Assembly: GCF_009937995.1 (NCBI RefSeq)
Contig: NZ_AP021881.1
Coordinates: 1,798,001 to 1,862,000, forward strand
Direction: 5' to 3'
Origin: Sulfuriferula nivalis
Lineage (GTDB): Bacteria; Pseudomonadota; Gammaproteobacteria; Burkholderiales; Sulfuriferulaceae
Length of the DNA stretch: 64,000 bases
In this document: in pieces, positions 1 to 64,000 of the stretch
Layout: each line of letters starts with the position of its first letter
Numbering within the stretch: position 1 is the first letter of the stretch
Made by a program: the position numbers and the translations under genes
Notes under the pieces: model-generated
The model's input: the letters and a program-made list of their open reading frames with translations, nothing else
Told to the model about the DNA's origin: nothing
Database searches by the model: none

Positions 1-726
1 TCTATCGTCGTGGTCTCAGGAATTTCATATGTAAGCTATCTAACTCAAACTTATTTTTTCCCAAATGCTGGCGTTTTATTAACGGGTATATTAGGCGGAT
101 TATATTCCAGCACCTCCGCCACAGCCGTATTGAGTCGGCGCGCACATAAAGTGAACGCCAGCAATCGGCTCTATGCGAGCGCTATCATTCTCGCTACTGC
201 CATGATGTATCTGCGTTTAATGTTATTGATTACATTACTTGGACATATTGATGTTGCCCGTCAGCTAATTTTGCCCTTTGCATTGCTGATATCTGGCTCT
301 GTCATCCTCGCCTGGTGGTTATATCGACAAGGCAACCACACCCAACCTGCCGTAAACGACACCAGCAACACTATCCACCACCCACTGGAGTTCTCTACTG
401 CAATATTATTTGCCGGATTATTTGTATTTTTTGCCGGACTGACTCAAGCAGTTATTACGAAATTTGGATTAGCTGGTTTGCATAGCTTGTCATTATTAGT
501 GGGTTTCAGCGATATCGATCCATTTATCCTTGCCTTATTGGCAGGAAAATACAGCATAAATATACACATCATTACTAGCGCAGTGTTAATGGCAACTGCC
601 AGCAATAACATATTGAAAGCTATTTACACCTTGGGAATTGCACGCAATCGCAATGTTTTTGCCGCGGCCGCATGGCTTGTTTTTACAGGTTTCGCCTCCA
701 TTACCTATACATACATTAATCAATAA
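1..726 (+). CDS. DUF4010 / MgtC-family integral membrane protein, 5' end outside window
   Basis: The frame is open from base 1, so the start codon lies upstream and only the C-terminal part (about 241 residues) is seen. The protein is almost entirely hydrophobic, with about six predicted membrane segments, and has the Gly/Ser-rich stretch GGLYSSTSATAVLSRR typical of DUF4010 proteins, which are often fused to an N-terminal MgtC/SapB domain. The substrate is not known; a transport or membrane-stress role is inferred only from the family. It ends 12 bases before cbpA on the same strand, but the two are probably functionally unrelated. Confidence 0.75.
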   Translation, partial: SIVVVSGISYVSYLTQTYFFPNAGVLLTGILGGLYSSTSATAVLSRRAHKVNASNRLYASAIILATAMMYLRLMLLITLLGHIDVARQLILPFALLISGSVILAWWLYRQGNHTQPAVNDTSNTIHHPLEFSTAILFAGLFVFFAGLTQAVITKFGLAGLHSLSLLVGFSDIDPFILALLAGKYSINIHIITSAVLMATASNNILKAIYTLGIARNRNVFAAAAWLVFTGFASITYTYINQ

Positions 727-738
727 ACAGGAGTCGTT

Positions 739-1659
739 ATGGAATTTCAGGATTACTATAAAACGCTAGGCGTGGACAAAACCGCCAGCGCTGAAGAAAT
801 CAAAAAAGCCTATCGCAAATTAGCCCGTAAATATCATCCTGATGTCAGCAAAGAGGCTGATGCAGAAAAAATGATGAAGGCAGTGAACGAAGCCAACGAA
901 GTGTTATCAGATCCTGAAAAACGTGCCGCTTATGATCAGGTTGGACAAGGTTATCAGTCTGGCCAAGATTTCCGTGCTCCACCTAACTGGGATGGTGGAT
1001 TTGAATTTTCAGGTGGCAATTTTAACGACACGAGTGACTTTTTTGCCAATTTGTTTGGGCAAGCAGGTAAACGTAGCCAAGGCCGTAGACAATATCAGGA
1101 GCGTGGTGAAGATAAACATGCCAAGATTGTCATTGACCTGATCGATGCCTATCAAGGTACCACGCGCAATATCACCCTGCGCGCACCAGAACTCGATGCT
1201 ACAGGTCACACGGTCAATAAAGAACGCACTATCAGTGTACAAATACCTAAGGGTGTCAAAGCCGGCCAGCATATCCGCCTCAATGGACAAGGCAGCCCTG
1301 GCTTTGGCGGTGGCGCTGCTGGCGATTTATATCTGGAAGTCCAATTCAGGGAAGATGCTCGTTTCCGCGTAGAGGAACGTGATGTCTACCAAACGGTGCC
1401 AGTCACCCCATGGGAAGCTGCATTAGGGGGTGGTATAGAGGTCAACACACCATCAGGTACAGTGCAAGTCAAAGTACCTGCCAATTCGCAAACAGGCCGT
1501 AAGTTACGTCTTAAAGGTCGTGGTATACCGAGTACAACCCCGGGTGATTTATATTTACTGCTCGAAGTCGTGTTGCCACCGGCAGACACTGAAGCCGCGC
1601 GTAAAATTTATGAAACCATGGCGCACGAGCTTGCCTTTAACCCACGTACGGGAGCGTAA
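739..1659 (+). CDS. cbpA: Curved DNA-binding protein / DnaJ-type co-chaperone CbpA
   Basis: This 306-residue protein has an N-terminal J domain (about residues 4-70) with the essential HPD motif in KYHPDVSK, a Gly/Phe-rich linker (about 75-120), and two C-terminal substrate-binding beta domains. It lacks the four CxxCxGxG zinc motifs of DnaJ, so it is a class II J protein that stimulates DnaK ATPase. Length matches CbpA (about 306 aa). A GGAG ribosome site precedes the ATG. It is followed 2 bases later by cbpM, the usual partner, so the two form an operon. Confidence 0.95.
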
Positions 1660-1661
1660 AC

Positions 1662-1970
1662 ATGAGTATAACGGCTGTTATTATTGACGACGACCTGCTT
1701 ACACTGACTGATTTAGCCCATAGCTGCAATGTCAGTCCAGAATGGATAGTTTCACGTTTAGAAGCTGGCCTGCTTAGTTTAACCATCACCAACGCTCAAC
1801 CAGTACGCTATACCAGTGCCGAACTTACCCGAGTTCGACGCTTATGTAATATCGAGCGCAATTTTGATGCGAATCCGGAATTAGCCGCACTTGTTGTTGA
1901 TATGATGGAAGAAATTGAACGACTCAGAAAACAACTCCAACCTGTTGATAAACAGGCGTTTGATATATAA
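1662..1970 (+). CDS. cbpM: Chaperone modulator CbpM (MerR-like)
   Basis: This 102-aa protein has the MerR-like helix-turn-helix fold of CbpM (LTDLAHSCNVSPEWIVSRLEAG) and a C-terminal helical stretch ending ERLRKQL. In the family CbpM binds the J domain of CbpA and blocks both its co-chaperone and DNA-binding activities. It starts 2 bases after the cbpA stop and is followed at once by a strong hairpin terminator, which closes the two-gene operon. Confidence 0.92.
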   Translation: MSITAVIIDDDLLTLTDLAHSCNVSPEWIVSRLEAGLLSLTITNAQPVRYTSAELTRVRRLCNIERNFDANPELAALVVDMMEEIERLRKQLQPVDKQAFDI

Positions 1971-1971
1971 A

Positions 1972-2000
1972 AAAACACGAAGTTTTTGACTTCGTGTTTT
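1972..2000. terminator. Intrinsic terminator after cbpAM, probably bidirectional
   Basis: An 11-bp perfect stem (AAAACACGAAG / CTTCGTGTTTT) with a 7-base loop. T-rich and A-rich flanks mean it can act on both strands: it ends cbpM (+) and the convergent small exported-protein gene (-), whose stop lies at 2026. Confidence 0.85.
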
Positions 2001-2025
2001 ATGTTTTCCAGACCATCCCTAATAC

Positions 2026-2316
2026 TTATTGATTTCGGATAGTAATCACCTGAACAATCAGATTTTCTGTATACAAAATACGATCGGCCATTAAACCTAT
2101 TTGCTCTTCAGTTGAGAGTATGCCATCTATCAATTGACTTGCAATGCCTGCACTTAACACCATAGCTGTATTCACATTTGCGGCACGATTTGCACTATTG
2201 CTGGTATTTGCGTTGGGGCCAGCGGCATATACATTGTGTTGTGTGATAACTGTTACAGCCATTAACATTGATGAAAAAACAACTTTACGTAGCACTGCAG
2301 TCATATTTAAAAACAT
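2026..2316 (-). CDS. Small exported protein of unknown function
   Basis: The likely start is the ATG at 2316 (96 aa), because it has an AGGG ribosome site and gives a proper signal peptide: a basic start, a hydrophobic core (VVFSSMLMAVTVIT) and an AXA-like end (VYAAG). An in-frame ATG further upstream (2394) would add 26 charged residues before the signal and is less likely. The mature part is Asn/Ala-rich and then helical, ending in a hydrophobic strand. No family is recognised. Confidence 0.55.
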   Translation of the reverse strand: MFLNMTAVLRKVVFSSMLMAVTVITQHNVYAAGPNANTSNSANRAANVNTAMVLSAGIASQLIDGILSTEEQIGLMADRILYTENLIVQVITIRNQ

Positions 2317-2517
2317 AACAAAACCCTTATCGAAGTAAATTTTAAAAAATGTCTCACATGAAATCGAGCGCTTACGTTTCACTGACGGCGGCATTGTAAC
2401 ATTACTATATTATAATTTACTAATACTATTTCACTGAATAAAGATAACAAACAGCCGTGAGAGAGTATCGATTTACTTACTAACTGGCACGCATCACCAT
2501 TTCAGTTGATTCAGTAA

Positions 2518-3876
2518 TTAAGCATCCCTAAGATAAGTCACAGCATCCTGCAAACGCTCCACACCAATAACCTCCATCCCAGCAATAGCCTGACGAGGTT
2601 TATTGGCAATGGGCACAATCGCCAGCGTAAAACCCAGTTTTGCGGCTTCACGCAGACGCTCTTGCCCGCGTTGCACAGGACGAATTTCACCCGCCAAACC
2701 AACCTCACCAAATACAACAAGTTTGTCTGGCATCGCTTTGTTTTTAAAAGATGAAACTATGGCCAGTAACAGAGGTAAATCAGCAGCTGGTTCATTGATA
2801 CGCACACCACCGACCGCGTTGATAAATACATCCTGATCATGGCAGGCCAAGCCAGCATGGCGATGCAATACAGCTAATAACATAGCCAGCCTGTTTTGTT
2901 CAAGACCCACTGACAAGCGACGCGGATTCGGCATGGGTGAAGACTCAACCAAAGCTTGAATTTCCACTAATAACGGTCGTGTACCCTCTTGCGTCACCAT
3001 GACGCACGACCCCGGCACATCAGAGCGGTGGCCAGACAGAAAAATAGCGGAAGGATTGGAAACACCTTTCAATCCCTTATCTGTCATGGCGAACACGCCT
3101 AGCTCGTTCACCGCCCCAAAGCGATTCTTAATTGCGCGTACCAGACGGAAAGTCGAGCTGGTGTCGCCTTCAAAATACAACACAGTATCAACAATATGCT
3201 CCAGCACGCGTGGCCCAGCCAAGGCACCTTCCTTGGTTACATGCCCAACAAGAAATATCACGGTACCGCTTTGTTTAGCGAATCGTGTTAATTGTGCCGC
3301 ACACTCACGCACCTGTGCCACCGAGCCGGGTGCAGATTGCAATGCCTCGGAATATACTGTTTGTATGGAGTCGATTACTGCGATAAATGGCTGGTGTGCT
3401 TGCAGGGTCGCAAGTATTTTTTCTAATTGAATTTCAGCTAGCAGTTCCAGCTTTTCGCCATCCAGTTGCAAGCGATTCGCTCTCAGCGCGATTTGACGGG
3501 CGGATTCTTCACCACTGACATATAAGGTTTTGTGCTGCTGGCTCATGGCGGTCAACGCCTGTAGCAGCAAGGTTGATTTACCCACCCCAGGGTCGCCGCC
3601 AATAAGCACGACACCGCCCTTGACCACACCGCCACCCAGCACTCTATCCAGCTCATCTACTGTGGTTAATACACGCTCATCTTCAACTGCCTCAACGCTA
3701 CCCAGCGTTTGTACTTGGCTGACTACCGATAACGCACTGTAACGCGAAGGTGTAACGGATTCAGCCAGCGTTTCAACCAGAGTATTCCATGCATCACAAT
3801 GCGGGCATTGTCCTTGCCATTTGGTCGAAGAACCACCACATTCGGTACATGTGTAGAGCGTTTTTGCTTTAGCCAT
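2518..3876 (-). CDS. radA: DNA repair protein RadA (Sms)
   Basis: This 452-aa RecA-like ATPase processes recombination intermediates and promotes branch migration. It has an N-terminal four-cysteine zinc finger (CTEC...CPHC, about residues 10-29), a Walker A motif GDPGVGKST (about 94-102), a Walker B region (FIAVIDS), the RadA-specific KNRFG motif, and a C-terminal Lon-protease-like domain. Length is normal. It is divergent from the resident arfB, whose start is 36 bases away, a pairing that implies a shared promoter region. Confidence 0.97.
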   Translation of the reverse strand: MAKAKTLYTCTECGGSSTKWQGQCPHCDAWNTLVETLAESVTPSRYSALSVVSQVQTLGSVEAVEDERVLTTVDELDRVLGGGVVKGGVVLIGGDPGVGKSTLLLQALTAMSQQHKTLYVSGEESARQIALRANRLQLDGEKLELLAEIQLEKILATLQAHQPFIAVIDSIQTVYSEALQSAPGSVAQVRECAAQLTRFAKQSGTVIFLVGHVTKEGALAGPRVLEHIVDTVLYFEGDTSSTFRLVRAIKNRFGAVNELGVFAMTDKGLKGVSNPSAIFLSGHRSDVPGSCVMVTQEGTRPLLVEIQALVESSPMPNPRRLSVGLEQNRLAMLLAVLHRHAGLACHDQDVFINAVGGVRINEPAADLPLLLAIVSSFKNKAMPDKLVVFGEVGLAGEIRPVQRGQERLREAAKLGFTLAIVPIANKPRQAIAGMEVIGVERLQDAVTYLRDA

Positions 3877-3911
3877 TTGAGGATATCGTATTACGTTATA
3901 ATTGAGTCACT

Positions 3912-4004
3912 ATGATACGCATTAACCGCCACATCAGCATCCCTGAATCCGAGATTAGCGAGCAGTTTATCCGCGCGTCGGGTCCTGGTGGGCAAAACGT
4001 CAAC
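3912..4004 (+). pseudogene. arfB: arfB fragment 1 of 4 (codons 1-31, through the GGQ motif)
   Basis: The first 31 codons of the resident ArfB (YaeJ) gene, a peptidyl-tRNA hydrolase that rescues stalled ribosomes. It encodes ISIPESEISEQFIRASG followed by the catalytic GGQ at residues 26-28. The frame breaks right after Asn31 and reads a few foreign codons (MVYTRT) to a stop at 4023. The gene continues at 8023, 10704 and 13252. Joined without insertions and duplications the pieces total 423 nt, exactly 140 codons plus stop, the normal ArfB length. Confidence 0.9.
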
Positions 4005-4171
4005 ATGGTGTACACTCGTACATAACAAGGTGTTTTTGATGAAAAACAAGGTAATTTAGTACAAAATTAGACAGATATTGTGAATAAATCGATTTGACCA
4101 CCAAGAAATAAACGTTTTGTCCACCTAGTTTATTATTTTGCCCACCAAGGATAATATGAAAGCGTAGGTAA
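4005..4171. other. Non-coding start of the inserted segment, transposon-end-like
   Basis: This is the foreign DNA between the first arfB fragment and the second arfB copy. It begins near TGTACACTCGTACA (4009-4022), a TGTAC...GTACA inverted repeat, and ends with three spaced CCACC repeats (listed separately). No gene is seen. The layout resembles the end of a Tn7/Tn5053-like element, but no matching opposite end is visible near 8020, so this is inference. Confidence 0.4.
4093..4150 (+). repeat. Three direct repeats of TTTTGnCCACCwAG spaced 21-23 bp
   Basis: The units are TTTGACCACCAAG, TTTTGTCCACCTAG and TTTTGCCCACCAAGG, with CCACC starting at 4098, 4121 and 4142. Regular spacing of two helical turns and AT-rich gaps resemble transposase-binding arrays at the ends of TnsB/TniA-type transposons. 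They could also be regulatory sites for the second arfB copy just downstream. Confidence 0.5.
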
Positions 4172-4597
4172 ATTATTCTACAAATCACTCCAAATATCTC
4201 CATCGATGAGCGTGATATTGAACTTCAGTTTATTCGAGCTTCAGGACCTGGAGGTCAAAATGTAAATAAAATTTCTAGCGCGGTACAATTACGATTTGAT
4301 ACAGTACGTTGTACTTCATTACCAGAGGATGTGCAGCTACGTTTGCGCAAGTTGGCTGGTAGACGGATGACAGATGAGGGCATTTTAATCATTGAAGCAA
4401 GCCGTTTTCGCACTCAAGGAAGAAATCGAGAAGATGCACTGGCGCGATTAATCGCGCTAATCCGATCTGCGACCGAAATACCTAAACCACGGGTCAAAAC
4501 CAAACCAACTTTAGCATCAAAGAAACGACGACTAGAAGGAAAGCAGCAACGAGGGGAAGTTAAACGTTTGCGAAAAGTTCCACCTTCGGATAGTTAA
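4172..4597 (+). CDS. arfB: Second ArfB copy, peptidyl-tRNA hydrolase, no standard start codon
   Basis: The frame encodes a whole ArfB-like protein: LQITPNISIDERDIELQ, then the GGQ catalytic motif (FIRASGPGGQNVNK), the helical domain, and a basic tail (KPRVKTKPTLASKKRRLEG) that enters the mRNA channel. It differs clearly from the resident copy, so it came in with the inserted segment. In-frame stop TAA at 4169 is followed by ATT ATT CTA CAA; the first standard start codon is a GTG at 4331, far beyond the GGQ motif. Either an ATT start is used (about 141 aa) or the gene has lost its start. A TAGGT motif just upstream could serve as ribosome site. Confidence 0.65.
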   Translation: MILQITPNISIDERDIELQFIRASGPGGQNVNKISSAVQLRFDTVRCTSLPEDVQLRLRKLAGRRMTDEGILIIEASRFRTQGRNREDALARLIALIRSATEIPKPRVKTKPTLASKKRRLEGKQQRGEVKRLRKVPPSDS

Positions 4598-4643
4598 TTC
4601 AATATATTATTTCCCCCTGTTATTTTTGGAAAGCTAAGATGAT

Positions 4644-4678
4644 ATGGCGACAGTAAGAGAGCGTTTTGATGTTGATGC
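4644..4678 (+). pseudogene. Detached 5' end of the TIR-domain gene
   Basis: ATG at 4644 opens a frame reading MATVRERFDVDA that is cut at 4678 by an IS66 element. The last 8 bases (4671-4678, GTTGATGC) recur at 7167-7174 on the far side of the element, where the same frame continues to 7991. Without the element the gene would encode 283 aa. Confidence 0.85.
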
Positions 4679-4716
4679 GTAAGCGTCCAGCCCAGCCACT
4701 CCAATCCCTTCACTAC

Positions 4717-6345
4717 TTATGGTAGTTCATTTTTAAACGGCAGCAATTCATCAATCTGGCTATTAGGCCAGACCGGTAATTTTTCCAACGTATCTTTGAG
4801 CCATGCATAGGGTTCCAAGCCATTGAGCTTGGCGGTAGCCAACAAACTCTGAATCGCTGCAGCGCGTTTGCCTGCACGTTCTGAGCCTGCGAACAGCCAA
4901 TTCTTTTTGCCGATGGCAATGGGTCGTATCGCATTTTCGACTGGGTTGTTATCAATAGGCAAGATGCCGCTGTCCGCATAGCGTATCAGTGCTGGCCAAC
5001 GCTTGATGCTGTAATCCAACGCGCGGGCTGTGCCGCTGCCATCGGCCACTTTGACGCGAGTCTGGATTAACCAGTCATGCAGTTCGCCCAATAACGGTTT
5101 TGCCTGAGTCTGGCGCAACTGCAAACGACCTGCCGCATCCAGCTTGTCCGCAGCCTGCTCAATGGCATAGAGTGCCGCGATACGCTGCAGCGCAGCCGCT
5201 GCAATTGGACTTTGGTTGGCCGCATGCAAATCAAAGAACTTCCGACGTGCATGTGCGAAGCATGCCAGCTCAGTGATGCCTTGGGTAAATAACGCTTTAT
5301 AACCAGCGTAATCGTCAACCATCAAGTGTCCTTGCCAACCTGCCAGAAAGTGCCGCGCATGCAATCCCTGTCGCCCTGGCTGATAGTCAAACACCACGAT
5401 AGGCGGTGCGGATGAAGGGGATGCCAAATCACCCGTGCGGTAAGCCCACAGATAAGCTTTCTTGGTTTTGCCCGCCCCGGGGTCTAATTGTGGCACTGGC
5501 GTTTCATCCGCATGCAATACACTGCGTGCCAGCAGTAATTCAGTGAGCCTGTCGACCAACGGTTGCAACGCTACCCCCACACGTCCGACCCACTCCGCCA
5601 AGGTGGAACGCGCCAGGGTCACCTGGCTGCGCTGGGCAATGTGTTCTATACGGTAGAGCGGTAAATGATCAACGAATTTACTGATCATCACCCACGCCAG
5701 CAAACCTGATGTCGCCACGCCGCCGTCGATGACGGCAGCTGGAATGGGGGCGGCAGCAACGGTTTCGCAGTGGCGACAAGCATACTGTGGACGGATGTGT
5801 TGATGCACGGTGAACTGGGCAGGTTCGACATCCAGTTGTTCGCTGATGTCTTCACCGATTTTGATTAACGCACCACCACACGCACCGCACTGGCAAGATG
5901 CAGGCTCATGGCGATGAATGATGCGGGGCAGATGGTCAGGCAGTGGCTGACGACCTGCGCGTGGACGCGCAGGCTTGGGGATAGCGGTTGTCGCATCTTC
6001 GGTATTAGGTGTATCTGGCTGCCCGATTTGGGCTTCAATGGCCGTGATGTCGGCTGCCCAGCACTCATCAAACAACGCACGCTGCTCAGGCGAGAGCTGC
6101 TCGCTCTTGTTGGCGAAGCGGATGCGGCGGTAATAGGCAAGTTCCAGTACCAAAGCCTGGTTCTTGAGTTCGGCGTGCTGGATTTGCTTAGTCAGCGTGA
6201 GGATTTGTGCGGTGTTTTGCTGGAGTAATACTGTGTTTTGTTGAATGAGTTCAGCATCCTGTTTAACCTGCGCCAACAGCTTATCCACATACGCCGCCAA
6301 GGCGGGATCGGGGATAAATTGGGCAAGTTGTTGGGCTGAATCCAT
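4717..6345 (-). CDS. tnpC: IS66 transposase TnpC (copy 1)
   Basis: The ATG at 6345 (MDSAQQLAQFIPDP, 542 aa) is chosen over a much longer upstream frame because that extension overlaps tnpB out of frame and has no IS66 homology. The protein has an N-terminal coiled coil (LLQQNTAQILTLTKQIQ), a Cys zinc-binding domain (CQCGACGG...CRHCE), and the DDE catalytic core with HADETPV, MVDDYAGYK and DNNPVENAIRP. No clear ribosome site precedes the start. A TATAAT lies 8 bases upstream, and the hairpin at 6370-6401 sits in the leader. Confidence 0.95.
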   Translation of the reverse strand: MDSAQQLAQFIPDPALAAYVDKLLAQVKQDAELIQQNTVLLQQNTAQILTLTKQIQHAELKNQALVLELAYYRRIRFANKSEQLSPEQRALFDECWAADITAIEAQIGQPDTPNTEDATTAIPKPARPRAGRQPLPDHLPRIIHRHEPASCQCGACGGALIKIGEDISEQLDVEPAQFTVHQHIRPQYACRHCETVAAAPIPAAVIDGGVATSGLLAWVMISKFVDHLPLYRIEHIAQRSQVTLARSTLAEWVGRVGVALQPLVDRLTELLLARSVLHADETPVPQLDPGAGKTKKAYLWAYRTGDLASPSSAPPIVVFDYQPGRQGLHARHFLAGWQGHLMVDDYAGYKALFTQGITELACFAHARRKFFDLHAANQSPIAAAALQRIAALYAIEQAADKLDAAGRLQLRQTQAKPLLGELHDWLIQTRVKVADGSGTARALDYSIKRWPALIRYADSGILPIDNNPVENAIRPIAIGKKNWLFAGSERAGKRAAAIQSLLATAKLNGLEPYAWLKDTLEKLPVWPNSQIDELLPFKNELP

Positions 6346-6425
6346 GCTTGAATTATACCATTTCACCCCGCCTGAAACCAGCAATAATGCGGGTTTCAGG
6401 CATGTTTTTACTGAATCATGAGTGG

Positions 6426-6785
6426 CTACACCTGCCAGTGGGCAGGGGCTGGGGCACTGAGTCTTTGCCAGTCGATACCTGTGATCAGCCAGTCCCACTG
6501 TGTGGGGGTTAAAGGATGGGTGATGGCAGCGATGTCTGGCCAGGTGAAGTGACCACGATGCAGTCGGCGTTGGCACAACCAGACCCCTGTGCCATCCCAG
6601 ACCAGGAGCTTGACCCGCGTTTGGCGACGATTACGGAAGGCGTAGGCGGCGCCGTCGCAGGGACTGCGACCCAGGCGGTGCTGGATGCGCTGGGAAAGGC
6701 CATCTATGCCGATGCGCATGTCCACGGGTTCGATGACTAGCCAGACCTGGGTGGCGATGGGGCTGATGGGATGGGCAGATATCAT
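6426..6785 (-). CDS. tnpB: IS66 accessory protein TnpB (copy 1)
   Basis: This 119-aa protein matches the IS66 Orf2 family (VDMRIGIDGLSQRIQ, CDGAAYAFRNRRQTRVKLL, WDGTGVWLCQRRL). It is needed together with TnpA for efficient transposition in IS66-type elements. Its start overlaps the tnpA stop by four bases (ATGA), so translation is coupled. Confidence 0.95.
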   Translation of the reverse strand: MISAHPISPIATQVWLVIEPVDMRIGIDGLSQRIQHRLGRSPCDGAAYAFRNRRQTRVKLLVWDGTGVWLCQRRLHRGHFTWPDIAAITHPLTPTQWDWLITGIDWQRLSAPAPAHWQV

Positions 6786-7087
6786 GGCAGTTGCCGCAAC
6801 AAGTCAATTAGCCAGGGCGTGCTAGCAATGGGAAGCTCTACCCGCCAGCCAGTGGGGCTGTGGAGCTGGAGCGTGCCCGTGACAGGCGCAGGTTGAACAC
6901 TGACGGGGATGAGGGTTAGCGGTGGCTGGCGCGTGAGATTGGGCGCTGTTGTCAGCTGGCTGCGCCAGCGATAAAAGGTCTTGGCACATAAGCCGTGCTG
7001 GGTGCAATAAGCTGTGACGGTCAGTTTGGTTTGTTGCCAAGCGGTAAGGTGCGTTTGCCAAAAATCAGGCGTGTGTCGAGTAGCCAT
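6782..7087 (-). CDS. tnpA: IS66 accessory protein TnpA (copy 1)
   Basis: This 101-aa protein has an N-terminal helix-turn-helix of the IS66 TnpA / IS3 OrfA type (LTVTAYCTQHGLCAKTFYRWRSQL), expected to bind DNA. It is first in the element's operon and is followed, with a 4-base overlap, by tnpB. Confidence 0.95.
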   Translation of the reverse strand: MATRHTPDFWQTHLTAWQQTKLTVTAYCTQHGLCAKTFYRWRSQLTTAPNLTRQPPLTLIPVSVQPAPVTGTLQLHSPTGWRVELPIASTPWLIDLLRQLP

Positions 7088-7145
7088 CTAGCGTGCCTTT
7101 CATAAAAAAGCAGCTAGATTGCATGAGTTTGGCGGGCAATGACAG

Positions 7146-7991
7146 GTGGATGGGCTGGACGCTTACGTTGATGCAAAAGCATTAAATGCTCAGACAGAAT
7201 GGACAATGAATGGCTCAGGAATAAATCAGCATAACATCATTGGGAAAATATCCTATGCCTTTGAAGAACATACTAAATATTGGTCATTTTTTGTGCCTGA
7301 AGGGTCAAACATTGCTTGCGTAGAATATATGCTTAACATGCCTGATACAGCTCAATGCATCATTTCGGAAGATATTCCAATATTTCAGATAGTTGGAGAT
7401 GCTGATAGCCCAGAGAGATATGCACTAGATTCATTTAAATTTTCTGGGCGCATCTATTTGTACATAGACGAAGTATTGAAATCCGAACACAAGGAGAACA
7501 TTGTCGATATTGGGACACGACTTGGATTCAGCGTGGTGGTAAGAGATAGAGAATATGTGGAAAAATGTTCTGAATTAGCTAGACCTATTGTGTTTATTTC
7601 TCATGACTCCAGAGACAAGGATTCTTTAGTTAGCGACTTGGCTCGTGAAATGTCAAAACTCATATGTCCAGTTTGGTACGATGAATATTCACTTAAAGTT
7701 GGAGATAGTCTTCGTGAAAACATTGAGAGAGGGTTAAAGGAAGCAAGAAAATGTGTTGTGATTTTGTCCCCAAACTTCATTTCAAATGGCGGTTGGACAA
7801 AAGCAGAGTTTGATTCCATATATACCCGTGAGATTCATGAAAAATCAAATGTTATTCTCCCCGTATGGCATAACATTGAGAGCTCAGACGTCTATGATTA
7901 TTGTCCGCGTTTGCTAGATAGACTTGCTTTGTCTTCTTCAATCGGCATAGAGAAATTAGCTAAGAAACTAGTAGAAGCAGCCAATTCTTAG
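7146..7991 (+). CDS. TIR-domain protein, 5' end replaced by IS66 terminus
   Basis: A 281-aa frame opens at a GTG inside the IS66 right end and continues into the foreign gene, so the native MATVRERF start is replaced by MDGLDAY. Residues about 1-140 match no family I recognise. Residues 146-280 form a TIR domain: VFISHDSRDKDSL, the VWYDEYSLKVGDSLRENIERGL motif, and NGGWTKAEFDS with the likely catalytic glutamate at 221. Bacterial TIR domains often hydrolyse NAD+ in antiphage defence. No partner such as ThsA is nearby. Whether the chimeric gene is expressed is unknown. Confidence 0.75.
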   Translation: MDGLDAYVDAKALNAQTEWTMNGSGINQHNIIGKISYAFEEHTKYWSFFVPEGSNIACVEYMLNMPDTAQCIISEDIPIFQIVGDADSPERYALDSFKFSGRIYLYIDEVLKSEHKENIVDIGTRLGFSVVVRDREYVEKCSELARPIVFISHDSRDKDSLVSDLAREMSKLICPVWYDEYSLKVGDSLRENIERGLKEARKCVVILSPNFISNGGWTKAEFDSIYTREIHEKSNVILPVWHNIESSDVYDYCPRLLDRLALSSSIGIEKLAKKLVEAANS

Positions 7992-8022
7992 CTTATTAAT
8001 GGATTTAATTAGACATAATATC

Positions 8023-8215
8023 AATAAAGTCAGTACAGCAGTGCAATTACGTCTGGATGTTGCGCATTCACCCTCAATACCTGAGGATGTACGTGTGCGG
8101 CTGATTAAATTAGCCGGCGGTCGTATCAATCAGGATGGCATACTCACCATAGAAGCCAAACGCCACCGTACACAGGCGCGCAATCGTGATGATGCACGGG
8201 TGAAGCTGATTGAGT
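8023..8215 (+). pseudogene. arfB: arfB fragment 2 of 4 (central domain)
   Basis: The resident arfB resumes with NKVSTAVQLRLDV, directly continuing the GGQNVN at 4004, and runs to KLIE where IS66 copy 2 enters. The last 8 bases (GATTGAGT, 8208-8215) are the target duplication. TCAA occurs at both junctions of the first insertion (4000-4003 and 8021-8024) and could be a short target duplication. The reading frame itself has no stop or shift, so the damage is all from insertions. Confidence 0.9.
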
Positions 8216-8294
8216 GTAAGCGTCCAGCCCATCCACCTGTCATTGCCCGCCAAACTCATGCAATCTAGCTGCTTTTTTATGAAAGGCACGCTAG

Positions 8295-8600
8295 ATGGCT
8301 ACTCGACACACGCCTGATTTTTGGCAAACGCACCTTACCGCTTGGCAACAAACCAAACTGACCGTCACAGCTTATTGCACCCAGCACGGCTTATGTGCCA
8401 AGACCTTTTATCGCTGGCGCAGCCAGCTGACAACAGCGCCCAATCTCACGCGCCAGCCACCGCTAACCCTCATCCCCGTCAGTGTTCAACCTGCGCCTGT
8501 CACGGGCACGCTCCAGCTCCACAGCCCCACTGGCTGGCGGGTAGAGCTTCCCATTGCTAGCACGCCCTGGCTAATTGACTTGTTGCGGCAACTGCCATGA
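8295..8600 (+). CDS. tnpA: IS66 accessory protein TnpA (copy 2)
   Basis: Identical in sequence to TnpA of copy 1 (101 aa, helix-turn-helix type). It is the first gene of the element and overlaps tnpB by four bases. Confidence 0.95.
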   Translation: MATRHTPDFWQTHLTAWQQTKLTVTAYCTQHGLCAKTFYRWRSQLTTAPNLTRQPPLTLIPVSVQPAPVTGTLQLHSPTGWRVELPIASTPWLIDLLRQLP

Positions 8601-8956
8601 TATCTGCCCATCCCATCAGCCCCATCGCCACCCAGGTCTGGCTAGTCATCGAACCCGTGGACATGCGCATCGGCATAGATGGCCTTTCCCAGCGCATCCA
8701 GCACCGCCTGGGTCGCAGTCCCTGCGACGGCGCCGCCTACGCCTTCCGTAATCGTCGCCAAACGCGGGTCAAGCTCCTGGTCTGGGATGGCACAGGGGTC
8801 TGGTTGTGCCAACGCCGACTGCATCGTGGTCACTTCACCTGGCCAGACATCGCTGCCATCACCCATCCTTTAACCCCCACACAGTGGGACTGGCTGATCA
8901 CAGGTATCGACTGGCAAAGACTCAGTGCCCCAGCCCCTGCCCACTGGCAGGTGTAG
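8597..8956 (+). CDS. tnpB: IS66 accessory protein TnpB (copy 2)
   Basis: Identical to TnpB of copy 1 (119 aa, IS66 Orf2 family). It is coupled to tnpA through an ATGA overlap. Confidence 0.95.
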   Translation: MISAHPISPIATQVWLVIEPVDMRIGIDGLSQRIQHRLGRSPCDGAAYAFRNRRQTRVKLLVWDGTGVWLCQRRLHRGHFTWPDIAAITHPLTPTQWDWLITGIDWQRLSAPAPAHWQV

Positions 8957-9036
8957 CCACTCATGATTCAGTAAAAACATGCCTGAAACCCGCATTATTG
9001 CTGGTTTCAGGCGGGGTGAAATGGTATAATTCAAGC

Positions 9037-10665
9037 ATGGATTCAGCCCAACAACTTGCCCAATTTATCCCCGATCCCGCCTTGGCGGCGTATGTGGATA
9101 AGCTGTTGGCGCAGGTTAAACAGGATGCTGAACTCATTCAACAAAACACAGTATTACTCCAGCAAAACACCGCACAAATCCTCACGCTGACTAAGCAAAT
9201 CCAGCACGCCGAACTCAAGAACCAGGCTTTGGTACTGGAACTTGCCTATTACCGCCGCATCCGCTTCGCCAACAAGAGCGAGCAGCTCTCGCCTGAGCAG
9301 CGTGCGTTGTTTGATGAGTGCTGGGCAGCCGACATCACGGCCATTGAAGCCCAAATCGGGCAGCCAGATACACCTAATACCGAAGATGCGACAACCGCTA
9401 TCCCCAAGCCTGCGCGTCCACGCGCAGGTCGTCAGCCACTGCCTGACCATCTGCCCCGCATCATTCATCGCCATGAGCCTGCATCTTGCCAGTGCGGTGC
9501 GTGTGGTGGTGCGTTAATCAAAATCGGTGAAGACATCAGCGAACAACTGGATGTCGAACCTGCCCAGTTCACCGTGCATCAACACATCCGTCCACAGTAT
9601 GCTTGTCGCCACTGCGAAACCGTTGCTGCCGCCCCCATTCCAGCTGCCGTCATCGACGGCGGCGTGGCGACATCAGGTTTGCTGGCGTGGGTGATGATCA
9701 GTAAATTCGTTGATCATTTACCGCTCTACCGTATAGAACACATTGCCCAGCGCAGCCAGGTGACCCTGGCGCGTTCCACCTTGGCGGAGTGGGTCGGACG
9801 TGTGGGGGTAGCGTTGCAACCGTTGGTCGACAGGCTCACTGAATTACTGCTGGCACGCAGTGTATTGCATGCGGATGAAACGCCAGTGCCACAATTAGAC
9901 CCCGGGGCGGGCAAAACCAAGAAAGCTTATCTGTGGGCTTACCGCACGGGTGATTTGGCATCCCCTTCATCCGCACCGCCTATCGTGGTGTTTGACTATC
10001 AGCCAGGGCGACAGGGATTGCATGCGCGGCACTTTCTGGCAGGTTGGCAAGGACACTTGATGGTTGACGATTACGCTGGTTATAAAGCGTTATTTACCCA
10101 AGGCATCACTGAGCTGGCATGCTTCGCACATGCACGTCGGAAGTTCTTTGATTTGCATGCGGCCAACCAAAGTCCAATTGCAGCGGCTGCGCTGCAGCGT
10201 ATCGCGGCACTCTATGCCATTGAGCAGGCTGCGGACAAGCTGGATGCGGCAGGTCGTTTGCAGTTGCGCCAGACTCAGGCAAAACCGTTATTGGGCGAAC
10301 TGCATGACTGGTTAATCCAGACTCGCGTCAAAGTGGCCGATGGCAGCGGCACAGCCCGCGCGTTGGATTACAGCATCAAGCGTTGGCCAGCACTGATACG
10401 CTATGCGGACAGCGGCATCTTGCCTATTGATAACAACCCAGTCGAAAATGCGATACGACCCATTGCCATCGGCAAAAAGAATTGGCTGTTCGCAGGCTCA
10501 GAACGTGCAGGCAAACGCGCTGCAGCGATTCAGAGTTTGTTGGCTACCGCCAAGCTCAATGGCTTGGAACCCTATGCATGGCTCAAAGATACGTTGGAAA
10601 AATTACCGGTCTGGCCTAATAGCCAGATTGATGAATTGCTGCCGTTTAAAAATGAACTACCATAA
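9037..10665 (+). CDS. tnpC: IS66 transposase TnpC (copy 2)
   Basis: Identical to TnpC of copy 1 (542 aa). It has the coiled coil, zinc-binding cysteines and intact DDE core. The start at 9037 is chosen as in copy 1. Nothing visible would inactivate it. Confidence 0.95.
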   Translation: MDSAQQLAQFIPDPALAAYVDKLLAQVKQDAELIQQNTVLLQQNTAQILTLTKQIQHAELKNQALVLELAYYRRIRFANKSEQLSPEQRALFDECWAADITAIEAQIGQPDTPNTEDATTAIPKPARPRAGRQPLPDHLPRIIHRHEPASCQCGACGGALIKIGEDISEQLDVEPAQFTVHQHIRPQYACRHCETVAAAPIPAAVIDGGVATSGLLAWVMISKFVDHLPLYRIEHIAQRSQVTLARSTLAEWVGRVGVALQPLVDRLTELLLARSVLHADETPVPQLDPGAGKTKKAYLWAYRTGDLASPSSAPPIVVFDYQPGRQGLHARHFLAGWQGHLMVDDYAGYKALFTQGITELACFAHARRKFFDLHAANQSPIAAAALQRIAALYAIEQAADKLDAAGRLQLRQTQAKPLLGELHDWLIQTRVKVADGSGTARALDYSIKRWPALIRYADSGILPIDNNPVENAIRPIAIGKKNWLFAGSERAGKRAAAIQSLLATAKLNGLEPYAWLKDTLEKLPVWPNSQIDELLPFKNELP

Positions 10666-10703
10666 GTAGTGAAGGGATTGGAGTGGCTGGGCTGGACGCT
10701 TAC

Positions 10704-10763
10704 GATTGAGTTAATCAGCCTCGCGCTGCATGTTCCCAAGCTGCGCACGGCTACCAAACCAAC
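10704..10763 (+). pseudogene. arfB: arfB fragment 3 of 4 (60 bp between two IS66 copies)
   Basis: These 60 bases encode LISLALHVPKLRTAT, the end of the ArfB catalytic domain and start of its tail. The piece starts with the target duplication of copy 2 (GATTGAGT) and ends with that of copy 3 (AAACCAAC). Having its own duplication on each side shows that the two IS copies arrived as separate events. Confidence 0.9.
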
Positions 10764-10842
10764 GTAAGCGTCCAGCCCATCCACCTGTCATTGCCCGCCA
10801 AACTCATGCAATCTAGCTGCTTTTTTATGAAAGGCACGCTAG

Positions 10843-11148
10843 ATGGCTACTCGACACACGCCTGATTTTTGGCAAACGCACCTTACCGCTTGGCAACAAA
10901 CCAAACTGACCGTCACAGCTTATTGCACCCAGCACGGCTTATGTGCCAAGACCTTTTATCGCTGGCGCAGCCAGCTGACAACAGCGCCCAATCTCACGCG
11001 CCAGCCACCGCTAACCCTCATCCCCGTCAGTGTTCAACCTGCGCCTGTCACGGGCACGCTCCAGCTCCACAGCCCCACTGGCTGGCGGGTAGAGCTTCCC
11101 ATTGCTAGCACGCCCTGGCTAATTGACTTGTTGCGGCAACTGCCATGA
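10843..11148 (+). CDS. tnpA: IS66 accessory protein TnpA (copy 3)
   Basis: Identical to TnpA of copies 1 and 2 (101 aa). Confidence 0.95.
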   Translation: MATRHTPDFWQTHLTAWQQTKLTVTAYCTQHGLCAKTFYRWRSQLTTAPNLTRQPPLTLIPVSVQPAPVTGTLQLHSPTGWRVELPIASTPWLIDLLRQLP

Positions 11149-11504
11149 TATCTGCCCATCCCATCAGCCCCATCGCCACCCAGGTCTGGCTAGTCATCGA
11201 ACCCGTGGACATGCGCATCGGCATAGATGGCCTTTCCCAGCGCATCCAGCACCGCCTGGGTCGCAGTCCCTGCGACGGCGCCGCCTACGCCTTCCGTAAT
11301 CGTCGCCAAACGCGGGTCAAGCTCCTGGTCTGGGATGGCACAGGGGTCTGGTTGTGCCAACGCCGACTGCATCGTGGTCACTTCACCTGGCCAGACATCG
11401 CTGCCATCACCCATCCTTTAACCCCCACACAGTGGGACTGGCTGATCACAGGTATCGACTGGCAAAGACTCAGTGCCCCAGCCCCTGCCCACTGGCAGGT
11501 GTAG
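11145..11504 (+). CDS. tnpB: IS66 accessory protein TnpB (copy 3)
   Basis: Identical to TnpB of copies 1 and 2 (119 aa), with the same 4-base overlap with tnpA. Confidence 0.95.
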   Translation: MISAHPISPIATQVWLVIEPVDMRIGIDGLSQRIQHRLGRSPCDGAAYAFRNRRQTRVKLLVWDGTGVWLCQRRLHRGHFTWPDIAAITHPLTPTQWDWLITGIDWQRLSAPAPAHWQV

Positions 11505-11584
11505 CCACTCATGATTCAGTAAAAACATGCCTGAAACCCGCATTATTGCTGGTTTCAGGCGGGGTGAAATGGTATAATTCAAGC

Positions 11585-13213
11585 ATGGATTCAGCCCAAC
11601 AACTTGCCCAATTTATCCCCGATCCCGCCTTGGCGGCGTATGTGGATAAGCTGTTGGCGCAGGTTAAACAGGATGCTGAACTCATTCAACAAAACACAGT
11701 ATTACTCCAGCAAAACACCGCACAAATCCTCACGCTGACTAAGCAAATCCAGCACGCCGAACTCAAGAACCAGGCTTTGGTACTGGAACTTGCCTATTAC
11801 CGCCGCATCCGCTTCGCCAACAAGAGCGAGCAGCTCTCGCCTGAGCAGCGTGCGTTGTTTGATGAGTGCTGGGCAGCCGACATCACGGCCATTGAAGCCC
11901 AAATCGGGCAGCCAGATACACCTAATACCGAAGATGCGACAACCGCTATCCCCAAGCCTGCGCGTCCACGCGCAGGTCGTCAGCCACTGCCTGACCATCT
12001 GCCCCGCATCATTCATCGCCATGAGCCTGCATCTTGCCAGTGCGGTGCGTGTGGTGGTGCGTTAATCAAAATCGGTGAAGACATCAGCGAACAACTGGAT
12101 GTCGAACCTGCCCAGTTCACCGTGCATCAACACATCCGTCCACAGTATGCTTGTCGCCACTGCGAAACCGTTGCTGCCGCCCCCATTCCAGCTGCCGTCA
12201 TCGACGGCGGCGTGGCGACATCAGGTTTGCTGGCGTGGGTGATGATCAGTAAATTCGTTGATCATTTACCGCTCTACCGTATAGAACACATTGCCCAGCG
12301 CAGCCAGGTGACCCTGGCGCGTTCCACCTTGGCGGAGTGGGTCGGACGTGTGGGGGTAGCGTTGCAACCGTTGGTCGACAGGCTCACTGAATTACTGCTG
12401 GCACGCAGTGTATTGCATGCGGATGAAACGCCAGTGCCACAATTAGACCCCGGGGCGGGCAAAACCAAGAAAGCTTATCTGTGGGCTTACCGCACGGGTG
12501 ATTTGGCATCCCCTTCATCCGCACCGCCTATCGTGGTGTTTGACTATCAGCCAGGGCGACAGGGATTGCATGCGCGGCACTTTCTGGCAGGTTGGCAAGG
12601 ACACTTGATGGTTGACGATTACGCTGGTTATAAAGCGTTATTTACCCAAGGCATCACTGAGCTGGCATGCTTCGCACATGCACGTCGGAAGTTCTTTGAT
12701 TTGCATGCGGCCAACCAAAGTCCAATTGCAGCGGCTGCGCTGCAGCGTATCGCGGCACTCTATGCCATTGAGCAGGCTGCGGACAAGCTGGATGCGGCAG
12801 GTCGTTTGCAGTTGCGCCAGACTCAGGCAAAACCGTTATTGGGCGAACTGCATGACTGGTTAATCCAGACTCGCGTCAAAGTGGCCGATGGCAGCGGCAC
12901 AGCCCGCGCGTTGGATTACAGCATCAAGCGTTGGCCAGCACTGATACGCTATGCGGACAGCGGCATCTTGCCTATTGATAACAACCCAGTCGAAAATGCG
13001 ATACGACCCATTGCCATCGGCAAAAAGAATTGGCTGTTCGCAGGCTCAGAACGTGCAGGCAAACGCGCTGCAGCGATTCAGAGTTTGTTGGCTACCGCCA
13101 AGCTCAATGGCTTGGAACCCTATGCATGGCTCAAAGATACGTTGGAAAAATTACCGGTCTGGCCTAATAGCCAGATTGATGAATTGCTGCCGTTTAAAAA
13201 TGAACTACCATAA
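11585..13213 (+). CDS. tnpC: IS66 transposase TnpC (copy 3)
   Basis: Identical to TnpC of copies 1 and 2 (542 aa), with an intact DDE core. Confidence 0.95.
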   Translation: MDSAQQLAQFIPDPALAAYVDKLLAQVKQDAELIQQNTVLLQQNTAQILTLTKQIQHAELKNQALVLELAYYRRIRFANKSEQLSPEQRALFDECWAADITAIEAQIGQPDTPNTEDATTAIPKPARPRAGRQPLPDHLPRIIHRHEPASCQCGACGGALIKIGEDISEQLDVEPAQFTVHQHIRPQYACRHCETVAAAPIPAAVIDGGVATSGLLAWVMISKFVDHLPLYRIEHIAQRSQVTLARSTLAEWVGRVGVALQPLVDRLTELLLARSVLHADETPVPQLDPGAGKTKKAYLWAYRTGDLASPSSAPPIVVFDYQPGRQGLHARHFLAGWQGHLMVDDYAGYKALFTQGITELACFAHARRKFFDLHAANQSPIAAAALQRIAALYAIEQAADKLDAAGRLQLRQTQAKPLLGELHDWLIQTRVKVADGSGTARALDYSIKRWPALIRYADSGILPIDNNPVENAIRPIAIGKKNWLFAGSERAGKRAAAIQSLLATAKLNGLEPYAWLKDTLEKLPVWPNSQIDELLPFKNELP

Positions 13214-13251
13214 GTAGTGAAGGGATTGGAGTGGCTGGGCTGGACGCTTAC

Positions 13252-13347
13252 AAACCAACCAGATCATCACAGGTAAAACGAGTAGCCAGCAAAATTATTC
13301 ACGGCAAAACCAAACAATCTAGAAGCAAAGTTACTGACGTAAATTAA
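13252..13347 (+). pseudogene. arfB: arfB fragment 4 of 4 (basic C-terminal tail and stop)
   Basis: It encodes KPTRSSQVKRVASKIIHGK and ends TDVN then TAA at 13345-13347. This is the lysine/arginine-rich tail that places ArfB in the empty mRNA channel of a stalled ribosome. The first 8 bases are the second copy of the AAACCAAC duplication. The stop lies 1 base from the convergent smc stop. Confidence 0.9.
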
Positions 13348-13348
13348 G

Positions 13349-16300
13349 CTATTCCGCCAAACTCACCGCCTGCGCCAAGTCCACTGAAACCGTACGCGAC
13401 ACGCCAGATTCCTGCATGGTCACGCCTATCAATTGTTCCGCAGCTTCCATGGTAATGCGGTTATGGGTGATGAACAGGAACTGTACTTGTGTGGACATCT
13501 GTTTCACCAATCGCGCATAACGTTCGGTATTGGTATCGTCCAGTGGCGCATCAACTTCATCCAGCAAGCAAAATGGCGCTGGAGTCAGCTTGAATAGTGC
13601 AAACACCAGCGAGAGTGCTGTTAATGCTTTTTCACCACCGGATAACAAGTGTATCGAGCTATTTTTCTTGCCCGGAGGTTGCGCGAAAACCTGTACACCC
13701 GCATCAAGCAAGTCTTCACCAGATAGGATCAGTTCTGCCCTTCCGCCACCAAATAATGTGGTGAACAACTCTGACATGGACTGATTAACCACATCAAAAG
13801 TTGATTTGAGTAACTCACGCGTTTCACCATCGATAGTGGTAATCACCTCGGTCAATGTTGCAATAGCCAGCTCCAGATCATCAGCCTGTGCCTGCAAATA
13901 ATTGACGCGTTCTTCCGCAGTCGTGAGCTCTTGCATTGCCGCCAGATTAACCGCACCCAAAGCTTCAATTTCAGCGCTTAATTGATTGATTTCTTGTGTC
14001 AATCCAGATATTTTTGCACCGGCATTAAGCTGCTGTATTAACGCAGCTTCATCGGCTTGCAAAGCCGCTAACTGCTCCTCACTTTGTTGCAATAACAACT
14101 CAGCTTCTTGATGCTTTAAGCGTAAATTTTCCAAAGCAGTCCGCAATGGGGCAAGGCCGTGCTCCAATTGCATGCGCTTTTCTTCATGCTCACGTAGAGC
14201 AAGATTAAGCTGCTCCAGAGACTCACGGTGTGCAGCAAGTGCCTGCTCGGCACTTAGCCGTTGCGCAATTGCATCTTGCAGCGACTGTGTTTGCTGCATT
14301 TCATCCAACTCCAGCAACTCAGCTGCAACCGTTTCACGCTGCTCTAGCAAACTTTCCTGCTGTGCCTGATTATGCTCAAGCGCACGTGATATATCTTGTA
14401 TTTTTTGATGGGATGACTGCGCCTCAAATTTCAAACTTTGTAACTTACGCTCTACTTGCCGCTGTGATTCACGCTTTTGTTGAAACAAGCCATCCGCATC
14501 CTGCCGCGCACGGCGGGAATCTTCTAATTGCGCTTGCAAGCTGGTAATTTGCTCACGGTGTTGCGTCAATTGAGTTTGCAATTGTGCAGCTTCATCCTGC
14601 TCAGCACCCATTTGCACATTGATCTCAGCCAGCTCAGTCGTAATTTGCGCACGACGATAATCAACCCGCTCCATCTCCTGTTGACGGCGTGACAGATTAA
14701 GCTGTTGCTGATGCAACTGCTGCTGAGTTTGTGTATGTTGTGAACGCAGCGTGGTCAGTGTTTGCTGCTGCTCTCTGACTTGCTCAGTTAATTCGCTCAA
14801 CTGCTCAGTCACCATAACCCTCTGCATATCCACAGATTCAAGCACTTCAGTCAGGCGCTCGATTTCATTTTGCCGTGCCAGTACACCTTGCATCACATTA
14901 TTGGGCGCATAAAAGCACACGCTGTGCCGAGTGTATATATGCCCTTCCTTGCTCACCAACTGCGCACCTAATGGCAGTGTCGCTTGCATAACCCGTGCAA
15001 TTTCCATATTTTCAGCAAGATAGACTTGTGCCAGCCAGTCATGCAATGCACTATGGGCTGGCGACTTCAAAGTCACTTTATCAAGCAGTCTCGGCAAACT
15101 GGGCACATCCAATTCAGTTTCAACATAAGCTTGATCAAACAAGGTCAACCGACTATCCGGCAATGCTGCGCCTATTGTAGAAATATCTGCTGCCACAGCT
15201 TGCATACGACTATCCAGCACCGCTTCTAGCGCTGTTTCCCAGCCTGCGGCAATATGCAAGGTTTGCCATAATCGCGGCGCATCATGCAGTCCATGTTGAC
15301 GTAACCACGCCTCCACATCCCCGTCACGATTTAAACTTTGCTGGATTTTATTCAAACCAGCCAATTCGCCAGCAACTTGGTGATGCTGGCGACTCAGTTG
15401 ATCTACGCTGACTTGTAATGGCTGGCGTTGCGCTTCCAGACTGGCCAATAGCTGCTGACCATCTTCCACGCGCTCACCTAGATCTGCCAAAGTGGCCTTC
15501 ACATCTTCCAGCGCAGACGTCATGTTAACGATGGCGTCCTCATCGACTGCTGGCAAACCACCCAGCTCCTGATTTAATCGACCTTGCCGCGAGAGTAGCT
15601 GCTGCAAAGTCTTTTCAGCATGCTGCCCATGTGCCGTCGCGACTTGTCGCGCCTGTTCAGCATGTGCCAATGCTTGTTGACTGTTATGTACACGCTGTGT
15701 GGTGGAAGCTACGATTTCTTCGACTTCGGGTAAACTTTCATTAACAGACTGCAATTCATATTCCACAGTTTCTATCGCCATGGATGACTCTGCATAAGCC
15801 TCTTCGGTATCACCCAACTGCTGTGTCAATGCCACATGCTGCTGATTAAGTGTCTGATGTTGCTTACTGAGCTGCTCAGCCTGCTGATTCAAGCGGGCGC
15901 GCGTTTCTTGCAAATGACGGGAGGCCTGCTCCAGTTTCGACACTTCGGCAACGGCTGCGTAATAAATACCTTGTGCATCATTAAGCGCATTATTGGCTTG
16001 CAACGCTTCATCGCGCTGCATTTCCAGTTGCTGCGCCAGACCACGCAGGCTGTCTTCCTGATGGATAAGCTGATGCTCAGTCAGGCTGATTTGTTCTGCA
16101 TGGCGCTGTTTATTGGCCTGCGCATCGCGCTTTTTGACCAGCCATAAGAATTGTTGAGCACGCTTCAGACTATCCTGTAACGAAATATAATGTTGTGCAG
16201 TCGCTGCTTGCCCACGCAGCCGCTCTATTTGCTCGTTCAATTCTCGGCGGATATCGTCTAACCGCAGTAAATTGTCACGGGTATCTTTAAGCCGTGACTC

Positions 16301-16843
16301 AGTTTCACGGCGGCGTTCTTTATACTTGGAAATACCCGCAGCTTCTTCCAGAAAGCCACGCAGCTCTTCAGGCTTGGCCTCAATAATGCGCGAAATCATA
16401 CCCTGCTCGATAATCGCATAAGAGGTTTTAGTACCCAACCCCGTGCCAAGGAAAATATCGACTAAATCACGACGACGCACGTGCGTATTATTGATGTAAT
16501 AGCTGGACTCGCCGTTACGGGTCAGAATACGTTTGACTGAAATCTCTGCATATTGCGCCCACTGACCAGGTGCAGTGGCATCCGTATTATCAAAGGTAAG
16601 CTCAACGGATGCGCGCGATACCGCCTTACGCGTAGTAGAACCGTTGAATATCACATCGGCCATGTTTGCACCGCGCAACTGTTTGGCTTGCGATTCACCC
16701 AGTACCCAACGTACCGCATCAATGACATTAGATTTGCCGCAACCATTCGGCCCTACCACGCCAACCATTTGACCAATGATAGGAATATGAGTCGGATCAA
16801 CGAAGGATTTGAAACCAGCAAGTTTGATAGCGGTTAAACGCAA
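13349..16843 (-). CDS. smc: Chromosome segregation protein SMC
   Basis: This 1164-aa protein organises and segregates the chromosome together with ScpA and ScpB. It has the N-terminal Walker A motif GPNGCGKSN (about residues 32-40), two very long coiled coils separated by a hinge (about 500-650), and C-terminal ABC signature LSGGEKALTALSL and Walker B FCLLDEVDAPLDD. Length is normal. It is divergent from the FGGY kinase, with 62 bases between the starts. Confidence 0.97.
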   Translation of the reverse strand: MRLTAIKLAGFKSFVDPTHIPIIGQMVGVVGPNGCGKSNVIDAVRWVLGESQAKQLRGANMADVIFNGSTTRKAVSRASVELTFDNTDATAPGQWAQYAEISVKRILTRNGESSYYINNTHVRRRDLVDIFLGTGLGTKTSYAIIEQGMISRIIEAKPEELRGFLEEAAGISKYKERRRETESRLKDTRDNLLRLDDIRRELNEQIERLRGQAATAQHYISLQDSLKRAQQFLWLVKKRDAQANKQRHAEQISLTEHQLIHQEDSLRGLAQQLEMQRDEALQANNALNDAQGIYYAAVAEVSKLEQASRHLQETRARLNQQAEQLSKQHQTLNQQHVALTQQLGDTEEAYAESSMAIETVEYELQSVNESLPEVEEIVASTTQRVHNSQQALAHAEQARQVATAHGQHAEKTLQQLLSRQGRLNQELGGLPAVDEDAIVNMTSALEDVKATLADLGERVEDGQQLLASLEAQRQPLQVSVDQLSRQHHQVAGELAGLNKIQQSLNRDGDVEAWLRQHGLHDAPRLWQTLHIAAGWETALEAVLDSRMQAVAADISTIGAALPDSRLTLFDQAYVETELDVPSLPRLLDKVTLKSPAHSALHDWLAQVYLAENMEIARVMQATLPLGAQLVSKEGHIYTRHSVCFYAPNNVMQGVLARQNEIERLTEVLESVDMQRVMVTEQLSELTEQVREQQQTLTTLRSQHTQTQQQLHQQQLNLSRRQQEMERVDYRRAQITTELAEINVQMGAEQDEAAQLQTQLTQHREQITSLQAQLEDSRRARQDADGLFQQKRESQRQVERKLQSLKFEAQSSHQKIQDISRALEHNQAQQESLLEQRETVAAELLELDEMQQTQSLQDAIAQRLSAEQALAAHRESLEQLNLALREHEEKRMQLEHGLAPLRTALENLRLKHQEAELLLQQSEEQLAALQADEAALIQQLNAGAKISGLTQEINQLSAEIEALGAVNLAAMQELTTAEERVNYLQAQADDLELAIATLTEVITTIDGETRELLKSTFDVVNQSMSELFTTLFGGGRAELILSGEDLLDAGVQVFAQPPGKKNSSIHLLSGGEKALTALSLVFALFKLTPAPFCLLDEVDAPLDDTNTERYARLVKQMSTQVQFLFITHNRITMEAAEQLIGVTMQESGVSRTVSVDLAQAVSLAE

Positions 16844-16905
16844 TGAATTAAGCCAATAAGAGTAAAATATGACCTTATATTTTACCTTAAAATTAGTTAT
16901 CTGCT

Positions 16906-18081
16906 ATGTACTACTTAGGCTTAGATTTCGGCACATCTGGTGCGCGCGCGATAATAATCGATGATGCTGAGCAATTAATATGGTCAACACAAACCACATA
17001 CCATACTGCCGATAGCCCACACAGTTGGCGTGATGCACTATTCGAGCTGATTGCAGCCATTCCTGCCCCCCTACGTGCTGGTTTAACACGCATTGCCATT
17101 GATGGCACATCAGGCACGGTATTGCTCACTGATGATAGCTTTGAGCCCATTACTCCAGTACTGATGTACAACCATCCACTGGCTGGTCAACCCGCTGCAA
17201 AATTAACGCTACTGACCAAAAATACAGCCAATGCACGATATTTAATGCATCAGGTTGATTACCTCAATGCGCAATTGACTAGTGTGGCTGGTATAAGTGA
17301 TTATCATAATGCATTAAAAAGCGGCTATGACGTTCGAGCCCTTAAGTGGCAAGCGGAACTATGCACACCTGAATTTGCCAGACTGCTCCCCACCATCGTC
17401 GCACCAGGCACACCCATAGCCAAGCTGCAACGGCGTATTGCCCGCCATTACAACCTCAATGCCAATTGCACCGTACACACTGGCACCACTGACAGCATTG
17501 CTGCTTTCATAGCTGCCGGGGCTACGCACATAGGAATGGCAGTAACGTCATTGGGAAGCACACTGGTACTGAAACTGCTTAGCCAGCACTATGTCGCCTC
17601 ACCCAAGCACGGCGTATATAGCCATAAATTTGGTAATTTGTGGCTAGTTGGCGGCGCTTCAAATACAGGTGGTGCCGTGTTACGACAGTTCTTTACTGAT
17701 GACGAGTTAATAACCTACAGCGCATTGATTGACCCATCTCAACCCGCTCTCTACGATTACTACCCATTACCGAGCCCAGGTGAACGCTTTCCTGTTTGCG
17801 ACCCTAACTACCAACCACGACTAACACCCAGACCAGACGACAACATCGTATTTTTACATGAGCTATTGGCAGGCATGGCACGGATAGAACAACAAGGTTA
17901 TGCCAAACTCGTCGAATTAGGTGCCGACGATGTAACACAAGTATTAACTGCCGGTGGTGGGAGTAAAAATCCTCAATGGCAAGCAATACGTGCTCGCTTT
18001 TTGAACATTCCCGTCAACTCTGCACTATGTTCCGATGCCGCGTTTGGCAGCGCGCTAATGGCAAAAAGACAAGAGCTTTGA
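16906..18081 (+). CDS. FGGY-family carbohydrate kinase (D-ribulokinase-like)
   Basis: The 391-aa protein has the two ATPase lobes of the FGGY family: phosphate loop GLDFGTSGAR (residues 5-14), a central TGTTDSIAAF segment with the likely catalytic aspartate, and a C-terminal adenosine motif TAGGGSKNPQWQ. It is shorter than xylulokinase or glycerol kinase (about 490-500 aa) and closer in size to the short D-ribulose kinases of cyanobacteria and plants. The substrate is therefore only a suggestion. Confidence 0.8.
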   Translation: MYYLGLDFGTSGARAIIIDDAEQLIWSTQTTYHTADSPHSWRDALFELIAAIPAPLRAGLTRIAIDGTSGTVLLTDDSFEPITPVLMYNHPLAGQPAAKLTLLTKNTANARYLMHQVDYLNAQLTSVAGISDYHNALKSGYDVRALKWQAELCTPEFARLLPTIVAPGTPIAKLQRRIARHYNLNANCTVHTGTTDSIAAFIAAGATHIGMAVTSLGSTLVLKLLSQHYVASPKHGVYSHKFGNLWLVGGASNTGGAVLRQFFTDDELITYSALIDPSQPALYDYYPLPSPGERFPVCDPNYQPRLTPRPDDNIVFLHELLAGMARIEQQGYAKLVELGADDVTQVLTAGGGSKNPQWQAIRARFLNIPVNSALCSDAAFGSALMAKRQEL

Positions 18082-18160
18082 ATACTTGCTCTATCAAGTG
18101 CATTGCGCTATGCTTTCCGAGCAGTTCAACAACAATCTTAACAATAGGAAACAACACACA

Positions 18161-18553
18161 ATGGCTAATAAAATCAAAGTAGCAATACTAGGTTTAGGTT
18201 CTGTAGGTGAGATTTTTTCTGAAAATTTCCTGGAGAAAATTCAAGAACAGCATGCAAATGTGGAAATTGTAGCTGTTGCAACACGACACATGGATTCACC
18301 CGTGGCATTAGGTTTTGCACACAGCAATGTGCCGGTATTTGAAAATGCACTCGACGTAATTGGCCTTGGCGAAAATGTAGATATTATTTTTGATCTCACT
18401 GGCAATGCTGATCTGCGTCAAGAACTCCGCAACCAATTGCAAAGCACTAATAACCGTCACACAGTCATCGCACCTGAAGTATTTGCGCGTTTATTGTGGA
18501 ATTTCTTTGGTGAAGAGACCGATTTACCTCAAGGTAAAACAACAGGTTACTGA
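18161..18553 (+). CDS. Small Rossmann-fold protein, dehydrogenase N-domain-like
   Basis: Start ATG at 18161 (130 aa) is chosen for its GGAAAC ribosome site; upstream in-frame starts lack one. The sequence opens with IKVAILGLGSVGEIFSENF, a dinucleotide-binding beta-alpha-beta with GxGxxG, and continues VEIVAVATR and DIIFDLTGNADLRQEL, as in the NAD-binding halves of homoserine dehydrogenase or Gfo/Idh/MocA enzymes. The catalytic domain is absent, so it may be a ligand-binding or regulatory protein. It is not a recent truncation, since its own ends look tidy. Function unknown. Confidence 0.65.
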   Translation: MANKIKVAILGLGSVGEIFSENFLEKIQEQHANVEIVAVATRHMDSPVALGFAHSNVPVFENALDVIGLGENVDIIFDLTGNADLRQELRNQLQSTNNRHTVIAPEVFARLLWNFFGEETDLPQGKTTGY

Positions 18554-18561
18554 TCAAATTT

Positions 18562-18586
18562 GCCAGGATGGCACATCCATCCTGGC
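18562..18586. terminator. Hairpin between convergent genes
   Basis: A 10-bp perfect stem GCCAGGATGG / CCATCCTGGC with a 5-base loop, between the stops of the Rossmann protein gene and trpS. The T tract is weak on both sides, so termination efficiency is uncertain. Confidence 0.6.
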
Positions 18587-18602
18587 CTGTACCAGCAAAA
18601 CA

Positions 18603-19805
18603 TCAATCGTAACGCAACCCCATCGCTTCACGCACATCACGCATCGTATCACGCGCATGCTCTCTGGCCTTCTCACAACCATCAGCAATTAAATTACGTA
18701 CCAGCGATGGGCTTTCCATGTACATCTTGGCACGTTCGCGCATCGGCTCTTGTTCTTTCAATACTCCCTCAATTACTGGTTGCTTGCACTCAATACAACC
18801 AATGCCAGCGCTCACGCAGCCTTCTTGCACCCAGTTACGGACAGCATCATTCGAATAGATCTGATGTAATGCCCATACTGGACATTTATCTGGCGTACCT
18901 GGATCAGTACGACGCACCCGAGCAGGATCAGTCGGCATGGTACGAATCTTTTTAGTCACGCTCTCAGCATCTTCGCGCATGCTAATCGTATTATGGTAAG
19001 ACTTGGACATTTTCTGACCATCTAAACCTGGCATACGCGATGCGACTGTCAGCAAGGATTGCGGCTCAGCCAGAATAACTTTACCACCACCTTCTAAATA
19101 ACCGAACAGGCGCTCTCTATCACCCAGCGATAAATTTTGCTGTTCATTGATCAGCGCTTGCCCAGCGGCTAATGCCTCATCATCACCCTGCTCCTGATAG
19201 CGCGTACGCAGCTCTTCATATAACCGGGATTTTTTACCTCCCATTTTTTTAATCGCTGCTTCAGCCTTTTGTTCAAAGCCTAATTCACGACCATACAAAT
19301 GATTAAACCGCCTTGCCATTTCACGAGTGAACTCGATATGCGGCACTTGATCCTCTCCCACGGGGACAAGATTGGCGCGATAGATCAAAATATCGGCACT
19401 TTGTAACAATGGATAACCCAGGAATCCGTAAGTCGACAAATCTTTTTCGGTAAGTTTTTCCTGCTGATCCTTATAAGTCGGCATCCGCTCCAGCCAGCCC
19501 AGTGGTGTAATCATCGACAACAACAAATGCAATTCCGCATGTTCAGGTACTTGAGACTGAATAAACAAAGTCGCATGATTGGGATCTACACCTGCTGCCA
19601 ACCAGTCGATGACCATTTCCCATACATTATTTTGGATAACCTCAGGGCTATCATAATGGGTAGTAAGTGCATGCCAGTCAGCAACAAAAAATAAGCACTC
19701 ATGCTCATGCTGGAGCTTGACCCAATTTTTTAACACGCCATGATAATGGCCTAAATGCAGACTACCCGTAGGGCGCATGCCCGATAATACTCGATTTGCG
19801 TACAT
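18603..19805 (-). CDS. trpS: Tryptophan--tRNA ligase
   Basis: This 400-aa class I aminoacyl-tRNA synthetase charges tRNA-Trp. The HIGH-like signature is in PTGSLHLGHYHG (about residues 13-24) and the KMSKS loop is in DGQKMSKSYHNT. Length matches the longer betaproteobacterial form (about 400 aa) rather than the 330-aa form. It is last in the operon rnm-yciO-M50 protease-trpS, starting 6 bases after the protease gene. Confidence 0.96.
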   Translation of the reverse strand: MYANRVLSGMRPTGSLHLGHYHGVLKNWVKLQHEHECLFFVADWHALTTHYDSPEVIQNNVWEMVIDWLAAGVDPNHATLFIQSQVPEHAELHLLLSMITPLGWLERMPTYKDQQEKLTEKDLSTYGFLGYPLLQSADILIYRANLVPVGEDQVPHIEFTREMARRFNHLYGRELGFEQKAEAAIKKMGGKKSRLYEELRTRYQEQGDDEALAAGQALINEQQNLSLGDRERLFGYLEGGGKVILAEPQSLLTVASRMPGLDGQKMSKSYHNTISMREDAESVTKKIRTMPTDPARVRRTDPGTPDKCPVWALHQIYSNDAVRNWVQEGCVSAGIGCIECKQPVIEGVLKEQEPMRERAKMYMESPSLVRNLIADGCEKAREHARDTMRDVREAMGLRYD

Positions 19806-19811
19806 ATATAA

Positions 19812-20513
19812 TTACTGTGTAATAAGTTGAATAAGCATAACTAAATCGTTGTGCGACAAACCTGAAAACGCACTAACGAAAACCAAAGTAAAAGCCAATA
19901 TGGGGCTTAAAACCAACCCCAACCAGCCAAAAAACATTAATGCTAATAATATATAGAATCCATAAGGTTCTAGTTGCGCATACTTATAAGCATACTTATT
20001 AGGTAACAGACTCACAGCTATACGCCCACCATCTAGGGGTGGAAGTGGCAATAAATTCAACGCCATTAGGATAGCATTAATAAATATGCCTGCAGCCCCC
20101 ATCAGTGCCATCGGCTGACTATAAGCATCACCTAAACTGATACCAAATTTAATCACCAAAGCCCAAAACACTGCCATAAACAAATTGGCCGCAGGTCCAG
20201 CGAGTGCTACCCACAGCATATTGCGCTTAGGATTACGCAAAGCGCCAAAATTCACAGGCACCGGCTTAGCCCAACCAAATAATATAAATCCACCACCCAA
20301 TAATTTGCTCATCAACAAAATAGATAATGGCACCAGTATCGTACCCACTGGGTCAATATGCTTTAGCGGATTGAGCGTAACGCGACCTAACATCCATGCA
20401 GTTTTATCACCAAAAAACTTGGCAACATAACCGTGTGCTGCCTCGTGCAAAGTAATCGCAAAAATCACAGGTATCGCCCAAACGGCAATTTTTTGTATGA
20501 TATTAAGTTCCAT
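19812..20513 (-). CDS. Site-2 protease family (M50) membrane metalloprotease
   Basis: Start ATG at 20513 (MELNIIQK, 233 aa), right after the yciO stop. A longer frame upstream would overlap yciO and is rejected. The zinc motif HEAAH lies in the first membrane segment, and the second metal-binding motif is in LLPLPPLDGGRIA. About five or six membrane segments are predicted. The family cleaves membrane-spanning substrates; this short type lacks a PDZ domain and its substrate is unknown. It sits commonly next to trpS in betaproteobacteria. Confidence 0.88.
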   Translation of the reverse strand: MELNIIQKIAVWAIPVIFAITLHEAAHGYVAKFFGDKTAWMLGRVTLNPLKHIDPVGTILVPLSILLMSKLLGGGFILFGWAKPVPVNFGALRNPKRNMLWVALAGPAANLFMAVFWALVIKFGISLGDAYSQPMALMGAAGIFINAILMALNLLPLPPLDGGRIAVSLLPNKYAYKYAQLEPYGFYILLALMFFGWLGLVLSPILAFTLVFVSAFSGLSHNDLVMLIQLITQ

Positions 20514-20514
20514 A

Positions 20515-21141
20515 TCAGTCCAATCCAAAAGGAGATAGCGCACCACGCCCTGCCCGCATTAACTGGGGTTCACCGTGGGTTAAATCAATTACGGTCGTTG
20601 GTTCTATGCCACATGCACCCGCATCAACTATTAAGTCCAATTGATGCTCAAGTTCGTCACGTATCGTATCTGCTTCGTGCATAGGCATAGTTTCACCCGG
20701 CATAATCAGCGTCATACTCAACAACGGTTCATCCAATTCGGCCAGTAGCGCCAAAGTAATGGGGTGATCAGGCACGCGTAAACCTATGGTATTACGTTTA
20801 GGATGTTGCAAACGTTTAGGCACTTCACGGGTAGCTTCCAATATAAAAGTATAACTTCCCGGCGTATTGGCTTTTAACAAGCGAAACTGCTGGTTATCTA
20901 TTCGTGCGTACACCGCAATTTCAGACAAATCACGACACAACAAAGTGAAATGATGTTTGTCATCAACGGCACGTATAGTCCGTATTTTATCTTGCGCACT
21001 TTTATCGCCTAAATGGCAAGCCAACGCATAACTGGAATCGGTAGGCAAAGCAACCACACCGCCATCGCGCAATATCGTAGCAGCTTGTTTAATCAAGCGC
21101 GGCTGTGGGTTCTCAGGATGTATGGTAAAAAACTGTGACAT
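20515..21141 (-). CDS. yciO: YciO/YrdC/Sua5-family protein
   Basis: Start at 21141 gives 208 aa beginning MSQFFTIHPENPQPRLIKQA, as in YciO. The YrdC fold binds ATP and threonine; family members TsaC/Sua5 make threonylcarbamoyl-AMP for the tRNA t6A modification, while YciO itself has weak or divergent activity. Visible motifs are GGVVALPTDSSYALAC and KHHFTLLCRDLSE. The start codon shares one base with the stop of rnm (TAATG). Confidence 0.9.
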   Translation of the reverse strand: MSQFFTIHPENPQPRLIKQAATILRDGGVVALPTDSSYALACHLGDKSAQDKIRTIRAVDDKHHFTLLCRDLSEIAVYARIDNQQFRLLKANTPGSYTFILEATREVPKRLQHPKRNTIGLRVPDHPITLALLAELDEPLLSMTLIMPGETMPMHEADTIRDELEHQLDLIVDAGACGIEPTTVIDLTHGEPQLMRAGRGALSPFGLD

Positions 21142-21998
21142 TACATGTTCCAATCATGCCAAATCGGCGTGCAAATTTCAGGAAGGGGTGGCAGACGACC
21201 GATATCCCGATAACCCTCACCAGGCGCATGAAAATCAGAACCACGCGAACTGAGCAATCCAAATTTCTGTGCCAGATTGGCATATTGCGGATATTGATCA
21301 GGGCTATGACTGCCGGTAACGACTTCAATGCCTTCACCGCCCACCGACTTAAAATATTCCAATAATTCGTGCATTTTACCGCTACCCATCTGGTAGCGAC
21401 CTGGATGCGCTAAAACAGCTTGCCCGCCACTGGCACATATCCAAGCGACAGCGTCAGATAGTTCCGCCCACTTGTGAGGCACATAGCCAGGCTTGCCTTT
21501 AACCAGAAATTTTTTGAATACGGTACGAGTATCTTTAACCAAACCTTGCGCAACTAAATACCGTGCAAAATGCATGCGTCCAATTAAATTAGGATTATCC
21601 GCATGTTGATACGCACCCGCCAGACTATCGGTTATGCCAACATTACGCAGACCTTCTGCCATTTTGATAGCACGCTCACCTCTACCAGTGCGTATACCAG
21701 CCAAACCCGCCACCAAATCTGGATGTTCTGGATCTATATTCAACCCGACCACGTGCAGTGTATGCGCACCCCATGTCACCGATATTTCCACACCATTAAT
21801 CAGTTTCAAGCCTAAAGCCTCAGCTGCAAAACGTGCAGGCGCCAATCCGGCAACGTCATCATGATCAGTTAACGCCAACGCAGTAACGCCTTGAGCATGG
21901 GCACGCGCTATTAAATCGGCAGGAGGTAACATGCCATCCGAAGCATTGGAATGACAGTGTAAATCGTAGTTTTCGGGTGTTTCTGATGGGTTCATCAT
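21141..21998 (-). CDS. rnm: PHP-domain exoribonuclease (RNase AM / TrpH / YciV)
   Basis: This 285-aa PHP-fold metal-dependent phosphoesterase has motif DLHCHSNASDG (residues 12-22), ALTDHDDV, a GVEIS motif and a C-terminal SSRGSDFHAPGEG. The family member RNase AM degrades short RNAs 5'-3' and matures the 5' ends of rRNAs. It is first in the operon with yciO, the protease gene and trpS; rnm next to yciO is a conserved pairing. Confidence 0.9.
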   Translation of the reverse strand: MMNPSETPENYDLHCHSNASDGMLPPADLIARAHAQGVTALALTDHDDVAGLAPARFAAEALGLKLINGVEISVTWGAHTLHVVGLNIDPEHPDLVAGLAGIRTGRGERAIKMAEGLRNVGITDSLAGAYQHADNPNLIGRMHFARYLVAQGLVKDTRTVFKKFLVKGKPGYVPHKWAELSDAVAWICASGGQAVLAHPGRYQMGSGKMHELLEYFKSVGGEGIEVVTGSHSPDQYPQYANLAQKFGLLSSRGSDFHAPGEGYRDIGRLPPLPEICTPIWHDWNM

Positions 21999-22052
21999 AC
22001 TATTACTTGTGGAGTTAGGCTAAATCATAGCAAAATACAGGCTTACTCACTA

Positions 22053-22787
22053 ATGTTAGTTCAGAACATGGCCATTCCAGTAGAAATTAGAAATACTTTT
22101 GAAGAAGCAAGCAAGATAATTCAAGATACATTCAGCCAATCAGACATCCAATCCGGATCACAAGTTACACCAGATCAACTCATAGAAGCCGTCACTCAAT
22201 TTTTGTTCGTGTTCGACAAACTGGATGCGGAAAATGGCGAAAATGGCGCCATTCTATTTGATGATGTAAATCAACTCGGCGATCACGCTATCGGCTTCCT
22301 GATGGATTTAGCCTATTGGGCAGACAGACTACGCTTACCTAAATCCAAAATGGATATTGAAAAAACGGCTTTGGGTGTCGCGCACTGGCTAATCAGACAC
22401 GAAGGTGAGCTACGAACCTTAGAGCCACTGGTTAACAGCCTTGCAGCCAGCGCCAACCTGACTCAGGATGCGACCACCTTAAAAGCACTTGCGCAGGTCA
22501 TGGGCGACATTCTTGAGCATGCAGCACCTAGTGTTAAAGCCGATCTGGAAAAAAACGATCCGACTCGCCCTTGGCGCATATTGAACTTTAACTATGCTAT
22601 TGTTGCCACACGCACACAAGATACCGATTTAATGGCAAAAGCATTTGATACATTAGGACGTAATTTACCAGAGGATTGCCCAGAATTTTTTGAACAAGGG
22701 GTACAGCAGGCTCAAAAGGCAAATTACGCTCAACCTGTACAAGCTATGCTGCAAGAACACTTTAACCGTTGGGCGACCAAGCATTAA
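22053..22787 (+). CDS. Conserved hypothetical protein before yciB
   Basis: A 244-aa soluble, acidic, mostly helical protein that I do not assign to a named family. Visible features are NQLGDHAIGFLMDLAYWADRLRL and a C-terminal helical repeat-like region with PTRPWRILNFNYAIVATR. The start could also be the ATG at 22068 (MAIPVEIRN); neither has a strong ribosome site. It is followed 2 bases later by yciB, so it is probably transcribed with the yciB-yciI-bolA-PPIase genes. Confidence 0.65.
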   Translation: MLVQNMAIPVEIRNTFEEASKIIQDTFSQSDIQSGSQVTPDQLIEAVTQFLFVFDKLDAENGENGAILFDDVNQLGDHAIGFLMDLAYWADRLRLPKSKMDIEKTALGVAHWLIRHEGELRTLEPLVNSLAASANLTQDATTLKALAQVMGDILEHAAPSVKADLEKNDPTRPWRILNFNYAIVATRTQDTDLMAKAFDTLGRNLPEDCPEFFEQGVQQAQKANYAQPVQAMLQEHFNRWATKH

Positions 22788-22789
22788 TC

Positions 22790-23392
22790 ATGAAATTTCT
22801 ATTTGATTTTTTCCCCATACTACTTTTTTTTGTAGCTTATAAATTTGGCGACATCATTGCCGCAACTGAGGTAGGAAAGGCAGCAATTTTATTTTTCCAT
22901 ATTACCCCACCGTATCCCATTTATGTTGCTACTAGTGTTGGTATGATTGCAGGTTTAAGTCAAATAGCGTGGTTGATCATTCGTGGCAAGAAAATTGACA
23001 CGATGATGTGGATAAGCGTGGGATCCATTATGCTGTTAGGTGGTGCGACTCTACTTCTTCACGATGAAACATTCATAAAATGGAAGCCAACTGCTCTCTA
23101 TTGGACGTTTGCACTGGGATTACTTATCAGTGCTTATGGATTTAAAAAAAATGTCATTCGCACCATGATGGGAGAGCAGCTAGATTTACCTGCCGGTTTA
23201 TGGACTAAACTCAATCTCAGCTGGGTGGGATTTTTTATCATTATGGGGCTTGTAAATCTTTATGTCGCCTTCACTTACAGTACCGACGCTTGGGTGAATT
23301 TCAAACTGTTTGGCAGTACAGCCATGATGTTTGCATTCATCCTCGCACAAGGGTACGTTCTCAGCAAATATATAGATGATAAAAAAGAATGA
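22790..23392 (+). CDS. yciB: Inner-membrane septation protein YciB (IspZ)
   Basis: The 200-aa form beginning [21 protein letters not shown] is the typical YciB start; a 7-residue upstream extension overlaps the previous gene. Five or six hydrophobic segments, [12 protein letters not shown] and GQGE-type motif region [22 protein letters not shown] are conserved in the family. YciB helps maintain the envelope and interacts with cell elongation and division proteins. Its stop overlaps the yciI start (ATGA). Confidence 0.95.
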
Positions 23393-23697
23393 GTAATTGG
23401 TATGCCATTATTGGCGAAGACGTAGAAAACAGCTTGCCCCTCAGGCAAACTGCCCGCCCCGCGCACCTCGCCCGCCTGCAAGCTTTGCAAGATCAAGGTC
23501 GTTTACTCATTGCGGGTCCATTTCCCGCAATTGACAGCATGGATCCAGGACCAGCAGGTTTTACGGGCAGTCTGGTTGTTGCTGAGTTTGCCAGCCTTGC
23601 AGATGCACAGGCCTGGGCTGATGCTGATCCCTATGTCAGTGCTGGTGTTTATCACCAAACCACTGTCAAACCCTACAAGAAAGTCCTGCCAACATGA
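23389..23697 (+). CDS. yciI: YciI family protein
   Basis: This 102-aa protein has the dimeric ferredoxin-like YciI fold, with [22 protein letters not shown] containing the conserved His and Gly-Pro, and [10 protein letters not shown] near the end. Its cellular role is undefined; related domains include muconolactone isomerase-like and dehydrochlorinase enzymes. It is coupled to yciB and bolA by ATGA overlaps on both sides. Confidence 0.93.
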
Positions 23698-23957
23698 ACA
23701 CAGTTGAACTAATGCAGGAAAAACTAGCCGAATTACAGCCTAACGAAATCGAAATTACCGATGATAGTGCACTTCACGCAGGACATGCGGGTGCAAAAAG
23801 TGGTGGTGGCCACTATCGTCTGCGTATTATTTCGTCGAGTTTCGCTAATATGAATACTCTTGCGCGTCATCGCTTGGTATATGCAACACTGGGGGATTTA
23901 ATGCAACAAAAAATACACGCGCTTACGATTACAGCCCTTACCCCAGCGGAAATTTGA
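23694..23957 (+). CDS. bolA: BolA family transcription/iron-sulfur protein
   Basis: This 87-aa protein has the BolA fold, with [20 protein letters not shown] and the C-terminal [13 protein letters not shown] containing the conserved RHR. BolA proteins pair with monothiol glutaredoxins in iron-sulfur handling and can affect cell shape. It is third in the yciB operon. Confidence 0.93.
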
Positions 23958-23985
23958 ACTTAATACTTAATCTAAAGGAAGATCA

Positions 23986-24828
23986 ATGAAATTGAAAAAA
24001 CTCACTATCGCAACCGTTTGTGCTTTCGGTTTAACCGCGCTGACAGGTTGTAATGCAGCTGAAGAAGCTAAACCTGCCGTTGCTGCAACCGCACCTGCAG
24101 CGCCAGCTGCTGGCAAACCATTAGCAGTCGTGAATGGTGTGACACTTTCACAAACTCAATTTGAAGTGTTAAAACAAGAACGTGCAGCCCAAGGTCAGCC
24201 TATGAATGACCAAACTGCAGCGGCATTACGCGAAAGCATGATTAATGCAGAAATCTTGGCACAACAAGCTAAAAAAGCCGGTTTGGACAAGGACAGTGAT
24301 TATATGGCACGTCTTGACTTAGCTAAAACCCAAATGTTAGCGCAGGCTTACATCGCCAACTATGTCAAAACGCATCCAATTGCTGAAGCTGACATGAAAG
24401 CTGAATACGAAAAAATCAAGACCATGATGGGTACTAAAGAATATGAAGTACGTCATATATTGGTAGATAACGAAAGCGATGCCAAAGATATCATTGCTCA
24501 GCTAAATACTAAAAAAGCAAAATTTGAAGATTTAGCCAAGAAAAAATCTAAAGATTCATCTGCAGCTAGTGGTGGTAAATTGGGTTGGGTTGCGCCTGGT
24601 AATCTAGTAAAGGAATTTGCTGATGCAATGGTTACCTTGAAAAAGGGCGAATATACCAAAACACCAGTACACAGCAAATTTGGCTGGCACGTTATCCAAG
24701 TTGATGAAATTCGTGACTTAAAAGTCCCACCATTTGAACAAATCAAAGATCAATTGCATAATGATATGGAACAACAGGCAGTGAAAAAATTAGTTACAGA
24801 TTTACGTGCAAGTGCTAAAGTAGAATAA
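23986..24828 (+). CDS. Periplasmic peptidyl-prolyl cis-trans isomerase, lipoprotein
   Basis: This 280-aa protein carries a lipoprotein signal (hydrophobic stretch ending LTGC, cysteine at about 22), an Ala/Pro-rich linker, a SurA-like N-terminal helical domain and a parvulin domain (about 155-250: [46 protein letters not shown]). It assists folding of exported proteins. An AAGGAAG ribosome site precedes the ATG. It is last in the yciB operon and is followed by a strong hairpin. Confidence 0.92.
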
Positions 24829-24842
24829 ACAAAGTGTTAGCT

Positions 24843-24870
24843 TGTGCCTGGTTGGTAACAACCAGGCACA
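24843..24870 (+). terminator. Strong hairpin after the PPIase gene
   Basis: A 12-bp perfect stem (TGTGCCTGGTTG / CAACCAGGCACA) with a GTAA loop. The following tract ATTTAT is short. It lies between the PPIase stop and the hfq-like gene, so it could also tune read-through into hfq. Confidence 0.8.
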
Positions 24871-24899
24871 ATTTATCCCATTTTAAGTGGATGACAAAA

Positions 24900-25127
24900 A
24901 TGAAAAACCTACAAGACCAATTCCTGAACGCTTTACGTAAAGAACACATACTCGTATCGGTATTCTTAGTAAACGGTATCAAACTCGTTGGCAAAATCGA
25001 ATCATTTGACCAATACATGGTCATGTTGAAAGGTCACGATAACGTGAGCCAAGCAATATTCAAACATGCAATTTCAACTATTTCGCCATCCAAACAGGTG
25101 AATATTGACACTAGTAGTGTTGATTAA
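24900..25127 (+). CDS. hfq: Hfq-like RNA chaperone (divergent)
   Basis: The frame encodes an Sm-fold protein: [39 protein letters not shown] and [15 protein letters not shown] at 24900 (75 aa) is chosen because AAGTGG lies 9 bases upstream; an ATG at 24891 has no spacing. Differences from typical Hfq are two extra residues in the loop before VSQ (KGHDNVSQ) and FKH instead of YKH. Canonical hfq usually lies beside hflX; here the neighbours are a PPIase gene and pepN, so this may be a second paralogue. Confidence 0.85.
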
Positions 25128-25151
25128 ACATTAACTCTGCACAAATGTACT

Positions 25152-25177
25152 CAAGCGCGCTGTCACCAACGCGCTTG
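25152..25177. terminator. Hairpin between hfq-like gene and pepN
   Basis: An 8-bp stem CAAGCGCG / CGCGCTTG with a 10-base loop, between the convergent stops of hfq (25127) and pepN (25190). There is no clear T tract. Confidence 0.5.
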
Positions 25178-25189
25178 TCCCACCAAAGC

Positions 25190-27829
25190 CTATTTCAACA
25201 TCTTTACCACTAACTCCTGCACGTCTTTAGATAAACCTACACTATTCGCCACAGTTAGCAAAGCATCCTGCATGCGCGCCTGTAATGCAGGCTGATACTT
25301 ACGCCAATGGTCTAACACACGAACCAAACGTGCCGCAACCTGTGGGTTAATCGCATTTAAAGCCAATACCTGTTCTGCCCAAAATGCATAACCACTTCCG
25401 TCTTTTGCATGAAACTGTACTGGATTAGCATGGCAAAAGCTGAATATCAAACTTCGTGCTCGATTTGGATTATGTAAATTAAAATCCGGATGGCGCATCA
25501 ATTGGCGAACCAGCTCTACATCTGTTTTTGGCGAACTTGCTTGTAAACTAAACCACTTATCTATCACCAAAGCATCATCAGCAAAGTCCTGATAAAAATC
25601 ATTTAGTGGCTCAATTGCACACTCATCCCCTGTACGCACCAAAACAGCCAATGCGGCCAATCGATCCGTCATATTCTGCGCTTCATGTACTTGCGTCAAT
25701 GCGAGGCTAATCATTTGCTCATCAGCATCGTTGCTTACCAAATACGCCAGTGCCAAATTTTTCAAACCGCGCTTACCCGCAGATATCGCATCAGGACTAT
25801 AAACACCCATAGTCTGATTCGCTTGATATACTTGATAAAAATCTTTATGCATATGAGCACTTATCTGCTGACGCATATACTCTCTGGCTACATGTATTGC
25901 ATGCGGATCTATCTCTGCAGACAACTCAGCTAACATAGCTTCCGATGGCAACGTCAAAACCAGTTCACGGAAAGCCGGATCTAGATTCTCGTCATTCAGC
26001 ACCAGACCTACGGCTTCAAGATACAAACTATCTAGCGACAGTGCCTCTCCTGCTTGCACCGATTTAATCAATTGCATTAATCGCTGCGTTGCCAAGCGCT
26101 GCCCAGCCTCCCAACGATTAAATGCATCACTATCATGCGCAAGCAAATGGGCTAATTCAGTATCGCTGTAAGCATATTCCAACACAACAGGTGCGGAAAA
26201 ATTACGTAATAACGAAGGCGTCGGCAAAGCTGGAATACGATCAAAAACAAAACTCTGCTCAATATCAGTCAGTTCCAACACACAACTCGCTTGTGCTGAA
26301 GACTCACCCACTAAATACAACGGCATTTCCTGACCATTGGAATCTAACAGCCCAACGGTAACTGGAATATGGAATGGTGACTTATCTGTTTGCCCTGGCG
26401 TGGGCGCGCAGGATTGGCGTAGTGTTAACGTATATTGTTGCAGATCAGTATCATAATGTGATTTAACAGTGACCACAGGCGTCCCAGCCTGACTATACCA
26501 GCGTTCAAACTGCGCTAAATCACGCCCATTTGCATCTGCCATAGCCGCGCGAAAATCGTCACACGTCACTGCACAGCCATCATGTCTAGCAAAATACAAA
26601 TCCATACCTTTACGGAAGCCATCACGTCCAAGTAACGTTTGATACATACGTACAACTTCAGCACCCTTTTCATAGATGGTCACGGTGTAAAAATTATTAA
26701 TTTCCACATAGCTGTCTGGCCGTACGGGGTGTGCCATAGGTCCGGCATCTTCAGAGAACTGCACTTGTCGCAAGGTACGTACATCGCCAATACGGCTTAC
26801 CGCGCGCCCGCTATCCGTACCTATCATATCCGCAGAAAATTCCTGATCACGGAATACTGTCAGCCCTTCTTTAAGTGATAACTGGAACCAATCCTGACAA
26901 GTCACACGGTTACCCGTCCAGTTATGGAAATATTCATGTCCTACTACCGATTCAATATTGGCATAATCAATATCAGTAGCCACTCTAGAATTCGCCAGCA
27001 CATATTTAGTGTTGAATATATTTAAACCCTTATTCTCCATCGCTCCCATATTGAAATCACTCACTGCAACTATCATGAAACGATCCAAATCCAGTTCCAA
27101 TCCGAACCGTTGCTCATCCCAGCGTATGCTGTTTTTCAACGACTCCATGGCGTGTTGAGTTTTATCAAGATTGCCGTCTTCCACCCAAACTTGCAGCAGG
27201 ACTTCACGACCCGAAGCCAGTATGAACTTTTCCTCCTGACAAACCAGTTTTCCGGCAACCAGTGCGAATAAATATGAAGGTTTCTTAAAAGGATCTATCC
27301 ACTTCGCATAATGCCGGCCATCATCAAGCACACCCTCATCAACCAAATTACCATTGGATAGCAATACTGAATACTGCTCTGCATCAGCCCTCAGCTCTAC
27401 CGTATATTGCGTCATCACATCTGGGCGATCTGGGAAATAAGTAATCTTGCGGAAACCTTCAGCCTCACATTGAGTAAACAAATTACCATTCGACGCATAC
27501 AAACCCATCAGCGTAGAGTTTTGATCTGGCTGAGTTTGTGTAACGATAGACAGGGTAAAGGACTCAGGCGGATTCAGCACTCGCAATCCATCATCATTCA
27601 ACACATAATCCGTTACCGCACTTAATTCACGCCCATCTAAATGTATGCTCAGCAGGCTTAAACCGTCAGCGTGTAGCAATAGATCCGAACCTGGATTCAC
27701 CCTGGTCAGTAACATCTCGCTATGCACATGCGTATGGGCTGCATCTAAATCAAATATCAAATTCAGATGGCTGATCTTAAAGGGATAAGGACAGTAATCT
27801 TGACGAAATATAGTAGGAATAGTTTGCAT
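25190..27829 (-). CDS. pepN: Aminopeptidase N (M1 family)
   Basis: This 879-aa zinc aminopeptidase removes N-terminal residues from peptides in the cytoplasm. It has the exopeptidase motif GAMENKGLN, the zinc site HEYFHNWTGNRVTC with the third ligand in SLKEGLTVF, and the large C-terminal alpha-solenoid of the PepN type. Length matches the proteobacterial enzyme (about 870 aa). It is followed on the same strand, upstream, by the peptide ABC transporter operon 9 bases away, which may supply its substrates. Confidence 0.97.
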   Translation of the reverse strand: MQTIPTIFRQDYCPYPFKISHLNLIFDLDAAHTHVHSEMLLTRVNPGSDLLLHADGLSLLSIHLDGRELSAVTDYVLNDDGLRVLNPPESFTLSIVTQTQPDQNSTLMGLYASNGNLFTQCEAEGFRKITYFPDRPDVMTQYTVELRADAEQYSVLLSNGNLVDEGVLDDGRHYAKWIDPFKKPSYLFALVAGKLVCQEEKFILASGREVLLQVWVEDGNLDKTQHAMESLKNSIRWDEQRFGLELDLDRFMIVAVSDFNMGAMENKGLNIFNTKYVLANSRVATDIDYANIESVVGHEYFHNWTGNRVTCQDWFQLSLKEGLTVFRDQEFSADMIGTDSGRAVSRIGDVRTLRQVQFSEDAGPMAHPVRPDSYVEINNFYTVTIYEKGAEVVRMYQTLLGRDGFRKGMDLYFARHDGCAVTCDDFRAAMADANGRDLAQFERWYSQAGTPVVTVKSHYDTDLQQYTLTLRQSCAPTPGQTDKSPFHIPVTVGLLDSNGQEMPLYLVGESSAQASCVLELTDIEQSFVFDRIPALPTPSLLRNFSAPVVLEYAYSDTELAHLLAHDSDAFNRWEAGQRLATQRLMQLIKSVQAGEALSLDSLYLEAVGLVLNDENLDPAFRELVLTLPSEAMLAELSAEIDPHAIHVAREYMRQQISAHMHKDFYQVYQANQTMGVYSPDAISAGKRGLKNLALAYLVSNDADEQMISLALTQVHEAQNMTDRLAALAVLVRTGDECAIEPLNDFYQDFADDALVIDKWFSLQASSPKTDVELVRQLMRHPDFNLHNPNRARSLIFSFCHANPVQFHAKDGSGYAFWAEQVLALNAINPQVAARLVRVLDHWRKYQPALQARMQDALLTVANSVGLSKDVQELVVKMLK

Positions 27830-27838
27830 AATTGTATT

Positions 27839-29815
27839 TTAATGAGTGGATAGTAAATGGCAGTTAACGAAATGCGTAGCGCTCAATTGCGTCATACGCG
27901 GGTATTGTTGGCGACAGATATCCATCGCCTGTGAGCAACGTGGGTGAAAATGACAGCCTGCTGGTGGATTTGCTGCACTTGCCATATCACCTTGCAGCAA
28001 GGGCACCTTAACCTCATGACGCTCTATACTTGGCACGGCAGCAAGTAGCGCCTGTGTATACGGATGTTTAGCGTGCTGCATAATTTCTGCACTGCCACCA
28101 ATTTCAACAATACGGCCTAAATACATTACGGCAATACGGTGTGCAAGATAATCAGCCACGGGTAAATTGTGAGTAATAAACAAATAACTCACCTGCAATT
28201 CAGCCTGTAACGCTTTCAATAAATTGATAATTTGTGCTTGCACAGAAACATCCAGCGCACTGGTCGGCTCATCACAAATTATTAGCTGTGGACGCACGGC
28301 TAACGCTCTGGCTATCGCAATTCGTTGACGCTGCCCACCAGAAAATTCGTGTGGATAACGCTGCAAGGCATTGGCGGGCAAACCCACCTGCTCCACCAAT
28401 CGTTTCATCTGCAGGCGGCGTTGACCTGTATCAGGTTCAACACCCAACGCAACCATTCCTTCCTCCAATATCGCTTGCACACGCATATGCGGATTCAGCG
28501 AAGCATAGGGATCCTGAAAAATCATTTGTACTTTGGCTCGCTGTTGCTGTAGTGCAGATGGACTAAGCGCAGCCAAATCTATCCCACCCAACATAACCTG
28601 ACCTTGCGTAATAGGCTGCAATTGCACAATTGCTTTACCCACAGTTGTTTTGCCGCAACCTGACTCACCAACCAATGCCAACGTTTCACCACTATGGATG
28701 GTTAAACTCAACCCATCTACAGCTTTCAACACTCGAGACCCTGTCTGCAACCAGCCACGTTTTAACGGGTAATACACCTGCAAATTATCAACAACTAACA
28801 TCTCCACCTGATCAGTTTGATCAGGCTGTACCGGTGACGATGCTTCATGTGCTACTGGTGCTGTTTTAAGCCCTGCCTGAGACAACAAATGACAACGTGC
28901 ACGATGTCCATCAGCAAGTTGCGTCCATACTGGTGACTGCTGATGACACAGATCAAACGCATATTCACAACGGGGTGCAAAGCGACAGCCTACGAAAGTC
29001 GTATCTAATGGAGGGACATTTCCAGGGATGTTGACTAACTTGTTTAACTGCCGATTGGGTAATGCCGCAAATAATTTCTGACTATATGGGTGCTGAGGCT
29101 GACTAAAAAAAACATCACGTGGTGCAACTTCTACCAGCTCACCTGCATACATCACACCAACCTGATGCGCCATTTCACTGACCACACCTAAATCATGCGT
29201 AATCAATAACATGGCCATGCCACGCTGTTGCTGAATATTACGCAACAAGGCTAATACCTGTGCTTGTATCGTCACGTCCAATGCCGTAGTTGGCTCATCG
29301 GCTATAAGCACATCCGGATTGCCTGCCAAGGTCATGGCTATCATCACTCTCTGCTTCATTCCGCCTGAAAGCTGAAAAGGATATTCATCCAGGCGATGAT
29401 GCGCATCAGCTATTCCCACCGACGTTAGCAAATCCGCCGCTTGCTGACGCGCAGCTTTAGCTGATAATGCCGAATGACGAAGCAGCGTTTCCATGACTTG
29501 CTCACCCACCGTCAGTACGGGATTAAGGCTAGTCATAGGCTCTTGAAAGATCATACCTATCTTGCCACCGCGTACAGCACGCATCGCTGATTCGGGTAAG
29601 GCCAACACATCCTGATCATGTAGCATAACCTGACCTGAACTGACACGTGCCACATCTGGTAACAATCGCATAATCGACAATGCTGTCATCGATTTGCCAC
29701 AACCTGATTCACCCAGCAGTGCAAAAGTTTGCCCCGCTGCCACATCAAAACTTATGCCATCAACCAAGCGTAATGCGCCTAAACGGGTATGTAATTGTTT
29801 AATGGAAAGAACCAT
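27839..29815 (-). CDS. Peptide ABC transporter, double ATP-binding protein (YejF-like)
   Basis: This 658-aa protein has two complete ABC ATPase domains. The first (about 1-270) has GESGCGKSM, signature LSGGMKQRV and Walker B VLIADEPT; the second (about 345-600) has [18 protein letters not shown] and LIICDEPT. Each is followed by an oligopeptide/dipeptide C-terminal segment with Cys-rich ends ([30 protein letters not shown]). It energises uptake of peptides or similar solutes. Its start shares one base with the stop of the permease gene upstream. Confidence 0.9.
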
Positions 29816-31179
29816 CAGTGTGGCCCTTTCGGGTCAAATGCATCACGTACGCTGTCAGCAAATAGATTCGCGGATAACACCAAGGTAAACATGAACCCAA
29901 ATGCAGCAACCAGTGGCCACCACACTACGGGCTCACGTGCCATTTCCAGACGGGCAGCATTAATCATATTTCCCCAACTTTGCATTGCGGGATCAACTCC
30001 CACCCCCACATATGACAAGACCGCCTCAGCCAGTACCAGACCTGAAAAATCCATCACTACGCTGATTAATACTAAATGGTATAAATTTGGCAAAATATGC
30101 CGCAGCATAATTCTTATATCACTTACCCCGAAAGCACGCGCAGCCTGGACGTAATCAAGTTCCCGCAGTTTTAAGGTTTCCCCTCGCAACAAGCGACATA
30201 AGCCAGTCCAGCTGGTCACACCCAAGATTACACATAAGAACAGCAACCTGAAATCAGTCCTTGCCGCCGAGCTATCAAACAACGCAGCATGAGATTCGAT
30301 ATAGACTTGCATTAACAACACAGCTGCTGCAATCAGCAATACGCTGGGAATTGCATTTAACGTAGTGTAAATATACTGAATCACATCATCCAGCCAGCCA
30401 CCAAAATAACCTGCGCTGATCCCCAGCAATATCGCAAATGGCAGCATAATCAAGGTTGTCAGCGTACCAATTAGCAAACCCGTACGTATGCTTTTGAGCG
30501 TGTTATAAAGCACATCCTGCCCGATCTTGTCTGTCCCTAGTACGTGGTAATGTGTGGATAGACTCGCCATTACAGTCACAACGAGTATCAACAATGCTGA
30601 TACCCACAATACCGTTCGTCTGGTTGTGTCATTGTCGGCATACCACAGCTCTGACCAAACACGCCGCATACCACGTGCCCATATAATTCCTAAGACTAAC
30701 CAGACCAGCATACAGATTCCAGCACCCCACAATGCACCACGCATAATCAATTTTGCTACACTGGGCTGCGCACCCTGTGCGATCTCCAAACGTGGGTAAT
30801 CACGAACAACCGACCCATTTGGCAAAGTAACATTTTCTTTTACATACAAATGCTGAGATAACGGAGCTGAATAGGATTTCTCGTTATGTGCACGTAGCGG
30901 CTGCAATATCACATCCCAGACACTGAGTACTTCTACGCTGTATTGAGACTGAGCATGGGCTTCCTGTTGCAGCAATGGTCGATAATGCAGTGAATCCAGC
31001 AATGCAATCGTCGTAAATACCAACAACACCATACCGGTTGCGACAGCCATGGGATTACGCGATAAGCGTCTCAGTGCATCCCGCACCTGGCCATCGGCGG
31101 GCTGTTTATAAAGCAGTAACCCTATACTCAATACCAGCAAATAAATCAGTGCATCTGTCCATAATACGACGGGCATCAT
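29815..31179 (-). CDS. Peptide ABC transporter permease (YejE/DppC-like), extended N-terminus
   Basis: The C-terminal half (about 215-454) is a standard DppC/YejE permease: HVLGTDKIGQDVL, RTGLLIG, and the EAA loop REL-DYVQAARAFGVSD. The first 210 residues are an unusual extension with three or four membrane segments and a soluble loop, so the protein is about 110 aa longer than YejE. It overlaps the next permease gene by 4 bases (ATGA). Role: one half of the membrane channel. Confidence 0.88.
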   Translation of the reverse strand: MMPVVLWTDALIYLLVLSIGLLLYKQPADGQVRDALRRLSRNPMAVATGMVLLVFTTIALLDSLHYRPLLQQEAHAQSQYSVEVLSVWDVILQPLRAHNEKSYSAPLSQHLYVKENVTLPNGSVVRDYPRLEIAQGAQPSVAKLIMRGALWGAGICMLVWLVLGIIWARGMRRVWSELWYADNDTTRRTVLWVSALLILVVTVMASLSTHYHVLGTDKIGQDVLYNTLKSIRTGLLIGTLTTLIMLPFAILLGISAGYFGGWLDDVIQYIYTTLNAIPSVLLIAAAVLLMQVYIESHAALFDSSAARTDFRLLFLCVILGVTSWTGLCRLLRGETLKLRELDYVQAARAFGVSDIRIMLRHILPNLYHLVLISVVMDFSGLVLAEAVLSYVGVGVDPAMQSWGNMINAARLEMAREPVVWWPLVAAFGFMFTLVLSANLFADSVRDAFDPKGPH

Positions 31180-32153
31180 GACAGCCTCACCCGCGGGTCG
31201 GCCCAGCTATAGGCAATATCCGTCAACCATAAACCAATGATGTACAGTACAGCACCGATGAACACCATAGCACGCACAATGGCAAAGTCCTGCGCTTGTA
31301 TCGCATCGATGATGTAGCTACCCAAGCCAGGAATACCGAAGAATGACTCAGTAAGCAAACTGCCCATGAACAACAATGGCAACACCACCACTGCCCCGGT
31401 CAATATAGGTATCATGCCATTCTGTAGCACATGGCGAAACAATATACGTGGCTCCGACAAACCCTTGGCTCTAGCTGTGCGAACATAGTCTTTGCCTATT
31501 TCTTCCAAGAAAATACTACGGTACCAACGTGCGCCACTACCTAGCCCACCCACTATCGAAATCAAGACGGGCAACAATACAAATCGCCAGGCATCAATTC
31601 CCGGTGCAAACCCGGAAATGGGCAACCAGCGCCAAAGCTTGGCAAGCAAAAACTGCCCCGCAATAATATAAAACAAACCTGACACTGACATTAAAATCAC
31701 CGTCAATACGACACCCAGTCGATCAAGATAAGTGGCGCGAAAGAACACCATCATCAATGCAAAGCTGATATTGACTAACAGTCCAACTACAAATACAGGC
31801 ACTGCAATGGCGAGACTGGGGCCTGCACGCGTTTTAATCTCATGTGCAATATCTCGGCCATCATCAGACGCGCCAAAATCAAGCGCAAACATACGCAGGG
31901 ATTTGTTGAAAAAGACGGTATCCGTCAGTGCAGACATTTGTGGCTGTGCCGCATTATAAAATAGAGGCAAATCGTAGCCATGTTCCGCTTTCCACTGGGT
32001 TATTGCTTGCTCGGTGACATGTTTGGCACCCAAGTGCATACGCGCCATGTCATCTGGAGTATTCACCACAAAGAAAAGCATAAACGTAAGTAAATTCACC
32101 CCTAACAATATCGGAATCGCATCGCGTAATCGACGCAGCAAATAAGCTATCAT
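31176..32153 (-). CDS. Peptide ABC transporter permease (YejB/DppB-like)
   Basis: A 325-aa permease with about six membrane segments, N-terminal MIAYLLRRLRDAIPILLGVNLLTFMLFF, and EAA loop GKDYVRTARAKGLSEPRILFRHVLQNGMIPI. It forms the second half of the channel with the YejE-like protein. It overlaps the solute-binding protein gene by 4 bases. Confidence 0.9.
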   Translation of the reverse strand: MIAYLLRRLRDAIPILLGVNLLTFMLFFVVNTPDDMARMHLGAKHVTEQAITQWKAEHGYDLPLFYNAAQPQMSALTDTVFFNKSLRMFALDFGASDDGRDIAHEIKTRAGPSLAIAVPVFVVGLLVNISFALMMVFFRATYLDRLGVVLTVILMSVSGLFYIIAGQFLLAKLWRWLPISGFAPGIDAWRFVLLPVLISIVGGLGSGARWYRSIFLEEIGKDYVRTARAKGLSEPRILFRHVLQNGMIPILTGAVVVLPLLFMGSLLTESFFGIPGLGSYIIDAIQAQDFAIVRAMVFIGAVLYIIGLWLTDIAYSWADPRVRLS

Positions 32154-34297
32154 TTCGCGGTGCTCCGTTCATGTCGTCGCCACGCCCATACCGCTGGCAG
32201 CAACAAACCTGCTATCACCAGCCCCATCCACACAAATGGCATGAAAACAGGCTGATTCCATTGCTCGCGTAAGTGTTGCCGTAACGCGGGGTCAATTTTG
32301 CGATACTTCAACGTATTGTTAGCAATCACATTAGGCTTAGTCGGTGCAACCCAGGCTTGGCGTAGGCTAAAAGCTTTAGGGAAATAACCGAATAGCCATG
32401 GGCTATCTTCACGCACCACAGCCAACATTTGATTGATAATAGCCTGACGTGCAGGCGTGTTATCCAGATATTTCATTTCATCAAATAAAGCATCAAATTC
32501 TGGATTTTCGTAATTCGCTGCATTTTCACCGTTGTGACCTACTTTGCTATTAGCGCCATATAACAGGAAAAGAAAGTTTTCAGGGTCAGGATAATCTGCA
32601 TTCCAACCCCATTCAAAAATCTGTGCATTACCACGGCGCATCTTGTCCTGAAAACGATTGTAATCAGTACCGCGAATCACCAGTTGTATATTCAATTTTG
32701 CAAATTGCTTCACCATCCAATCCAGCCTCGCCTTGGCATCTGGGCCGCTAGCTGCAGTATCAAAATAAAGCACCAGTGGTGCACCCGATTTACTATCACG
32801 GCCATTGGGATAGCCCGCCTCAGCTAACAAACGCTTTGCATCGGTAATTGGACGACGCACGATCTTGCCATTCACATTTTGATAAACCACAGGGTTCATT
32901 CCTGCGACGCCTTCCTGATAACCAAATATCCCTGGTGGAATTGGCCCTTGTGCTGGAATACCACGACCATTGGCAAAGATAGCAATAAACTCTTCATAAT
33001 CCACCGCAATTGCAATAGCCTGACGCAGCTTACGTGCACGATCTGATAAGCCACCAACCACACTATCTTGCATATTAAAACCCATATAGCGATTGGAGGC
33101 TGTCACGGCGGTTACCAGACTCATTCCTTGCGCACTCATTGCATGGGTCAGCTCTGGCTCACCCTGCGCATTAATTTGCACCGCCTGATCAAAACTATCC
33201 GAACTTATCCCGGACAAATCATAATAGCCTTGTAAAAACTTATTCCAGTAAGGAATGCTTTCTTTTTCCAGACTGAATACCTCAGCATCAATAAAAGGCA
33301 TAGCTTTGCCCGCATCACGCAACAACCCTGCTGACTTATCACCCATGTCACCATCACTAGGATAGGCTTCACCATGGTAATTAGGATTACGCGCCAGTAC
33401 CATTTGTCGATTCGGATCGTTCACTGTCAATTGATAAGGCCCCGTGCCTACCGGATGCCAATCGAGTGTAAAATTATGCTCCGCCATTCCCGGTTGGCTA
33501 TAAAATGCATCCACTTCAGGTGGCACTGGGGAAAAAAATGGCATAGCTAACCAATAGGCAAACTGTGGATACTTCCCCTTTAAACGTATACGGTAAGTAT
33601 ATCGATCCACCAGCTCGACACCGGCCAATGGATAACGCGTCAAATCCAGATAGGTATTTGCAGGCAATAATTGTGCTTGTTGTGTCAGTACACGATTGAA
33701 CTCTTTCAAGCCAACTATGTAATCTGCCATCACCCCGAAAATCGGCGAATTAAGCTGTGGTGATGCCAGTCGTTTAATTTGATAAACATAGTCTGCCGCA
33801 ACTAACTCGCGTGTTCCCACCTGAATGAAATCATGCCAATCGTTAAGTTTCACCCAGTCTTGGGAACTTAAATGAGCATAGCGCAACTGTCCACTTGAAT
33901 TACGCGCAAACGCAGGGTGTGGTTGATAATAAATTCCAGGACGCACATGTAATTCATAAACACTTTGCGCTATCTTTTGCGCAGGTGCATCATCTGGCAA
34001 TACCTTACCTGTCACATCCAGATAATGCACGATGGGCAATGCAGTCAAAGTCTGGGGAATCAGCGTATAAGGCCGTTTTAGATAATGATACTGTAATGGC
34101 GGCTCGTAAATCTGCGAAATGATTTCGGTTTCATTACTGCTGTATGACAACGCTGGATCTAGGTGTTTGGGACGCTCTTCAAATGACGAATACAGTATAT
34201 TTGCCCGATTCGTATTAGCAGGATAAGGGCTATTCCAAACTGTGCGCTCACAACCACTCAGCAGCAACAATACTGTTAATAAAAAGATTCGTATCAT
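32150..34297 (-). CDS. ABC transporter solute-binding protein family 5, anchored at both ends
   Basis: A 715-aa family 5 (OppA/DppA/YejA) binding protein. It has a lipoprotein signal ending LLLLSGC (cysteine at about 16), typical motifs IYEPPLQYHYLKRPYTLIP and PVGTGPYQLT, and a C-terminal hydrophobic helix PFVWMGLVIAGLLLPAVWAW followed by basic residues. That second anchor is unusual for a binding protein. It is first in the operon SBP-permease-permease-ATPase, each gene overlapping the next by 1-4 bases. Confidence 0.9.
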   Translation of the reverse strand: MIRIFLLTVLLLLSGCERTVWNSPYPANTNRANILYSSFEERPKHLDPALSYSSNETEIISQIYEPPLQYHYLKRPYTLIPQTLTALPIVHYLDVTGKVLPDDAPAQKIAQSVYELHVRPGIYYQPHPAFARNSSGQLRYAHLSSQDWVKLNDWHDFIQVGTRELVAADYVYQIKRLASPQLNSPIFGVMADYIVGLKEFNRVLTQQAQLLPANTYLDLTRYPLAGVELVDRYTYRIRLKGKYPQFAYWLAMPFFSPVPPEVDAFYSQPGMAEHNFTLDWHPVGTGPYQLTVNDPNRQMVLARNPNYHGEAYPSDGDMGDKSAGLLRDAGKAMPFIDAEVFSLEKESIPYWNKFLQGYYDLSGISSDSFDQAVQINAQGEPELTHAMSAQGMSLVTAVTASNRYMGFNMQDSVVGGLSDRARKLRQAIAIAVDYEEFIAIFANGRGIPAQGPIPPGIFGYQEGVAGMNPVVYQNVNGKIVRRPITDAKRLLAEAGYPNGRDSKSGAPLVLYFDTAASGPDAKARLDWMVKQFAKLNIQLVIRGTDYNRFQDKMRRGNAQIFEWGWNADYPDPENFLFLLYGANSKVGHNGENAANYENPEFDALFDEMKYLDNTPARQAIINQMLAVVREDSPWLFGYFPKAFSLRQAWVAPTKPNVIANNTLKYRKIDPALRQHLREQWNQPVFMPFVWMGLVIAGLLLPAVWAWRRHERSTAK

Positions 34298-34371
34298 GGG
34301 TATGAGTTTAACCTAGTCACACGACTATGGGTATAATCCTAGTTCTCATTTTATGTATAAGGAAAGCACAC

Positions 34372-35157
34372 ATGGGGTTCTTACAAGACAAACGCATACT
34401 GATTACTGGTCTAATCAGCGATCGCTCAATTGCTTACGGTATCGCACAAGCATGTCATCGTGAAGGTGCAACTTTGGCCTTTACTTATCAGGGCGAAAAG
34501 ATCAAAGACCGCGTCACTGCACTTGCCAGCGAATTCGATAGCAGTATTGTTCTTCCATGTGATGTAGCCAGCGATGATGAGATCAATCAGTTATTTGCTG
34601 ATCTGGGCAAGGAGTGGGACAGTTTGGACGGTATCGTACATGCTATCGCTTTCGTTCCTAAAGTTGCGCTCACGGGTGATTATCTGGAAGCGGTAACACG
34701 TGAGTACTTCCAGATTGCCCATGACATCAGCTCATACAGTTTTGCCGCATTAGCAAAAGCAGGCTTGCCGATGATGCAAGGGCGTAATGCTGCAATGCTG
34801 ACACTGTCCTACTTGGGTTCGATACGTTCTGTACCTAGCTACAATGTCATGGGATTAGCTAAAGCCAGTCTGGAGTCTAACGTCTATTACATGGCACAAA
34901 GCCTGGGACCTAAAGGCATACGTGTAAATGGTGTATCAGCTGGCCCGATTAAGACACTGGCTGCCAGCGGTATAGGCGGCTTTAGCAAGATATTGAATCA
35001 TGTAGAAAAACATGCACCATTGCGCCGCAATGTCACCATCCAGGAAGTTGGCAACACCAGCGCTTTCTTGTTATCCGACTTAGCCAGTGGGATCACCGGT
35101 GAAATCACTTATGTTGATGCAGGATTTAATACAACTGTAGGTGCTAGTTTCGATTAA
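34372..35157 (+). CDS. fabI: Enoyl-[acyl-carrier-protein] reductase (NADH)
   Basis: Start ATG at 34372 has a good AGGAAA ribosome site and gives the family's 261 aa ([23 protein letters not shown]); an upstream extension is rejected. FabI does the last reduction in each cycle of fatty acid elongation. Visible are the NADH-binding start, DG-IVHAIAF, and catalytic Tyr/Lys in [11 protein letters not shown]. It converges with ppiD, as in many betaproteobacteria. Confidence 0.96.
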
Positions 35158-35163
35158 GACATT

Positions 35164-35201
35164 AAGGTAAGTGCCGAAATATTCACTTCGGCACTTACCT
35201 T
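35164..35201. terminator. Bidirectional terminator between fabI and ppiD
   Basis: A 15-bp perfect stem (AAGGTAAGTGCCGAA / TTCGGCACTTACCTT) with an 8-base loop. It lies between the convergent stops and is the longest perfect hairpin of the window's core region. Confidence 0.85.
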
Positions 35202-35203
35202 GA

Positions 35204-37114
35204 TTATGGTGCGGTTTTTTCTAAAGCAGATTTAGCAATTTGTATCTTGGCTGACTTAGTCAAGCTAGCCAAATAGTCGGCAAAAGCCTGTTGAGATACC
35301 ACATTAGCTAATTGTGTTTGCATAGCAAGCAGTTTGGTAGCATCGGGAGTATTACCAGGCAATACACGTGTAACACGCACCAATTGATAATTTCCATCAA
35401 CATCCACACCACCAACATAACTCGGCATCGTTTTTTCATCAGCTGCAAAAATCGGTTCAACTAATTTTGGCGTTACTGCCTCAGCATGAGCACGACTAAT
35501 TAACTCAAATGCACTCCACTTGAGGCCTGCAGACTCTTTACCGGCGCGTAATTCGGACAATACCTGTTCGCCTTGTTTAAGCGCAGCTGCCCGTGTCTGT
35601 TGTTGCATTAGCAGGGTAGTAATTTTGCTACTTACTGCTGTCAAAGCCTGAACCGTAGCTGGTTTATAATCCAACAAACGTGCAGATACCAATTTATTAG
35701 GCGCAACTTCTATTGCTTCGCTATTGCGCTTATTTTTAAGAACGTCATCAGAAAACAGTGCCGCCAGCATCTTAGGTGAATTCAATATACCAGCACTTAC
35801 CCCACCCATTTTGCTTACCCAGTCAGAAGTTAAAACGGGCAAATTTTGCGCCTTGGCAGCGGATGCCAATTCTGTTGATTGCTCATAAACCTGATTACTA
35901 AACCGCTCAGCAGCGTCTGCAAACTGCTTTCCAGCTTGTTGTTTCTGTAGGTCACTCACAATCGCAGGCTTAACCATTTCAAATGGTTGCGTTTGGGCAG
36001 GCTTAATGCCATTCAACATGATGATATGGTAACCAAAGTCAGTTTCAATAGGGCCTCTAATTTCATTTGGCTTCATTGAAAAAGCCGCATCAGCAAATGG
36101 CTTCACCATTGCATTACGAGGGAACCAACCTAAATCGCCACCCTGTGCAGCAGAACCTGGATCTTCTGAATTTTGTTTAGCCACCTCAGCGAAACTTGCT
36201 GGATTAGCCAGTACCTGTTTGTATAACTGTTCTGCTTTAGCTTTAGCTGCAGCACGTGTGGCAGCAGTAGCATTAGCCGCGACGGTGATTAAAATATGCC
36301 GTGCTGAACGTTGTTCAGGCTCGCTATATTTTGCCGCATTCGCTTGATAATATTGCTGTACGCTAGCATCATCTATCTTTACTGTTTTTGCCATATCATC
36401 CAGCGACAATACTACATACTGAAATTTTGCTTCTGCAGGCACATTAAAATCAGCTTGATGCGCATCATAGTAAGTTTTAATTTGCGCAGGTGTCACTTGT
36501 ATCTGTTTCACAAAATCAGCTGCAGCAACTTTAGCCGTGCTAATTTCACGCTGTTGCTCAAACACACCAGCAAACTGCTTAACCACTCGCGATGAAATAA
36601 CTGATGCTTGCGCAAATGGCACACGCATATCATTCATCAGCAGTTCTTCACGTACGCGATTTTCAAAATCGGCAACTGACATATTCTGCTGGCGCAACAC
36701 TTGCTCATACCGGGTGACTGAAAACTGGCCATTATCTTGGAACGCAGGTACGGCTCCGATAAATTTAGCTAATTGCGTATCCGTCACGACCATACCCAAA
36801 TCATGACCTGAATTGATAAGCAGTTTTTGTTTGATTAAATTGTCGAGTATAGATTGGCGCACACTTGGATCATCAAGTAGTGCAGGATCAAAGCCAGGTC
36901 CCATAGAAGCAGCCAACTCTGATCGCTGATCCTTTAATGCCCGATCAAACGCTAATCTACTGATCTTTTGACCATTGACAGTTGCTACCGAATTATCGGC
37001 AGCATGATTTTTAAAGTAGGAATCTATCCCAAACAAGGCAAATGGTATAGTGATTAAGGCTAATATGACTTTAGCCATCCAACCATGTGTACGTTCACGT
37101 ATCGAATCTAGCAT
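35204..37114 (-). CDS. ppiD: Periplasmic folding chaperone PpiD
   Basis: The 636-aa protein has a short cytoplasmic start, one membrane anchor (about 15-33, [15 protein letters not shown]), a SurA-like N domain ([14 protein letters not shown]), a parvulin domain (about 265-360, [40 protein letters not shown]) and a C-terminal chaperone domain. It sits at the SecYEG exit and helps newly exported proteins fold. It is downstream of hupB and two tRNA genes, separated by a terminator. Confidence 0.95.
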
Positions 37115-37143
37115 TCACAATCACACTATAAAAATGTATAAAA

Positions 37144-37167
37144 AAAGGCGAACCTAGGTTCGCCTTT
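37144..37167 (-). terminator. Terminator after the tRNA-Val-tRNA-Asp genes
   Basis: A perfect 24-bp palindrome with arms AAAGGCGAACCT / AGGTTCGCCTTT, followed on the minus strand by a run of six Ts in total. It ends the tRNA transcript 6 bases after tRNA-Asp. Confidence 0.88.
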
Positions 37168-37172
37168 CGTAT

Positions 37173-37249
37173 TGGCGGAGCGGACGGGACTCGAACCCGC
37201 GCCCCCCGGCGTGACAGGCCGGTATTCTAACCAACTGAACTACCACTCC
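37173..37249 (-). tRNA. tRNA-Asp (GTC)
   Basis: A 77-nt cloverleaf with CCA encoded. Acceptor GGAGTGG pairs with CCGCTCC, the anticodon loop reads CTGTCAC with anticodon GTC, and the T loop is GGTTCGAGTCC-like. It is 13 bases after tRNA-Val and probably co-transcribed. Confidence 0.97.
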
Positions 37250-37262
37250 AAATCTTTATTCT

Positions 37263-37338
37263 TGGTGGGTGCTGAGGGGTTCGAACCCCCGACAATCGCC
37301 TTGTAAGGGCGGTGCTCTACCAACTGAGCTAAGCACCC
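37263..37338 (-). tRNA. tRNA-Val (TAC)
   Basis: A 76-nt cloverleaf with CCA encoded. Acceptor GGGTGCT pairs with AGCACCC, and the anticodon stem-loop CGCCCTTACAAGGCG gives anticodon TAC. It follows hupB by 10 bases on the same strand. Confidence 0.97.
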
Positions 37339-37348
37339 AAGAAGCCGA

Positions 37349-37621
37349 TCAGTTTACAGCATCTTTCAATGTTTTACCAGCACGGAACTTAGGTACTTTT
37401 GCTGCTTTAATTTTGATAGCTTTACCAGTTTGTGGGTTGCGACCATCGCGTTCAGCACGATCGCCCACGTAAAACGAGCCAAAACCCACCAATGTCACCA
37501 TACCACCGCTTTTCAAGGTTGCAGTAACAGCACTAACAGTCGCATCTAAAGCGCGTCCTGCAGCTGCTTTAGAAATATCAGCTGATTCAGCGATTGCATC
37601 AATTAATTCAGATTTGTTCAC
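37349..37621 (-). CDS. hupB: DNA-binding protein HU (beta-type)
   Basis: The 90-aa protein has the HU fold, with [49 protein letters not shown] (the DNA-binding arm with the intercalating RNPQTG tip) and [10 protein letters not shown]. It bends and compacts DNA. It follows lon on the same strand, a conserved order, and is followed closely by tRNA-Val. Confidence 0.97.
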
Positions 37622-37741
37622 GTGTATCCCCTTCTATTAGTTAACAGGAAAATCCTGAAGCTCACTTTATAGCAAGCCGCAAAAGCTTATGTCAAGCGGC
37701 TTGCACTGATTTTACTCATAAATAACATCTTTAGGTGAAAA

Positions 37742-40159
37742 TTAATGTTTAGTCGAAACAACTTCAGTAGAAACTGCCGCCGCTCCCACGATTTCAGCAA
37801 CAACTGCTGGGGTATCAGGTAACGGTTCTGGCTGACGTTCCAAAACCAATTGCAATACCTGATCTACCCATTTTACTGGACGTATATCCAGACCACTCTT
37901 GATATTATCTGGCATCTCAACTAAATCACGCACATTCTCTTCTGGTATCAATACAGTTTTAATTCCACCCCGCAGTGCGGCAAGTAGCTTTTCTTTCAAA
38001 CCACCTATTGGCAACACTTCACCACGCAATGTAATCTCTCCGGTCATTGCAACGTCCGCACGTACAGGAATACCAGTCAGTACAGATACCAATGCTGTGC
38101 AAATACCAATACCCGCACTAGGTCCATCTTTAGGTGTTGCACCTTCGGGTAAATGTATATGAATATCTTTCTTCTCATAAACATCCGCAGGGATACCCAG
38201 ACTCTGTGAACGACTGCGAACTACCGACATTGCAGCTTGTATAGACTCCTGCATGACTTCACCAAGCTGTCCAGTGGTTATCACCTTGCCTTTACCAGGC
38301 ATGGTCACGCCTTCGATAGTCAAAAGCTCACCACCAACTTCAGTCCATGCCAATCCAGTGACTTGTCCAACTTGGTTATACTTCTCGGCAACACCAAAAT
38401 TAAATCTGCGCACACCTAAATAATTATCTAAATTGGTTTCATCAACTATGATTTTTTTGTCCTTTGTCGATTTGGTCACCAAAGCCTTCACAACTTTACG
38501 ACAAATCTTCGCCACATCCCTATCAAGGTTACGTACACCAGCCTCACGCGTGTAATAACGCACGATGTCACGCAATGCAGCTTCGGTAATCTCACATTCA
38601 TCAGGTTTTAAACCATTTGCCTGTAACTGCTTGGCCACCAAATAACGCTGACCTATGCTTACCTTTTCATCTTCGGTATAACCAGACAAGCGGATAATCT
38701 CCATGCGATCAAGCAATGGAGTTGGTATATCCAAAGTATTTGCCGTAGCCACAAACATCACATCGGACAAATCAAAATCCACCTCAATGTAATGGTCTGC
38801 AAACGTATGATTTTGTTCAGGATCCAACACCTCTAGCAATGCAGATGACGGATCGCCGCGTGAGTCCTGACCCATTTTATCTACTTCATCTAGTAAAAAT
38901 AATGGATTACGTACACCAACCTTAGTCATGCTTTGCAAAATCTTACCCGGCATAGAACCAATGTAGGTACGTCGATGCCCTCGTATTTCAGACTCATCAC
39001 GTACACCACCTAACGCCATACGTATAAATTTACGATTAGTAGCCTTCGCAATAGACTGACCTAACGAAGTTTTACCTACACCGGGTGGCCCTACTAAACA
39101 TAAAATAGGACCTTTCAATTTTTCAACACGTTGTTGTACAGCGAGGTACTCAACAATACGCTCTTTAACTTTATCCAGACCATAATGATCCTTATCCAGA
39201 ATCGCTTCTGCTTTCGTTAAATCTTTACTGATTTTTGTTTTCTTTTTCCACGGCAAACCAATAATTGCTTCGATATAAGTACGTACAACCGTTGCTTCAG
39301 CAGACATAGGCGACATCATTTTCAGCTTTTTCAGCTCAGCATCTGCTTTTGCTTCAGCTTCCTTGCTCATTTTAGCTTCTTTAATCCGGCGTTCTAAATC
39401 CTCAATCTCTACGCCATCCTCACCGTCGCCCAACTCTTTCTGTATGGCTTTAACTTGTTCATTCAAATAGTAATCACGCTGGCTCTTTTCCATTTGACGT
39501 TTAACACGTCCACGAATGCGCTTTTCTACTTGTAATATATCAATTTCGCCCTCCATCAAGCTCATCAAGTGCTCTAGACGCGCTTGAACAGGGAACATCT
39601 CTAACACTTCTTGCTTTTGCTCCAATTTCAATGGCAAATGTGCAGCAATCGTATCAGCCAAGCGGCCAGCTTCATCAATACCAACTAAAGAAGTTAGTAT
39701 CTCAGGTGGGATTTTTTTATTTAATTTGACATACTGATCAAATTGCGCGACCAATGCCCTGCGCGTAGCTTCGGCTTCTTTATCTTCAGCGGTATCATCA
39801 GCATCAACTAAGGTGACAGTACCTGCGAAATGAGTATCCAGATCAGCGTATTCAATTACATTGGCACGCTGGTTACCTTCCACCAGTACTTTAACGGTAC
39901 CATCAGGTAATTTAAGCATCTGCAAGATAGTTGCAACGCTACCAATGTGGTACAAGTCTTCAGGTGTGGGTTCATCTTTGGACGCGGATTTTTGTGCAAC
40001 GAGCAGAATACTCTTGCCAGACTCCATGGCAATTTCTAACGCTTTAATGGATTTGGCGCGCCCGACAAAAAGCGGGATAACCATGTGAGGGAAAACTACC
40101 ACATCACGCAAAGGCAAAAGTGGCAGAGTTAAAGTTTCAGCGTCTTGGAGTAAGGCCAT
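37742..40159 (-). CDS. lon: ATP-dependent protease Lon
   Basis: The 805-aa LonA protease degrades misfolded and regulatory proteins. It has the N-terminal substrate-binding domain, AAA+ Walker A GPPGVGKTS, Walker B PLFLLDEVDKM, and the Ser-Lys dyad: serine in PKDGPSAGIG and lysine in GGLKEKLLAA. A proline/valine-rich C-tail adds about 20 residues. A sigma-32-like promoter lies just upstream. It is downstream of tig-clpP-clpX on the same strand. Confidence 0.97.
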   Translation of the reverse strand: MALLQDAETLTLPLLPLRDVVVFPHMVIPLFVGRAKSIKALEIAMESGKSILLVAQKSASKDEPTPEDLYHIGSVATILQMLKLPDGTVKVLVEGNQRANVIEYADLDTHFAGTVTLVDADDTAEDKEAEATRRALVAQFDQYVKLNKKIPPEILTSLVGIDEAGRLADTIAAHLPLKLEQKQEVLEMFPVQARLEHLMSLMEGEIDILQVEKRIRGRVKRQMEKSQRDYYLNEQVKAIQKELGDGEDGVEIEDLERRIKEAKMSKEAEAKADAELKKLKMMSPMSAEATVVRTYIEAIIGLPWKKKTKISKDLTKAEAILDKDHYGLDKVKERIVEYLAVQQRVEKLKGPILCLVGPPGVGKTSLGQSIAKATNRKFIRMALGGVRDESEIRGHRRTYIGSMPGKILQSMTKVGVRNPLFLLDEVDKMGQDSRGDPSSALLEVLDPEQNHTFADHYIEVDFDLSDVMFVATANTLDIPTPLLDRMEIIRLSGYTEDEKVSIGQRYLVAKQLQANGLKPDECEITEAALRDIVRYYTREAGVRNLDRDVAKICRKVVKALVTKSTKDKKIIVDETNLDNYLGVRRFNFGVAEKYNQVGQVTGLAWTEVGGELLTIEGVTMPGKGKVITTGQLGEVMQESIQAAMSVVRSRSQSLGIPADVYEKKDIHIHLPEGATPKDGPSAGIGICTALVSVLTGIPVRADVAMTGEITLRGEVLPIGGLKEKLLAALRGGIKTVLIPEENVRDLVEMPDNIKSGLDIRPVKWVDQVLQLVLERQPEPLPDTPAVVAEIVGAAAVSTEVVSTKH

Positions 40160-40199
40160 GATAGTAACATCCTATAGAAAAGGTACGACATAGGACAAC

Positions 40200-40229
40200 A
40201 TATACGGGCGGCGTTAAAAAAATTCAAGC
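40200..40229 (-). promoter_or_regulatory. Candidate heat-shock (sigma-32) promoter of lon
   Basis: On the minus strand CTTGAA (40228-40223) is followed after 14 bases by CCCGTATA (40208-40201), close to the sigma-32 consensus CTTGAAA-(11-16)-CCCCATNT. It lies about 40 bases before the lon start, as expected for this heat-shock gene. Confidence 0.6.
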
Positions 40230-40277
40230 GCTACCTGCTATATTATCCGCAAGTGCCTGAATCCAAGCGTGATTTAA

Positions 40278-40306
40278 TTTGCACCAGCAATCGTCACTGG
40301 TGCAAA
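40278..40306 (-). terminator. Hairpin after clpX
   Basis: A 10-bp stem TTTGCACCAG / CTGGTGCAAA with a 9-base loop, 9 bases beyond the clpX stop on the minus strand. The T run is imperfect (AAATTAAATC), so partial read-through to lon is possible. Confidence 0.65.
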
Positions 40307-40314
40307 ACTACTTA

Positions 40315-41574
40315 CTACGAAGCTATTTTAGCCTGATCAGCAAATATCATTAAAGGTTTAGCAGTGCCATTAACCACATTGGCATCTATCACCACTTTAG
40401 TGACATTTTCCATAGAAGGCAATTCATACATAGTATCCAGCAACACATGCTCAATAATAGAGCGCAGACCACGTGCACCAGTTTTTCTTGCTAAAGCACG
40501 TTTAGCTATTGCAACCAAAGCATCTTCACGAAACTCCAATTCCGCACCTTCCATTTCAAACAATTTATTATATTGTTTGGTAAGTGCATTTTTAGGTTCG
40601 GTCAGTATCGTTGTCAAAGCAGACTCATCAAGCTCTTCCAAAGTTGCAATAACAGGTAAGCGACCTATCAACTCAGGAATCAGTCCAAACTTGATCAAAT
40701 CCTCTGGTTCAACTTCTTGTAACAAAGCAGAAACATCCTTGCTTACATCTTTGCTTTTAACTTCAGCTCCGAAACCAATACCACCTTTAGTTGAACGATT
40801 TTGTATTACTTTTTCCAGACCAGCAAAGGCACCACCACAAATAAATAACATGTTAGTGGTATCAACTTGCACAAATTCTTGATTTGGATGTTTACGCCCA
40901 CCTTGTGGTGGGATTGAAGCGGTTGTACCCTCTATCAGCTTAAGCAATGCCTGCTGAACACCTTCACCTGATACATCACGAGTGATGGAAGGATTATCAG
41001 ATTTACGCGAAATTTTATCAATTTCATCAATGTATATGATGCCGTTTTTAGCTTTCTCTACATCATAGTCGCATTTTTGCAATAACTTCTGAATGATGTT
41101 TTCAACGTCTTCACCAACATACCCCGCTTCAGTAAGGGTAGTTGCATCTGCCATGACGAATGGCACGTCCAACATGCGTGCCAAAGTCTGCGCCAATAAG
41201 GTTTTACCTGATCCTGTGGGACCAATTAATAAAATGTTGCTTTTCGCTAATTCAACATCATCCTTACCACCTATATTTTTTAAACGTTTATAGTGGTTAT
41301 AGACGGCCACAGCCAAGATACGCTTTGCTTTATCTTGACCAATGACATAATCATTTAGAATAATTTGAATTTGCTTAGGTGTTGGTAAGGCAGATTTATC
41401 CGTCTTACCCATTTTATCCTGCTGAATTTCTTCACGAATAATGTCCGTACATAAATCCACGCACTCATCACAGATAAAAACAGAAGGACCCGCGATTAGT
41501 TTGCGCACTTCGTGCTGACTCTTACCGCAAAAAGAACAGTACAAGAGTTTTTCGCCGCTGTTTTTGTCAGACAT
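40315..41574 (-). CDS. clpX: ATP-dependent Clp protease ATP-binding subunit ClpX
   Basis: The 419-aa AAA+ unfoldase feeds substrates to ClpP. It has an N-terminal zinc finger (CSFCGKS...CDECVDLC), Walker A GPTGSGKT, pore loop GYVGEDVE, Walker [12 protein letters not shown] and the ClpP-docking loop containing IGF (GGIGFGAEV). It is 26 bases after clpP. Confidence 0.97.
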
Positions 41575-41600
41575 GATATAACTCCATTAAGATTGCATGA

Positions 41601-42230
41601 TTAAGCAGCAGCTTCTGCGCGGTTATGAATGACTTTATCTATCAATCCATAATTCACAGCTTCTTCTGCACTCATGAAATTATCACGATCAGTATCTTTA
41701 TCCAAGGTTGCCACATCTTTACCCGTATGTGTAGCCATCATGCCATTTAAACGTTCACGCAGATACAAAATTTCTTTGGCGTGAATTTCTATATCCGACG
41801 CTTGCCCCTGAAAACCACCCAATGGCTGATGTATCATAATACGAGAATTAGGCAATGAATAACGTTTACCTTTAGCACCAGCTGTCAGCAAGAACGCACC
41901 CATACTGGCAGCTTGGCCCATGCACAAAGTGCTCACATCAGGTTTTATAAATTGCATGGTGTCATAAATTGACATCCCTGCTGAAACCGAACCACCAGGT
42001 GAATTGATATACAAATAAATATCTTTATCTGGATTTTCAGACTCCAAAAACAATAACTGAGCGACTACTAAATTAGCAGACATCTCATTAACTGGGCCAA
42101 CCAGAAACACCACACGCTCTTTTAATAAACGTGAGTAGATATCGTAGGCACGTTCACCACGACCACTTTGTTCGACCACCATGGGAACCATACCCAGACC
42201 TTGCGGATCCCAAACGTTATTGTTCATCAT
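41601..42230 (-). CDS. clpP: ATP-dependent Clp protease proteolytic subunit ClpP
   Basis: The 209-aa serine protease forms the 14-subunit chamber. The catalytic serine is in [11 protein letters not shown], histidine in [10 protein letters not shown], and aspartate in [12 protein letters not shown]. Length is normal. It is 4 bases after tig, in the tig-clpP-clpX operon. Confidence 0.97.
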
Positions 42231-42234
42231 GTAT

Positions 42235-43542
42235 TTAAGCCTTTCCCATCAGTTCATCAAATGATGTTGCCTTATCGATTACTTTCACTTGTCCCAGCAC
42301 CCATTCTACAACATTGTTTTCCAAAGCCAAGGATTCAATTTCTTGCATTTTTTCTGGATTCTTACGATACCAAGCCATTACATTTTGTGGATCTTCATAA
42401 CTTTGAGCGAACTCTTCTATCATCTCAGTCACTTGCTCAGGCTTTGCTGCCAGTTCTTTAGATTGGACCACTTCAGCCAAAATCAAGCCTAAAGCAACAC
42501 GACGTTGTGCACGCTCTTCAAATATATCTGTTGGCATAGGAATATCAGCCACATTCATTCCACGCGCCTGCATATCACTACGCGCCTGTTCCATTAAACG
42601 CTCCGCTTCATTTTTAACCAACGACTTAGGTGTTTCTACCTGAGTAGCAGTTAAAATGGCTTGCATAACCTGATCTTTGACTTGCGCTTGCACACGATTT
42701 TTAACTTCGCGCACCAAGTTAGCCTGAATTTCACCACGCATTACAGCAACATCACCATCAGCCACACCCAAAGTCTTGGCAAACTCAGCATCAACAGCAG
42801 GCAACTTAGGTTCTGCCACATCAGTAACTTCTACGCTGAATTGTGCAGTTTTACCAGCCAGTTCAGGCGCTTGATAATCGGCAGGAAAAGCTACATCAAA
42901 AGTCTTTTGATCACCAGCCTTAACATCCATCAAAGCTGCTTCAAAATCTGGCAAGGTGCGACCTTCGCCCAATACAACACGGAAACCTTTAGCTTCACCA
43001 CCAGCAAAAACCGTTCCATCCACTTTACCAACATAATCCAAAGTCACTAAATCGCTGGTTGTTGCAGCACGATCAGCGCTTTCGTATTGCACACGTTGTT
43101 TACGTAATACATCTATCGTTTTATCAACCTCAGCATCAGCCACTTCAACGACAGGACGAGTAATTTCTGTAGCGCTCAAATCACCCAAAGTAATTTCTGG
43201 ATAAACTTCGAATACAGCGTAAAACTCAAATATAAATGGATCTGCCGCGTCTGATTTAGGCTCAATACGAGGGAAACCAGCCACTTTTAATTTATTATCT
43301 TGCACTACCTTTGTGAATACACGCTCAATCGCGGTACCTAAAGCTTCTTGCCGAAATTCACCACCATATTGTTTAGCAACAACTGACATCGGCACTTTAC
43401 CTGGACGGAAGCCGTCGATACGTGCAGTACGTGCGACATGCTTTAGGCGACTCGCAACTTCAGATTCAATTGCGTTCATTGCTACAGATAAATTTACACG
43501 ACGTTCTAAGGCGCTGACTTGTTCGATATTAGCTTGTTGCAT
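42235..43542 (-). CDS. tig: Trigger factor
   Basis: This 435-aa chaperone binds nascent chains at the ribosome exit. The N-terminal ribosome-binding signature is in [12 protein letters not shown], the FKBP-like isomerase domain spans about 155-240 ([12 protein letters not shown]), and the C-terminal arms follow. A CTCAAGGA ribosome site precedes the ATG. It starts 81 bases after the broken tRNA-Leu; before the island it would have lain directly behind the tRNA promoter. Confidence 0.97.
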
Positions 43543-43585
43543 GAGATATCCTTGAGTGTGTTGGATAGGTTAACAGACAGTGAAA

Positions 43586-43605
43586 GTGCGCCACAGTGGG
43601 CGCAC
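43586..43605 (-). terminator. Hairpin in the tig leader, after the tRNA-Leu 3' half
   Basis: Stem GTGCGCC / GGCGCAC with a 6-base loop, followed on the minus strand by TTTC. It probably ended the tRNA-Leu transcript before the tRNA was split. It may now act in the tig leader. Confidence 0.55.
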
Positions 43606-43622
43606 GATGATTCAATAAATGA

Positions 43623-43676
<54 letters not shown>

Positions 43677-43978
43677 TTGAATTACAAAAAATAACCAGCA
43701 ATCTAACTTATTGATTATATTGAAAATTCAGTATAAATATTACAGATTTTGAGAGTTTCCCAAACTGTTTCCCAAACTACACCATCCTAATTAATAAAAA
43801 AATGCCTCACTGTATCTAGCAATTTATTAATTATGATTTTGATTAATAAGCCACTGTGAAGTCTGTGATTATAACAAAGGAATTCAACAAATGGCGAATA
43901 TTGCTAACAGATCGCCTTGGGCTCTTTCTATTCCAAGAAGAACAAAATTGCAATAGCCTTAACATATCCCCACCCTAT
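43677..43978. other. Non-coding left margin of the island
   Basis: About 300 bases of AT-rich DNA with no credible gene. It contains the tandem TTTCCCAAACT pair (43756-43778). Confidence 0.7.
43756..43778 (+). repeat. Tandem TTTCCCAAACT pair, left end
   Basis: Two copies at a 12-base period, 80 bases inside the left core. The same pair in the same orientation occurs at 60786-60808 inside the right core. Likely arm-type binding sites for the (missing) integrase or its helper; the function is inferred from position. Confidence 0.7.
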
Positions 43979-44281
43979 TTACTTACCAAAACGTTCTGCT
44001 GAACGCATTGCAGCTTCAATATTCCGCCTCCCTACTGGATTGGCCGAATGAACAGCCCAACACGGCATTGGGATTGTCCCATCCATTACCCATTCCTCAA
44101 TTCGTTTTGCCACGTCATAACCTGTCAGCTCAGTTCCAAGATCATGATCAAATGAAATACGCGTTACCTTACCCGTTACGAGCAAGCACAGTGCTTCAAC
44201 TGCTGTGCGGCAACACACAGCGTCAGTCGGCGATTCCCGCAAATCATCTAAGTACAGAAATATCTCACTATTTTCATCCAT
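43979..44281 (-). CDS. Cyclic-phosphate processing receiver-domain-like protein
   Basis: This 100-aa protein matches the small receiver-like family called cyclic-phosphate processing receiver: IFLYLDDLRESP at the start, RTAVEALCLL, ISFDHDLG in the middle, GYDVAKRIEEW and VHSANPVGRRNIEAAM at the end. The family is proposed from gene context to act on cyclic-phosphate ends in RNA repair or conflict systems; this is not proven. It is 75 bases downstream of the 5'-nucleotidase gene and is probably last in that operon. Confidence 0.75.
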   Translation of the reverse strand: MDENSEIFLYLDDLRESPTDAVCCRTAVEALCLLVTGKVTRISFDHDLGTELTGYDVAKRIEEWVMDGTIPMPCWAVHSANPVGRRNIEAAMRSAERFGK

Positions 44282-44356
44282 ATTTTATATCTCACATTAG
44301 TTTCTGTTCATCATTAAGGTACATTTATCCGTTCAAACCACCTGAGAGCAATTCAA

Positions 44357-45295
44357 TTATTCATTAGCCACACCATGCGGAACGTGCCCAGTGGCGACGT
44401 GCTGGCGCGCGGATTCGCAGTGCTTTTGATGGTCATCAAAGAAAATATCGGCTCTGAATGCTTTCAGAAACTCCCCTTTGTCTTTTCCGCGTAAGAAAAA
44501 GGCTTCATCTATACGGATATTCCAGGCGCGCAATGTACGAATAACCCGTTCATGGGCAGGTGCACCACGCGCCGTGATTAAGGCTGTGCGGATAGGTGCT
44601 GTATCTGCTGGAAATTCCAATTGAAGCTGATGCAACAATGCAAGAAAATTTTTAAATGGCCCACCAGGCAAAGGCTGCTTCGCGGCTAATGTTTCATTAC
44701 TTTCAAATGCCTCCAATCCATCCTGCTTATAAATACGTTCTGACTCATCTGAGAACAAGACAGCATCCCCGTCAAAGGCGATACGCAACTGCGATGGATC
44801 CACTTCAGAAACAGCTGCAGAAGCAGAAGGTAAAATCGTCGCCGCAGCAAATCCCGCCTCTAGCGTCTTACGCACATCATTAGCTTCGGCAGAAAGAAAC
44901 AGCTGAGCACCGAATGCTGAAATGTACGGATGTGTACTTGCGCCCCGTGTAAAAGCAGCGCGACTGATATTCAACCCATGATGCTTTATCGAATTGAATA
45001 TACGCAAGCCAGTATCTGCGCTATTACGAGATAATAAAATCACTTCAACACGCGGATTTTCAGGATCACGTTCATTTAATGCCAGCAATTTCCTCACCAG
45101 ACTAAATGCCACACCAGTTTCAAGCGGTATATCCTCATGCTGAATTTGGTATCTGCAATATGCTTCCACACCGTCCTTTTCAAAAACAGCATGGCTCTCA
45201 TCAAGATTAAAAAGAGCACGAGAGGAAATGGCGACTATTAGCTTTTTATGGCTAAAAGACATACCATCCGAACTTGAATCCGTCATGGTTTTCAA
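44357..45295 (-). CDS. Cytosolic 5'-nucleotidase-like protein (HAD-type)
   Basis: The 312-aa protein matches the bacterial 5'-nucleotidase family (PF06189-like): LIVAISSRALFNLDESHAVFE, GVAFSLVRKLLALN, VILLSRNSADTGLRIFNS, then LRIAFDGDAVLFSDESE with the HAD DxD motif, TALITARGAPAHERV and ADIFFDDHQKHCE. It should dephosphorylate nucleoside monophosphates. It overlaps the repeat-protein gene by 4 bases. Nucleotide-degrading enzymes in such islands can act in antiphage defence; the role here is inferred. Confidence 0.8.
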   Translation of the reverse strand: MKTMTDSSSDGMSFSHKKLIVAISSRALFNLDESHAVFEKDGVEAYCRYQIQHEDIPLETGVAFSLVRKLLALNERDPENPRVEVILLSRNSADTGLRIFNSIKHHGLNISRAAFTRGASTHPYISAFGAQLFLSAEANDVRKTLEAGFAAATILPSASAAVSEVDPSQLRIAFDGDAVLFSDESERIYKQDGLEAFESNETLAAKQPLPGGPFKNFLALLHQLQLEFPADTAPIRTALITARGAPAHERVIRTLRAWNIRIDEAFFLRGKDKGEFLKAFRADIFFDDHQKHCESARQHVATGHVPHGVANE

Positions 45296-45654
45296 ATTAA
45301 TTCAATCGCAAATAAAATGGCGGCCAATTGTTCGGTGCTAAATCTCTCTGAAGTATTAAAAAGTATGTTGCTACTGCTACTACTATCACCTTTATAGACC
45401 TTATTGCCTTTAATATTGCACAGCATATTACTGCTACTTCCGCTCTCGCCTTTGTAAACTTTATCATCTCTGATATTAAACAGCATATTGCTACTACTGC
45501 CGCTATCCCCCTTATAGACCTTACCTTCTCTAACATTACATAGCAGATAACTACTGCTTGTGTGATTACCTTGGTAGACTTTGTTTCCTACAATATTGCA
45601 ATCCAAACTAATCAATTTACTACTACTGCTGCTATCACCCAGATAAACTTTCAT
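45292..45654 (-). CDS. Small protein of five about 20-residue repeats
   Basis: The 120-aa protein is nearly all repeats of the form KVYKGDSGSSSNMLFNIRDD, five units with period 20 (the first is 23 long). At DNA level the period is 60 bp, so the gene looks like a recent tandem duplication or one kept uniform. The pattern (aromatic/Gly turn, Ser run, hydrophobic pair, Asn turn) suggests a beta-solenoid. The end (EQLAAILFAIELI) is a hydrophobic helix. It has no signal peptide. Function unknown; coupling to the 5'-nucleotidase gene suggests they act together. Confidence 0.7.
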   Translation of the reverse strand: MKVYLGDSSSSSKLISLDCNIVGNKVYQGNHTSSSYLLCNVREGKVYKGDSGSSSNMLFNIRDDKVYKGESGSSSNMLCNIKGNKVYKGDSSSSSNILFNTSERFSTEQLAAILFAIELI

Positions 45655-45693
45655 AGCTACTCCACTTCAAAAAATCAATAAAAAATTAACCAA

Positions 45694-46596
45694 CTATTGG
45701 TGCACTTGCTTATATTTACATACATATACCCTAATACATTCAAGCATAGTGTTGCTATGAATGGTCAATACTTCTGGAATGCTGCCATCGTCAGCAACTT
45801 GATAACCACCTGCCAGATTCCACGCGATGGGTATGCCAAGCGCATTTGCCGTTTCAAATACAATCTTGTCTCGTATCCTTAGTTGCTCAGTTGTTAAAAA
45901 CCCACCTAATGGATCTTTAATATGCGGGTCTGCTCCAGCCTGGTACAGGATAATGTCGCAGTCTTGCATCTTTGTAATTTTCTCAGAGACACTCAACAAG
46001 AATTCCTGGGTTTGATGTGTAGCTTCATATTCACGTCCAGCCGTATAGTGTTCTATCCATTTCAATTGATGCTGTTCAATTAAGTTATCCGTGCCATCCC
46101 CATAATGCATATCAAAGTCCAGGATACCCACTTTGTTGGCTAATCCACTCACCTTCAAAATCATCGCCGTCACTACCAGTCCATTGAACGTGCAATACCC
46201 AAACGCGGATGCATACTTTGCATGGTGAAATCCTGAGCAAGGTGCAACAGCTACTTTCCCGTTACGAATAGCTTCTCGTGCCGCCGCCAGCATAGCACCT
46301 GTTGTATAAAGCAAAGTAGCTGCTACCTCGGGTAATTTATTGCCAAAACCATTTTTAATTTCGCATGCCAAAATTTGATCCACATAATCTGGATTATGTG
46401 CCTGCTTAAGTTGATCAACAGTCACTGGTTCAGGCTCAATAACAGCAATCGGTAGATCCAATCTTAACCAAGCATCCATCACCTTTTCAGGCTTGGCGGC
46501 ACTGGGTGAAGAACTACTGAAATGGGCAACCATCCTAGGCGTAAAAAACACAGGTACATCGTTCACACATTCAGTAAGTTGCGAGACTGGTTCCAC
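45694..46596 (-). CDS. Histone deacetylase-family (HDAC fold) protein
   Basis: The 300-aa protein starts at a GTG (46596) with GGGCG upstream. HDAC-fold marks are PCSGFHHAKY with the paired catalytic histidines, zinc ligands in GILDFDMHYGDGT, and the second aspartate motif QAGADPHIKDPLGG, then NLAGGYQ. Family enzymes remove acetyl or related acyl groups from lysines, polyamines or small molecules. It is first in the operon ahead of the repeat protein and 5'-nucleotidase, with a palindromic operator-like site upstream at 46646. Confidence 0.85.
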   Translation of the reverse strand: MEPVSQLTECVNDVPVFFTPRMVAHFSSSSPSAAKPEKVMDAWLRLDLPIAVIEPEPVTVDQLKQAHNPDYVDQILACEIKNGFGNKLPEVAATLLYTTGAMLAAAREAIRNGKVAVAPCSGFHHAKYASAFGYCTFNGLVVTAMILKVSGLANKVGILDFDMHYGDGTDNLIEQHQLKWIEHYTAGREYEATHQTQEFLLSVSEKITKMQDCDIILYQAGADPHIKDPLGGFLTTEQLRIRDKIVFETANALGIPIAWNLAGGYQVADDGSIPEVLTIHSNTMLECIRVYVCKYKQVHQ

Positions 46597-46645
46597 TTTG
46601 TTCGCCCTATATTCATTGCCAATAAGGTGTATTTAATCCCATTGA

Positions 46646-46664
46646 TACGACACTATGTGACGCA
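46646..46664. promoter_or_regulatory. Operator-like site 4 (HDAC operon / 46708 gene)
   Basis: TACGACACTATGTGACGCA matches the palindrome at 52591 (reverse complement) at 15 of 19 positions. It lies between the divergent starts at 46596 and 46708. It is the weakest of the four sites. Confidence 0.55.
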
Positions 46665-46707
46665 TGCGTAAATAAACTTAGTACTTTCGATTAAAAACCA
46701 GAACATC

Positions 46708-47265
46708 ATGAAATTCGACCACAAACTAGACTATTCTGAAAATCTAAAAGCACGTTATATGCATAGGCAAAATGCCGAAGCATATTTCACCGACTATCAA
46801 TCGCTTAATGAAACAGAACGTAGTCAACTACAAGCATTAAATAAACACCTCACTTTGCTTGAAAAGCAATACTTGCCCATTTTAAAAACCAAATACACAC
46901 AACTGCAGGAACGAGTTAAAAATCATCACGACTGGATACAAGATTTCAATCTTGAGTTTGTCATTACCTTTTATTTACATGAAAGCGACTATGAATATGA
47001 AGAAAACGATGACAACATCCTTATGGAGCTACATGAGGATATTTTTGACTGTATCCACACTGATCAAGAATGGGGATTTGGTATAACGAATATAAATCAT
47101 TGTGACTGTCCTGCATATTTTGTTGGTGAGTGGCATTGTTATCTGTATCACTGTCTTTACGATCATTGCGGATTGGACTGGCTTGATTTGCTTCGCATTG
47201 GCTCAGTTTGCGTGGAAATTAAAATTGATGAGCAGACGTGGGAACAACCGTTCCCACGCATATAG
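46708..47265 (+). CDS. Hypothetical protein
   Basis: A 185-aa soluble acidic protein that I cannot assign. The first half is helical (NETERSQLQALNKHLTLLEKQYLPILKTKY); the second half is rich in Asp, Glu, His, Cys and Trp (HCDCPAYFVGEWHCYLYHCLYDHCGLDW), which could bind a metal. It has no clear ribosome site. It is divergent from the HDAC operon and shares its operator-like site. Confidence 0.55.
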   Translation: MKFDHKLDYSENLKARYMHRQNAEAYFTDYQSLNETERSQLQALNKHLTLLEKQYLPILKTKYTQLQERVKNHHDWIQDFNLEFVITFYLHESDYEYEENDDNILMELHEDIFDCIHTDQEWGFGITNINHCDCPAYFVGEWHCYLYHCLYDHCGLDWLDLLRIGSVCVEIKIDEQTWEQPFPRI

Positions 47266-47334
47266 CGCCCCCTGTCTGCCCCATTGTTGACTTTGGAAAG
47301 TGGGATAACAATGTTAAAAGTAAGGGTATGCTTA

Positions 47335-47844
47335 TTATAGATATGGCTGAATAAAACCATCATACCGACCACGTGACGGATGCATCCTAGTCTGGTAAAT
47401 CACCTTCTGTGGCATCTCAGCAAGTAGTTCTAGCACATAGGATTTGCGTGCTGTAAAACGATTGGCCGCACCCCAACCTAAAATGACAATATCAGACTCA
47501 TTCAGAGCGTCCTTAATAGTTGCATCATTGAGCGCGCCAATTTCGTGTGGCAAACCCTGAAAATCATTGGTTTGAATGTATGCAAACTGATTAACCACTA
47601 TCAGTCGGCGCACGCCTGCGAATTCTGCCAGTTCTTTTTTGAATACCACCTTTTCCATGAATTGAACGGACTTGTCAGCTACGTCTTCCCCAGCATAACT
47701 CGGATTTTGCATTACTACACAAGCAGTTTTGCCTGTGGGTGGTGCATCGTTCAGAGTGATATCCAGTTGATAACGGTAGCGCATTTCATTTTCCCATGCG
47801 AATTGGGCAGTTACTGTTACATCGTCAATGTGCTCGTAAATCAT
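47335..47844 (-). CDS. DUF1643-like protein
   Basis: A 169-aa protein resembling DUF1643: MQNPSYAGEDVADKSVQFMEKV, RLIVVNQFAYIQTND and ESDIVILGWGAANR. The family is common near restriction and modification or phage genes, but its activity is unknown. Its start lies 20 bases inside the end of the DUF262 gene, with a GGGGAG ribosome site there, so it is the last gene of the four-gene operon. Confidence 0.7.
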   Translation of the reverse strand: MIYEHIDDVTVTAQFAWENEMRYRYQLDITLNDAPPTGKTACVVMQNPSYAGEDVADKSVQFMEKVVFKKELAEFAGVRRLIVVNQFAYIQTNDFQGLPHEIGALNDATIKDALNESDIVILGWGAANRFTARKSYVLELLAEMPQKVIYQTRMHPSRGRYDGFIQPYL

Positions 47845-50044
47845 GAATACTCCCCGTCAGTTCATTTGAACCAGCATCCTTTGAAAGAATAGAACTACAA
47901 ACCGCATAATATTCGCTATATAAATTGAACGCCCGCCTATAAACCGCATGTTGGAACGCTTGCAAACGTTTTTCGTGCCATACCCAGCATTCTTTACTTC
48001 CAACATCACCATACTTAGGAGATGCTTCTAACCATAACTGCTCGTGATCCTGATTCTCGTATAGCTTACTATCGTCAGCTTGCCAATCAACGAGGTTTGT
48101 CTCTAATTTAGAAGCAAGTGGATCATCACCAAAACTTCGATTTAGGCTAGATTCAAGCACGTGCAAATTGCCTATACAATTACCTATGTCGTTCCTAGCA
48201 GCATGAAAGTCTGAGTCACTGCATTTAATATAACTCCAGTGTTTACCCCAATGATCTTGTGGGCAAAGGTGATCGTAATCATAGGGCACCGTGTCCTCAT
48301 CAATTAAATTTGAATCCGAAGTTAACTTGCTAAAAGCTTTCTCTACATAGTCCCTTTGTAACCACAACAATATAGGCTTACGCCACCAGCAAAACCTTTT
48401 ATAAAGCTCACGTTGCGGAATTGTATTATGATCATCCTTAAACAGTTTATCCGCTGTGAGTAATCTCGTAGATTCATACGGTAATAAAATTTGGTTTAGT
48501 TCATCCGGTGGCATCAATGGTAGCGCCAATCCAATTTCATTTTCATTTCCCGAATTAGATTTTATTAATGCGTTGTATATAGCTTCTGCTGGAAAAGCAC
48601 CTTCAACCCCCGCTATTTCAAACGCCTTTTTACTCGCGCCATCATCATTCCAAATGTGCAAATACCAAAACAAGGCAAATGCGATGATTGTTTCCCGACT
48701 ATCTGCAATCGTCTTCTCATCGTTAAGCATAATCCATCGAAGCAATACTTGGATTAAGCCGCGAGAAAGATGCGGTAGCATATAATTTGGGATGCCACTA
48801 TCCTTCTCTCCTCGATAAATCAAGGTGCGTCCCAGCGACTTGAATGCATTAACAAACTGACTATCTTTCATCAAATAATTACGTAGTGGACCAGGCTTCT
48901 CTTTTGTCCCGAGAAGCGTTGCTAAATGACGATGAAAATCGCTAGGTTTGGGACGCGGATTGTCTCCAATTACTATTACTTCTGTTTGCGCTGCAGCCAG
49001 TCTATACGCAGTCATCACATAATCTGAGGAACTCATTGGGTAAGGGAAATCGTCACTCTTCACTTTCTCAACTAAATTATGTGCTTCAGGCCATTGTTGT
49101 TTGATCATGGAAAACAGCAAATCATCAGGTGTAAGTTTAGTGGCGTTGCTACCTATACGTTCAAATAACAATATCAGCGGTGCTGTAAACTCGTTATTCT
49201 TGTTATCTTTAGCCTCTGGCTGGCTCTGGCTAATATATTCAGGAATCAAAATCAAAGGGACTTCAAGTGATGCTATACGTTCAAAAGCATCATAAAGCTG
49301 TTCAAGTTTATGTTTAACCTTTTCCTCATCAGTATCACCAAATAATTTTTGCATGAATGCTTTTTTGTCGCTTAGCCCTCTGAATACATTCCAAGCATCT
49401 GTCAAACGAATAAATAACTTACTATTCCTGCCAGCCACATATGGGCGTGGTTGTTCAGTTTTGTCGAGATTAAATAATTCATAATCACGCCTTTCTTCAT
49501 GTTGTTGATGATTTTTATCATAATCTTTCCGTGCTTCTTTTCGCTCATGCCTAGAAAGGCGAGTTTGGGATATGCGCTGAAACCCAAATGGCTGTGCCTT
49601 AGTCGTGATTCTGAGTTCGAACGTAGCACCTGCCCCACCATCCCTTCCAAGGTCTATCCATAAACAATGTTGTTTTGAATGTTTTTCAAACCAACCCAAC
49701 AGCATGGACAATGTTCTTTGCTGTCCGTCAAGCAAACCTACCGACTCAGACTGTACCTCTGCAGATACGCGCTTATCTTCCACAATATTTGTTGCAGATT
49801 CCCCTGCTGCTAACTTGCTCACCATGAGACTACCTATCGGCATGCCTCTCAGCAATGAATCCCACAGATCCACAATCTGTTTAGGTTTCCATACAAATCC
49901 ACGCTGAATTGATGGCAGTAACAATTGCTTAGCATATGTGCCAGTATTGCTAGCCCATGCCAGATATTCTGGCAGTTTCATTCCTATTACTTGGGCACCA
50001 TTACAGAATGGCCAATCATCACAGTCCAATTTTATATCCGTCAT
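47825..50044 (-). CDS. DUF262 / HNH (GmrSD-like) endonuclease
   Basis: The 739-aa protein has an N-terminal DUF262 ParB-like domain (IQRGFVWKPKQIVDLWDSLLRGMPIGSLM-type region at 46-75, and LDGQQRT at 105-111) and a C-terminal DUF1524-like HNH nuclease (DYDHLCPQDHW at about 589-599, IGNLHVLESSLNRSFGD at about 625-641). This arrangement is seen in GmrSD type IV restriction enzymes, where DUF262 uses nucleotide hydrolysis and the HNH part cuts DNA, often modified phage DNA. It is third in the operon. Confidence 0.85.
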   Translation of the reverse strand: MTDIKLDCDDWPFCNGAQVIGMKLPEYLAWASNTGTYAKQLLLPSIQRGFVWKPKQIVDLWDSLLRGMPIGSLMVSKLAAGESATNIVEDKRVSAEVQSESVGLLDGQQRTLSMLLGWFEKHSKQHCLWIDLGRDGGAGATFELRITTKAQPFGFQRISQTRLSRHERKEARKDYDKNHQQHEERRDYELFNLDKTEQPRPYVAGRNSKLFIRLTDAWNVFRGLSDKKAFMQKLFGDTDEEKVKHKLEQLYDAFERIASLEVPLILIPEYISQSQPEAKDNKNNEFTAPLILLFERIGSNATKLTPDDLLFSMIKQQWPEAHNLVEKVKSDDFPYPMSSSDYVMTAYRLAAAQTEVIVIGDNPRPKPSDFHRHLATLLGTKEKPGPLRNYLMKDSQFVNAFKSLGRTLIYRGEKDSGIPNYMLPHLSRGLIQVLLRWIMLNDEKTIADSRETIIAFALFWYLHIWNDDGASKKAFEIAGVEGAFPAEAIYNALIKSNSGNENEIGLALPLMPPDELNQILLPYESTRLLTADKLFKDDHNTIPQRELYKRFCWWRKPILLWLQRDYVEKAFSKLTSDSNLIDEDTVPYDYDHLCPQDHWGKHWSYIKCSDSDFHAARNDIGNCIGNLHVLESSLNRSFGDDPLASKLETNLVDWQADDSKLYENQDHEQLWLEASPKYGDVGSKECWVWHEKRLQAFQHAVYRRAFNLYSEYYAVCSSILSKDAGSNELTGSIHDLRAH

Positions 50045-50059
50045 TTCCTGCTCCGCCTT

Positions 50060-51031
50060 TTATGTTGTTACAACGCTAATTACTTCTTTATTCACTGCCC
50101 AAACATCATCCCCAAATCCCCGCAACCACCACTCCAGCATCTCACTATCCACCACCGTCGCAGTAATCTCGTAGGCATCATCCAACTCCACTACCCGCTG
50201 ATCCAGCGACAGAGGCGATTCAAGCAAATGCAGTCCCGCATCCTTATCAATACGGAAACTCAGCTTAATGTGTTGGCCATTACCATAACCAAATCGGCCA
50301 TCGTCGTCATATTGCTTAAGATCGAAGTCTTTGGGGCGTTCAAACGTTAGCGTTGAAACCTTTGCGGAGATGATGCGATTCAACGCAAGGCTACGCTCGT
50401 TATCATAACCATCAAATCGACAAACAAGGTACATGCGTTGACCCTGTTGCGCCAAGCCCAGCGGCATGACGCGAGTCTCGGTACGTTTACCAGCCGCGTT
50501 TTTGTAATCCACTTCCAGCCACTGATTTGCGTAAAGCGCATTGCTGACCTGTTCAAATACGAGCGGATCAATTTTGGGTGGCAACAACGGCTGGGTGGTG
50601 CTGACTACACGCACCTTTTCCAGCCATTCCCGTTCGCGTTTGGTTTTACTTTTGTCCCCGAGCTGACTGCGTGCCTGGGTAAAGAAGCCTTGCATGGATT
50701 TCATTAGTTTGGTGGGCAACAGGCTGTTCAAATGCTGTTCAGCAAGGGTAAGCAACAACGATTCCTGTGGGCTAAGACCAACCAGGCTTAACCCTTTGGC
50801 AAACTCTTTCCATTTGTAACGATACGGCTTACTGCTGTCATCACGATCAATGTCATAGTTTTCGCTAAGCATATCCAGTTGGCGCTGCAGGGTGCGCAAG
50901 TCACGATTAATACCTGCATCAGCCAGTTGCTGACGCAACTCCGATGCAGTAACCGTACGTCCCTTGGGAATGCGCTGTAATATTGCATGCGTTAGATTGA
51001 GTTCTTCAACGGAATTTGGACGTTTTGGCAT
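50060..51031 (-). CDS. WYL-domain transcriptional regulator
   Basis: The 323-aa protein has an N-terminal winged helix (TVTASELRQQLADAGINRDLRTLQRQLDML), a WYL ligand-sensing domain (about 165-235, WLEVDYKNAAGKRTETRVMPLGL, YLVCR) and a C-terminal WCX-type domain. Similar proteins (BrxR, CapW) repress defence operons by binding palindromes. It is encoded 3 bases after the DUF2779 gene, so it probably controls its own operon and the other units bearing the 19-bp palindrome. Confidence 0.9.
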   Translation of the reverse strand: MPKRPNSVEELNLTHAILQRIPKGRTVTASELRQQLADAGINRDLRTLQRQLDMLSENYDIDRDDSSKPYRYKWKEFAKGLSLVGLSPQESLLLTLAEQHLNSLLPTKLMKSMQGFFTQARSQLGDKSKTKREREWLEKVRVVSTTQPLLPPKIDPLVFEQVSNALYANQWLEVDYKNAAGKRTETRVMPLGLAQQGQRMYLVCRFDGYDNERSLALNRIISAKVSTLTFERPKDFDLKQYDDDGRFGYGNGQHIKLSFRIDKDAGLHLLESPLSLDQRVVELDDAYEITATVVDSEMLEWWLRGFGDDVWAVNKEVISVVTT

Positions 51032-51034
51032 AGT

Positions 51035-52534
51035 CTATAACCTCATATCTGTGCGACCAGCAAATACCTGCCACAGGCGCACCATGGCGTAAGTATCGAG
51101 CTTGCAATACGCTAAAAGCTGCTGCTTGATCTGAGCTTTGCGTTCAGTGTTCGTATTCGGATGAATAGCTTCAAGAAAAGCATCCATCGCCATGCCGCCA
51201 TCTTGCACACCGTCGAGCGCGTCATAACGTAATTCAGGCACTACGGCAGGCAGCACTTTTTTAATGCTCCAGCTACCTTGCTGACTTGGGTGATAATAAC
51301 GCTCACGTGCAATAGGCAGCAGATCAACAACACGCTCATTAATGGCTAGCAGCGATTCACTTATCAATGGATAACGTTCAGCCAATTCACGGATACGTGC
51401 CGTTTCAAAGCCTGCGTTATAGACATAAACAGGGCCTTGCTGACCACAAGCTGCGATTAACGCATACGCAAATGCCTCGGATGGGTTATTACCAGACAGA
51501 TCAAGGAAGTCACTATGTTCCAACTCTCCTGATTCAGTTAATGTGTGCAAACTAAACTGGAAGGTAATCTGCTGATATGGTCGTGTGCCTTTCCAGATAG
51601 GTACTGCAAACTGAATAGTCTCAAAATCAAGAAAATTGGCTGGAAGCGGATACTCAGCCAGATCCGCCAATGCGCCTTCAGCATCAAAATATACTGTATT
51701 GGATACCGTGTAGTCTTTTACTCGTTGTTGCTTATCATTAAGCAAGTCATCGGGTATTTCTGTCATATCGTACAACCCTTGAGCCGCCAGTTCACGCTTC
51801 TTGGCCGAAGGAAAACGTGGCAACCAATTAATTGGGTATTCAGGTTTCGGCTCATTTTGACTGCAATATGCGAAGAAGCCACACTCATAAGGCGTATCGC
51901 AATGATTACCAATTTTAATATCTGGTTCATCAGTTTCAGCAACGATATTTTGCGCCTGGGTTATCCAACCTTGAACTTCCTCTGTCCGCGCAAAGGCTTC
52001 CGCTGTAAGGTCATTTTCTTTTAAAAGGCCGTGATAATTATCGTCGCCAGGATAAACCCAGGAACTGTCAATGTGCGCCAATGCAATAGACTTCAACGGC
52101 ACACCTGCAGACTGCGTTACAAACGCTTGCACCGCCACATCGTCGCGATGGTAATCTTTAACGCTAGTAGAGGATTTAACTTCCACCATGCGCCAGGCTT
52201 GCTTGCCCTCATTTTGTATAGGTAACATGACATCGGCGAATGCCATCGCTCCACCTGCTGAAAAACCAGCCTCAAAAATGGGTTGCGCAATATTCAGTAA
52301 TTCAGCGCTGCGTTCAAATGCACGCTTAAATCCTTCGCTCTGAATATCAATTAGCGCACCACAACCATCCGGATCATATATTTGCTGAGCAATATCCCCG
52401 ACCTGGAATCCAATCTGAAAACTGGCTTCAGTTGCATCCGAATCCTCACGTAGATCAGGACGATTGATTTCCAGCCACAACCGTTTTGGACATTGTCGTA
52501 AAGCGAGCAGCTTGGATTTTGAGAATGTGCGCAT
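51035..52534 (-). CDS. DUF2779 protein: Cas4-like nuclease fused to DEDD-type exonuclease fold
   Basis: ATG at 52534 (MRTFSKSKLLALRQCPKRLW, 499 aa) is preferred to a longer frame that adds 19 residues. Residues about 1-230 look like a RecB/Cas4-type PD-(D/E)xK nuclease: QCPKRLW at 14-20, D101, EVKSS at 118-122, and Cys212, Cys218, Cys224 for an iron-sulfur cluster with Cys15. Residues about 298-490 are DUF2779, with DEDD-like motifs FLDFET (301-306), YNAGFE (372-377) and CKLDT (477-481). It is likely a nuclease and is first in the operon, behind an operator-like palindrome. Confidence 0.8.
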   Translation of the reverse strand: MRTFSKSKLLALRQCPKRLWLEINRPDLREDSDATEASFQIGFQVGDIAQQIYDPDGCGALIDIQSEGFKRAFERSAELLNIAQPIFEAGFSAGGAMAFADVMLPIQNEGKQAWRMVEVKSSTSVKDYHRDDVAVQAFVTQSAGVPLKSIALAHIDSSWVYPGDDNYHGLLKENDLTAEAFARTEEVQGWITQAQNIVAETDEPDIKIGNHCDTPYECGFFAYCSQNEPKPEYPINWLPRFPSAKKRELAAQGLYDMTEIPDDLLNDKQQRVKDYTVSNTVYFDAEGALADLAEYPLPANFLDFETIQFAVPIWKGTRPYQQITFQFSLHTLTESGELEHSDFLDLSGNNPSEAFAYALIAACGQQGPVYVYNAGFETARIRELAERYPLISESLLAINERVVDLLPIARERYYHPSQQGSWSIKKVLPAVVPELRYDALDGVQDGGMAMDAFLEAIHPNTNTERKAQIKQQLLAYCKLDTYAMVRLWQVFAGRTDMRL

Positions 52535-52590
52535 AACTTCCTCGTTAAGAATTACTAGATTAAACAAACTAACTCTATTGTAAGCACGCA

Positions 52591-52609
52591 TGCGACATAT
52601 TGTGTCGCA
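52591..52609. promoter_or_regulatory. Operator-like site 1 (perfect palindrome)
   Basis: TGCGACATATTGTGTCGCA, with arms TGCGACA / TGTCGCA perfect over 7 bp and a 5-base spacer. It lies 57 bases before the DUF2779 start and 124 before the FtsZ-like gene. Best match of four related sites. Confidence 0.8.
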
Positions 52610-52659
52610 CTTTTTACATAAACAATAATTTCCTTAAACATCAGACTTTTTGAATCCAT

Positions 52660-52678
52660 TACGACACATTTCGTCGCT
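52660..52678. promoter_or_regulatory. Operator-like site 2
   Basis: TACGACACATTTCGTCGCT matches the reverse complement of site 1 at 14 of 19 positions. It lies 55 bases before the FtsZ-like start, 69 bases (centre to centre) from site 1. Confidence 0.65.
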
Positions 52679-52732
52679 GAGGTGATTATGCTGCTTTATC
52701 GCTATTTTCCGAAGAATACTTGATTAAGAAAA

Positions 52733-53671
52733 ATGGATAAATCGACATGGGACACCAAATTTGGCGTCATTGCTGTGGGTGGCGCTGGAAGTAACGTTCT
52801 TACAGACAACGCCAAATCGTTACCCTATATTCATCGCACCATTGCTATTGATACCGACCCTACGGCTTTACATGATGCAGTAGCGGACATAAAACTTTTA
52901 GTTGGCGCTAATCAAGCTAACCAAACTATTCCAAACACGACACTATCCATTACCAACATACATCAAATTATTGATGCTGTAAGTGATCTTGATATAGTGT
53001 TTATTGTTGCTGGAATGGGGGGCGTAACTGGAACGAGCATTTCATCCAACATTGCTGAAATTCTACAAAATCACAATATTGCTGGGCTAGCAGTTGCCAT
53101 TATGCCTTTCAATTTTGAAGGCGAAAAACATAAAGAGATAGCATTAAATGGCGTCAAAACGCTCACTCCTCATGTTAATGGTGTTTTCCAAATATCCAAT
53201 GAGACATTTGCGAACACAGCAGATAAAAATCACCGTACTGTACCTCTGCTTAAGCATGCATCTTTAGCCTTTGCTCAATTTTATCAATGCATCATAAATA
53301 CCAGTGAAAAGCCTGGTATCGTCGGTATTGATTTCGCGGATGTGGCTAGTTTCATGAGCAACGATGGGAATACTGCTTTTGGATATGGATCAGCAACGGG
53401 AGAGAATAGTATCGAAACAGCAATACAACGAGCAATTGATCATCCACTGCTCACTCAACGTCAATTACCACTCGCCTCAAGCGCACTGATTGCTTTTGAA
53501 ATAAACAACCAGAATCATCCCATCATGCCAATAATCTGTCATGGTTTTAACGTCTTTCGAACGCAACTTCCACCAGATACGGTCATGTTTTGGTGTGCGA
53601 TATTTAATCCAGAAATCAATCATGATTTCAGAGTAACAATCATGTTAAGTGGTATTTCAGATGAGAATTGA
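52733..53671 (+). CDS. FtsZ-like tubulin-family GTPase
   Basis: The 312-aa protein has the FtsZ GTP-binding core: AVGGAGSN at 14-21, the tubulin signature GMGGVTGTS at 94-102 (GGGTGTG in FtsZ), and a synergy-loop region IDFADVASFMSN at 199-210 very close to that of FtsZ. The usual Asn of NxDxxD is Gly, while both aspartates remain. It lacks the C-terminal tail that binds FtsA/ZipA. It is therefore a divergent FtsZ paralogue, not the cell-division gene. It is followed by the AAA+ gene, and both have operator-like sites. Confidence 0.85.
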   Translation: MDKSTWDTKFGVIAVGGAGSNVLTDNAKSLPYIHRTIAIDTDPTALHDAVADIKLLVGANQANQTIPNTTLSITNIHQIIDAVSDLDIVFIVAGMGGVTGTSISSNIAEILQNHNIAGLAVAIMPFNFEGEKHKEIALNGVKTLTPHVNGVFQISNETFANTADKNHRTVPLLKHASLAFAQFYQCIINTSEKPGIVGIDFADVASFMSNDGNTAFGYGSATGENSIETAIQRAIDHPLLTQRQLPLASSALIAFEINNQNHPIMPIICHGFNVFRTQLPPDTVMFWCAIFNPEINHDFRVTIMLSGISDEN

Positions 53672-53752
53672 GGCTATTATCTGCAAATTAAATGAAACAC
53701 TATAGCTAATAAATGACTCGGATATAAATCTTAGGATTCGTAACGCATTTAA

Positions 53753-53771
53753 TACGACACAAAATGTCGCA
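53753..53771. promoter_or_regulatory. Operator-like site 3 (AAA+ gene)
   Basis: TACGACACAAAATGTCGCA matches the reverse complement of site 1 at 17 of 19 positions. It lies 43 bases before the AAA+ gene start at 53814. Confidence 0.75.
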
Positions 53772-53813
53772 TGTGTGCCTGATCATTACCCAAAACTTAT
53801 CAAGGACACGATT

Positions 53814-55913
53814 ATGAAACTCGATATTCAAAAAAATAAATCAACCTTTACTGACAACTTAAATAAAGAGCTAAAGCATTTATGGCTCTTACGTATCATT
53901 CTAAAACTTGAAGCGCATAAAAGGTTTTTGAATGAACATGCATTTAGATTTGATGATATAGCACGTGAACTAGGTTTGGACAATTACGTTGATAATCCAC
54001 GTGCATACAACCGCGATTTAATTCTGACTGAGCTACGTCAAAATTTAGCCACCATTGAGAAGCATCCACCCCAAGCAAAATCGGAATCACGGCTATGGGA
54101 AAACCTTGGCATGCTAGGTCAAGCACTTAAACTGAATGATATTGAAATTCTGATTCTCTTTTTTGCCATCGCTGTTAAAACCGAAGATCATTTTGAAGAA
54201 GCTATTGATTCTATGGGTAACCTAAATATAGCGTCCATAGAAAAAATATTCAGCATCTGCCTTGGAATTGGAATAACTGATGTCCGGACAGCTCTCTCTG
54301 AATCAGGCACCCTATTTCGTACAGGTATCCTGTGGCTTGATATGGACAGTGTTTATACCTTTTCAAACACAGTAGTCATCATGCACGGTTTAACAACTGA
54401 ACTCATGCGTGAACAGAATGAGCCTTTGAGTTTATTCCATAACCACATCGTCCCATCTTTTAAAGCCAAACTGGGTGCAGAGCATTATTCCCATCTTACC
54501 GAAGACACCGCAACCATCAAGCACTATCTTGGCGCTGCCGGACAAGCAAAAAACACAGGGATAAATATACTTATTTATGGTGCTCCTGGCAGTGGAAAAA
54601 CCGAGTACGCACGAATGATAGCTGAAGTTACAGGACATCATCTATACGAGATAGCCACCGAAACTCGCCAAGCTAAAGCGCTGGAAGGATCAGAACGGTT
54701 TCGCGCGTTCAGATTAGCGCAAACCATCCTGGAACGGCGTCATGACACGCTGATCCTGTTCGATGAAATCGAGGATGTGTTCAAAGAGTCACTTAGTAAA
54801 TCAGGTAAAAGAGACAATCAAAGTGGCACTAAAGCATGGGTAAATCGATTATTGGAAACCAACCCAGTGCCCTCCTTCTGGCTTACCAACAACTTGCCAC
54901 AACTGGATCCCGCTGTCGTACGTAGGTTTGACTACATACTGGAAATGAATGCACCTCCCCGCAGTGTTCGTGCTCGTATGCTGGATGATTATTTAATTGA
55001 CCTACCAATTTCCACGCACTGGAAACGTCAAATGTCAGAACATGAAAATCTGGTACCTGCCGTAATTGAACGAGCAGCAAAAGTTGTACGACACATTAAA
55101 CATACCATTCCAACACAGGAGATGGATAAGGTCATTTCTAGGGTGATGGGCAATACCCTGGAAGCGCTTTATCTACCCCGTATGCCTAAGGCATCATTAG
55201 GCATGGATACCAACTATCGCCTAGAAATCCTTAATGCTGACTGCAATGTAGGCGAGATTTGCGATAACTTGGTAACGGAAAAACGAGGCCGCTTGTGTTT
55301 GTACGGTCCGCCGGGTACAGGAAAATCTGCATTCGGCCGCTATATTGCTGACCGTATGGATCGTCCTCTGCTCATCAAGCGTGCATCTGACATACTCTCA
55401 CCATTTCTTGGTGAAGCTGAGATAAACATGGCGAAAATGTTCCGAGAAGCCGAAATCGAAAATGCCGTGCTGCTACTAGATGAGGCTGACACCTATCTGC
55501 AAGATCGGAAAAATGCCCAGCGTTCATGGGAAATCAGTGAAGTAAACGAGATGCTCACGCAAATGGAAAGTTTTGATGGTGTATTTATTGCCTCAACCAA
55601 CCTCATGAGTAGCCTGGATCCAGCCGCTTTAAGACGTTTTGATTTAAAGTTGCGATTTGATTATCTGAAGCCAGAACAAGCCTGGCTTATGTTTACTGAC
55701 ACTATAGCCAAACTAGGCTTGCCGCTCGATGAATCATTACAAAAATCAGTAGCTGCACTCGCTATGCTGACACCTGGTGACTTCGCTACGGTTAGTAGAC
55801 AGGCTCGGCTGCGTAAAATTACTGATGACGCTGATTTGTTAAGTCGGTTAACGGATGAATGCGCCCTTAAGCCAGATGCAAATAAACGCGCTATTGGCTT
55901 TTCATCTTACTGA
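53814..55913 (+). CDS. Double AAA+ ATPase
   Basis: ATG at 53814 has an AAGGA ribosome site (699 aa). Residues about 1-235 are a helical N domain without a known family. The first AAA+ module has Walker A GAPGSGKT (256-263), Walker B ILFDEIED and RRFD arginine-finger region (370-373). The second has GPPGTGKS (498-505), LLLDEAD and LRRFD (606-610). Both look active. The layout is like Cdc48/ClpA-type unfoldases, but no protease-docking motif is seen. The FtsZ-like gene upstream is its likely partner. Confidence 0.88.
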   Translation: MKLDIQKNKSTFTDNLNKELKHLWLLRIILKLEAHKRFLNEHAFRFDDIARELGLDNYVDNPRAYNRDLILTELRQNLATIEKHPPQAKSESRLWENLGMLGQALKLNDIEILILFFAIAVKTEDHFEEAIDSMGNLNIASIEKIFSICLGIGITDVRTALSESGTLFRTGILWLDMDSVYTFSNTVVIMHGLTTELMREQNEPLSLFHNHIVPSFKAKLGAEHYSHLTEDTATIKHYLGAAGQAKNTGINILIYGAPGSGKTEYARMIAEVTGHHLYEIATETRQAKALEGSERFRAFRLAQTILERRHDTLILFDEIEDVFKESLSKSGKRDNQSGTKAWVNRLLETNPVPSFWLTNNLPQLDPAVVRRFDYILEMNAPPRSVRARMLDDYLIDLPISTHWKRQMSEHENLVPAVIERAAKVVRHIKHTIPTQEMDKVISRVMGNTLEALYLPRMPKASLGMDTNYRLEILNADCNVGEICDNLVTEKRGRLCLYGPPGTGKSAFGRYIADRMDRPLLIKRASDILSPFLGEAEINMAKMFREAEIENAVLLLDEADTYLQDRKNAQRSWEISEVNEMLTQMESFDGVFIASTNLMSSLDPAALRRFDLKLRFDYLKPEQAWLMFTDTIAKLGLPLDESLQKSVAALAMLTPGDFATVSRQARLRKITDDADLLSRLTDECALKPDANKRAIGFSSY

Positions 55914-56197
55914 ATAAAAAATTGCAAATGTTGCTATCCACAATCGCACAGTAACAATCAAAGCTAGTTGTACATGAGGGTTAAAAACTAATCTTCAAAT
56001 AAATGCACTAGGTTGTTAAATTGCGCCGCAGATTGACCCATCTTTAGCATATTAGTCTGACCCACCAAATTTGATAACTGACCATTTGGCACAACGGGTT
56101 GAACGAAGCCGCTATCGCGGAGAAATATTCCCGAACCATCAAATTACGCAGCATAATTTCGTCTCCCCCAGCAATGGAATTTTGATTACTGTACCAC
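55914..56197. other. Non-coding stretch before the IS91-like element
   Basis: AT-rich DNA with no gene seen. The left end of the IS91-like element must lie somewhere here, but I could not place it. Confidence 0.5.
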
Positions 56198-56209
56198 GAG
56201 GAGACGACA

Positions 56210-57123
56210 TTGACAGCCCCCACACCCATCCCCGCGCACTTCGAGCACAATCACCAGCGACTGCTGAATTGCCTCAAGCTCAGAGGCATGCAGCCTAAAA
56301 CCATCGCCTTGTATTCACACGGCGTACGGCGCGCAGCGGTGTATTTTAATGACCAGATAGACGCGCTCACCAAGCCACAATTAACCGACTATTTTGTTCG
56401 CATCCTGGATACCCATTCATGGAGTACGCTCAAACATGATCTGTATGGACTGAAGTTCTATTATGCCCATGTACTCAGCCAACCCTGGCCAGGTGCGGAT
56501 CTGGTTAAACCACCCAAGTCATATAGCCTGCCCGACATCATTACCGTCGCCCAGGCACAACAAATCTTCATGGCCACCCGCGTATTGAGCTACCGCGTAT
56601 TCTTCTTCACCCTCTACAGCCTGGGCTTACGATTAGGCGAAGGCTTACGCTTGCAGGTAGGGGATATCGATGCGGATCGGATGCGGGTGCAAGTACGCAA
56701 CGCCAAAGGCAACCGTGATCGATTGGTGCCGTTATCAGAGAACACCTTGCAGGTATTGCGCCGTTTCTGGCTCACCCATCGCAACCCAAGCTTGCTCTTT
56801 CCTAATCGACACGGCGGTCTTGCCAAATCGCACTTGGCACGCACCCCGCTGGATCGTGGTGGTATCCAGACCACCTTGGGTCAAGTGACCCGTGACTGTG
56901 GCTTAAAAAAAGAATTACACCACACAGCCTGCGCCACAGCTATGCCACCCACCTGATAGAAGCTGGCATCGATTTACTCGAAATTCAGCAGATACTCGGA
57001 CACCAGTCCATCCTCACCACCATCCGCCACACCCACCTCACCGAACAACGCCATCAGAGCGCACACACTCGCCTTAATCAATTAATGGAGAAATTCCACA
57101 TTCATTGGGGCAAAGTCAAATGA
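56210..57123 (+). pseudogene. Tyrosine recombinase of the IS91-like element, frameshifted at an A7 run
   Basis: It starts at TTG 56210 with ribosome site GAGGAGA. The first frame runs to 56956 and has the N-terminal SAM-like domain and catalytic Arg in LGLRLGEGLRLQ. The rest (HSLRHSYATHLIEAG with catalytic His/Arg, LGHQSILTTIRHTHLTE with the region of the nucleophile) is in the -1 frame, ending TGA at 57123. The shift falls at seven As (56905-56911), read TTA AAA AAA G. It may be a mutation or a programmed -1 slip at A AAA AAA. The nucleophile site reads RHTH rather than a clear RYTH, so a Tyr may be missing. Confidence 0.75.
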
Positions 57124-58235
57124 TCAGACTGGCGCACATCGTAGCAACCTACGCAGCTAAACTGCTTGCACAACACGGTCATCACCTATTGCCCAGCCAG
57201 CAAGCTGCCTTAACCGCCTTTCAAACCTGCCGTAGCCAGATGAGCCCGAGGATGCAACTTGCCTGTGATGATTGTCAAACACCCAGCTACCTGCCACATT
57301 CCTGCGGTCATCGGCATTGCCCGCATTGCCAGGCGCACGAATCACAGCGCTGGATAGACCAGCAATTACACAAATCCATCCCCGCCAACTACTTCATGCT
57401 CACCTTCACCGTGCCCGCCCAGTTGCGCACACTGGCCTGGCAACATCAGCGCGTCATGTATGACTTGATCACACGCTGCGCGTGGGAAACAGTCAACACC
57501 TTCAGCCAAAACGACAACAAGCTGCGCGGCAGCGCAGGGGCGGTGACTGTACTGCATACCCATAACCGCCGACTGGACTATCACCCCCATGTGCATCTCG
57601 TCATGCCCGCTGTCGCCTTTAACCCCAAACAGCGACGCATGCGTCATAAACACGGCAACTACCTGTTTAACCACAAAGCCCTGGCCAAAGTATTTCGTGC
57701 CAAATTACTGGCAGGCATCAGACAAGCAGGACTCACCCTGCCAAACGATTACCCGACCGATTGGGTGGTGGATTGCAAAGCCGTCGGCACTGGACAGCAC
57801 GCTCTGATCTACCTTGGGCGCTATCTGTATCGGGGGGTGATACAGGAGAAAGACATCCTCTCCGACCGGCATGGTCAGGTCACCTTCCGTTACCGGAACA
57901 GCCAAACCAAACAAATGGAAACCCGTACCTTGAGTGGTGTAGCCTTCCTGCGACTGATACTGCAACACATTCTGCCCAAAGGCTACCGCCGCGCCCGCAA
58001 CTTTGGCTACCTGCATCCCAATAGCAAACTACTCACCCAGCTACAGCTGACCCACCTATGGCGACGGAACAATCCGCCGCCAGCGCAACCCAGACCAGCG
58101 ATACGTTGCCAATGTTGCGGTGGGGTGATGAAGATAGTGCGCACACGTATCAAAGCGATACCGCTAGCCACATCAGCCCCATCTATAAAACGGGAACACA
58201 GAGCAGATGACACAGGGTGGGAGACCATGCGCTAA
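57120..58235 (+). CDS. IS91-family transposase (HUH rolling-circle type)
   Basis: ATG at 57120 overlaps the recombinase stop (ATGA) and gives 371 aa (MIRLAHIVATYAAKLL). It has the N-terminal zinc-binding region (CDDC...CGHRHCPHC), transposase domain Y2_Tnp with HUH-type HPHVHLVMP, and the downstream YLGRYLYRG with the catalytic tyrosine. It nicks at one end and moves by rolling-circle replication. It ends in a Cys-rich segment (CQCCGG). No frame damage is visible. Confidence 0.92.
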   Translation: MIRLAHIVATYAAKLLAQHGHHLLPSQQAALTAFQTCRSQMSPRMQLACDDCQTPSYLPHSCGHRHCPHCQAHESQRWIDQQLHKSIPANYFMLTFTVPAQLRTLAWQHQRVMYDLITRCAWETVNTFSQNDNKLRGSAGAVTVLHTHNRRLDYHPHVHLVMPAVAFNPKQRRMRHKHGNYLFNHKALAKVFRAKLLAGIRQAGLTLPNDYPTDWVVDCKAVGTGQHALIYLGRYLYRGVIQEKDILSDRHGQVTFRYRNSQTKQMETRTLSGVAFLRLILQHILPKGYRRARNFGYLHPNSKLLTQLQLTHLWRRNNPPPAQPRPAIRCQCCGGVMKIVRTRIKAIPLATSAPSIKREHRADDTGWETMR

Positions 58236-58935
58236 ACCAGCCCACACCGCCCACCTGCCAGACTAGGCAGGTATGGCCGTGCTCGCCCTGAAGAAGGCTG
58301 AAATTGGGTTAACATGCCCGAAAAGCCGACTAAAAACGGTGAGTTGAATAGAATAAGTTGCTGCAATGGCAACGTGAAGGTCGTGAAATGGCGGGTGGGA
58401 TGCGTAACGCGTCCAGTTATGCCAGCATAGTCAAAAAGATATTTCCATAAGCGCTCAAGCAACACCCGCCCCAGCCATGCCGGGCTTGTCCAACAAACGG
58501 TTCAGATTGTGGCTCGCTTCGCGATCACAATCTAACCTTATTCGTTATATTTCTTGAGGCGGATCAATATTTAATGCAAACATTTAGACAAAGCGGCTCA
58601 ATTCGGCATGCAATTTAACAGTTGATGGCATCTAACGTCAATATTCAGGGACGCGAGCCACAGACTTTCAAACAGCGTCCTAATTATTAGGTTTCGATGA
58701 TTATCAGCGTCAATGAAACCGCTAAAAAGCCATACCACCTCTGGATTAGCTAAAAACAAGTGGGAAATTTACGCGTTGATTGGTGGAAAATATGTGGCGC
58801 TGTTTAACACTGTCACCCCAGTTTGGACTAAATTAACTATAGGCGTCCGCTTTGTGGCAAACTGTTAGCAAGTCACTATAACCGCTTCGTACCATCAGCG
58901 GAACTTCAGTTGGCACACCAAATTTCCACACATTC
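58236..58935. other. 700 bp without a convincing gene
   Basis: It holds the tail of the IS91-like element, a hairpin ACCTGCC / GGCAGGT (58252-58271), the attC-like site, then about 385 bases of anonymous DNA before the HEPN gene. A 77-codon minus-strand frame (58232-58465) has no recognised features and is not called. Confidence 0.5.
58488..58550 (+). other. attC-like recombination site
   Basis: Left box GTCCAAC fits RYYYAAC and right box GTTATAT is close to GTTRRRY. Between them are near-complementary arms GGTTCAGATTGTG and CACAATCTAACC, where the left arm has one extra C, the unpaired-base hallmark of attC sites. Length 63 bp fits the family. It may be a relic of an integron cassette or part of the IS91-like element's end. 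Confidence 0.45.
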
Positions 58936-60249
58936 ATGACAAAGCTCTCAAACAAAGACCGATGCACGCTGTTGAATTCAGCAAAACGCCTTTTTAGCAT
59001 CAAGTCTCTGCTCGTTCCAAAATTACTTAGCGACTTGCGAGAGATTCCTGTCAAACAACACTTCCCACGCATGCTAAAGCTGACGGGAAACCGAACTGTT
59101 TTTCTAACAGATTCTGGTTACGAACACTTTCGTGCTGTTATCGATGTTATTGATAAAGTTGATTTATTCGAGGGAATGGCTGATATCTCAGATATCTGGA
59201 CGGCGTGGCATAAAGTCGTGGAAAAGTGGCTTTCAAATGGCTCAGAGCCAGAAAATGCCGATGAAGTCGTACATGCTATTACTGAGCTTGTTGCTCAAGA
59301 AATCGACGAACACACCTTTATCGTTCCTTTATTCGGCATTGAGCTGGACAGCGTCGATTCCTTTGTTCTTGGGATAATGACGATTTTACGCATGTCGGTG
59401 GATGTGCTACATGCTTCAGGGATAGAACATGATCACATAAACGTCCCGCATCTCCTTGAATTGAACAAGAACTATTTGTGGCTGAAAGGCACTACACGAG
59501 GCACGCCACACGTAGCGCAACAAAAGTTTTCAGACCAGGCTGCTTTGACGGTAGGGATGCTAGCCATCACTGCCGCTTCGATGTATGAGCTGGGGGCAAG
59601 CGGTTTTCGAATTGGCATTATCATGTCACCAGAGGAAGCTATCGGGAGATCTGTTTGGTTTTCATGGCCTGAAAAAACCCGTAGTCTCACCACTCATTAT
59701 GCATCTCCCAAAGGACAGATGTTTGTCGTGAATAAGGCACTTGGAGATGAGTCTGACATGGTGCGGATAATTTATCGTACGTTCACAATTTTACAAAAGG
59801 CAAACGGCAGGACACAGCTTGAGGAAGCAATCGCAAGGGCGGTTTACTGGTATTCTGATGCGCAACGTGACTCCATATTGGTGATGAAATTAGTCAAATA
59901 TTGGAGTTGCGTTGAAGCATTCTTCTCATTCGAGAATGGGAAAATCACACAAGCCGTTACATCCGGCCTCGCAAGTACTCTGGTCTTCGGTGGTTTTCAT
60001 TTCGTGTCTACATCTGAGTACAGTTCGCTCAAGAAAAAAATAGCAAATCTGTACAGCCTCCGCTCGCGCGCCATTCATCGGGGATCACATCAACACATCA
60101 CAGAGCTGGATGTCGCCCAGTTTAGTCAATGGGTAGCTTGGATGATCATCAGCATGGTAGCTTTAGTGGAACAAGGGTATACGACACTTAATGACGTCAA
60201 GATGCAAACTGATCGTCTTGACGGTCTTGCAATAAATTACAATAAATAG
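58936..60249 (+). CDS. Apea-like HEPN-domain protein
   Basis: The 437-aa protein has an unassigned N-terminal part and a C-terminal HEPN domain (about 320-425): KLVKYWSCVEAFFSFENGK, then the ribonuclease signature LRSRAIHRG with Arg376/Arg378 and His381. In Apea-like antiphage proteins this domain cuts RNA and halts growth on infection. It stands alone between the IS91-like element and tRNA-Leu, without an operator-like palindrome. The function is inferred from the domain. Confidence 0.75.
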   Translation: MTKLSNKDRCTLLNSAKRLFSIKSLLVPKLLSDLREIPVKQHFPRMLKLTGNRTVFLTDSGYEHFRAVIDVIDKVDLFEGMADISDIWTAWHKVVEKWLSNGSEPENADEVVHAITELVAQEIDEHTFIVPLFGIELDSVDSFVLGIMTILRMSVDVLHASGIEHDHINVPHLLELNKNYLWLKGTTRGTPHVAQQKFSDQAALTVGMLAITAASMYELGASGFRIGIIMSPEEAIGRSVWFSWPEKTRSLTTHYASPKGQMFVVNKALGDESDMVRIIYRTFTILQKANGRTQLEEAIARAVYWYSDAQRDSILVMKLVKYWSCVEAFFSFENGKITQAVTSGLASTLVFGGFHFVSTSEYSSLKKKIANLYSLRSRAIHRGSHQHITELDVAQFSQWVAWMIISMVALVEQGYTTLNDVKMQTDRLDGLAINYNK

Positions 60250-60607
60250 AGTATCCAGAATACGGTCTAAGACTCCATATTGCATGACTGCTATCTGGAA
60301 AATCCAACTTCCGGTTTGTCTCGATTGCTGACATCTGAACTAGGTTAGTCGGATGCCTGCTTTGGCCGATTATGTAGATCGCCACAATCGACGAACACAA
60401 TTCAGTTGATAGTTTAAGGCTCCCAAAACTCAGTTTGGAAAAGTTCTAAAATGGCGGATTCAAGTTCGAAGTGCAATACTGACTGTATGACCTTTGCTAA
60501 AATCTAGTGTCTTAACAATGTCATCAATTGTAAGATGCATTTTTGAAGGACACATAGTCATTAACACGTTCTAAATGTTCTGACATACAAATCCTTCAAA
60601 AATATTT
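60250..60607. other. 358 bp without a gene
   Basis: Between the HEPN stop and tRNA-Leu. I see no credible ORF, repeat or strong hairpin. Confidence 0.5.
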
Positions 60608-60692
<85 letters not shown>

Positions 60693-60970
60693 AAAAGTAG
60701 TGTGCTGTATTATATCAACTTAAACAGATATTAGCTAATTTTAACGCAGGCAGCGCATATTTTTACCACTGAAATCTCCCCGTTTTTTCCCAAACTTTTT
60801 CCCAAACTGAGGTAATGAAATTGCATGAATTCTGATGAAACAGGATGAAATCAGATGAAATAGAATGAGAACAAACGAATCTAATTGTTAATTAGATAGA
60901 TGATTATATTGAATTTACTACTGTAAGCGTTGATTTTTATAGTGTTCAACGAAGTGAGAATTATACATAT
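60693..60970. other. Non-coding right margin of the island
   Basis: AT-rich, without genes. It contains the TTTCCCAAACT pair and a short run of GATGAAA-like repeats (about 60833-60866: gatgaaacag, gatgaaatca, gatgaaatag). Confidence 0.6.
60786..60808 (+). repeat. Tandem TTTCCCAAACT pair, right end
   Basis: Two copies at a 12-base period, 163 bases inside the right core. They match the pair at 43756-43778 in sequence, spacing and orientation. Confidence 0.7.
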
Positions 60971-60982
60971 TGGAACCTAAAT
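60971..60982 (+). repeat. Right attachment core of the island
   Basis: TGGAACCTAAAT, identical to 43665-43676. To its right the host tRNA-Leu 5' half continues without a break. Confidence 0.85.
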
Positions 60983-61013
60983 CCAGTGCGTCTACCAATT
61001 CCGCCACTTTCGC
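60971..61013 (-). pseudogene. 5' half of the split tRNA-Leu(UAG)
   Basis: On the minus strand it reads GCGAAAGTGGCGGAATTGG (acceptor and D arm), then GACGCACTGGATTTAGGTTCCA, ending in the anticodon arm. The following island DNA (ATATGTATAATTC) cannot complete a tRNA. The native tRNA promoter should lie upstream, toward hpnC, and now transcribes into the island. Confidence 0.92.
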
Positions 61014-61099
61014 AAGCTCCTTAGTGTAATATAATTCAACCTGTGCTGTCAGCATCTATCGGCAAAAAATCACAAATTTTATCCATACTACAAAACTTT

Positions 61100-61912
61100 A
61101 TGGCAATTAACCATTACGAAAATTTCCCTGTTGCTTCAATACTTTTACCTAGACGTTTACGCCGTGCGGTTACGGCCATATACCGTTTCGCACGCACTGC
61201 GGATGACATTGCTGACGAGGGCGACGCCAGCCCCGCAGCGCGTTTAGCTGCGTTAGATGGTTATCGTACTGAACTACATCTCATACAGCAAAAAAATACA
61301 CCCACCACACCATTATTCACTGAACTCGCAGTTATCATCACAAAGCATCAACTTCCACTACAGCCGTTTTATGATCTACTCGATGCATTTTCACAAGATG
61401 TCGTCAAAACACGTTATGCCAATTTTGGTGAAGTCATGGATTACTGTAAAAAGTCAGCTAATCCTGTTGGACGATTGATGTTAGCTCTATATCAGGAACA
61501 TGACCCCCGCAGCATTGCCTACTCAGACGCAATTTGCAGCGCATTACAGCTTATTAACTTCATTCAGGATGTTGCGATCGATTACGATAAAAACCGTATC
61601 TATCTGCCCCAAGATGAGTTAGCGCAGTATCACATCAGTGAAGCGCAAATTAAGCGTCATGACAGCAGTGGTACATGGTCACCATTTATGCTTATGCAAA
61701 TCGAGCGCACACGTAAATTATTACAAGCCGGTGCGCCATTAGGTAAGGTTTTAAAGGGGCGGATTGGGTTAGAATTACGCATGATTATCATGGGTGGCTC
61801 AACCGTATTAGAAAAGCTGCATCATGTGCGCGGTGATATTTACCAGCAACGCCCCGTACTTGTCCCCCGTGACTGGCTCAATATGCTCTACCGCGCCGTG
61901 CGCGCTAAATAG
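61100..61912 (+). CDS. hpnC: Squalene synthase HpnC (hydroxysqualene synthase)
   Basis: ATG at 61100 (MAINHYENFPVASILLPRRLR, 270 aa) matches the family start; an upstream extension of 19 residues is rejected. It converts presqualene diphosphate to hydroxysqualene. The first Asp-rich motif is in RTADDIADEGD and the second in QDVAIDYDKNRIYLP. The ribosome site is weak. It heads the operon hpnC-hpnD-hpnE, which makes squalene for hopanoids. Confidence 0.93.
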   Translation: MAINHYENFPVASILLPRRLRRAVTAIYRFARTADDIADEGDASPAARLAALDGYRTELHLIQQKNTPTTPLFTELAVIITKHQLPLQPFYDLLDAFSQDVVKTRYANFGEVMDYCKKSANPVGRLMLALYQEHDPRSIAYSDAICSALQLINFIQDVAIDYDKNRIYLPQDELAQYHISEAQIKRHDSSGTWSPFMLMQIERTRKLLQAGAPLGKVLKGRIGLELRMIIMGGSTVLEKLHHVRGDIYQQRPVLVPRDWLNMLYRAVRAK

Positions 61913-61920
61913 GAAATACA

Positions 61921-62754
61921 TTGGATCCACATCAATATTGCCAAGACAAAGCTGCTGCCAGTGGCTCCAGTTTTTATTACAGCTTTCGATTCTTACCCGA
62001 GAACCGTCGTTTAGCGATCACCGCGCTCTATGCTTTTTGCCGTGAAGTTGATGACATCGTTGATGAATGCAGCGACGCAAATGTTGCGCTGACTAAACTC
62101 AACTGGTGGCGACAAGAAATAAAAGACTTGTTCCAGGGACAACCACACCATCCAGTAAGCCACGCACTTGTGCCTGCTATACAGGAATTCAATCTGCCTG
62201 CTGAACAATTCCAGGAAATTATAGACGGCATGGAAATGGATTTAACCATGCATCGTTATGAAGACTTCAAATCGTTACGCCTGTATTGCCACCGCGTCGC
62301 AGGAGTAGTCGGTGAATTATCTGCGATTATATTTGGCTATACCGAACGTGGCACTTTGCGCTATGCGGCAGACTTGGGTTTGGCATTCCAGCTCACTAAT
62401 ATTATTCGTGATGTAGGTGAAGACGCCCGACGCAATCGTATTTATCTGCCTATGGATGAGTTAGCAAAATTCAACGTGCCTGCCAGCGATATTCTCAATG
62501 CGCGACAAACCGACAATTTCAAGCAATTGATGGAGTTTCAATATCAACGTGCGCAGGAGTTTTATGACTTGGCTTTTAGTGAGCTTCCTCAAGCTGACCG
62601 TAAAACGCAAAAAACCGGTTTGGTCATGGCGGCAATTTATCGCACATTGCTAGAAGAAATTCGTAATGATGGTTATCTGGTTCTCACCCAACGCACTGCG
62701 CTCACTCCCGTGCGCAAGTTATGGATAGCCTGGCGCACCTGGATGAAAGGTTAA
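61921..62754 (+). CDS. hpnD: Presqualene diphosphate synthase HpnD
   Basis: A TTG start at 61921 with GGAAA upstream gives 277 aa (MDPHQYCQDKAAASGSSFYYSF). It condenses two farnesyl diphosphates to presqualene diphosphate. Asp motifs are CREVDDIVDE and RDVGEDARRNRIYLP. It starts 8 bases after hpnC and shares one base with the hpnE start (TAATG). Confidence 0.95.
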   Translation: MDPHQYCQDKAAASGSSFYYSFRFLPENRRLAITALYAFCREVDDIVDECSDANVALTKLNWWRQEIKDLFQGQPHHPVSHALVPAIQEFNLPAEQFQEIIDGMEMDLTMHRYEDFKSLRLYCHRVAGVVGELSAIIFGYTERGTLRYAADLGLAFQLTNIIRDVGEDARRNRIYLPMDELAKFNVPASDILNARQTDNFKQLMEFQYQRAQEFYDLAFSELPQADRKTQKTGLVMAAIYRTLLEEIRNDGYLVLTQRTALTPVRKLWIAWRTWMKG

Positions 62755-64000
62755 TGCCACACGTCGCCATTATAGGCGGTGGCTATGCAGGCATAGCAGC
62801 CGCCGTTACACTGGCTCGAAACAACATTCCGGTCACGATTTATGAAGCAGGCCAAATATTAGGCGGCAGAGCTCGCGCTGTGCAGCTCGACGAACTCTCC
62901 ACCCCCGTAGATAATGGTCAACACCTGTTACTTGGCGCATATCAAACGACACTAGAACTCGCTTCCTTAGTACATCAAGGCAATCTTCCATGTCTGCGCT
63001 TGCCTCTCACCCTGCACACGGCAAACGGCATACAGCTACAAGCCCCTGCCCTACCCTCACCATTAAATACGTTAATAGCCTTACTCCGCGCAGGTGGACT
63101 TAGTCGCAATGAACGCATTGCCGCAATAGTTTTTATGCTCAGGCAACGACTTGCCGGATTTCACTTAAAGCAAGACACCAGCGTGGCGGAATTATTAGCC
63201 CAACAACCAAGTACGCTTATCAAGGGTTTCTGGGAACCACTGTGTCTTGCCGCACTTAACACACCAATTACAACAGCATCAGCCCAAATATTTTTAAATG
63301 TATTACGTGACAGCTTGGCTCGAAATCAGCATGACAGCGATTTAATCATTCCAAATGTCGATTTATCCGAATTTTTTCCACAGGCTGCTGGAAATTACGT
63401 TACCCAGCATGGAGGCAATGTCATCACCTCCCACCGCGTCAAAAACATACTTCGCAACCATGACGGATGGTCAGTTGATGGCGAAGCTTACAGTCATGTG
63501 ATATGCGCAACCGCAGCACATCAGGTCAATACACTCATCGCAAATTTATCCCATATTGCGCCCATTCCGAAATATGACTATGAGCCTATCATCACAGTCT
63601 ATTTGCAATATGCCAATGATGTTAGCCTGCCGCGTGCCATGACAGGATTGGTGAATACAACCACACAATGGATATTAGATCGTGGTATTACCCATCAACA
63701 ACATGGGTTATTTGCCGTGGTTATCAGTGCATCTGGGGCGCATGAAAATATGCAGCATGAAGAACTCGCTCAGGTAGTCGCCGCTGAATTGCACCAATAT
63801 CTGCAAATGCCTATTCGTCCTCTATGGCACAAGGTAATCGCTGAAAAAAGAGCTACATTTGCCTGTGTCGCAGATATACAGCGACCATCCCAGCGCACAA
63901 ATGACCCTTATTTTTTCCTTGCTGGCGACTATACAGCCAGCGATTATCCCGCAACACTGGAAGCCGCGACCCAAAGCGGGGTAAAATGCGCGCACTTAAT
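62754..64000 (+). CDS. hpnE: Hydroxysqualene dehydroxylase HpnE (3' end outside window)
   Basis: ATG at 62754 opens a frame that stays open to the window end (415 codons). It is an FAD-dependent amine-oxidase-fold protein with AIIGGGYAGIAAAVTLA (dinucleotide motif), YEAGQILGGRARA, PVDNGQHLLLGAY, and the late GDYTASDYPATLEAA motif that closes the FAD site. It reduces hydroxysqualene to squalene. Nearly full length; only a few tens of residues are missing. Confidence 0.95.
   Translation, partial: MPHVAIIGGGYAGIAAAVTLARNNIPVTIYEAGQILGGRARAVQLDELSTPVDNGQHLLLGAYQTTLELASLVHQGNLPCLRLPLTLHTANGIQLQAPALPSPLNTLIALLRAGGLSRNERIAAIVFMLRQRLAGFHLKQDTSVAELLAQQPSTLIKGFWEPLCLAALNTPITTASAQIFLNVLRDSLARNQHDSDLIIPNVDLSEFFPQAAGNYVTQHGGNVITSHRVKNILRNHDGWSVDGEAYSHVICATAAHQVNTLIANLSHIAPIPKYDYEPIITVYLQYANDVSLPRAMTGLVNTTTQWILDRGITHQQHGLFAVVISASGAHENMQHEELAQVVAAELHQYLQMPIRPLWHKVIAEKRATFACVADIQRPSQRTNDPYFFLAGDYTASDYPATLEAATQSGVKCAHL

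Follow-up and report, generated by a model that had tools for sequence, protein, structure and literature searches.

In the portions of the published accounts drawn on here, the island WYL regulators CapW and BrxR repress defence genes and recognise palindromic sites of about 19-27 bp. CapW, which represses CBASS, has a palindrome of 19-24 bp in the defence-operon promoter, with sites overlapping the -10 element; the operators of CapW and BrxR differ from one another, and those of BrxR also vary between members. DriD of Caulobacter crescentus, according to the part of its description used here (PMC12340889), is a WYL activator of an SOS-independent DNA damage response that is switched on by single-stranded DNA. 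Its consensus, ATACGAC(X)7GTCGTAT, is positioned over the -35 region, and its named targets are bapE, recJ, dnaG and didA, the last of which encodes a division inhibitor. DriD is built of wHTH, three-helix bundle, WYL and WCX, in that order, and residues Arg121, Arg122 and Pro125 of its three-helix bundle contact RNA polymerase.

We analysed a stretch of 64,000 nucleotides of Sulfuriferula nivalis (NZ_AP021881.1, positions 1,798,001 to 1,862,000; hereafter the window), in which a mobile genomic island encodes a WYL protein. A previous sequence-only reading had proposed that this protein controls four units through related palindromes, with CapW and BrxR as its models, and that the products form one system. 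Within the open-access papers searched we recognised nothing that describes this box at such islands.

Four related palindromes and the genes around them

All four palindromes reported earlier are present, and the reported match counts to the word at 52591 are correct (14/19 for 52660 and, read in reverse, 17/19 for 53753 and 15/19 for 46646). The core TRCGAC-N7-GTCGYA is exact in two of the sites and shows one departure in each of the other two.

Box 1, 52591..52609, unstranded: TGCGACATATTGTGTCGCA; 28.9 bits; exact core, DriD-type consensus; serves the minus-strand DUF2779-WYL unit
Box 2, 52660..52678, unstranded: TACGACACATTTCGTCGCT; 22.3 bits, the weakest of the four; one departure from the core; faces the FtsZ-like gene
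Box 3, 53753..53771, unstranded: TACGACACAAAATGTCGCA; AAA+ gene downstream
Box 4, 46646..46664, unstranded: TACGACACTATGTGACGCA; one departure from the core; separates the HDAC operon and gene 46708

When up to three mismatches were allowed, the 52591 word had three matches in the window, one of them being the same site read in reverse; 100 shuffles averaged 0.04, and none reached three. From the four sites we built a matrix, which returned them as its four top matches in the window, with scores of 22-29 bits that are high partly because the matrix derives from these sites; the next match reached 16.9 bits (at 60180), and elsewhere no score exceeded 9.5 bits. The 60180 site falls inside ORF 58936-60249, towards its 3' end, and on visual inspection neither of its sides carries a -10-like hexamer at offset 9 or 10; it was therefore excluded from the operator count.

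The genes of the island are as follows.

5'-nucleotidase, 44357..45295, minus strand: also the PADLOC candidate PDC-S08
6-fold beta-flower protein, 45292..45654, minus strand
Histone-deacetylase-like protein (HDAC), 45694..46596, minus strand: first gene of the HDAC unit
185-aa protein, 46708..47265, plus strand: faces box 4; no family match
DUF1643 protein, 47335..47844, minus strand
GmrSD-like (DUF262) protein, 47825..50044, minus strand: downstream of the WYL gene; a different gene takes its place in the second island copy
WYL regulator, 50060..51031, minus strand: 323 aa; Pfam WYL and WCX; the proposed box-binding protein
DUF2779 protein, 51035..52534, minus strand: weak matches to Cas4/RecB-like nucleases; start corrected from 52591
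FtsZ paralogue, 52733..53671, plus strand: 312 aa; GTP-binding G-box (GMGGVTG) and T7 loop (GIDFAD) kept; no FtsZ-like C-terminal tail
Double AAA+ ATPase, 53814..55913, plus strand: near full-length match to phrog_10401, partial matches to IetA and CDC48; start corrected from 53775

The DUF2779 ORF as listed begins within the palindrome, and the gene probably starts at ATG 52534, because most alignments with its homologues begin at residues 16-20; for the AAA+ gene, ATG 53814 is the more likely start over GTG 53775. The DUF2779 gene ends three bases before the WYL gene, and the two therefore probably form a single operon. The product of gene 52733 matches Pfam Tubulin and FtsZ_C, ends in SGISDEN with no DIPAFLRKQAD-like terminus, and scores 152 bits, below the cut-off of 295 for the equivalog TIGR00065. 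Five FtsZ-like proteins separate in a tree from the FtsZ of 29 relatives (91/84), a separation that is weak because all five have long branches; the predicted structure of the FtsZ-like protein has a mean pLDDT of 70. A search of viral contigs gave no confirmed relative of the WYL protein or of the FtsZ-like profile.

Promoter geometry and likeness to the DriD box

Hexamers resembling a -10 element lie next to each box, two of which count under our rule for such hexamers.

TACAAT, 52577..52582, minus strand: -10-like, offset 9-14 beyond box 1; counted
TATGCT, 52687..52692, plus strand: weakly -10-like, offset 9-14 beyond box 2, four of six bases of TATAAT; not counted
GATCAT, 53781..53786, plus strand: -10-like, offset 10-15 beyond box 3; counted
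TTAAAT, 46631..46636, minus strand: weakly -10-like, offset 10-15 beyond box 4, HDAC side; not counted
TAAACT, 46673..46678, plus strand: weakly -10-like, offset 9-14 beyond box 4, gene 46708 side; not counted

Of the 92 gene-facing sides, relatives included, 32 carry a -10-like hexamer at offset 9 or 10; without the window, 2 of whose 7 sides are counted, the figure is 30 of 85. Other neighbouring offset pairs have a mean of 2.1 and at most 6. The remaining 60 sides have no hexamer by this rule, and in the window they include those towards HDAC, the FtsZ-like gene and gene 46708. By another measure, -10-like hexamers occur on 12% and 14% of non-gene-facing sides (offsets 9 and 10) compared with 25% and 19% of gene-facing sides, and those on sides lacking a called gene are perhaps due to crude gene calls. 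When there is such a hexamer, 8-9 bases separate it from the end of the upstream box. Matches to TTGACA at spacers of 16-18 were no better than random; taken with the near-fixed distance to the -10 element, this places the box over the -35 region, as in DriD promoters.

The box core also matches the DriD consensus ATACGAC-N7-GTCGTAT in its letters. Applied to DriD promoters, the window matrix scored the driD site at 16.4 bits (shuffle p 0.002) and didA at 9.2 bits (p 0.007), but bapE, a genuine DriD promoter, at only 1.1 bits (p 0.14); the driD-divergent promoter has, by eye, GACAAT at offset 8-13. The island protein was compared with the PDB as a WYL profile of 16 rows, which leaves out L062 for its internal stop, L067 for its frame break, and also L075-L077. 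Its top matches were DriD chains (8tp8, 8tpk and four more with identical aligned letters), above PafBC, in an alignment restricted to the WYL-WCX part that does not cover the DriD DNA-binding domain. The predicted structure of the island WYL protein is of low confidence.

These features bear on the direction of control. Repression of the CapW/BrxR type, the model behind the sequence-only reading, would keep the same regulon and box, with the WYL protein blocking the promoters at rest and an infection-made ligand releasing it. Such regulators are precedents in defence islands, as far as the cited portions of their accounts go; at least one relative of the island protein adjoins defence genes (the BREX genes pglZ and brxD at L075), and binding over the -35 region would also be possible for a repressor. 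However, the box is a match to DriD but no match to the Acinetobacter BrxR operator, whose ATACCGTAAA half-sites score -4.8 bits with the window matrix, and it lies upstream of the -10 element at a near-fixed spacing with no good -35 element, whereas CapW sites overlap the -10. Repression is thus rather unlikely, though it deserves consideration, and a DriD-type activator is preferred here.

Occurrence of the box in the genome and among relatives

Over the whole genome, TRCGACANNNNNTGWCGYA occurs without mismatch at six distinct places, namely three in this island and the same three in a second, near-identical copy near C1:1,025-1,030 kb. The 52660-type site, with two mismatches to this word, is present in both copies, while one cargo gene (GmrSD-like) has been exchanged between them. 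The best non-island match, C1:1558818 (one mismatch, 22.5 bits), was rejected as an operator, as it lies within a reading frame open across the entire 16-kb stretch around it. The earlier impression, from the core genes read, of no copies elsewhere therefore stands for error-free matches, which are confined to the two island copies with no spread of equally good matches over the core genome, and must be amended for this one good extra match. A loose pattern (up to one mismatch) on both strands of 11 carrier genomes showed no enrichment, with 98 matches versus 100 for the reversed control. A strict pattern of box plus -10 element, which proved too strict, had three places in 399 genomes, the same as its reversed control; these three are in two carrier genomes.

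Strong sites, defined as those of at least 16 bits, were sought in 72 loci of relatives and total 89, of which four are the window's own and 85 lie outside it. An island-gene homologue (AAA+, DUF2779, WYL, FtsZ-like or HDAC) is downstream of 47 of the 85, and the sites precede homologues of AAA+ (16), DUF2779 (15), WYL (11), FtsZ-like (5, in 3 loci) and HDAC (3) genes; the palindrome is thus retained upstream of the same genes in homologous loci. Moreover, 57 of the 89 strong sites are intergenic, as compared with 11% of the sequence. With the fixed four-site matrix and 100 Markov simulations per locus, p was at most 0.02 in 10 of 12 loci with a close WYL relative, 7 of 20 distant loci (order) and 14 of 20 (class). 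Among the first 20 homologous loci, 19 had a strong site and one did not; such sites were also absent from 2/12 close loci, 11/20 distant in order and 6/20 in class. Most distant loci of family f20 (7/8: L173-L178, L183 and L185) have none, and boxes are present at two other f20 loci, L167 and L188. Among 52 WYL relatives, a polar residue at position 51 of the recognition helix is accompanied by a box in 30 of 41 loci, and other residues in 3 of 11.

Pfam matches (E 0.01) were obtained for 6 of 17 box-adjacent proteins that have no island homologue, the other 11 having none; the six are AAA_5, FtsK_gamma (below its cut-off), adenylosuccinate lyase, M41 peptidase, metallophosphatase/5'-nucleotidase and ankyrin.

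The confinement of error-free matches to the islands, together with the 47 of 85 sites before island-gene homologues, therefore upholds one WYL-linked regulon over the four units, and separate gene blocks of the island are most likely under one regulator. The proposal that their products form one system, however, was overstated. The units recur in many partial combinations among relatives' loci, cargo differs between the two copies, and gene 46708 is found in none of 74 relatives' loci searched and only in the second island copy. Because the units recur separately, the regulon is, judged by gene arrangement, modular and not a single fixed system.

It is very improbable that the box belongs to another regulator encoded elsewhere in the genome, with the WYL gene as a mere passenger. 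Boxes at L076 (16.9 bits) and L077 (15.8 bits, below the cut) precede an AAA+ gene with no adjacent close WYL relative, as such a regulator would allow; yet boxes also precede WYL genes near which no further island gene was found (L072-L074, L193-L195), the error-free box is limited in this genome to two WYL-bearing islands, and this consensus is bound by DriD, a WYL protein, in the part of its account used here. The reading of the 52591 palindrome as a terminator stem, suggested by the CTTTTT that follows it on the plus strand, was rejected as having almost no likelihood, since no listed plus-strand ORF ends there, none of the other three sites is listed as a terminator in a scan of 46500-54000, and the box sequence is conserved near gene starts in other loci. 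Chance, or common ancestry of one duplicated promoter segment, is equally hard to credit: the sites are only four and one is weak, but the box is kept in differing surroundings at loci whose WYL proteins are roughly 30-80% identical, often above simulated sequence, and 16 bits is reached in none of 29 control loci, which are, however, shorter (about 3.9 kb each).

A candidate activator and its relation to known WYL systems

We consider it fairly probable that the palindrome acts as an activator box of DriD type, through which the island WYL protein, triggered by single-stranded DNA, induces the units jointly. A dimer of this protein (50060-51031) would bind the box, with each winged helix on one half-site (TRCGAC / GTCGYA), and so cover the -35 region of promoters without a good -35 element. 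Single-stranded DNA that builds up through DNA damage, a replication block, or phage or plasmid invasion would bind the WYL domain, upon which the protein would make contact with both box and RNA polymerase, and the DUF2779-WYL, FtsZ-like, AAA+, HDAC and probably 46708 units would be switched on together. Since the WYL gene lies in an apparently box-controlled operon, the model includes positive feedback on its own expression. The presumed purpose would be an SOS-independent response to damage or invasion, which would make the island a kind of emergency kit set off by DNA damage or infection.

More tentatively, such an activator may be packaged with its targets in islands and plasmids of Beta- and Gammaproteobacteria, where the box and its -10 spacing would act as a common address for swappable cargo and make the response to phage or damage portable and SOS-independent; the tailless FtsZ paralogue might stop or guard division like DidA, or decoy phage FtsZ inhibitors. 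Cargo modules in this wider reading are the DUF2779 nuclease-like protein, the double AAA+ ATPase, the FtsZ paralogue, HDAC or Sir2, and GmrSD.

The switching-on of most defence-island genes is little known. If many WYL-linked islands share one box at a near-fixed distance from the -10 element, their regulons could be listed from sequence, uncharacterised cargo genes could be recognised by their promoters, and one prediction, activation triggered by single-stranded DNA, could be tested across many islands. An FtsZ paralogue under such control, if true, would connect cell division with DNA invasion independently of SOS.

The candidate regulator shares features with several described systems. 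SiwR and PafBC of mycobacteria are, in the portions of their accounts used here, likewise WYL activators responding to DNA damage, and SiwR has a 19-bp palindrome between -10 and -35, a likeness of length and position; the genes that they regulate are different. BrxR is also a WYL regulator of a mosaic defence island, which has, in the cited part of its account, two operators per island and a 5-bp spacer between BrxR half-sites, but its half-sites in Acinetobacter are other than those of the island box. CapW again combines a WYL regulator with a promoter palindrome; its sites were compared with the island boxes by position with respect to the -10 element, and it belongs to a CBASS operon, whereas PADLOC matches of ten island proteins (E 0.01) include no CBASS name. 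Unlike DriD, the island regulator is clustered with its targets in a duplicated, gene-swapping island, no island protein is named as the DriD targets are, its sequence match is limited to WYL-WCX, and activation is a prediction here. With DriD it nevertheless shares the half-site and its spacing, a box over the -35 region at a constant -10 distance, a WYL and WCX protein with a presumed N-terminal winged helix, and boxes at multiple dispersed promoters; and, just as the DriD target didA encodes a division inhibitor, one island unit encodes an FtsZ paralogue.

Palindromic sites in the window and the genome

The sequence-only reading had placed four related 19-bp palindromes (boxes) in one regulon under a WYL protein, with repression by BrxR or CapW as its model; both their coordinates and their mutual similarities were confirmed.

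46646, 52591, 52660, 53753: box sites, core TRCGAC-N7-GTCGYA
50060-51031, minus strand: WYL gene

Allowing up to three mismatches, the 52591 word matched three times in the window; shuffled sequence gave 0.04 matches on average. When the window was ranked with a matrix derived from these four sites themselves, they came first (22-29 bits), followed by 60180 (16.9 bits), the remainder scoring 9.5 bits or less. Mismatch-free copies of TRCGACANNNNNTGWCGYA number six in the whole genome: three sites of the window island, each found again in a second island copy. The mismatch-free pattern was thus restricted to the island copies, as a single regulon had predicted. One place with one mismatch (C1:1558818, 22.5 bits) lies inside a reading frame open across 5333 codons. 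In the stretch fetched around it (L025), this box-like 19-mer (8818-8836) is in a frame open through the entire 16 kb, from which the genome seems to carry a gene exceeding 5000 codons. Speaking against the activator model proposed below, no enrichment was found for loose patterns genome-wide, or across genomes for a strict composite of box plus -10.

The second copy (L024, C1:1,022.7-1,032.8 kb) lies about 0.8 Mb away in opposite orientation. The HDAC gene, gene 46708, the FtsZ-like gene and the three intergenic stretches with boxes are 100% identical between the copies, followed by AAA+ (99.1%), DUF2779 (98.9%), WYL (95.2%) and DUF1643 (90.6%). Because the copies are too similar, box conservation between them is uninformative. 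L024 has, in place of GmrSD, a gene of 184 aa to which family searches assigned no family; this swap shows a cargo slot adjoining the regulator. Repeated sequences in the window are as follows.

44358-56100: duplicated island, aligned with L024 7659-17792 in two parts (98.5 and 98.8% identity)
56014-56101, 58544-58620: short repeats (about 77-88 bases) recurring at island borders, next to an IS91-type transposase and an ORF that by eye resembles a tyrosine recombinase
4678-7166, 8216-10704, 10760-13251: repeats of about 2.5 kb each outside the island, 100% identical, one inverted

Recurrence of the box in homologous loci

Relatives of the WYL protein were found in 25 plasmid records and, at 57-81% identity, in 11 genome contigs. 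In the first 20 loci, which include seven plasmid stretches with WYL relatives and two found via the AAA+ gene, the island genes recur in varying combinations. DUF2779 adjoins WYL, with the double AAA+ gene alongside both; FtsZ-like genes (28-36% identity) occur in L059, L061 (truncated), L063, L068 and L069, HDAC genes in L060 (28% identical), L062 and L067 (fragment), and 5'-nucleotidase genes in L058, L060 (fragment) and L067. Scored with a matrix built only on the window sites, all but one of these 20 loci (19) carried a site of at least 16 bits.

Several neighbours of these genes were also observed. Sir2-like deacetylase genes (L059 1354-2115, L068 2304-3086, L075 15260-16117; annotated in L075, by eye in the others) lie beside or near FtsZ-like or AAA+ genes, the position of HDAC in the window, and in L069 a gene annotated with a macro domain is close by. 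In L075, where a box separates WYL and AAA+, the BREX genes pglZ and brxD (5643-9736) lie about 2 kb upstream of the WYL-AAA-Sir2 set. On Pseudomonas plasmids, a WYL relative (L214, within the stretch 7935-15033) and an AAA+ relative (L077, within 11917-18703) are near dynamin-family genes. In Polaromonas (L062 10001-10954), the WYL gene has an internal stop, and the box between it and the adjacent HDAC gene is still kept.

In a wider survey, profile A1 (16 WYL proteins; E<=1e-25) matched relatives in 37 out of 399 genomes for the order and in 29 out of 369 for the class, each count including the S. nivalis genome. Outside that genome 72 places were listed, and 52 of them were fetched, the top-scoring 32 from the order list and 20 from the class list; they divide into 12 close loci, 20 distant loci in the order and 20 distant loci in the class. 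Simulation p values of 0.02 or less (100 simulations per locus, uncorrected for locus number, smallest possible 1/101) were obtained in 10/12, 7/20 and 14/20 of these, and sites of at least 16 bits in 10/12, 9/20 and 14/20, respectively. Seven of eight distant loci of family f20 lacked the box, and two other f20 loci carried it. In the window and the 72 fetched loci (the first 20 and these 52), crude gene calls put 57 of the 89 sites between genes, against an intergenic share of 11% of the sequence. Outside the window, 47 of 85 sites immediately precede the start projected for a homologue of an island gene, and the remaining 38 face other genes or no called gene.

Table. Non-window sites by gene (three sites assigned to two genes each)
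AAA+: 16
DUF2779: 15 (16 if the broken gene of L067 is counted twice)
WYL: 11
FtsZ-like: 5, in 3 loci (two, in L059, may serve a divergent neighbour instead)
HDAC: 3

Therefore, every window promoter except that of gene 46708 has a box repeated in other loci, with thin support for FtsZ-like. The expectation that homologous loci keep the palindrome before the same genes thus held for AAA+, DUF2779, WYL, HDAC and, thinly, FtsZ-like.

Possible function of the regulated genes

DUF2779 gave weak matches to Cas4/RecB-like nucleases, and the AAA+ protein matched phrog_10401 across residues 32-709 and, partially, IetA/CDC48. In the FtsZ paralogue, the G-box and T7 loop are preserved and the tail, the part through which FtsZ meets partners, is missing. 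The DriD target didA encodes a division inhibitor (PMC4211646), and FtsZ with a phage protein is reported in a recent paper to activate immunity (PMC13423816). On these grounds the paralogue may act to stop or guard division, which is a reasonable guess but nothing firmer.

By eye, Tat-leader-like segments (internal methionine, RR-x-F/L, hydrophobic stretch, AxA-like end) were seen in four FtsZ-like homologues and were absent from the window and L063 copies. These segments resemble leaders for Tat export; export of an FtsZ paralogue, if real, would be very odd.

L059 2180-3433, minus strand
L061 7576-8151, plus strand
L068 4131-5225, plus strand
L069 7063-8253, minus strand

Promoter geometry and comparison with DriD, CapW and BrxR

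Among 92 distinct gene-facing sides from sites in 45 loci, window included, 32 (26 loci) have a -10-like hexamer starting 9 or 10 bases past the box (30 of 85 without the window), while other neighbouring offset pairs averaged 2.1 and never exceeded 6. Two of the seven window sides pass, with TACAAT (DUF2779) and GATCAT (AAA+); weaker hexamers stand at the same offsets before FtsZ-like (TATGCT), 46708 (TAAACT) and HDAC (TTAAAT), and sides lacking a called gene give a weaker signal there. A match to TTGACA at box promoters was no better than in random sequence. The box thus spans roughly -39 to -21.

This is the arrangement of DriD, whose target is reported to lie over the -35 at a constant distance from the -10 (PMC12340889). 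We consider that the regulator is probably a DriD-type activator: by analogy, the WYL protein would bind the box, with single-stranded DNA as signal and output as in DriD. The main rival, a repressor acting on the same box, appears less likely, as CapW sites are reported over the -10, whereas the box lies upstream.

By eye, most close relatives retain the wHTH motif R-T/S-x-Q-R-x-L, whereas it varies among distant relatives. Of the 52 loci in the wider set, 33 bear a box, and 30 of these have a polar residue 51 (D, Q, H, N); in the 19 loci without a box this residue is polar in 11, Y in four, I in three and L in one (Fisher p 0.011, kinship among loci ignored). Where residue 51 is M (L061, L068, L188 and others), half-sites read CGTC instead of CGAC more often (7 of 13) than where it is Q, H, N or D (16 of 141), which hints at protein-DNA covariation.

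The WYL profile matched seven PDB sequences, five with DriD aligned letters (8tp8, 8tpk), one PafBC and one TAL effector; the DriD alignments span the WYL-WCX part, the DNA-binding domain of DriD lying outside them. On DriD promoters, the window matrix found the DriD site in driD (16.4 bits) and didA (9.2 bits) and missed bapE (1.1 bits); the BrxR operator was rejected (-4.8 bits). The Caulobacter DriD target is described in a preprint (PMC12340889) as ATACGAC(X)7GTCGTAT, with arginines contacting its guanines. TRCGAC-N7-GTCGYA, exact in two of the four window sites and with one departure in the other two, is identical to it in half-site and spacing.
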